Part shown: positions 1 to 33,902 of the stretch, in pieces | Position numbering within the stretch: the stretch's first letter is position 1 | How the letters are laid out: each line of letters starts with the position of its first letter | The notes under the pieces: model-generated | Seen by the model: the letters and a program-made list of their open reading frames with translations, nothing else | The model's database searches: none | Told to the model about the DNA's origin: nothing | Position numbers and translations under genes: made by a program | Source of the DNA: Nitrospirales bacterium | Lineage (GTDB): Bacteria > Nitrospirota > Nitrospiria > Nitrospirales > UBA8639 | Assembly: GCA_022824735.1 (NCBI GenBank) | Contig: JAJDZI010000115.1 | Location: 1-33,902, forward strand | Direction of reading: 5' to 3' | DNA: 33,902 bases

Positions 1-109
1 AACACCCCCTTCAGAACCCCCGGTTCGAATCTCACCCTCGTCTACGGCCAATGGGTAAGGTTGTGGTGGCTCCACTCTGTAAATAAATTAAATCACCACT
101 TTTTATGGT

Positions 110-122
110 ATGGCGGAGAGGG
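110..122. repeat. Candidate attL: 13-bp direct repeat ATGGCGGAGAGGG of the tRNA-Ser 3' end
   Basis: Exact match, same orientation, to 26097-26109, which covers the 3' end of the tRNA-Ser gene. Integrase lies next to the right copy. Confidence 0.65.
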
Positions 123-181
123 TGTTCTGCAAACGATACGCGAAACCCCTATAAACAGGAGCGTTTCGCCGATCATGTCAT

Positions 182-202
182 GTGTGTTCCCAAGTTTGTT
201 CC
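182..202. repeat. 21-bp direct repeat GTGTTCCCAAGTTTGTTCCCA (left copy)
   Basis: Exact copy at 25927-25947 upstream of the integrase start; contains two TGTTCCCA half-sites. Confidence 0.8.
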
Positions 203-388
203 CACAGACGTAAGCGCTGCCCCCGCATGGGACTCCGTGCGACGGGGCTCCTGTCATGCTATTCCTGTCAGACCTGGATTTCAATTCGGAGGAGGGACAT
301 TATGTCCTGAGCACGCCTGCGAAATCAAGAGGACGACATCCCCCGCACATGTTGGCATCCTCCGCGAATCACAAAGGAGGTGACGCCA

Positions 389-595
389 ATGTCGACCGAT
401 CAAGACGTGCTGCTAACCCGCCGTGAGGTTGAGCGATGCACAGGGCTCAGCCGCAGTACCATTTACAGAAAAATGAGCGACGGCTCCTTTCCGGTGCCGT
501 TGAAAGTCTCTGAGCGGGCCGTACGATGGCGCGAGAGTGACATTCGCGCCTACGTCGATTCGCGCCCGCGCTCGTATGGCGAGACGGCAGCCTGA
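389..595 (+). CDS. AlpA-family DNA-binding regulator / excisionase-like
   Basis: MSTDQDVLLTRREVERCTGLSRSTIYRKMSDGSFPVPLKVSERAVRWRESDIRAYVDSR is a typical AlpA/MerR-like winged HTH; AAAGGAGGTGA upstream of ATG 389. Confidence 0.85.
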   Translation: MSTDQDVLLTRREVERCTGLSRSTIYRKMSDGSFPVPLKVSERAVRWRESDIRAYVDSRPRSYGETAA

Positions 596-685
596 CCAGA
601 AAAAGAAACCTGATGAGGTGGCCGGTTCATGGCGGCCTGGGACCAGGCCGCCGGTCTCGCCGACACCTGGAGAGGAGGTTGTCCC

Positions 686-1445
686 ATGCGCATTGAACGC
701 CGTGATCCCACCCTCACATACCCCCGGGCCATCCGAGAAGACAAGCGCCGGCTGGTCCTTGACTGGCTCCTGGAATTTCAATTCTCCTCGGTCGAGCTCC
801 TCGCTCAACGCCTCGGCCTGACGTCCCACAGTTCCTACAAATTCTTTCGCGCGCTCCTCGACGACCAGCTCATCCAACACGTTAAAAGCGTCCATACCCA
901 CCAAGGCCGGGGTCGACCTGTTGCAGGTCGCCGGCCGGGACGTGGCCCACGCCCACACCCAACCCTCACGCTTGAACCGATACGCGCACCTCATGCACGA
1001 CCTGGCCGTGCAACACGCCGTGCTCAAGCGGCTCGCTCACTACAACGAAGTGATTTGGGATCAACACATCAACCTCCTGGAGCAATACGACAAGCCGGAC
1101 GTCCTCATGCACTCCCCGAAGAACTATTGGGTGGCTTTTGAATATGAACGCTGGCGGAAAGAAACAAAGCGCATCTATCTTTCTTTCATGAATCATGCGA
1201 AGGCGCTCATCAAGCGACACTACAGCGGTGTGTACTATCTGTTCGACCGCGAACCCGACCTCGTGCACTACCAGACGCTTTTCGCAGCCCAGGCATGGCC
1301 CGAGTACCACTACCATCGCAAGACCGGCAACATCACACCGGCCGGCACCCATTTCCAGCCTGATACCATTGAGCGCTTACGCGACTGTTTTCTCTTCATT
1401 CACGAGCCTCACAGCGGAACTTATGTGGGTAGCTTGGCAGGCTAA
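686..1445 (+). pseudogene. Replication-relaxation/MobC-like protein, frameshifted
   Basis: ATG 686 behind AGAGGAGG. ORF 629..1141 carries the N-terminal winged-helix-like part; the protein continues in another frame as ...TKAGVDLLQVAGRDVAHAHTQPSRLNRYAHLMHDLAVQ... to 1445. Frame change falls around 880-915. Confidence 0.5.
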
Positions 1446-1539
1446 ACCGTAGGACTTTACAGCATGCCATGAAGCAGGGCTTTCTTGATCGCCACTTCAA
1501 GCTGCTCCATGGTGGGATGTTTCTATGGTGGAACTGGTA

Positions 1540-2500
1540 TCATGATTTGCCCTCGTTGCTCCAGGCATCCATCGTGTCCTCAAACTTCTTCGCTAAGGCT
1601 GCGAACCCTTCTGAGCTAGGATGCATATCGTCATGCCAAGGATATAACGTCGTAACATGACGACAGTCGAGGTAGTGGACTTTTTCATATGTGTTCCCAG
1701 CTTCCTTGATGACCATGTTTAATCTGTCCAGTACGCACGCCATAATCGAATTCATAAGATTATCAGGAATTCCTAGTTCTTGCAGATGCTGACCGATCCA
1801 AGTGCCTCCACCAACGAGCGGACGCGGGTAGTCGTATCCGTAAGTAAGCACTTTCAGGGAAGGGAATTGTGATATTACCTCATTCAACAAGAATTGGTAA
1901 TTACGCTTAATCTCAGTAAGGGCTTGCTCCCCTGCCTCTGTTAGGTACTCATTCATTGGTCAATCTGGTTCATACGAATGTAGATAAGATCCATTCGCTA
2001 ACCCTTCTTGAAGGTCATTGCCGCCAGCACTTAGCATGAAATAGTCTGTCGTGTTGGAGATCACCCGCAGGCAGGTATTCCTTATTCTGCAGAATCTTTT
2101 TAAGGGTATGCCCCCAATAGGCAATATCTGTAATACTGAAGCGGTTATTGAATCGAATCCACTCGACAATATCGGACCGCAAGAACGCGAAAGAGGGAAA
2201 ACAGAACCAAGAGTCACCTTCCGCGACAACGTGACTCTTTCCCTCGTGGGAGAAAAGCTTCAACTGTACATCGCGTTCGTTATACGATTGCCGCAGTAGT
2301 TGATAGATCTCGCCGTCAACATCGTAGTCAGCATCTGGCTGATTGGTTAACGCATCTGAGCGGAAAGAAAGTTTGGGAATCGGTGAATTAGGTTCGAATT
2401 GGACATAACCCCACAATATCTGAGTGGGCATTGAGCGTTGATTGATAGCATCTCTGAATTCCGCGAAGGACAATTTCTTCGTCATAGGACACCTCATCAA
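1540..2500 (-). pseudogene. SGNH/GDSL-hydrolase-like protein, frameshift plus in-frame TGA
   Basis: Blocks in order across three ORFs: VVAEGDSW (2015..2500), SAGGNDLQ (1960..2229), DDMHPSSEGF (1540..1956). The last two ORFs are in the same frame separated by TGA at 1960-1962. Confidence 0.6.
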
Positions 2501-2589
2501 TGGTTATAGTGTTTGCCGAGTTACCTGCATCATGCCCTATCCAGATGGGGAGGCGGGGGGAAACATGGGGAAGGAGGTATATACTTCCC

Positions 2590-3611
2590 CTACGTTGGCT
2601 CTGTTCCTCCACGCTTCATGCGGTCTTCCTGGTTAAACTTTTCAGTTTCGTCATCCAGGACCTTGTTAATGAACGCAACAAAGACTGACGTGTCTTCGAC
2701 GAAATGCCGCCACTGCTGCCTTTGGGCAGGCTCCCACGCATAGCGTTTCTTGTGAAGCTTCACGTCAATGTCAAAATATTGCAGCATGTCTTGGAGCGTG
2801 GCGACGGGACGGTTCTTGGGTTGCGACTGTTGACTTGGTGGGTTTGTCGTCAAGGCCACGAGAGTAGAGGTATATGTGCCACGGGGGAGGCTCTTCCGAT
2901 GTGCACTCTCAAGGTAATCTTGTTCCTCCTTAGGAAGGGCGCGATAGAGACCGGTGAGCCAGTGACCTGGCTTGTAGCCATGTCCGCGACGCACCAAGAG
3001 GAGCTTGAGCAGTAATTCGAGCGCGATGCCGAGGTTAAAATGGGCTGCCGTTTTCATCGACATCCAATCCCACACGGTTTTCCCGTCCTTGGAACTTAGG
3101 CCACGCTTCACTATATGGTGTTCGACGACCTCTGCAGTCGCCGCGAAGTCGCGGGTCATCCTAATCAACAAGGGAATATCCACCTCATCGATTTTCGGAG
3201 ATTGCTCCTTCACGAGCTTGTTTCCCATCTTGAGCCTTCCTTTCTCTGAAACGCGCCCCAGTTGTTCAATGGCGTTTTTCAAGCGTTCCTGCCGTTGGCC
3301 TTGTTCGGTGTTCTGATTGGCCTTTGCCTGTTCCTCCGTGACCTTGGCTTGCGTTCTCGTAACATCGGCTTGTGCCTGTGTGGATTCCTCCATCGCCTTG
3401 GCGCGTCTATTGGCGATCATGGCTTGTAGGGCAAGCAGGATACCCCCATGCCGATTCCCAGAAAGGTCAGGATTTCGTTTTTCTTGGACAACCCCCAAAC
3501 CTCGGATAACCCCAAACGTCGGCCGACCCACGCTTCAACAGTTTCACAGAACATGACAGCCACAAAAGTCGAAAACAGCACGACGAGCAGACTGCACAGA
3601 AAGGCCAACAA
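2590..3611 (-). pseudogene. TM + coiled-coil + HEPN-like protein, frameshift at a G5 tract
   Basis: ORF 3417..3611 gives MLAFLCSLLVVLFSTFVAVMF...KNEILTFLGIGMG; ORF 2590..3531 continues (G)ILLALQAMIANRRAKAMEESTQ...QERLKNAIEQLG...AAHFNLGIALELLLKLLLVRRGHGYKPGHWLTGLYRALPKE. Frame switch at 3443-3447. Confidence 0.55.
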
Positions 3612-4019
3612 AGGGTGCGTCTTGACATTGAATCAGATTTGTGATGGCAGTCTTAACGGTAGGCATATGGCTTTTTCTATCAATTTTCGTATCACTATAC
3701 ATAAATTCCCAAAACTCAGAGGTGGTCGGACTATTTTGAACAGTTTGCAAGCTGTCGATAAGTGGATCTCCGCGCTGGGCATGTCGCCGCCTGGAGTGAC
3801 TGGACTGGTTGAAATTCAGATTTCCCAAGCTACCTCTCTTAACCGTATGCAAAATTGATGGTACATTTTCTCAGCATCTTCATAGCCAGCTATAAATAAA
3901 CAGCTTTTTAAGATTCAAAGATTCGTTCGTTGAATGCCACGTTCAATCATAACGCCAACGGCACCTTGAACCAACCATCTTTCATTGCGATTAAGTACCA
4001 CTCTTTCCTTTCATTTTGT

Positions 4020-4084
4020 GTAGGGACAGGTCTGCGTGCCTGTCCGAGCTCCGTAGGTCAGGTTAGCGAAGCGTAACCTGACCT
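4020..4084. repeat. Two tandem GTAG-headed hairpins (REP-like)
   Basis: GTAG-GGACAGG...CCTGTCC (4020-4045) and GTAG-GTCAGGTTA-GCGAAGCG-TAACCTGAC (4053-4082); the second is part of a perfect 11-bp inverted repeat 4055-4084. Confidence 0.6.
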
Positions 4085-4194
4085 CTTCGCTAAGGCCCCT
4101 CCAAAAGTCAGGGTGGTCCTCGCTTCTTGACGCCAATATGGCAGGGAATGATAATAGACATAGTCTGACCATCATGCGAAGGGAGTTCTGTGCC

Positions 4195-4419
4195 GTGAGT
4201 CCGAAATTGCAGGAAGAGTTGCTCAAGGAAATGGCTCGGCTATCGCAAGAAGAGCAACAGAGAGTAGTCGCCTACGCGAAGAGCCTGGCTGCATGGCCCA
4301 CAGGGAAGGCCAGGAAGGATTTGGTGAGATTCGCTGGAGCGATTGATCCGGATGATCTCAAGCAGATGGCCGCGGTCATCGAGGAGGGCTGCGAAAGGAT
4401 AAACGAGAGTGAGTGGTAG
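4195..4419 (+). CDS. Putative antitoxin of a VapBC-type pair
   Basis: Small helical protein VSPKLQEELLKEMARLSQEEQQRVVAYAKSLA... overlapping the downstream PIN gene; GTG 4195 with AGGGAG upstream, or ATG 4138. Confidence 0.6.
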   Translation: MSPKLQEELLKEMARLSQEEQQRVVAYAKSLAAWPTGKARKDLVRFAGAIDPDDLKQMAAVIEEGCERINESEW

Positions 4420-4798
4420 TGTCCTTCTGGACACCAACATTCTCATCGGTATCCTCGCGAAGGACGAAGCCATTCTTTCCCGTTTGGTGGAAACAGACGC
4501 AGTTTTCCTTCCAAGCATCGCACTTGGCGAACTGTATTTCGGAGCATTTAAGTCAGCTCATCCCGATGACAACGCCGAACGTATTGATCGTTTGGCGGCT
4601 TCCACGGCCATCCTCTACTGCGATGGCACCACCGCTCTGCACTATGGACGGATCAAGACAGGTCTACGTGCAAAGGGCCGGCCGATTCCTGAAAATGACA
4701 TCTGGATCGCAGCAATCGCGCAGCAACACGGCCTGACCGTCGTCTCCCGGGACCTGCACTTTAGGGAAATCGAGCACCTGCCTGTCGAGGACTGGTGA
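4409..4798 (+). CDS. vapC: VapC-type PIN-domain toxin
   Basis: LLDTNILIGIL, E at LGELYFGA, PENDIWIAAIAQQHGLTVVSRDLHF: characteristic PIN acidic residues. GTG start at 4409. Confidence 0.88.
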   Translation: MSGSVLLDTNILIGILAKDEAILSRLVETDAVFLPSIALGELYFGAFKSAHPDDNAERIDRLAASTAILYCDGTTALHYGRIKTGLRAKGRPIPENDIWIAAIAQQHGLTVVSRDLHFREIEHLPVEDW

Positions 4799-4886
4799 TC
4801 AGCGAAAGTTGGATCTACCAGTCAACACGCTTAAATAATAGGGCAACATAATCTGTAAAAACAGGACTTATTTATAGGAAGTGCAT

Positions 4887-5507
4887 ATGGGTATTTTCTC
4901 ACGCTTGTTTCAAGGTGCTGATAAACAAGTCGAGGCGGCATTGGAAGAACTCTACTCAAAAGCCTGCGTCTCGTATAGCGGTCAATCGATTGCAGAAGCC
5001 AGAAGAACTGTGCGTGAAGCCATCAAAGGGTGTAAGGAATAAGCGCGGCAGGAGGGTACTGATAAGTTGCCTGAAAACTTCGGAACATTATTGATTACCA
5101 AATCAGAGGAGCTTCACGTCATGGGTTTCACGATCGTTCAGAATGCAAGGGCAGACGACGCTTGTGATGAAGACATAAAACAGTAGTGGAACCTTCACGA
5201 CCTTCAACGACGGATGGTGATTTGGCACGAAAATGCACTCCGTTATGCAAATTGCGTATCTTTTCAGGAGGACGGTTTGGAAGCTGATAAAGCTATGGCA
5301 AGGCTTCGGGTTATTTTTCCAATGTATGGTGATTCAAATGACAACACCCACACAAGTGGTGACGACAGGCCACTGCGTCATGAATTGCGAGGTCGCGTCG
5401 ACCGATACCGAGAGCGTTACAGTCCGCAGGAAGTTGCTGAGGCTCGCAAGCATTTTACTCCATTCAATGCATTCGTGAGATCTGAGATGAGAAATGGCCC
5501 CCTCTAA
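4887..5507 (+). pseudogene. Unknown protein interrupted by in-frame TAA (5040) and TAG (5184)
   Basis: MGIFSRLFQGADKQVEAALEELYSKACVSYSGQSIAEARRTVREAIKGCKE*ARQEGTDKLPENFGTLLITKSEELHVMGFTIVQNARADDACDEDIKQ*WNLHDLQRRMVIWHENALRY... is one frame throughout; ORF 5214..5507 is its 3' part. Confidence 0.55.
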
Positions 5508-5606
5508 TCTGCACGTTGCAGCGGGACTGGTGCTCGCGTTACTCGCGCCCCGGCCGCTGATCGCGAACGTTGGTCAGGCCGATCTCCGTGAAAGGAGCGA
5601 GCACTC

Positions 5607-6401
5607 ATGATCCAACTCTATTCTGGAAGTGGATCTCAGGAGGTTGAGGTACTTGATGAGACCTTATCGGATCAGGATTGGGCAGCCACCCGGAGCACCG
5701 TCGTTCGCCGGCTTGAATCCAGAAAAGGGGGACGGCAGGCGGCAGAACTGCTCGCCAGCATACCTTTCGAGTTGCGCAATGGCACAAACGGTTTTAATGA
5801 CGAGTTTTTGATCCTCTACTATAAATGCCCCGTAGACCGATACACTGAATTGGCGGAAACGTATGAAGAGAATAATCTTAAGCACGAATATTGCCAGATC
5901 GCAGAGGCTATGAACGAGGCCAGGTACTCTGTACGGTTCATCGTCCTGGATTTAGATCCAGAATCTGGCCCGGCACCAGTGGCGACGCCTACCTTAACGA
6001 CCCGTAGCGATTCCGTCGAACGGGCTCTTGCAGACGCTGAGGAGCTTATTTACAGTCAGGGCGCAGCCAGTGGAGTGGATCGCGTACACACCGCACTGCA
6101 TGGGTACCTCAAGGGCATTGCAGAGCAGGCATCCATCCAGTTCCCGGACGACGCCGGCATCACGACCCTGTTTAAACTCCTCCGCAAATCTCACCCGGCG
6201 CTTCGTGTTCCAGAGCCGCGCGCAGGCGATATCGACCTTGTCATCCGATCCCTCTCCACTATCCTTGATGCGCTGAACCCGATTCGCAATAAAGCGAGCA
6301 GGGCTCACCCGACCGATGCAGTTCTCCAGGAACCGGAGGCCATGCTCGTGATTAATAGCGTGAGGACACTGCTACATTATTTAGATGCAAAGCTGCGATA
6401 G
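5607..6401 (+). CDS. Abi_C-like (abortive infection C-terminal, HEPN-type) protein
   Basis: C-terminal half DRVHTALHGYLKGIAEQ...GITTLFKLLRKSHPAL...DLVIRSLSTILDALNPIRNKASRAHP; RNKASRAH fits Rx6H. Confidence 0.65.
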   Translation: MIQLYSGSGSQEVEVLDETLSDQDWAATRSTVVRRLESRKGGRQAAELLASIPFELRNGTNGFNDEFLILYYKCPVDRYTELAETYEENNLKHEYCQIAEAMNEARYSVRFIVLDLDPESGPAPVATPTLTTRSDSVERALADAEELIYSQGAASGVDRVHTALHGYLKGIAEQASIQFPDDAGITTLFKLLRKSHPALRVPEPRAGDIDLVIRSLSTILDALNPIRNKASRAHPTDAVLQEPEAMLVINSVRTLLHYLDAKLR

Positions 6402-6515
6402 CGACCAACTGCCTAACTTCGCGCTATAGCGGCCGCACTCGTGCTTAAGACGTTTGCTGATAAATTGTAGTAGCGCCCCACCTAGCGTGGGATTAACCAC
6501 ATCAGAGAGAAGAGC

Positions 6516-7517
6516 ATGGACCACAACGTGAGGAGGTCATGGGAGGAGTTCCTAAACCCGGAGGTCACGCGTCCTCGCCTTATCGCTGCCTCCATCTACA
6601 TTGCTGGATTCGAGGTCCTCAAGGAAGCCATCGTGGATCACATACGCGACTTCTTTGGGATGGGCTTAGATGAGTCCGGTGACACCGTCGATCCCAGGTA
6701 CCAGTCTGATGTCCTCGCTCGGAATAAGAGCCCCGTCTACGCCAGTCTTGGTTGGCTGAAGGAGATGAACGTGATCAATGACGCCGACATAGGTGTCTTC
6801 GATCGCGTCAAAGCCTGCCGAAATACGCTTGCGCACAATTTGTTCTCGACGTTGGCCTCAGAGGGCTTGCCACCCGATTTCGAGCAGCGCTTCACGGAGA
6901 TGGTTGAGCTGCTCCATAAGGTCGAAGTGTGGTGGATCGTCAACTACGAGATCCCCATCAACCCAGATTACGACGGAAACCACATCGACGAAGAGGAAAT
7001 CGTGCCAGGTCGGCTCGCGGGCATTCAACTCCTGCGGGACATCGCCCTAGGGGACGAGAAGCGAAGCCGGTTCTATTACGAGGAATTTCGCAAGCAAAGT
7101 GGGGGTGGCCGACAAGGCGATGCGCCGCATGGCTTTCGACCGCCGCTGATCGCCAAACCTTTGACAGACACAAGAAAAGAGGAGACCGACATGGACTTTA
7201 CTGACAGACAAAAGACAAAGATCACCCGCATGATCACCAGAGGTGAAAAAATGGATACGATCGCGAGGGAGATCGGAGGGAATTGTACGTGGAAGGACAT
7301 CCAACAGTTTTGTTGGGAATCTGGGTATATGAGCTGGCGGGGCTCAAAAAGGATGATATCAAATCGGCTGAAACGGTTCAAAGCGGCTGGAACACAAGCG
7401 GAACGGGAAAGACTCGCGACGGAAATTGACGAAGCCGTTAGCTACCTTTACTACTGCGCAAAAGAAATGCGGAGCCGCATCGTCGCGATTGAAAAAGCTT
7501 TGAAGCACATCTCTTGA
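6516..7517 (+). CDS. HEPN-like protein with an RNTLAH motif and distinct C-terminal module
   Basis: FDRVKACRNTLAHNLF matches Rx4H in an all-alpha context. A possible internal start ATG 7191 follows AGAGGAG, so the C-terminal module could be separately translated. Confidence 0.6.
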   Translation: MDHNVRRSWEEFLNPEVTRPRLIAASIYIAGFEVLKEAIVDHIRDFFGMGLDESGDTVDPRYQSDVLARNKSPVYASLGWLKEMNVINDADIGVFDRVKACRNTLAHNLFSTLASEGLPPDFEQRFTEMVELLHKVEVWWIVNYEIPINPDYDGNHIDEEEIVPGRLAGIQLLRDIALGDEKRSRFYYEEFRKQSGGGRQGDAPHGFRPPLIAKPLTDTRKEETDMDFTDRQKTKITRMITRGEKMDTIAREIGGNCTWKDIQQFCWESGYMSWRGSKRMISNRLKRFKAAGTQAERERLATEIDEAVSYLYYCAKEMRSRIVAIEKALKHIS

Positions 7518-7646
7518 CTCGTTGTCGAACCAAGGGTTCAACCGACCGCTGTTAAACGCACGTTGCGCTTTGCGGTGGTCTGCGACCCGAAAATTGATCC
7601 GGTCTGGCGGTGATGTTTTTAGCAAAAATCGCCTCCCCCCTCACGA

Positions 7647-8103
7647 GTGATGTTCTCCCAGGGAATTGGGCCAAGTATAATGCGAAAAATCTCATTCAGG
7701 GCGTCCGGCCTGGAAGGAGGTTTTTCGACGAAAAAGTCGAAGTGTAACGAGGAGCAATTTGCGGTGGCCCTGCACCAACATGAAGCGGGGTCCCCGGTGG
7801 GGGAAGTGACCCGTAAACTGGGGGTCTCGGAGCAGACCTTCTACCGGTGGAAGAAGAGGTTCGGGGGGTTGGCCCCCTCCGAGGTTCGCCGGTTGAAACA
7901 ACTGGAAGAGGAGAACCGGTGCTTGAAGCAGATGGTGGCGGACTTGAGTCTGGACCGGCACCTGTGACAGGAGGTGCTCCGAAAAAAGCTCTGAAGCCAG
8001 CGCGGGTGAAGGCGGTGGCGCGTTGGCTGGTGGATCGGTTTGGGGTGAGTGCTCGGCGGGCCTGTCGGGCGGTCCGGTTGCCCCGGTCGACCTGGCTCTA
8101 AAC
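7647..8103 (+). mobile_element. IS3-family remnant (orfA plus truncated start of orfB)
   Basis: KCNEEQFAVALHQHEAGSPVGEVTRKLGVSEQTFYRWKKRFGGLAPSEVRRLKQLEEENRCLKQMVADLSLDRHL is IS3-type orfA; orfB-like KKALKPARVKAVARWLVDRFGVSARRACRAVRLPRSTWL then stop. No DDE catalytic domain follows. Confidence 0.8.
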
Positions 8104-8155
8104 GGGCGGAACGTCAATTGTACGGGCACGGGATGACGACGCGCACTCCATCATG

Positions 8156-9109
8156 CTACACGGTGTTCTCACGGTCGTTTAAGAAAATCCATAGCCTAAT
8201 TTTCAAAGGTAAGGTGATAGCCCACACAGTTTGTTTTATCCATCCGCATAGTTCTTCGTGTTGGATTGGATAGACGTTACGAACACTCCTACCTGGATAT
8301 GGGTTTTCATCTCCTGTCGAAAAAAGAAAAACTAGGTTCTTGTCATCAGCGTCATTTTCATACTCTGAAGGCTCCAATAGCACTTCCCCTGATTTAACCT
8401 GCACATGTGCGAGCTTTCCCTCCTTATGCAGCATGAGGAACTCGAATTTCGGTTTACTCCTAAAGCAAGTCGATTTGATGAGCACCCATTCCCGACTTTG
8501 CAGATAAGCCGCAACAACATCTTCAACATCATCGGGGGTCATTAACAAAAAGAGACATGAGTGGGGAATATCTGACAACAAGTTTTCGAGTTCCTTATCA
8601 TCTATTTCAGGCTCCCATTCAGGATCTTGACGCAACTCGTTAAATAAACGTTCATGCATTTGGGTCACTCGAGGGCTAGTGTGAATTCTCTGGATTGTTC
8701 GTTGTGCAATCGTTCCGCGTTGAATCTGTCCCGAAATAAATTTGGCAGGGACTTCCACCCAAGCGGCCTTTCTGGCATGACCAAGGTCATAACGGTCAAA
8801 TTCGGGGTCAATTTCTCTGCCGTATAAAATTTGGTCATCTTCCACTTTGCACAAATAATATTTCCCCTCTTGGTGAATCCAAACATGATCCCTAGGTTTA
8901 ACGTCTTCCAAAAAATACTGTAGCTCGTAAGGCCACTCCCCCCATGTCTCTATGACGATTTTCTTGGCCTCTTCGAGATCATTGGGGTGCTTATCAACAT
9001 AACCATGATGCCATCCGACCCCAATCAGAGACTTTTCCTTACATTTTGCAAGTACATCGTTGGATGGAACGCTACTGTCGGGTTTTATTGAAAGTTTCCA
9101 AGTTTGCAT
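8156..9109 (-). CDS. EVE/PUA-like N-terminus plus PD-(D/E)XK-like C-terminus; putative modification-dependent nuclease
   Basis: N-terminal IGVGWHHGYVDKHP...VKPRDHVWIHQEGKYYLCKVEDD; C-terminal DVEDVVAAYLQSREWVLIKSTCFRSKPKFEFLMLHKEGKLAHVQVKSGE (E...QxK). Confidence 0.5.
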   Translation of the reverse strand: MQTWKLSIKPDSSVPSNDVLAKCKEKSLIGVGWHHGYVDKHPNDLEEAKKIVIETWGEWPYELQYFLEDVKPRDHVWIHQEGKYYLCKVEDDQILYGREIDPEFDRYDLGHARKAAWVEVPAKFISGQIQRGTIAQRTIQRIHTSPRVTQMHERLFNELRQDPEWEPEIDDKELENLLSDIPHSCLFLLMTPDDVEDVVAAYLQSREWVLIKSTCFRSKPKFEFLMLHKEGKLAHVQVKSGEVLLEPSEYENDADDKNLVFLFSTGDENPYPGRSVRNVYPIQHEELCGWIKQTVWAITLPLKIRLWIFLNDRENTV

Positions 9110-9550
9110 ATTGTGCTCCTAGATGATTGAGGTAATCCGAGTCTTTTTTCGTAGCCGCGTGATCTTATCGCACCAAGTTCCAGCACCTGTGGGCGTGGCG
9201 GTGCTTCAGTCCCGAAGAGTAGGTGGGGGGGAGGACCAAGCTATCTGAACGCAACGAGTTCCGCAACCCACGAAATCAGGTCTGGGGCAATGGTACTCCC
9301 CTCCTTGGGACCACGCCCGGACGCCAATGGCTTTGGGTTCTTTTGCCGAAACAAAAAGCCCTCGTCGCGCGGGGACGAAACCCCGCATGAATTCGCAAGG
9401 AGCCCCTTCCTCATTGTCGCCGACAAAAGCCGAACAGCCAGACGGCCATTATACCGGTTTAAAAGTCGATGGTTAGAAACTGGCCGAGGGAAAGTTTGGA
9501 GCGCTGGCTCAGCTTCATTCTTCCCTCTCGTAGGTACGTAGATGGCTGCC

Positions 9551-12500
9551 TTACGATTCCTCAAACCCGTGCGACTCGAAGCGAAGGGTCTGGCAGTTCT
9601 CCGTGATGACGCGCTGCATATCTTCCGAAACACCTTCCGGCGTCTCGGCCTCGATCTCGACCCTCACCTTGACCTTGCCTCGGGGCAGTGTCGTGAGGTG
9701 CTGCAAGACCTCTTCCGTCACTTTCCCCATATCCCGGCCGGCCCGATCTGGGTCGATCTCAACTGTGCCGAAGAAGCGGCGCGGCAAACGTGGCCTTCGC
9801 GGCTCTTCACTTGATCCGGAGATGTCAGATATGGGTCGCGCACCGGGTACCGCGCTGGGTTCCAGTTCAAGCACCTCGGGCTCTGGACGTTCATTTGCAA
9901 TCTGCGCTCGCGCCACATCCGCTTTGACGAACACACTGGCCGCATCGACGTAGATCGCTGCAGCTGGCGTGCCACATTTCAATCCTTCGTAGCGGCCATC
10001 CGCAGATATGCTGGTCGCGTACCCAAAGTAATCGCCACTGGCGATGCCGTCCTGGATCGCTTCGACAAATACTGCTTGGTCGCGGAGTCTCGGTAGATAG
10101 CAGTATGCGGAAAGCGCATCCCATACCTTTTTCACAGAGACGTGGTCTTGGTCATTCCAGAACCAACGGTCGAGTTCCATCCTGAGTAGCACCGGCGACC
10201 ACTTGATGATCAGGTGTTCGCTTCCCCGCATTCGTCGAGAAGCTCTGGTCACAATGGAATCGCCGTTTCCGTTTGCTTGGGTAACATCCCATTCGAGAGA
10301 GCCCACGTTGCCGTTTTCGACAGTCTGACTCGGCACGACCAGCCAACGATAGGCCTCGGCTAAACGAAGCTTGACGGTCTTGTCACTCGCGCTCTCGCCT
10401 TCCGAGGCTTCGCGCCGCTGGTGGGCATCAAGGTTCAGCACATCATGGTCGCGGACCACGGACTGCCAGGCGAGGAAGCGTCGGGCTTCCTGCTTCAGTC
10501 CTTCCATCACTTCCTGGTCGGGCGCCAGAAATCCGAGCATATTGCGGTTCTGCCGCGGGCTGCCACCGCGGTTGGCCAGAATGTCACCAGCTGCCTTGAG
10601 TGCTGCTTTCTCTGGATCGTTTCTCTTGTGCGTTGCGTGTGGCCGCAGGATAACGAGACGGACTTCCTGTTCGTCTGGGACATCGCCCGATGACGCCGGG
10701 CAAGTGTGGATGCCTTTGAAATCGCCCCGCTCCCGGCGCGTTGCCTCATGGATACGCTGTTCAATCTCGCTCTCGACTTGGTCATCCGAAAACTGCTGCG
10801 CGCGCTCCTCGACGGTCCGCCGCAGGTTGGGTCGCGTGTCGTACCAGTAGCGGCGCTCCTTGCGATAAAAGTAGGTCAGTCGGTCCGAAGTTGCGACAAA
10901 GCATCGTTGAAGACCGAGACCTGCTCGCCCGGCTGCACGACGGCAAGGCGCACACGCATGTCCTCGACACCGCGGACCTGTTGCTGGACGACGTGCGGCG
11001 CGCTCCCTAGAAAGACGCCCCGCGCGACCCGCCGTGCGGCCATCCCTTGGCCGAAGCGCGGGTTATCCGAATCGACGCGTAGCGGGCCAGAATTGCGCCC
11101 GTCTATATCGCTTTCCAGCACCGAGGTCCAGCCTTCGGGCAGATAACGCGTCAGTTCTTCTCGTACAGTGACGGTGTCGAGGCCGAGAGAACCAGGCATA
11201 ATCAGCAGGCTGGCGTCATTGCGCACACAGAGGTCGTGTATCACCGCCGCCATAAGTCGCAGGACACCTCGCGTGCGCTGGAACCGTTCCAGCGTCGCCC
11301 AGTCGGTGTAAAGTCGGTCGAATACCTCAGGATGGATCGGGTAGCAGGCTTTCATCCGTTCCAAATAGCGGGCCTCTCGGCACTCCGAGGGGAACTCGAT
11401 GCCGCTGTCCCGGTAGAGCGTACTGAAGGCACGGCACACCTCGTCGCGCGCGGATTCATCGCCGAGCGGCAGGAACAGCCGCCGCCGCACGACCTCGAAT
11501 CCTTCCTCGGAGCCGACGGGCTTCCAGATCGCCTCCATCCGCCCAAAGGTATGCTCAATGCGCGCCAACGTTTCCTGGCCCGCCTCACCTCCGATTTCGA
11601 TATCCGACTCCGGGATTGTAGCGACCAGGGCCGTATTCTTGCTGGCGCGCACAGCCTCCGTGAGTTCCTGTATGAAGGTCTGCACAGCGTCAAAGCTGCC
11701 AGATATCAGACTTTCGACGCCATGGATCTTACGAGCATAGGCGACGAGTTCGTCGATCAGAATTAGGCAGGGACCGCAGGCATCGAACAGCGTACGAAGC
11801 GTGTCCGAGCCAGGTGGCACTCCCTTCCGGTCCGAGTCACGCACATGGTCGTAGAGTTTCCTGTTTCCCGCTTGCTCGGCAAGCTGAGCCCCGATCTCGC
11901 CCCATAGCGTGCGGATGGTGATACCCTGGAGGTTACGTGGACGCCGTTCCTTAGTCGGGTTCAGCGCCGTTCCCACCACCACGGCTACCCGGGCATGAGG
12001 CACGCGCTCAATTCCGGCTTCCTGCAACAAGGCCGCGACTTGCGGCAGCCGGTCGAGCGGTGCGCGGCCACGGAGTAAGTGGTAAAGCGCCAGCAGGGAA
12101 TGTGTCTTGCCGCCGCCGAAGGCGGTCTTAAGTTGGATGACCGGCTCGCCACCCTTGCCGCTCACTCTGTTCAGCGCTTGGAGAAGAAGCCCGCGAATGC
12201 CCTCAGTCAGATAGGTGCGGGCGAAGAACTCGACGGGATCTTGATATTCAACTGCCGCCGTGCCACGTGCGACTTGGGACAAGTCCGCGGCGAACTCGGC
12301 CTGCCGGTATCGTCCGGCGGCGACGTCAGGGTGCGGCTGGGCGATGTCCCGCCACGGCTGCAGCCCCTGGCGTGAAACGGTTGTCAGAACGCCCCCCCAT
12401 CTTCTTTCCGTGGTTTGGTCTTCTTTATGTCGTTTACGCTGCTCACCGTCGTCGACGGACCCTCGGTGCCATAGCGTACCGTGCGAGCCAGGGAGCGTAA

Positions 12501-12941
12501 GCGTTCGGTTGCCTCTGAATCTAGATGCTCGATGACTCGCGTCATGGTGTCCAGCGCTCGCCACGCGTCCTCGTCCTTCATGTCGAACAGACCCTTATGC
12601 GCCCATTTGTTGCGAGTCACAATGAGTTCCTTGATCCAGGTCCGGTGCTCGCGGCTGAGCTTGAGTTGGAACAGTTCGTGCCACCGAACATCGATCAGAA
12701 GCAGACACCGGGCTGCATCGAGCGTCGCAATTAGTTCGTCCTCTTTACCTTCCGCCGGCAGATTCCGCTTCTGGTTGTCGTGGAGAATGGCAAGAATGCC
12801 TTGTCCCCACCATTCTTTGCCGAACCGAGCCTGCAACTCACGAGCAATGTAGGGCGCCAGAACCTCGGTCAGAATCTCGAAACCTTCGGTGACACGCTGG
12901 TGGTAGGTGGTCATCAAGTCCGCCTGTAGGTTTGCAAGCAA
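9551..12941 (-). pseudogene. Swt1-type HEPN + DUF499 ATPase, split by two frameshifts
   Basis: ORF 12384..12941: IARELQARFGKEWW...LIVTRNKWAHKG (HEPN RNKWAH). ORF 10876..12564: QLKTAFGGGKTHSLLALYHLL (Walker A), CLILIDELVAYAR (Walker B). ORF 9551..10540 plus upstream frame LTYFYRKERRYWYDTRPNLRRT... is the C-terminal part. Frame changes near 12392-12398 (G7 tract) and ~10880. Confidence 0.75.
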
Positions 12942-12974
12942 AACGCCTGCGGAGTAATACGCATCTCGTTCACC

Positions 12975-15747
12975 TTACAGTTCCAGGTCCAATTGCGAGG
13001 GGCGACCAGAGGTGAGCCGCGCGACCTCGGCTTGAATCTGTGGCCATGAGCTGATGAGAATATTATAGGCCAGCGCTTCGCCAGTCCAGTCTTTGCGTTC
13101 CGACATGGTATAGAGGCGGTAAGCGAGCGCGCGTGCATTCTCCACCCGAGCGGGCCCCATGGCGGCGGCGAGTCGTGCGGCCTCCATGATGCCGCCCCCG
13201 GTCTCAACCGTCATGGCGCGCACCAAGTGCTGGACACACTCCCAGTCGGCGATCCGTTTGTCGGTCGTCGGATCCCAGGCCGGATCCAGTTCGTCTCGGC
13301 GCTTGAGGCGGACCTTGCCAGCACCACCGACGATCACGCCGGCCTTTTCCAATCCCGCAAACGAAGTGTTCTTGGCGGTGAATAACACCTCCGCTTCGCC
13401 ATAGGCGCGCTCGGCGGTGCCGTATTGCTCGAACTAGGCAACGCAGAACCGTGTATCGGCGTCCATGTCGCCCTCGGCTTCGGCCAGGGTCTCGTCGAGC
13501 ACGCGGTTGATTTCGATCAACGCTTGGCGCACTGACATCGCCGCACCATCGGCTTCTAGAACTTGAGGGTAGCGGGAGAACACGGCCATGCCCGGTCCGA
13601 TGGCAGCTTGAGCGAGGTCTACCGGGGCAATGCTTGCATGTTGAAGGGTTCTCACCGCAATGGGTAGCTCATGTTTCAGGATGTTGGCAAACTCACGACG
13701 TGATATAGATTGGGCCTCTGGATCGCGTGCCCGGCAAACGATGACAATGGCAGAAGCAAGGGCGTTCGTATTTCGCGCGACTGATCGAGCTTTCTTGGTC
13801 GTACGAACAGGCCATGTGCCAGTGATCGCGAACCCAGCTTTGACGAGCCCGTCTAGCATAGCCTCCCAGCCGGTAGAAGCAGTGGCACCGTTGCCCGCGT
13901 CGTCGGCAACTGTCTCTGATTGCTTAAAGGCATAATAGACAGTCATTGGGACCTTAAAATCCGTGACTCGACGGAGGCTCCGGAAAGCAGCCGTGAATCC
14001 TTGACGGAAATGGGCTTCTGCGGCGTTAGCCGAGCCATCATGCCGATATGGCGATGCGATCAACTCCGCAGATTTGGGTGCTAGAACAGTCTGGAATGAT
14101 TGCGGATCGATTTCACGAAGTGTCCTTCTGAGCCACACGTAGAAGAAATCCGATAGATCAGCATAACCAATATTGTCGTAGTACGGTGGATCAGTGGAAA
14201 CAGCTACTCGTTCATAAATTGGGGGATTATCTGATCTGGCATCGTACTGAAAAACGTTTGCAGGAAGCACGTGTTCCGCTGGTACCCGGTCGAGCGAGTC
14301 GGCAATCCACCTTGAAGCGACGGAGAAGTCCAGTTTTCCTTCCAGCGGGTTTGCTTCGGCGAAATCCCAAGCCATAGGTATAGCCTGTCTTTGGAACAGG
14401 TGACTGACATTTTCGTTTGTCGGATTCCAGGTTGCCAGCGCGCAGTGATAATCAGTCATTCTTGAAAGAGCGAAAGCCAAATAGATTGAGATCGTATCGG
14501 CGTAAGCTTGAGCGCCAGTGCCACCCTCGGCGAGGAAAATGCCGTCAGCGCCACCAACTGCCGGTCGGTGAAGAGGTTCGCGAAGGTCGTTAGTCCATAG
14601 AGCGGACACCAGATCGCTCGAGGTTCCTTTGGAAGCGCTTCAGTCGGTCGCCACATCGGCCTCGCTTTACGCGCAGCCCTCTCCATTTCCTCAGTCGGAT
14701 CGAGATAGGCACGTCCTCGTTTGCCTTCCGCCACCACCGCCATCAGCCGAGCGTCCATACGGCCTGCCATGCCTTCGGCCTTAATGTGCGTAGCGTGGAC
14801 CGGCACATCATCCGTGGAGACCAAACAGGTGAAGGTTGGCTCTCGACCGGTCTTGGTGCCCGACTTGACCTTGGTTCCCGACTTTGCCTTGGCCATATCT
14901 TCAATTCCAAGATCTTTTGACTTTACAGAAAACCTATAGCCGCCACGCTCGATGACGGGCACAACGATGGCCTCCCTGTTCTTCTTCGACGACAACACAA
15001 AGGAATTTGCGAGCGGCACATGCACGCCGTTGGCCGCAGGATTGGGGCTTACAACTGTACGCGTCCAGAGCCAAGCGCTCACTGCGACCTCGGTCCCTCC
15101 GGGCAGCTGCGCCTTGGGGTAGTGGTGGCCAATCCGTTTCTTTGCCTCGGCGCGTATCCAGCGTCCGTAGTAGCGCACGTCCTCGGCCAAGCCATCTGCT
15201 CCTTTACCGTTCCAGGCCATTCCCCTAGCGAGTTTCTGTTGAGCTTCCGGGTTGACAGGCGGCAGACCTCCGAACGCTTGTGGATACTGCAGTAGCGCTT
15301 TTTGAATAGTGACGGCGACCGGATTCAAATCGCTGCTGTAGACACGCAAACCAAGACGCTGGGCTTCGATACAGATGCTGCCACGGCCAGCGAACATGTC
15401 CCAGACGGCCGGAGGGGTGCACCATACTGACGCTCAATGATGCTCCTTGCATTGTCGATCGTTTGCGAATCTGTGATTGCATCCCACGTGCCGAGCCGTC
15501 GGATCAGATCAACCAATGGTTCTCTCACCTTGTCCGCATGCTCTCCAACAAGACCTTCACCTGGATCATCCACGAGTTGAGCAAACAGGATGGCACGGCA
15601 TACGGACAGAGGCGTCCGCGCCCACCAGTTATGGATCGCCCGAGGATGACCCTTCAGGAACGGGTTCTCCGTTTCCGGCTTAGAGCCGTCATTGATCGCC
15701 TCCAACGGCAGCGCGACTTCAATAAGCTTTTTGCGATAGGCGGTCAT
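12975..15747 (-). pseudogene. DUF1156-type DNA methyltransferase, two frameshifts and one nonsense codon
   Basis: Start KKLIEVALPLEAIN...GHPRAIHNWWARTPLSVCRAILFAQLVDDP; DMFAGRGSICIEAQRLGLRVYSSDLNPVAV; VSTDPPYYDNIGYADLSDFFYVWLRR; end DTRFCVA*FEQYGTAERAYGEAEVLFTAKNTS. Frame changes ~15405-15417 and ~14530-14560; TAG at 13434-13436. Confidence 0.8.
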
Positions 15748-16388
15748 TGGTCGGAAGGCCGCGCCGATAGTTGAAAGACCCTTTCAACGGGCAGGCCGAC
15801 AAGAGCATTGAGGGTCTCAATCTCTGTAGAATTTAGCCGAGGATCGCCAATAAAGCACTCGATGTGGCTCTCAAAGAAACTTACGACGCTACGGTTGTAA
15901 AGATCGAAGATACGCCGTGACTCCAATTCAAGTACGGAGTTCGCAGGGAACACCCTTATCCCTCTTTTCTTGGAATAAGCGAAAACAAAAGAATCTGGCG
16001 TACGTTCGAGCATCGTTTTACATTGCGAACACAACCGCTGCCAGTCATTCGATGAAAAGCGAAGTTCTGGCTCCGCTTTCTTCGCTTGCGCGAGGAAGCC
16101 TTTTTTCGTCTTGTAGCCCGGAAGATCGACATCGAGGACACCCATCAAATCAGCCCCGTGACGCTTCTCCTGCGCTGCAACGCCAGGCCCCGTTCGTAGT
16201 GTTAGTGCCTTCCATACCACACCACCAAACTGTCGGTCCTGCATACGTCCTTCAATCGCCCCGAGAATCCGATCCGTTATTTGGGGCTCCTCCGCGACAC
16301 GAGTTTCCTGATACGCGTTAAACGCGCTGTTCGCTGCGTCTGCAATTTCCCGAGCTATATTCCTTACGGTTCGAGTTTGTCTTAGCAC
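15744..16388 (-). CDS. Putative PD-(D/E)XK-like nuclease of the helicase/methylase locus
   Basis: HGADLMGVLDVDLPGYKTKKGFLAQAKKAEPELRFSSNDW: D...QxK spacing as in restriction-endonuclease folds. Stop overlaps the methyltransferase ATG (ATGA at 15747-15744). GTG start is uncertain. Confidence 0.55.
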   Translation of the reverse strand: MLRQTRTVRNIAREIADAANSAFNAYQETRVAEEPQITDRILGAIEGRMQDRQFGGVVWKALTLRTGPGVAAQEKRHGADLMGVLDVDLPGYKTKKGFLAQAKKAEPELRFSSNDWQRLCSQCKTMLERTPDSFVFAYSKKRGIRVFPANSVLELESRRIFDLYNRSVVSFFESHIECFIGDPRLNSTEIETLNALVGLPVERVFQLSARPSDQ

Positions 16389-16411
16389 CAGGGTCGTACC
16401 TTCTATAACGT

Positions 16412-16582
16412 CTACCGCTCTTTTACCACGGATTCCACCTCGGCATGAGCGTCAGCTGCTGCCTCGATATGGCTTAACACCGGCAGAAGCTCTTCACAAA
16501 CATCACGAGTAAGAGGACGTAGCAAACCCAACGATCTAGTGCAATTTGACGACCAGAAGTTGAGAGAACAAGGCGGGGTCAC
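16412..16582 (-). CDS. Possible 56-aa small ORF between helicase and nuclease (not in ORF track)
   Basis: GTG at 16582 overlaps the helicase stop (GTGA); VTPPCSLNFWSSNCTRSLGLLRPLTRDVCEELLPVLSHIEAAADAHAEVESVVKER. Confidence 0.3.
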   Translation of the reverse strand: MTPPCSLNFWSSNCTRSLGLLRPLTRDVCEELLPVLSHIEAAADAHAEVESVVKER

Positions 16583-19500
16583 GACGGAATCTCTCCACGC
16601 GCCAGCAATTCGGTAAGCTTGTAAGACACACTCGTTGCCCCAAAATCCGGTTCGCGTTTGAACGGCTGGCGGACATAGCTCGGCTCAGCCGCTACGCCGT
16701 TCGATATCTCGACGATGGCAAGAATGAAGGCATCTGGCTTATTGAGCGCGGTCAGGATCTCGTTGCGCGTGACGTTCACTGTGTCAGCGCCGTCGGCCCG
16801 GCCCTTGACCTCAATGAAGCGTAACCGGCCGGTATCTTTCTCCCGCGATTCCACATCATAGCCCAGCCGCTCGGTGCTCACATCCTGCGGTTGATGGCCG
16901 AGCGTCCGTTCAGCAGCCATCACCGCCTCCATCGCCATGCATTCGACGGCGGCGCGTCCTTCGGGGGTGGTCTTGCGCAAAGCGAAGGCCGGGGTTTCCC
17001 GGTCTGTCACCTTGCGCAACAGGCCGGCCGGTATGACAATGGCGCCACCGCGCACTTGCGGCGGCAAGGCTGAAATGTCTCGTTCCTTGGAAAGTTCCGC
17101 GCGACGCCGTTGTAGACGGTCGGCGAGTTCGTTTGCCCGCGCCGCGGCTTGGTCACCCGAAAGCCGGGTACGGTGGCCGGCCCGTTCTCGCGCTCTCAGA
17201 TCCTGGGTGCGGTGGTCCCAATAGTTGATCTCCTTCTTGAGACGTGCAGTGACCTCACGTTCCACTTTGTCAATCTCAGGGAGACGCCGATTGCGCACTT
17301 CCTCGACATGACGCGGGACGACGGATGCAATCGCGTAGCCGACAACTTTTTCTTCGATGTTACCTGACAGCCAGGGCGCTCTCAATGCTTCAGTGACCAA
17401 CGATCGCTCACCGTCCTTTAGGGGTCTGTAGTCGAGATAGGGTGCCGGTCCAGCGTCCCGTGTATGTCCGCTTGAGTCGATCTCTACGAACTGGAGACGT
17501 CGGGAGACGATCTGTTGACGTCCATCGCGGTCAGCGCGGCCGTCTTGAACTTCGTGCTCGAGATAGAACAGCACACGAAGATTCTCGCCGTCGTCGGTCG
17601 CGTCTACCAGCATCGCCCCACGTTTCAGCAGGTCGCGGTGGCGTTCGATTACCAGATCCATTGTGGCGTCAAGCAAGGGATGGCCGGGACAGACATAGGC
17701 AGCGACCGGTGGCTGGTTGATGTTCTCCTTCTCGAAACAGACACGCTCGTAACGCGCCTGGACCGGCGCGCCGAGCCCGATCAGTCGGTCGCGGTGGCGA
17801 ATGGGACCGGGGACGCGGGTGATCTCCCAACGTCCAGTCTCGCGTTTGTTGATGTGCCCGCCCAGATGCCGGAATGCCTCAAGGAAGAAAGTCTGGATGT
17901 GAAAAGGTTGCAGTCGTCTGGCCTCCGCGCGATCCATTTCCTCGCGGATACGAGCCGCGTCGGCTGTAGTCATCGTGTCTCGGACGAGCGCGTGTTCATC
18001 AATCAGGTCGAAAAGATGTTGCTGATCTGCCGCGTTGTCCACCTCTTGGAACAGACGCGCCTTGACGGCTGGTTGCTCGCCGTAGCGGATCGCCTCCATC
18101 AGCAGGTCGCGTAGGGGGCGAGCTTCGAACAAGCGGCCTAGCACGTCGTACACCCGGCCACCGAGGGCAGCCCGTGCTACTTCGATTTTCTCCAGAAGAC
18201 GCGAATAGACCTCGCCCTCGCGCGTATAGGCCGCGACCAGATTCCAGCAATGGCAAACCTCGGTCTGGCCGATGCGGTGAATGCGGCCAAAGCGCTGCTC
18301 GAGCCGGTTGGGATTCCACGGCAGGTCGTAGTTGACCATGAGATGTGCCCGCTGGAGATTGATGCCCTCGCCGGCAGCGTCGTTGGCAACCAACGCAAGC
18401 ACTTCCTTATTGTGGGTGAAGGCCTCAACTGTTTTACGCCGGTCTTCACGCCCGACGCCGCCGTGGATGACGACCACTGCCTCGGGCCGGCCGAGCCGTG
18501 TCTGGATGCGATCGACAAGGTAGTTCAGTGTATCGCGAGGTTCGGTGAAGACAATCAGCTTGCGGCGGTTGCCGTCCTCGTCGGTCATCAAGGGGTGGTC
18601 GAGAATGTCATTCAACTGTGTCCATTTGGTATCAGTGCCCGATCGGCGTAACGCCAGGGCCTGCGCTTCAAGTCGACTCAGCGTTGCGATTTCGATTTCC
18701 AGTTCGGAAATGGTGCGCGCGGCCGTCGCCTGGTCGAGGATCTCCTCCTCGGTTGCTTCGGCCTCGTCGCTCGGCGCATCCTCGATCTCGGCCTCGTCCA
18801 TGTCCGACCACGCCGGGAGTCGGGGCTCTGCGGTTAGGTCGGCCTCCCGGCCCCGATTCGGCATCCGTTCTTCTGTCAAACGCGTTTCGAGACGCTCGCG
18901 ACGACGCAATGACTCGTGGATGGCGGCCGGCGAAGAAGCAAGCCTGCGCTGCAAAATGGACAGGGCGAATCCGACGTTCTGTCGGCGCTTGTCGTCCTTG
19001 GTAGTAAAGCGCTCGACCCGGTTCATCTCTTCCCGTACATAGGCCGTGACCTCGGCATAGAGCGCGGCCTCTGCCTGTGATAACTCGTAGTTGACGGTAT
19101 TGGCACGTCGTTCGGGGAACAACGGCTTACCATCGAATTTCAGCAGTTCTTCTTTGGTCAGTCGACGCATTAGGTCTGAAACGTCAGCCTGATGTACACC
19201 GTCGCGGAAGCGGCCCTCGAACCGGTCGGCGTCGAGCAGCGCCATGAAAAGTTGGAAGTCCTGCTCCTTGCCGTTGTGGGGTGTCGCCGTCATCAACAGG
19301 AAATGGCGGGCGCGGGCGCCGAGACACTGGCCGAGTTGATAACGTTTGGTATACTTCACCTCGCGGCCAAAGTAACTGGCCGACATGCGATGTGCCTCGT
19401 CACAGACGATCAGGTCCCACTCGCCAGTCGCCTCGAGCTTGGTCTGAAGCTCCGGGTCGCGGGCAAGCATGTCGAGACGGGCGATCAAGAGGTTACGCTC

Positions 19501-20091
19501 GGCGAACGGGTTTGCAGTGCGCGCGGCTTCCACCTGGTCCCTGGTCAAAATGTCGAAGGGCAGGCCAAACTTCTCATGAAGCTCGTCCTGCCATTGTTCC
19601 ACCAGCGCGCCGGGTGCGACGACGAGACAGCGCTCGACGTCACCTCGTATCATCAATTCCTTGATAAACAGGCCGGCCATGATCGTCTTACCGGCACCGG
19701 GATCGTCGGCCAAGAGAAAGCGCAAGGGCTGGCGCGGCAGCATCTCGCCATAGACCGCCGTAATCTGGTGCGGTAGAGGCTCGATGCGCGATGTATGGAT
19801 GGCAAGGTAGGGATCGAACAGGTGCGCGAGGCGGATACGGTAGGCTTCGGAGACGAGCCTCAGTAGCGCTCCGTCGCCGTCGAACGACCACGGGCGCCCA
19901 GCCTCGACGACATCGAGCGAGGGCTCCTCATTGCGATATACGAGTCGATTGCGGACGACGCCTGCCGAGTCCTTGTACGTGACCTCGACCGCTTGGTCGC
20001 CGAACCACTTGATTTGGATGACCTCGGCTGGTCCATCAGGAGCCAAGCCCTTGATGAAAGAGCCGGACCGTAAGTCTTCAAGGGTTGCCAC
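16579..20091 (-). CDS. SNF2-family helicase with C-terminal DUF3883-like domain
   Basis: LLADDPGAGKTIMAGLFIKELM, LIVCDEAHRMSA, LLMTATPHNGKEQDF, NYDLPWNPNRLEQRFGRIHRIGQ; C-terminal LGYDVESREKDTGRLRFIEVKGRADGADTVNVTRNE. Uninterrupted 1170 aa. Confidence 0.92.
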   Translation of the reverse strand: MATLEDLRSGSFIKGLAPDGPAEVIQIKWFGDQAVEVTYKDSAGVVRNRLVYRNEEPSLDVVEAGRPWSFDGDGALLRLVSEAYRIRLAHLFDPYLAIHTSRIEPLPHQITAVYGEMLPRQPLRFLLADDPGAGKTIMAGLFIKELMIRGDVERCLVVAPGALVEQWQDELHEKFGLPFDILTRDQVEAARTANPFAERNLLIARLDMLARDPELQTKLEATGEWDLIVCDEAHRMSASYFGREVKYTKRYQLGQCLGARARHFLLMTATPHNGKEQDFQLFMALLDADRFEGRFRDGVHQADVSDLMRRLTKEELLKFDGKPLFPERRANTVNYELSQAEAALYAEVTAYVREEMNRVERFTTKDDKRRQNVGFALSILQRRLASSPAAIHESLRRRERLETRLTEERMPNRGREADLTAEPRLPAWSDMDEAEIEDAPSDEAEATEEEILDQATAARTISELEIEIATLSRLEAQALALRRSGTDTKWTQLNDILDHPLMTDEDGNRRKLIVFTEPRDTLNYLVDRIQTRLGRPEAVVVIHGGVGREDRRKTVEAFTHNKEVLALVANDAAGEGINLQRAHLMVNYDLPWNPNRLEQRFGRIHRIGQTEVCHCWNLVAAYTREGEVYSRLLEKIEVARAALGGRVYDVLGRLFEARPLRDLLMEAIRYGEQPAVKARLFQEVDNAADQQHLFDLIDEHALVRDTMTTADAARIREEMDRAEARRLQPFHIQTFFLEAFRHLGGHINKRETGRWEITRVPGPIRHRDRLIGLGAPVQARYERVCFEKENINQPPVAAYVCPGHPLLDATMDLVIERHRDLLKRGAMLVDATDDGENLRVLFYLEHEVQDGRADRDGRQQIVSRRLQFVEIDSSGHTRDAGPAPYLDYRPLKDGERSLVTEALRAPWLSGNIEEKVVGYAIASVVPRHVEEVRNRRLPEIDKVEREVTARLKKEINYWDHRTQDLRARERAGHRTRLSGDQAAARANELADRLQRRRAELSKERDISALPPQVRGGAIVIPAGLLRKVTDRETPAFALRKTTPEGRAAVECMAMEAVMAAERTLGHQPQDVSTERLGYDVESREKDTGRLRFIEVKGRADGADTVNVTRNEILTALNKPDAFILAIVEISNGVAAEPSYVRQPFKREPDFGATSVSYKLTELLARGEIPS

Positions 20092-20299
20092 TGCTATGCC
20101 CGCTCCTCGTTGATCTTGTTACTGGTATCCATGCGGCTAGTAATTCATGAGTGAATTGCACACAAAAAGACCTGACCTTCCCACAAATTCACACGGTAGT
20201 CGAGAGGGAGAAGCAAATATTATAGCAGCCGGAATGGTTGGGGAAAAGGAACCGCTTACCCTAGTCTCCTGTACACGGCCCCAATCCTCACGGAGTCGG

Positions 20300-20570
20300 C
20301 AACGCTCGTTCGGCAAGGGCGGGCTACACGAGCGAATAGGGGAATCTTTCGAGGGCAGCGAGACTCGAAAGGATATACCGGTTATCGCGGCGTCCTTGAG
20401 CGGTGAGAAAATGCTGGGTCTTCCTGAGGGCTTGCGGGAGGAAGAAATCCGTCGCTGCTGGACAAAGGAAAGTGACGAAGACCCTGACGACGGTCATACC
20501 TGCGACGTGTTGGTCTGCCGAGATGAACAGTTCCGTGCCGTGCGGGGAAACCCGTGGGGCTCTGGCACGA
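20300..20570. other. Stem-loop-rich intergenic segment, possible structured RNA or retroelement remnant
   Basis: CGCTCGT/ACGAGCG (20303-20309/20328-20334), CTTTCGAG/CTCGAAAG (20346-20353/20364-20371), CGTGCC/GGCACG (20534-20539/20564-20569) enclosing CGGG-GAAA-CCCG (20543-20554). Confidence 0.35.
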
Positions 20571-20683
20571 CGATTGAATGAAAGCCGCATGAATAGAGGC
20601 GATTCACGGGCGTGTGGCTCATGCCAGGGGATCAGACGTAAAAGGCTAGGCGTCTTGGGGAAAAACAAATGCCTGATGACCTG

Positions 20684-23600
20684 TCACATAGCCGTTATTT
20701 TTTTCAAATCCCAAAATGGGTTTCCACCTTCTTGAATAAGTATGTTAATCAAAGCAGACGTTTTCGACTTCGTTCCTAGATTGTCATGAAGAATTTTGAA
20801 TGCCTGTACCCACTGACCCCAATCTTCAGTGCCTAGCAGTATCTCCCGTTGTCCGCCTTTCCGAATGCCTCCCTCAAGTAAATACAATCGAGCAATCTTA
20901 AACGTATCTTTCGGATTGGCTTTTGCAAGCCGGACTATTGACTGGGTGAGTTTAAAATCCGAATCGAACGCCCCCTTAGTTTTTTCAAGTGTTTTCCTGA
21001 CGCGTTCTGCAAGCCATGCAGGCTCAAAAAGTCCGACTTCGAGATTGATCCAGAAGTCAAATTCAAGGAACGGTTTTGGATTCTCGTAGTTCTCAAGTAG
21101 CCAGTTCCAAAAATCTTTTAGCCGTTGTTTGCTTTCGGGCACCCTTTTCAAAAATTCAGGTGCATTTGCATTATTTCCAGATACAAATGAGTGTCCAAGA
21201 AAATTCACAAAACTTGCATGTCGTTCGAGATTGTTTTCTTTCCAGAAGGCTTTAAATAAAGGATGGCCGAACCCGAATCTTTTGTAGTGCATAAAGGCAA
21301 GCGCAAGGTGTTCCGTTATACCCTTGTCAGGTTTTTTGAAATGTTCCTGCTGTGGCGGGAAATCGGCATTCGTTAGCGCAAGGCCCCGCTCATAGAGTTC
21401 TTGGATTTCAGGATCAAAAAACATCTCCTCGTATAAGTTATTGGCAAGATAGCCTTCCCATGCCGCTGTATAGAGAGGCTTCTTGGCCGGCTCCTGAGAA
21501 AATATCTGTGGCAGGAGCCCTCGAACCCAATTCCTATCTCGGTAATAAGAAAACGGAAGGTACTGTCCAAACATAAACATGAGGGCGCGCGTCGTTTCTT
21601 TCTCTAGAGCCCTTTCGTATAACTCTTTCACATCGGAGCTAATTTTTACTACATCCTCCTTTTTGAACTTCTTGCCGTCCTGATCCACAAAATAAGCAAA
21701 TGTCTTGAAAGCTTGGCCACGTACGGAATTAACGGCCATATGCAAAGGATCGCTGACTTGGTAGCCTGCATCATTAGCAGGTACGCTTTCAGTGCCATAA
21801 AATACTTCATCAAAAGCGCGCTGCTCAGGTGATTTAATTTTGGATTTGGCGGTATCAATTTGTTCGTCTTCCGGAGACGGATCGGGGTGTGAAAGGAGAT
21901 AGCCTACAATGCTGAAAATCCGGTCTCGATATGCACCAAAAGCAATCGGCACCAAGCTGTTCTCTTCGGTAAGTAACGCCTGCAAAACTTCGGTCATAGC
22001 GAAGTGAACCGCACCCCAGCCAGCACGAAAAGTATCGAACCATCCTCGGTCTCCTCTTTCTTCTTCAAATGGAGCTTTCTCCCCGGATACTTTTATTGCC
22101 ATACACAGATCAATGACCCCATCCCAATTTACATTTGAAGCGTGTACCCTATCGGCATTGATCGCTTTCTGAATTCCCCACAAGAAAGAATAGGTGTAGT
22201 GTTCATCCAGCACTCCTCGCTCGAAGAAGCTCTCGGCGTTCCGGACATATTCCTGTAGCCGATTAGGTATATCGCTTTTCAGTGATTCGCTAACGCCATC
22301 CGCATTGCGAGGGTTCAGAAAATCATCGGTTGTGTTTTGTTTGGTCAGTTCATTTGGCTCCCACTCATTGCGGAGTAGCTCGGCTATCTGGGCGATGGAG
22401 AGTTCCCCAAATTCTTCCTGTGGAAGGGGCCTTCGCGGCACTATGGTTCCGACACGCGGCCTGCCTATTCTTGGTTTCGGCTGATAGTTTGTGTCGAGAG
22501 TGAATCCTGCTTCTCCTGCGTGACTTTTCTCTTCTTCCGTAAGCTGATTTGCAATCATCGAAAAAATTCGAGAACCATTGCGAATACGCAAATATGTTTC
22601 TTCCGTCTCTTGTCCTTGGCCCTGTTGCACAAAATATTTCACAACCCGCTTCACGTAGTGATGTTTGTCCTGATCTGACAATGCGGTAAATCCTTTTTGC
22701 AGAGCCTTTTCATACTCTGCGCCTGCGATAATTTCGTGGTATTGCTCAACTTCAAATAGGCGAAACAAGGCTTTCTTGAGTTTATCCTTAAAAGCCTCCG
22801 GGCACAGGCTCAAGACAAACAGCCGCAAACGCCACATTGCTTGGCTGTCGGGTAGTTTTGCGTCAGGATTATTGAAATCTCCAATAGATTTTTCATAGAC
22901 AGTGCGGACGGCTTCTTGTTCTTCACATCGGCCACCAATCAATTTTTCAGCAAACCTCTTGATAACCGCCGCCAGTTCACGTACATCGTCTTCTGGCGAG
23001 AAATGATTCTCTTGACCTGATTCCAGATCAAAAAAATCTACGTTGAGGAGCATAGAACTGTCGTCAATCTTAAAGACTTTCTCGCTTTCTCCATCATCAC
23101 CAAAAACCTCTTCAGCCGACTGCCAAAGCTGTCCTAGATCAGATTTTTTATTCCATTCTGAAGCAATGACGTCAGCCATTACCTTTGTGGCCAAGTCAAA
23201 CGCCTGTTCCATGTATTCAGCGTCCACATGGGACAAATGCCTAAAAACTTTTTCAAATGACAGGTCGTCAAAATAAAAAGGAGTATCGTGATGGCGGCGC
23301 GGTGCTCTTTCTATTTCTTCTTGGGTCCTCACGGTCAACACAGCCTCGGCAAGAATTAACAAGCTCTTATAATCCTTTGCCATAGCGAGCGTCTTAAGCA
23401 TCTTCCCGTATTGAAAGCTCGAAGGGTTGAATGCACTCATTAGAGGTATCCATCGCTTCTCTCGGATTTTTTCAACCACACGAGCAAGCTGGTCAGCCGG
23501 CAGAGTGCTACAGATAACCAAGAAGCGGTCAACAACTACCAGAGTAAACGTTTCCGAAGATATGAGGACTTGGAGCATAATATTCACTACCTTTGCCGGA

Positions 23601-23827
23601 GCTTTTTTAGACATTCGCACAAGGTAGTTAAGCTCCGGGTGTGGGTCTCCATAGCGGGTCGGATCTTCTGCCTTTTCCTTGATGACGTCTAAAAATCCAT
23701 TTTGCCAAAGAGAATCCAGCCAGCACTCGTCGGCTTTTGCGTAGAAATACCGGCGAGCATCCGGGTTTACATGTATCAGGTTACGGAGTCGCTCCTTATC
23801 CAATTTTTTGTGGGTGTCGTCGCTCAT
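20684..23827 (-). CDS. Large uncharacterised 1047-aa protein of a two-gene operon
   Basis: Long intact ORF, ATG start, no frame disruption; no family recognised by eye. Starts 29 bp after the stop of the 176-aa gene on the same strand. Confidence 0.85.
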   Translation of the reverse strand: MSDDTHKKLDKERLRNLIHVNPDARRYFYAKADECWLDSLWQNGFLDVIKEKAEDPTRYGDPHPELNYLVRMSKKAPAKVVNIMLQVLISSETFTLVVVDRFLVICSTLPADQLARVVEKIREKRWIPLMSAFNPSSFQYGKMLKTLAMAKDYKSLLILAEAVLTVRTQEEIERAPRRHHDTPFYFDDLSFEKVFRHLSHVDAEYMEQAFDLATKVMADVIASEWNKKSDLGQLWQSAEEVFGDDGESEKVFKIDDSSMLLNVDFFDLESGQENHFSPEDDVRELAAVIKRFAEKLIGGRCEEQEAVRTVYEKSIGDFNNPDAKLPDSQAMWRLRLFVLSLCPEAFKDKLKKALFRLFEVEQYHEIIAGAEYEKALQKGFTALSDQDKHHYVKRVVKYFVQQGQGQETEETYLRIRNGSRIFSMIANQLTEEEKSHAGEAGFTLDTNYQPKPRIGRPRVGTIVPRRPLPQEEFGELSIAQIAELLRNEWEPNELTKQNTTDDFLNPRNADGVSESLKSDIPNRLQEYVRNAESFFERGVLDEHYTYSFLWGIQKAINADRVHASNVNWDGVIDLCMAIKVSGEKAPFEEERGDRGWFDTFRAGWGAVHFAMTEVLQALLTEENSLVPIAFGAYRDRIFSIVGYLLSHPDPSPEDEQIDTAKSKIKSPEQRAFDEVFYGTESVPANDAGYQVSDPLHMAVNSVRGQAFKTFAYFVDQDGKKFKKEDVVKISSDVKELYERALEKETTRALMFMFGQYLPFSYYRDRNWVRGLLPQIFSQEPAKKPLYTAAWEGYLANNLYEEMFFDPEIQELYERGLALTNADFPPQQEHFKKPDKGITEHLALAFMHYKRFGFGHPLFKAFWKENNLERHASFVNFLGHSFVSGNNANAPEFLKRVPESKQRLKDFWNWLLENYENPKPFLEFDFWINLEVGLFEPAWLAERVRKTLEKTKGAFDSDFKLTQSIVRLAKANPKDTFKIARLYLLEGGIRKGGQREILLGTEDWGQWVQAFKILHDNLGTKSKTSALINILIQEGGNPFWDLKKITAM

Positions 23828-23856
23828 CGTTATGGTGTCGGTTTATCCAAAAGGCT

Positions 23857-24384
23857 TTATGTCGAAACGCCACTCAAAAATTGGTCAATCTCGTCATGTA
23901 TGTCAGTTTGTCGTTTCAATATGTCTCGCATAACTCTCTGAAACTCAGCTAATAATCGTTCAAAATCTGATATTGTGAAGCTTGAATAATCCAGATTGGT
24001 CGAAGTGCTCCCGTGGTGAGCTAGATCACATAGTTGACCATATACTCTCCCTACTTTATCGATAAAGGCTTTGTCCATATGCACTGAACCGTATTCCTTT
24101 AGGGATTCTCTTTTGTTAGGGACGGTTTCAACTTGATCGCTCCAAAATGGGTAGAGGATTTCTCTCAGGGAGTGAGCAGCTTGCGCAATCAAGTCAGGAT
24201 TACTCTGACATTCTGCTCTGATAGCAAATATTGCACCTTCAAACATTTTCGAGGGTTTCACCTGTAATTCGTATGGCTCGTGCCAGTTGTCCAAACGCCT
24301 ACAAAGGTCCTGTTGCTCGGGGCTTAAAGACGGGGGCGGTAAGGGAGTGACGCCTATCGGTGGCGGCAAGGATTCATCTGTCAT
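23857..24384 (-). CDS. Small helical protein, possibly HEPN-like, partner of the 1047-aa protein
   Basis: KPSKMFEGAIFAIRAECQSNPDLIAQAAHSLREILYPFW...RVYGQLCDLAHHGS; helical, HEPN-like pattern without a canonical Rx4-6H. Confidence 0.75.
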   Translation of the reverse strand: MTDESLPPPIGVTPLPPPSLSPEQQDLCRRLDNWHEPYELQVKPSKMFEGAIFAIRAECQSNPDLIAQAAHSLREILYPFWSDQVETVPNKRESLKEYGSVHMDKAFIDKVGRVYGQLCDLAHHGSTSTNLDYSSFTISDFERLLAEFQRVMRDILKRQTDIHDEIDQFLSGVST

Positions 24385-24736
24385 GTTATTCAGCCATCAC
24401 GTTTAGACCTAAGTCGCGAGTGAGAACGTAGTTGAATTATAACCGTCGGCGCGGCGGGGAGAAAGGGGACGACTGAAAGTCGCATCTCTGATTCGGCCTC
24501 GGCCTCCCAATGGTTTTGCCGCCGGTGCCTGTGTTTCGGTATTGATCCGACCTATGCGGACCGCATTTTCTCTTCCCTGTAAATACAGGGCGATCTCGTG
24601 GAAAAAGCTCGATTATATGAGACGATCCGTGAATTACAACCTCATGAAAGTAAATCGCAGACATTTGGTTCATGCCGGGGGGACGGGAAGCACGGAGTGT
24701 CTAAACTGGAAAGGAAGCGGGGCAGATCGGTGTCAA

Positions 24737-25907
24737 TCATCCATGCAACGGAATCACGTCGGAACGTGGGGCACCAGTGACGTAGTCGGACCACTGTTGC
24801 ATCACCGACCGCCGTCGCTCGAACAGATCAGAACGTTGATAGGCCCCCTCAACTCCTTTGACGACATGGGCGAGACAGGCTTCGGCCACTTCTCGTGACA
24901 CATTCACGTCCGCACACCACGACCGGAAACACGCCCTGGCAATGGCATGTGGTACGCCATTGATCCCGTTCTCTCGGACCAGCTTGGAAATCGTCGCGTC
25001 GGACAGGGCCTTGCCTCGGGCGCTCGGAAACACCAAGGTCGACTGACTCCTGGTCTGGACCTCTCGCAAGATCTCACAGGCCCGTGATGACAACGGTACC
25101 CGATGGTCTTTGCCCGTTTTCGTTCGGGAAGCCGGAATCACCCACATCTTCTTGGTGACATCGATTTCCGCCCATGCCGCCAGCCGAACCTCGCTGGACC
25201 GGGTCGCGGTGAGGACTTGAAACTCAAAGCAGCGGATCGTCGACGGCGCGGCCCCGGACCGTTTGATTGTCTCTAGGGCCTGGGCGACCTGGGCATGCGG
25301 AATCGTTTTATGGGACTTCTTGAGCGTCGCCGTGTTGGGGAGGGCCGCTCGGATGCCGGCGGTCGGGTCATCGGCCCGGAGGCCCTGCGCTTTGGCCCAG
25401 TTGAACGTGCGGCTCATGCGGTGTTTCACCCGCTTGGCGGTTTCCGGTTTGTTCGTCCAAATGGGATCGAGAATCCTCATCACGTCCGACGGCGTGATCT
25501 CGGCGACCGGCTTCTGTCCGATAACCGGGAAGACATAATTCTGCAGAGTCGCCCGCCAGAGCTTCGCGGATTTGCCGCCATGTTTCCATGTGGGCTCGTG
25601 TAAGGCGATCACGGTGTCCGCCGCTTCTTGGAACGTGATGCCGATCGCTTGGCGTTGCCCGTGAATGAGTTTCTCGCCGTGATACCGTTTCCGGCGATTG
25701 TCCATCGCTTTCCGGCGCGCCTCTTCGACGGTGACCACCGGCCAGGGCCCCAAGCCTAAATCGTGTTGGGTTTTTTTGGATCGTCAAGCGTTGCACCCAG
25801 GTTTTTCGCGTGGCGGACTTGACGAGCAGATACAGGGTGGGGATGCGATCCCCATAGCGGCCCGGCGTGTTCAGGGTTTTGATTCTGGTTTCTGTGAGCC
25901 CTTTCAT
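24737..25907 (-). pseudogene. int: P4-type tyrosine integrase, frameshifted at an A7 tract
   Basis: N-terminus MKGLTETRIKTLNTPGRYGDRIPTLYLLVKSATRKTWVQRLTIQK (ATG 25907, AGGGAGG upstream) continues in another frame as ...LGLGPWPVVTVEEARRKAMDNRRKR...RCFEFQVLTATRSSEVRLAAW...HAIARACFRSWCADVNVSREVAEACLAHVVKGVEGAYQRSD. Shift at 25771-25777. Confidence 0.88.
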
Positions 25908-25926
25908 GGTGCCTCCCTGAGGCCAG

Positions 25927-25947
25927 GTGTTCCCAAGTTTGTTCCCA
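25927..25947. repeat. 21-bp direct repeat GTGTTCCCAAGTTTGTTCCCA (right copy)
   Basis: Exact copy of 182-202. Confidence 0.8.
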
Positions 25948-26096
25948 AGAATAGGCCGGTGATGGTGGTGACGCCATCCACCGGCCACGGTTGGGATTCA
26001 TGGGAATACTACCAGAAAAAATCAATGATATCAGTGTGTTAAGATGGAACAGGTGGGGACACCGTGGATCAGGGAAGACTACGTGAGACTGTGTAA

Positions 26097-26109
26097 ATGG
26101 CGGAGAGGG
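26097..26109. repeat. Candidate attR, overlapping the tRNA-Ser 3' end
   Basis: ATGGCGGAGAGGG, exact copy of 110-122. Confidence 0.65.
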
Positions 26110-26188
26110 CGGGATTTGAACCCGCGGTAGGGGGTTAGCCTACGACGGTTTAGCAAACCGTTGCCTTCGGCCGCTCGGCCACCTCTCC
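26098..26188 (-). tRNA. tRNA-Ser(GCT)
   Basis: Reverse complement GGAGAGGTGGCCGAGCGGCCGAAGGCAACGGTTTGCTAAACCGTCGTAGGCTAACCCCCTACCGCGGGTTCAAATCCCGCCCTCTCCGCCA; class II long variable arm, anticodon GCT, encoded CCA. Confidence 0.95.
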
Positions 26189-26327
26189 GACACTGCGTTT
26201 TTCCTGATGTATGGCTTTAAATTTTCCGCGTTCAGTCTATCATCGACACTATGCACTCTAGGCGAAATCTTCGAAGAAGTCTACCTTTAACGGTTTCGCA
26301 GGTTGGGTGAAGGTCGAACTTCTATTT

Positions 26328-26540
26328 TTAGGCATGACCCGACAGCGAATCACCGCTTTCGTTTTCAGGTACGGATGGGACATCGGTTCCCAGTTGCGCC
26401 GCGAGCAATTGCAATTTTTTGACCTGTGGATGATCGGGCGGGAGGGGATTCCCATATTCGTCCGTGAGTAATTCCTCCATGTCTTTGAGCATGGCCTCCA
26501 ATTCGGGGATGGCGACTTTCGGCAACTTTTTTTTGCTCAT
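26328..26540 (-). CDS. Small hypothetical protein
   Basis: 70 aa MSKKKLPKVAIPELEAMLKDMEELLTDEYGNPLPPDHPQVKKLQLLAAQLG; plausible composition, GGAGGAAT upstream. Confidence 0.55.
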   Translation of the reverse strand: MSKKKLPKVAIPELEAMLKDMEELLTDEYGNPLPPDHPQVKKLQLLAAQLGTDVPSVPENESGDSLSGHA

Positions 26541-26628
26541 GGAACTATTCCTCCGGAGAGATTCCTCGCTACGCTCGGAATGACACCTTAGGGTGTTGTT
26601 TCATTTCATGCAAGCTATGCTGTTGATC

Positions 26629-27264
26629 CTATGGGGCTTTGTCTTTCTCGAGAATGCCGTTGATCACGGTGCGGAGATTGTCGATATCCAGGTTCGCAAC
26701 ACGCAGGTTCCCATCCAGAACGACAGTGGGGGTATGCTTGACCTGAACTCGTAGGCCCCAGGCGATGCCTTGTTCCAGGGCTTTGTATGGCTCGCCGCTG
26801 GCCAGTCCAGCCTCGAAAACTTTGGCGTCCAACCCGACTTCGCGAAGCAGCAATGAGCGGAGTCCCCGATCCAATACGTGAATCTGTTCTTTATGGATCG
26901 TACGGAATAGGACCGACTTCATTTTGGAGCCTTTTCCCATGGCCCTGGCTTGCTCATACATTTCAAAAGCCGTAGGCAGTTTTCCTCGAATGACGGGAAA
27001 CCCGATCAACCGGACTTCCAGTCGTTCACCGAATTCTTTTGTCAATTTTGAAGTGACGACCTTTTCGAACAGGTGGCAATGAGGGCAATAAAAATCCGCG
27101 AATTCCAGGAGAAGGACTTTTCCCGGTGTATGAAGAGAAGGCTCGTCTTTTATGACCTCATACTCCCCCGGCAAGCGGTCCGCAGCCTGGACGGCCACGA
27201 CTGACAGGGAGAGGAACATCATTCCGAACAACAGAACGGCTCTTCCTTGTTGCATAACGTTCAT
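26629..27264 (-). CDS. DsbA-like thioredoxin-fold protein
   Basis: Signal peptide, VLLLEFADFYCPHCHLFEKVV (CPHC active site), VKHTPTVVLDGNLRV; ATG 27264. Confidence 0.85.
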   Translation of the reverse strand: MNVMQQGRAVLLFGMMFLSLSVVAVQAADRLPGEYEVIKDEPSLHTPGKVLLLEFADFYCPHCHLFEKVVTSKLTKEFGERLEVRLIGFPVIRGKLPTAFEMYEQARAMGKGSKMKSVLFRTIHKEQIHVLDRGLRSLLLREVGLDAKVFEAGLASGEPYKALEQGIAWGLRVQVKHTPTVVLDGNLRVANLDIDNLRTVINGILEKDKAP

Positions 27265-27430
27265 TGATCGCTCCTTGGCTGGATGCAAAACCCCGTACTG
27301 CAATGCCCACGGTATCATGAGTAACCGCAATGGAGCAAAACCGGAATGTCATTCTGTATGTGTTCAGTCATTCGTTGACCGTTCCCCCTCACCCCAGCCC
27401 TCTCCCGCCGTGGGGCGAGGGGGTTTCTTT

Positions 27431-27614
27431 CCCTCCGTCATCCCCGACCCCGATCGGGGATCCAGGGTTGTTGTTGCGAACGGAGGAAGAACAAAAGACA
27501 CTGGATCCTCGATTACAAACGTCGAGGATGACAGAGGGGGAGGATGTCGGGGATGACGGAAGGGGAGGATGTCGAGGATGACGGAGGGGGGGTGTTGAGG
27601 ATGACAGATGGGAG
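27431..27614. repeat. Inverted repeat plus ~25-bp tandem repeat array
   Basis: CCCTCCGTCATCCCCGAC...GGGGATCCAG facing CTGGATCCTCG...GTCGAGGATGACAGAGGG; then GTCGAGGATGACAGAGGGGGAGGAT-like units at 27521, 27546, 27571 and a partial at 27596. Confidence 0.7.
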
Positions 27615-27750
27615 AATCGAACGGTCAGGACAGGCGTTGATAGAAAGAGTTTGTTCCTGACGTGCTTGGGAACGTCGTGTGCTTTTGATACAATTGACGG
27701 ATTGAGAATTTTACGATGGATACGTGTTCAGGAAGGGAGGTTCAGGAAGG

Positions 27751-28071
27751 ATGAAAGTCATCAATTTGGCTGATTTCCAGGGTTTTTCCAGTGAAAAAAT
27801 GAAAAAACAGAACGTGTTTGAAACGTCGCGATTCTTTTGTGACGTCTACTGTTTTGAACCGGATCAAGCGCAGAAAGGGCACGTGCATGCGAATGAAGAC
27901 AAAATCTACATGGTGCTGGAGGGGCAGGGCACCTTTCGCGTCGGCAACGAAGAGCAGGTTCTGGGACCGGGACAGGGGACGTTGGCCCCCGCGGGCGAAG
28001 AACACGGCGTCACCAATCATTCCGGCACCAGACTGCGGGTGCTTGTCTTTATGGCCCCTAATCCATCCTAG
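27751..28071 (+). CDS. Cupin-domain protein
   Basis: KGHVHANEDKIYMVLEGQGTFRVGNEEQVLGPGQGTLAPAGEEHGVTNHSGTRLRVLVF; AGGAAGG before ATG 27751. Confidence 0.85.
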   Translation: MKVINLADFQGFSSEKMKKQNVFETSRFFCDVYCFEPDQAQKGHVHANEDKIYMVLEGQGTFRVGNEEQVLGPGQGTLAPAGEEHGVTNHSGTRLRVLVFMAPNPS

Positions 28072-28074
28072 CCA

Positions 28075-29445
28075 TTATCGGCCCAGTAGTGTCTCGGGAG
28101 TTGGAACCTGGCCCAGTATCAGGGAGCGGGCCTGATAAACGCCGGGTAAGCCGGCTCCCGTGGCGTAGACCAGGCCTTTCTCGCGTATTCCCAATGCCAC
28201 ATGTCCGCGGGGCCGGCCTTTTTGGTCGATCCCTGCGATTTCGATAGCCGGTGACGTCAGCCCGTATTGATCCGGCTCATCATTGGTTTCACTCACGGGC
28301 AGCTCCGCCGGAAGATCCACGACACGGCTGACAAACAATGTGACTTGCTGTTGATCGATCGATTCCTCTTCTTTCCCTTCAAGATACCATTCTCCGTGCT
28401 GTTGAATGAGCGTGTATTGCGAGTCATTGGTGGTGACGGTCAACAGCGCGACTTCCCCCATTTCCATGCCGAATAAGCGTTTGTCCTGCAAGTGAAACGT
28501 TTCACGCGGCAGATCCTGGAGCACGTGGGCCGGTATCCGGTAGATGGGATCGTTCGCGGTCGTGACGGCGTACGCGTCTTCACCGGGAACGACCGGCTTG
28601 AAGAAGGCCACGTGATGACCACGTTGTTTGGTATGAACGGTTGCCGTCAAGGATGGGGGGTCGAGTTTCATGAGGAGTGCTTCTTTCTCGGCCTGTGAAT
28701 CGATAAAGCCCGTTGCCGTCAGATCTTCGAGTGTCATCAAGAGAATGCCGACCGCGGTTTTATCGGCAGGGGCGTTCACCGGAGACGTGAAATTCCATTG
28801 GGAAACCGGGCCATGGAATCCGGCTCCACGCTGGAGCGTGATGGTTTGCCGGGTTGTTTGCAGTTGGATGCGTTCAGCATGGGTCCTGTCGAAGAAGAGG
28901 ACGTCTTTCAGGCGAAAGGTGTCCAGGGTTTTTGCCCGAAAATCCCCGACCATGAGCGTGGTCAGCAAGATGTTCCGGTCCGATCCCCGCTGCGCATAGA
29001 GGGTGGAGGATATGGGCCCCGTATGACCCAAGGCCAACGATTCGGTATATGCCGGCGTGGCCAGGTCAATGGTAACGTAGGGAGACTGCAATCCGTATTG
29101 CTCGGCGGCCGTGTCCTGCTCCTGACCGTTCTTTTGAATGACGCGGGAGATTTTGCCGATTTCCAGGGCACGCAATACGCTTTCAATTTCACGCGCGTCG
29201 CCCCGGGCTTTCACGGGTTCGACGATCCGCCAACGATTGCGTTCATCGCGGTTCATCAGGATTCGCTCGGTGCGCGTGGTATACGTCAGGTGCGTCACGT
29301 CACGGTAGTCGAAGGGCAGAAGCCGTTGTGCCTCGGTTTCCCGGAGCACGTCCTGTTTCATGGTCGGCACTTCGATGGTATAGACGTACACTCCCAGCAC
29401 CACAAAAATGATCGCCAGGAGGAGCGTGGTTCGGAACGGTGTCAT
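28075..29445 (-). CDS. DUF4340-like membrane-anchored protein
   Basis: N-terminal TM, DYRDVTHLTYTTRTERILMNRDERNRWRIVEPVKARGDAREIESVLRALEIGKISRVI; adjacent to Gld-type ABC genes. Confidence 0.8.
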   Translation of the reverse strand: MTPFRTTLLLAIIFVVLGVYVYTIEVPTMKQDVLRETEAQRLLPFDYRDVTHLTYTTRTERILMNRDERNRWRIVEPVKARGDAREIESVLRALEIGKISRVIQKNGQEQDTAAEQYGLQSPYVTIDLATPAYTESLALGHTGPISSTLYAQRGSDRNILLTTLMVGDFRAKTLDTFRLKDVLFFDRTHAERIQLQTTRQTITLQRGAGFHGPVSQWNFTSPVNAPADKTAVGILLMTLEDLTATGFIDSQAEKEALLMKLDPPSLTATVHTKQRGHHVAFFKPVVPGEDAYAVTTANDPIYRIPAHVLQDLPRETFHLQDKRLFGMEMGEVALLTVTTNDSQYTLIQQHGEWYLEGKEEESIDQQQVTLFVSRVVDLPAELPVSETNDEPDQYGLTSPAIEIAGIDQKGRPRGHVALGIREKGLVYATGAGLPGVYQARSLILGQVPTPETLLGR

Positions 29446-29453
29446 GGGAATGC

Positions 29454-30971
29454 TCAGAGACGGCTGCGTTGTCGCCATACCGTCAGGCCCAACAAGAGTA
29501 TCAGGAACGGCACCGAAAAGACCTGTACGGCGAACAGCATATGTTCCTGGGTGGGATTCGGAATAAACGGCGGGAAGGCGGATTCTTTGGGACTGACCGA
29601 AATCAGCGTGTGTTCATTCGCCAACCAGGCAACGGCGTTGAACAGAAAATCGGTGTTTCCAGGAAATTGCAAATAGGTGTTGCTGGCAAAAGCCGAATTG
29701 CCGATAACCACCATTGCGGGAGCCGGTTCCAAGCCGGTGCGTTTCCGGCTCAATGCGCCGGCGAGCCCAAACGGACCTTTTGCATCGACGCCTTCGTCAA
29801 ATTCCGGTGTGGTTTCCACAAAATTTGTTTCGGCCCAACTCTCTTCCGACGATTGCAAAAGAGCGGTGAACTCCAGGTTGGTATCCGGAACGCGCTCAAA
29901 CGAAACCGGTTGCAGGACGGGCAGCAGGACCGGAGAGGTAAAGCCCCTGGTAATAGGATGGTTGGTGAATCGACGGACGAGCAAAGCCGTCGGGCTGCCT
30001 TGGGCCACACGGTCTTCGGGATCGACAACGATCCCCGGTCCAAGCGTCAATCCCCATTGCGCCATCCATTCTTCGAGACCATTCGGCGCTTGCGGGTCGA
30101 GGAGGAGCAGAACCCGTCCGCCCTTGGCCGTGAAGTTGGCGACGTGCGTCAATTCTTCCGGTTCAACGGACTCGCGAGGACCGGGAATAATGAGGACCGC
30201 GGCATCGTCAAGCAATGCCGGGTTTTTCCGGATTGAACCACGGGCGATCCGGTATCCTTGTGCTTCGAGGTGTTGCCTGGCCAGTGACAGCCCGCCGCGT
30301 TCCTGGTTTGTGATTTGGCGCTCGCCGTGTCCTTCCAGAAAAACGAGGCGCTTGGCGTCTGCGGTCGTCACTCGGATCAAGGCGCTTGTCAGGTTCGATT
30401 CACCGGGTTTGGGGACGTGGACGGTCCGCTCGCCGCTTTCAAAGACGGCCGTGTCGATTTTGGAAATCTCATATTTGCGAGCCAAACCCGGTTCTTTCTC
30501 AGGATCGACGTAGGTGACGGAAATTCGCGGGCTTGAATAGGCGTAGCCTTCCAGCAGGTCACGATACATCCGGAATCCCGGACTTCGTTCATGGGTAAAC
30601 ACCAGTACCCGGACGTCTTGTCCGAGTTGCCCAAGCACTTGCAGGGTTTGTGGGGCCAATGAGAAGTTTCGAGTTTCGGACAAATCCCACCGCCCGCCGT
30701 GCCGGATCACCAGAACATTGATGATGGTCAGGATGCCGGCCATGAGCAGGATGGCCAGGATGCCGTTGAATCCGAGTCGCGTCGCCCGCGAGCCGGAAAA
30801 GGTTTTGAGTCGCGTCCAATTCCCGGCAAAATAGATCACGAGACACACCAACGCAATCCCTTCCAATAAAAAGACCGTGCTTTGGGCCGTGGTGTGAGGA
30901 AGGAGCAGCCCGCCGATTCCCGTGCCGGCTCCCAGGATGCCGAGGATGGGTAAGAGGTGTTTTATGACCAT
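29454..30971 (-). CDS. GldG-like ABC-associated auxiliary protein
   Basis: RWDLSETRNFSLAPQTLQVLGQLGQDVRVLVF..., AVLIIPGPRESVEPEELTHVANFTAKGGRVLLLLDP, terminal TM helix. Confidence 0.82.
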   Translation of the reverse strand: MVIKHLLPILGILGAGTGIGGLLLPHTTAQSTVFLLEGIALVCLVIYFAGNWTRLKTFSGSRATRLGFNGILAILLMAGILTIINVLVIRHGGRWDLSETRNFSLAPQTLQVLGQLGQDVRVLVFTHERSPGFRMYRDLLEGYAYSSPRISVTYVDPEKEPGLARKYEISKIDTAVFESGERTVHVPKPGESNLTSALIRVTTADAKRLVFLEGHGERQITNQERGGLSLARQHLEAQGYRIARGSIRKNPALLDDAAVLIIPGPRESVEPEELTHVANFTAKGGRVLLLLDPQAPNGLEEWMAQWGLTLGPGIVVDPEDRVAQGSPTALLVRRFTNHPITRGFTSPVLLPVLQPVSFERVPDTNLEFTALLQSSEESWAETNFVETTPEFDEGVDAKGPFGLAGALSRKRTGLEPAPAMVVIGNSAFASNTYLQFPGNTDFLFNAVAWLANEHTLISVSPKESAFPPFIPNPTQEHMLFAVQVFSVPFLILLLGLTVWRQRSRL

Positions 30972-31732
30972 CGGTGTGAATCGACGACGCGATGCGCAAT
31001 GAACAACGTCAGCACGATGCCGGACAGGTAGTACACAACGTCTTTCGCTTCCAGGAGGCTGCGAACGAGCCGGTCATAGTGCTCGCTGAATGATAAGTAG
31101 GAGAGGATGGTTCCGGTTGCCGTATCGCCCAATACTGAACCCAGCTCACCGAGTAGCCAGATCAGCAGGATCATCCCGAAACTCAAAAACGCCGCGACCA
31201 CCTGATTTTCGGTCGTGGCGGAGGCCAGGAGGCCGCAGGCCAGGAACAAGCCGCCTTGTAACGCCAGCGCCACGTAGCCGGTCAGAATAGGATGCCAATG
31301 AAAGCTGGTGTACAAGGACAGGATGATGGGGGTCAGGCTCGTCAGGGACAGCAATCCCACATAGATGACCAGCACGCTCATGTATTTGGCGGAAATCAGT
31401 TCATTAATCCCGATAGGCGAAGTGAGCAGGAGTTCAAAGGTGTGCAGCTTCCGTTCTTCCGCGAACAATCGCATCGTCAGGATCGGGAGAAGAAACATGA
31501 TGACGAAATCCAAACTGTAAAACAGTGAACGGAACACCAATTCATTCAGATTCAGTTGGGCGTAGGTGTTTTGGACTTGCAAAAATCGAACGGCTTGTTG
31601 GCCGGCGTTCACCGTCATCAGGTGAGCGATCAAACCGGAAATGAAGAGAAAAACCGCCCCGACGACGTAGAAAATGGGTGAAACGAAAAAACAGCGCAAT
31701 TCTTTTGCGAGGATGGTTTGAAACGGCGTCAT
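30962..31732 (-). CDS. ABC-2 type permease (GldF-like)
   Basis: Multi-TM, ILAKELRCFFVSPIFYVVGAVFLFISG, LTMRLFAEERKLHTFELLLTSPIG. Confidence 0.85.
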   Translation of the reverse strand: MTPFQTILAKELRCFFVSPIFYVVGAVFLFISGLIAHLMTVNAGQQAVRFLQVQNTYAQLNLNELVFRSLFYSLDFVIMFLLPILTMRLFAEERKLHTFELLLTSPIGINELISAKYMSVLVIYVGLLSLTSLTPIILSLYTSFHWHPILTGYVALALQGGLFLACGLLASATTENQVVAAFLSFGMILLIWLLGELGSVLGDTATGTILSYLSFSEHYDRLVRSLLEAKDVVYYLSGIVLTLFIAHRVVDSHRWS

Positions 31733-32709
31733 GCAGGTGGTTGCTCGCTTGAACCGGGACGGCCGGATTCACCGGGCCCGGTGCCTTCCTCCTGGTGCGT
31801 GAGTTGGAGAAAGACTTCTTCCAGGGAAAGGGAGAGGGGTTTGAGTTCGAGGAGTCCGTACCCCTGGCTGACGACAAATTGCGAGAGTGTTTCGCGGAGG
31901 TCCTGTCCCAGTTCACAATCGATGGTGCAGGTATTGGGTGTGGCCGTCGGCAGGACGTCGAGGACGCCGGGAAGCATCCCGAGACGTTCCAGCCAACCGG
32001 GTTGCGGCTGTTTGACCGTGAGGCTCATTTTCTCGGATTGGCGCAACCGGCTGGAAAGGAGATCGGGCGCGTCTTCCGCCACAATGCGTCCCTCGTGAAT
32101 AATCACGACGCGATCACAGGTGGCCATGGCCTCGGGGAGAATATGGGTGCTCAGGATGATGGTGTGTGATCCGGCAAGACTCTTGATCAGTTCGCGTATT
32201 TCGATGATTTGTTTGGGATCGAGACCGACGGTGGGTTCGTCCAGAATCAGCACGGGGGGATCGTGAATGAGAGCCTGTGCCAGACCGACCCGCTGGCGGT
32301 ATCCTTTTGACAGGTGACTGATGACGCGGTGATGCACGTGGCCGAGTCCGACCTGATCGATGACGTGGGACCTCCGGGAAGCCAAGCGTTGCGGCGTCAA
32401 TCGCTTCAATCGGCCCGCGAACGTCAAATATTCATCAACGGTGAGTTCCGGGTAGAGAGGCGGTATTTCGGGCAAGTAGCCGAGGTGTCGTTTGACGTCC
32501 ATCGGCTGGTCCAGACAATCGAATCCTGCAATCGTCGCCGAGCCTTCACTTTGCGGCATGAAACAGGTTAAGATCCGCATCGTGGTGGTTTTCCCGGCCC
32601 CGTTGGGACCCAGGAAAGCCAGGATCTCGCCCTTCTTGACGTGAAACGTGACATCGTCAAGGGCCGTGTGGCGTCCATAGTGTTTTGAAACGTGCTGTAC
32701 GGCAATCAT
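31729..32709 (-). CDS. ABC transporter ATP-binding protein (GldA-like)
   Basis: Walker A GPNGAGKTTT, signature LSKGYRQRVGLAQAL, Walker B VLILDEPTVGLDP. Confidence 0.93.
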   Translation of the reverse strand: MIAVQHVSKHYGRHTALDDVTFHVKKGEILAFLGPNGAGKTTTMRILTCFMPQSEGSATIAGFDCLDQPMDVKRHLGYLPEIPPLYPELTVDEYLTFAGRLKRLTPQRLASRRSHVIDQVGLGHVHHRVISHLSKGYRQRVGLAQALIHDPPVLILDEPTVGLDPKQIIEIRELIKSLAGSHTIILSTHILPEAMATCDRVVIIHEGRIVAEDAPDLLSSRLRQSEKMSLTVKQPQPGWLERLGMLPGVLDVLPTATPNTCTIDCELGQDLRETLSQFVVSQGYGLLELKPLSLSLEEVFLQLTHQEEGTGPGESGRPGSSEQPPA

Positions 32710-33056
32710 GAAACCACAGAAGGGGAACAGTCAGGTACTTCACAGGATGTCGCGTCAGCCTGATCGAGTCTTGCAATACCAAGTACGGCAGGGTAGGAAA
32801 GCATACTGGGAGGACGGGTCTTCGTCAAGAATGACTCCTGAACTTGGGAAAATCAGGAGATAATACCAGATTTTCTGTTGACAAGTCTGCCGAATTATCT
32901 TTTAATGAGAAAGCTTTTTTAACAAGCACGTTTTCCATTCTTGAGAGAGAATGTTCTCTTCTTCCAGAAGTTGCCTATCCCTGTTTCAGCAAATGCAGAA
33001 ACATGCAAAACCGACAATTTCGGGAGGCTCTATAAATTTGTGCCGATAAGGGAAGC

Positions 33057-33902
33057 ATGATGAAAGAACATTTCAACATGGGAACGGTCAAGGGTTGGGT
33101 TGCCCTGATTATTGGCGTGAGTCTTCTGGTAACGTTGTCGGCATGCGAAGGATCCAGACATGCCGAAATCATGAGCACCGAAGATTTGCGTGCCAAGGCT
33201 GAAGTGCCCCCGGCGCCTGAGCCGAAACCGGCACCCCCGGCACCGGAGCCGAAGCCCGCGCCCCCGGCGCCTAAGCCGAAGCCAATGCCCCCGGCCCCTG
33301 CTCCTGAGCCCCCCCCGGCACCCCCGGCACCTGAACCGAAACCCGCGCCTCCGGCACCTGAACCGAAACCGGCGCCTCCGGCACCTGAACCGAAACCGGC
33401 ACCCCCGGCACCTGAACCGGAGCCCGCACCCCCGGCACCTGAACCGAAACCCGCGCCCCCGGCGCCCGAACCGAAACCCGCGCCTCCGGCGCCCGAACCG
33501 AAGCCCGCACCCCCGGCACCTGAACCGAAACCCGCGCCCCCGGCGCCCGAACCGAAGCCCGAACCGAAGCCCGCGCCTCCGGCGCCTGAGCCGAAGCCCG
33601 CGCCCCCGGCGCCCGAACCGAAACCCGCGCCTCCGGCGCCTGAGCCGAAACCCGCGCCCCCGGCGCCTGAACTGAAACCGGTGCCTGAGCCCGAGATCGC
33701 CAAACTGGAGCCTTCCGATCTCGTTCCGGAAGAACCTGAACCTGAGCCTGAGCCGGCGCCGGATCGAGCAGTCCCTTCAGGTTTGGCAGACGTCTTTTTT
33801 GATCTTGACGAATATGCGATTCGTTCGGATGCCGTACCCGTGTTGGAGAAGGATGCCGAACTCCTCAAGAGTATTTATAAGGACTCCGGCGTGCTGATTG
33901 AA
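33057..33902 (+). CDS. Pal/OmpA-like lipoprotein with proline-rich repeats (partial, runs off window)
   Basis: ATG 33057; lipobox LVTLSACEG; repeated PAPPAPEPK; C-terminal VFFDLDEYAIRSDAVPVLEKDAELLK as in Pal/OmpA domains. Open to the window end and absent from the ORF track. Confidence 0.85.
   Translation, partial: MMKEHFNMGTVKGWVALIIGVSLLVTLSACEGSRHAEIMSTEDLRAKAEVPPAPEPKPAPPAPEPKPAPPAPKPKPMPPAPAPEPPPAPPAPEPKPAPPAPEPKPAPPAPEPKPAPPAPEPEPAPPAPEPKPAPPAPEPKPAPPAPEPKPAPPAPEPKPAPPAPEPKPEPKPAPPAPEPKPAPPAPEPKPAPPAPEPKPAPPAPELKPVPEPEIAKLEPSDLVPEEPEPEPEPAPDRAVPSGLADVFFDLDEYAIRSDAVPVLEKDAELLKSIYKDSGVLIE
33210..33684 (+). repeat. 27-bp coding tandem repeat (PAPPAPEPK)n
   Basis: Reiterated CCGAAACCCGCGCCCCCGGCGCCTGAA-like units with synonymous variation. 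Confidence 0.9.

Follow-up and report, generated by a model that had tools for sequence, protein, structure and literature searches.

A probable SIR2-less, two-gene variant of DSR1 with a putative helical effector in a defence island of a Nitrospirales bacterium

A two-gene operon located in a defence island of a Nitrospirales bacterium probably encodes an anti-phage system of the DSR1 type (defense-associated sirtuin 1; PADLOC PDLC04166, PDLC04167 and PDLC02183) in which SIR2 has been replaced by a helical effector. As far as homology indicates, the pair is a SIR2-less, split variant of DSR1 with a putative helical effector. The DSR proteins are treated as sirtuins; among the relatives described here the SIR2 half proves exchangeable and the sensor stays, which means that a census of DSR1 based on SIR2 overlooks a group of systems. 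In the part of the literature on DSR1, DUF4020 and effector exchange that was covered, a SIR2-less DSR1 pair was not found.

The window, i.e., the whole stretch of DNA that was analysed, comprises 33,902 nucleotides (contig JAJDZI010000115.1 of assembly GCA_022824735.1), and the genome from which it comes contains a single copy of the operon. The two genes are intact and collinear on the minus strand, with a gap of 29 bp from the small gene to the large one. The operon stands as the first-pass annotation had drawn it, except that the small protein has 175 residues and not 176. The main features are located as follows:

20684-23827, minus strand: large gene, 1047 aa, sensor with kinship to DSR1 outside SIR2; open reading frame open from ATG to stop.
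21374-21760, minus strand: stretch of the large protein that best matches the PADLOC Dsr1 profile PDLC04166 (residues 690-818 against profile positions 892-1021 of 1227).
23857-24384, minus strand: small gene, 175 aa, putative helical effector; open reading frame open from ATG to stop.
24160-24174, minus strand: conserved motif 1, HSLRE, residues 71-75 of the small protein; the R is found in all aligned members, and the H is replaced (by N) in the congener copy only.
24010-24021, minus strand: conserved motif 2, AHHG, residues 122-125 of the small protein; the first H is found in all aligned members.
24737-25753, minus strand: tyrosine-recombinase integrase of the island (context).
26098-26188, minus strand: tRNA-Ser (GCT) (context).

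A congener (genome G006, locus L014) carries the same pair with an identical 29-bp gap. Between the two copies, protein identity is 89% for the small protein and 75% for the large one, and the dN/dS values (NG86) are 0.24 and 0.29, respectively. Neither gene is a chance open reading frame; both are under purifying selection, which had been guessed at first sight from their intactness. The block of DNA common to the window and the congener (20703-24390) nearly coincides with the limits of the two genes, as would be expected of a two-gene unit. Related integrase stretches are found near both copies in opposite orientation relative to the operon, as though the two genes travelled together. The small protein of the congener (L014, 4390-4917) has NSLRE where the window has HSLRE, the gene being otherwise conserved. 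Elsewhere in the congener, on contig 47, lies a further and only distantly similar copy of the pair (L080).

The relationship of the large protein to DSR1 was detected with the PADLOC Dsr1 profile, which matches it at E 3.7e-17. The same profile matches all nine members of a set of relatives (A2), the best of them at E 1.1e-47 over profile positions 319-1104 of 1227, a range that corresponds to the part of Dsr1 after SIR2. The window sensor is about 20-24% identical to the other sensors, and relatives from the same order align along the full length at 20-23% identity. When SIR2 was looked for by profile in both window proteins, no match was obtained. Searches of the large protein against Pfam and NCBIfam yielded nothing of note and no recognised enzymatic domain, and a sequence search of solved structures gave no significant match for either protein or for the alignments A2, A6 and A8. 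By kinship, the large protein is related to the sensor part of DSR1, without SIR2. The first-pass annotation, which proposed an undescribed system, had seen no family in this protein; it is related to a named defence family through the non-SIR2 part. A match of the large protein to an already named defence family, which would have counted against the first-pass annotation, is in this way borne out by half.

An indication of what the small protein does comes from the modules that occupy its place in relatives. In 32 complete sensors, the effector was read from the gene just upstream or from a fused N-terminal extension, and a module was present in every one (32/32): SIR2 in 11, the helical family in 20, and an NTPase in one. 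SIR2 is encoded as a separate gene in 10 cases and is fused in the remaining one (L075), while the helical domain is found as a separate gene in 11 cases, window included, and as a fusion in nine, the fused helical-sensor proteins having about 1180-1190 aa. In L075, SIR2 and sensor form one protein that matches Dsr1 at E 7e-249. L069 has the two parts as neighbouring genes: the SIR2 gene matches the N-terminus of Dsr1 (E 8e-51), and the one after it matches positions 310-1225 (E 1e-166). Such a split DSR1, with the SIR2 gene just upstream of the sensor (L069 7764-11569, L051, L057, L071-L074, L077-L079), is a common arrangement among these relatives. Matches to LmuB (E 6e-5) and to ThsA/LmuA in the split loci were taken as chance or as a reflection of the shared SIR2.

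The distribution of these modules on the sensor tree, from which two SIR2 fusions of more distant, DSR1-like type (L081 and L082) were left out, argues for exchange. The helical and SIR2 labels are each clustered, yet the starred branches require no fewer than three changes of either one, in what is a quick tree with SH-aLRT values only; for instance, the SIR2 form L051 is nested with helical forms at 98 (SH-aLRT in this quick tree). At closer range, the sensors of L052 and L055 are 83% identical over 952 columns and up to 98% locally, whereas their effector halves are about 30% alike or less, and the break falls at the junction. Judging from these comparisons, the effector type is exchanged while the sensor is kept. 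Natural swaps of this kind, in which closely related sensors have different effectors, constitute material for studying how one sensor controls its effectors. The NTPase case is an archaeal protein of 1501 aa from a Haladaptatus plasmid (WP_266080798; L013 4309-8814). It has a DSR1-type sensor (Dsr1 E 2e-31), but what precedes it is not SIR2 or the helical domain: by eye, its N-terminus shows what look like membrane segments together with a P-loop NTPase motif, with weak matches to PDC-M54A/Avs4.

The pairing of sensor and helical domain is exclusive in the genomes in which it was looked for. A genome search with the helical domain found it in 10 of 296 genomes of the window's phylum, in 1 of 274 of the class to which the L053 genome belongs, and in 8 of 297 of the phylum of the L062 genome; in all 19 of these genomes, the sensor adjoins the helical domain or is fused to it. 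This pairing is not built into the search, since the query held the effector domain only. The possibility, raised at the outset, that the two genes do not co-occur elsewhere is contradicted by their finding together across phyla, and the operon proves to be the recurrent two-gene unit that had been supposed, selected and co-occurring. No relatives were found in 50,697 phage records or in four viral-contig scans, and a phage origin of the pair was rejected on this ground. In the plasmid search, the large gene retrieved the archaeal protein only, and the small gene retrieved nothing.

The small protein belongs to a family of helical domains in which separate and fused members align together (alignments A1 and A6); two residues, R74 and H123 in the window protein, do not vary in the alignments. 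By profile comparison, this family is matched by a second fused type, L053-L056 (93% probability, E 3.6e-7), and both helical types have in common an HxxR(E/D) motif followed later by an AHxxG motif. The window copy is the shortest of the separate-gene members and, as in the second type, it is devoid of a central stretch found in most; its identity to most other members is 17-27%. The model of the window protein has low confidence (pLDDT 48), but for a homologue, L058, the model reached pLDDT 72 and shows a domain that is helical almost throughout, with a confident core. The Foldseek matches of this model had E values of 0.2 or more in the PDB and of 0.37 or more among viral models, and consisted of chance-level helical bundles. 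In several members, about 33 residues around motif 1 match PF18165 (pP_pnuc_1, a predicted pPIWI-associating nuclease), mostly below the curated cut-off; the window protein scores 12.3 bits against a cut-off of 26.3, and the best relative (G010) 27.9 with frame neighbours. The likeness is confined to one quarter of the profile; PIWI genes were not noticed in the vicinity of the pairs, and the nuclease activity of PF18165 is itself predicted. Through this faint link, a nuclease centred on the invariant R74 and H123 can be offered as a tentative first guess for the small protein. The chances are about even that it represents a new effector class, with a fold absent from solved structures, that serves DSR1-type sensors exclusively and trades places with SIR2; in that case, one kind of phage sensor could drive at least two unrelated effector chemistries. 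The helical family is, in this sense, a candidate for a new effector activity.

In the mechanism proposed for the operon, the large protein would be the sensor and would bind a protein made by the infecting phage. The small protein would be an all-helical effector that docks on the N-terminal end of the sensor, where SIR2 sits in DSR1; the natural fusions point to this place of docking, and the two window proteins would be expected to touch each other directly. Binding of the trigger would release or assemble the effector, which may then act as a toxic protein and halt either the growth of the phage or the cell itself. DSR2 offers a precedent: on binding the phage tail tube protein, its helical C-terminal domain (CTD) activates the SIR2 domain (PMC10973363; PMC10981675). 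By analogy with DSR2, the large protein may sense a phage component and switch on the small protein.

Both known systems resemble the window pair in part. DSR2 also couples a long sensor to an N-terminal effector, with the logic proposed here (PMC10973363; PMC10981675); however, it is one SIR2 protein, and no sequence kinship of the window sensor to it was detected. With DSR1, the likeness extends to the alignment of the large proteins with the region after SIR2 and to the N-terminal position of the effector module, fused or just upstream. Unlike DSR1, the window pair has no SIR2 and carries instead, as a separate gene, a helical domain of another family; it also consists of two genes, whereas DSR1 is a single-gene system, although split SIR2 forms exist too. 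The divergence of the window pair from the other members counts against its assignment to a DSR1-type system with a helical effector, as do the low confidence of the small-protein model, the N at motif 1 of the congener copy and the shortness of the PF18165 match.

Three other explanations of the pair have to be weighed. In one of them, the small protein is a HEPN-type ribonuclease that the large protein keeps inactive. HEPN domains are common as defence effectors (PMC10952713), and the first-pass annotation had likened the small protein to them; the family is indeed all-helical with an invariant R and H, and several members have an Rx5H at motif 1 (e.g., RIAQTAH in L019). Nonetheless, the Rx4-6H signature is not conserved across 21 members. 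At the aligned place, motif 1, it is absent from the window protein (L for R), from the L067/L070/L080 group and from L053-L056. In addition, the order is reversed, the invariant R following the H, and some 50-125 residues separate these from the second H. The Foldseek search with the L058 model, which gave no significant match, had no HEPN among the best 50, and HEPN-type matches in Pfam are reduced to DUF4145 at E 0.28 in one member only. Such a ribonuclease is improbable, and the likeness to HEPN proteins is not supported. An arrangement resembling a toxin-antitoxin pair, in which the small protein would be an inhibitor or assembly partner and the large protein the active component, is unlikely to the same degree. 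Pairs of that type often have the small gene before the large one and genes that overlap or lie close together, but at least five complete proteins combine the small domain and the sensor in one chain, and this domain is exchanged at the same place with SIR2, a known NADase effector; moreover, the presumed active component is the one without a recognised enzymatic domain.

It is less probable still that the pair has a non-defence role and is mere cargo of the island. Some relatives do lie beside ordinary-looking genes (by eye, L017 and L118; a radical SAM gene is near L018). Against this stand the homology to DSR1, the exchange with SIR2, and the restriction or defence genes beside several copies, namely GmrSD and an Eco57I-type methylase (L014), type III res (L068), HsdS (L054), an Eco57I/TaqI methylase (L075), an SNF2-type helicase (L062) and MmeI (L019). 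This tally of neighbours has no control count and is not a statistic; as such it supports the preferred reading, a DSR1-type defence system, and it fits the defence role that had been proposed from location, such genes being present in the window as well.

The tRNA-Ser (GCT) is the likely attachment site of the island, since the integrase adjoins it. The Hma system of the island has HmaB and HmaC each divided in two open reading frames (9551-15397, minus strand), beside an intact HmaA (16579-20091). The damage among the neighbours of the operon that had been noticed earlier is thus real at the level of the sequence, HmaA excepted, and it reflects either a decaying Hma system or assembly errors. 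Two further genes of the island have recognisable relatives: a 264-aa protein with an Abi_C domain (5607-6401, plus strand; PF14355, E 7e-14), which is a further candidate abortive-infection gene, and a 317-aa protein that matches the PADLOC candidate defence family PDC-S02 (8156-9109, minus strand; E 5e-63). An ABC-type transporter operon with DUF4340 and ABC_transp_aux genes (28075-32709, minus strand) is probably the housekeeping flank of the island.
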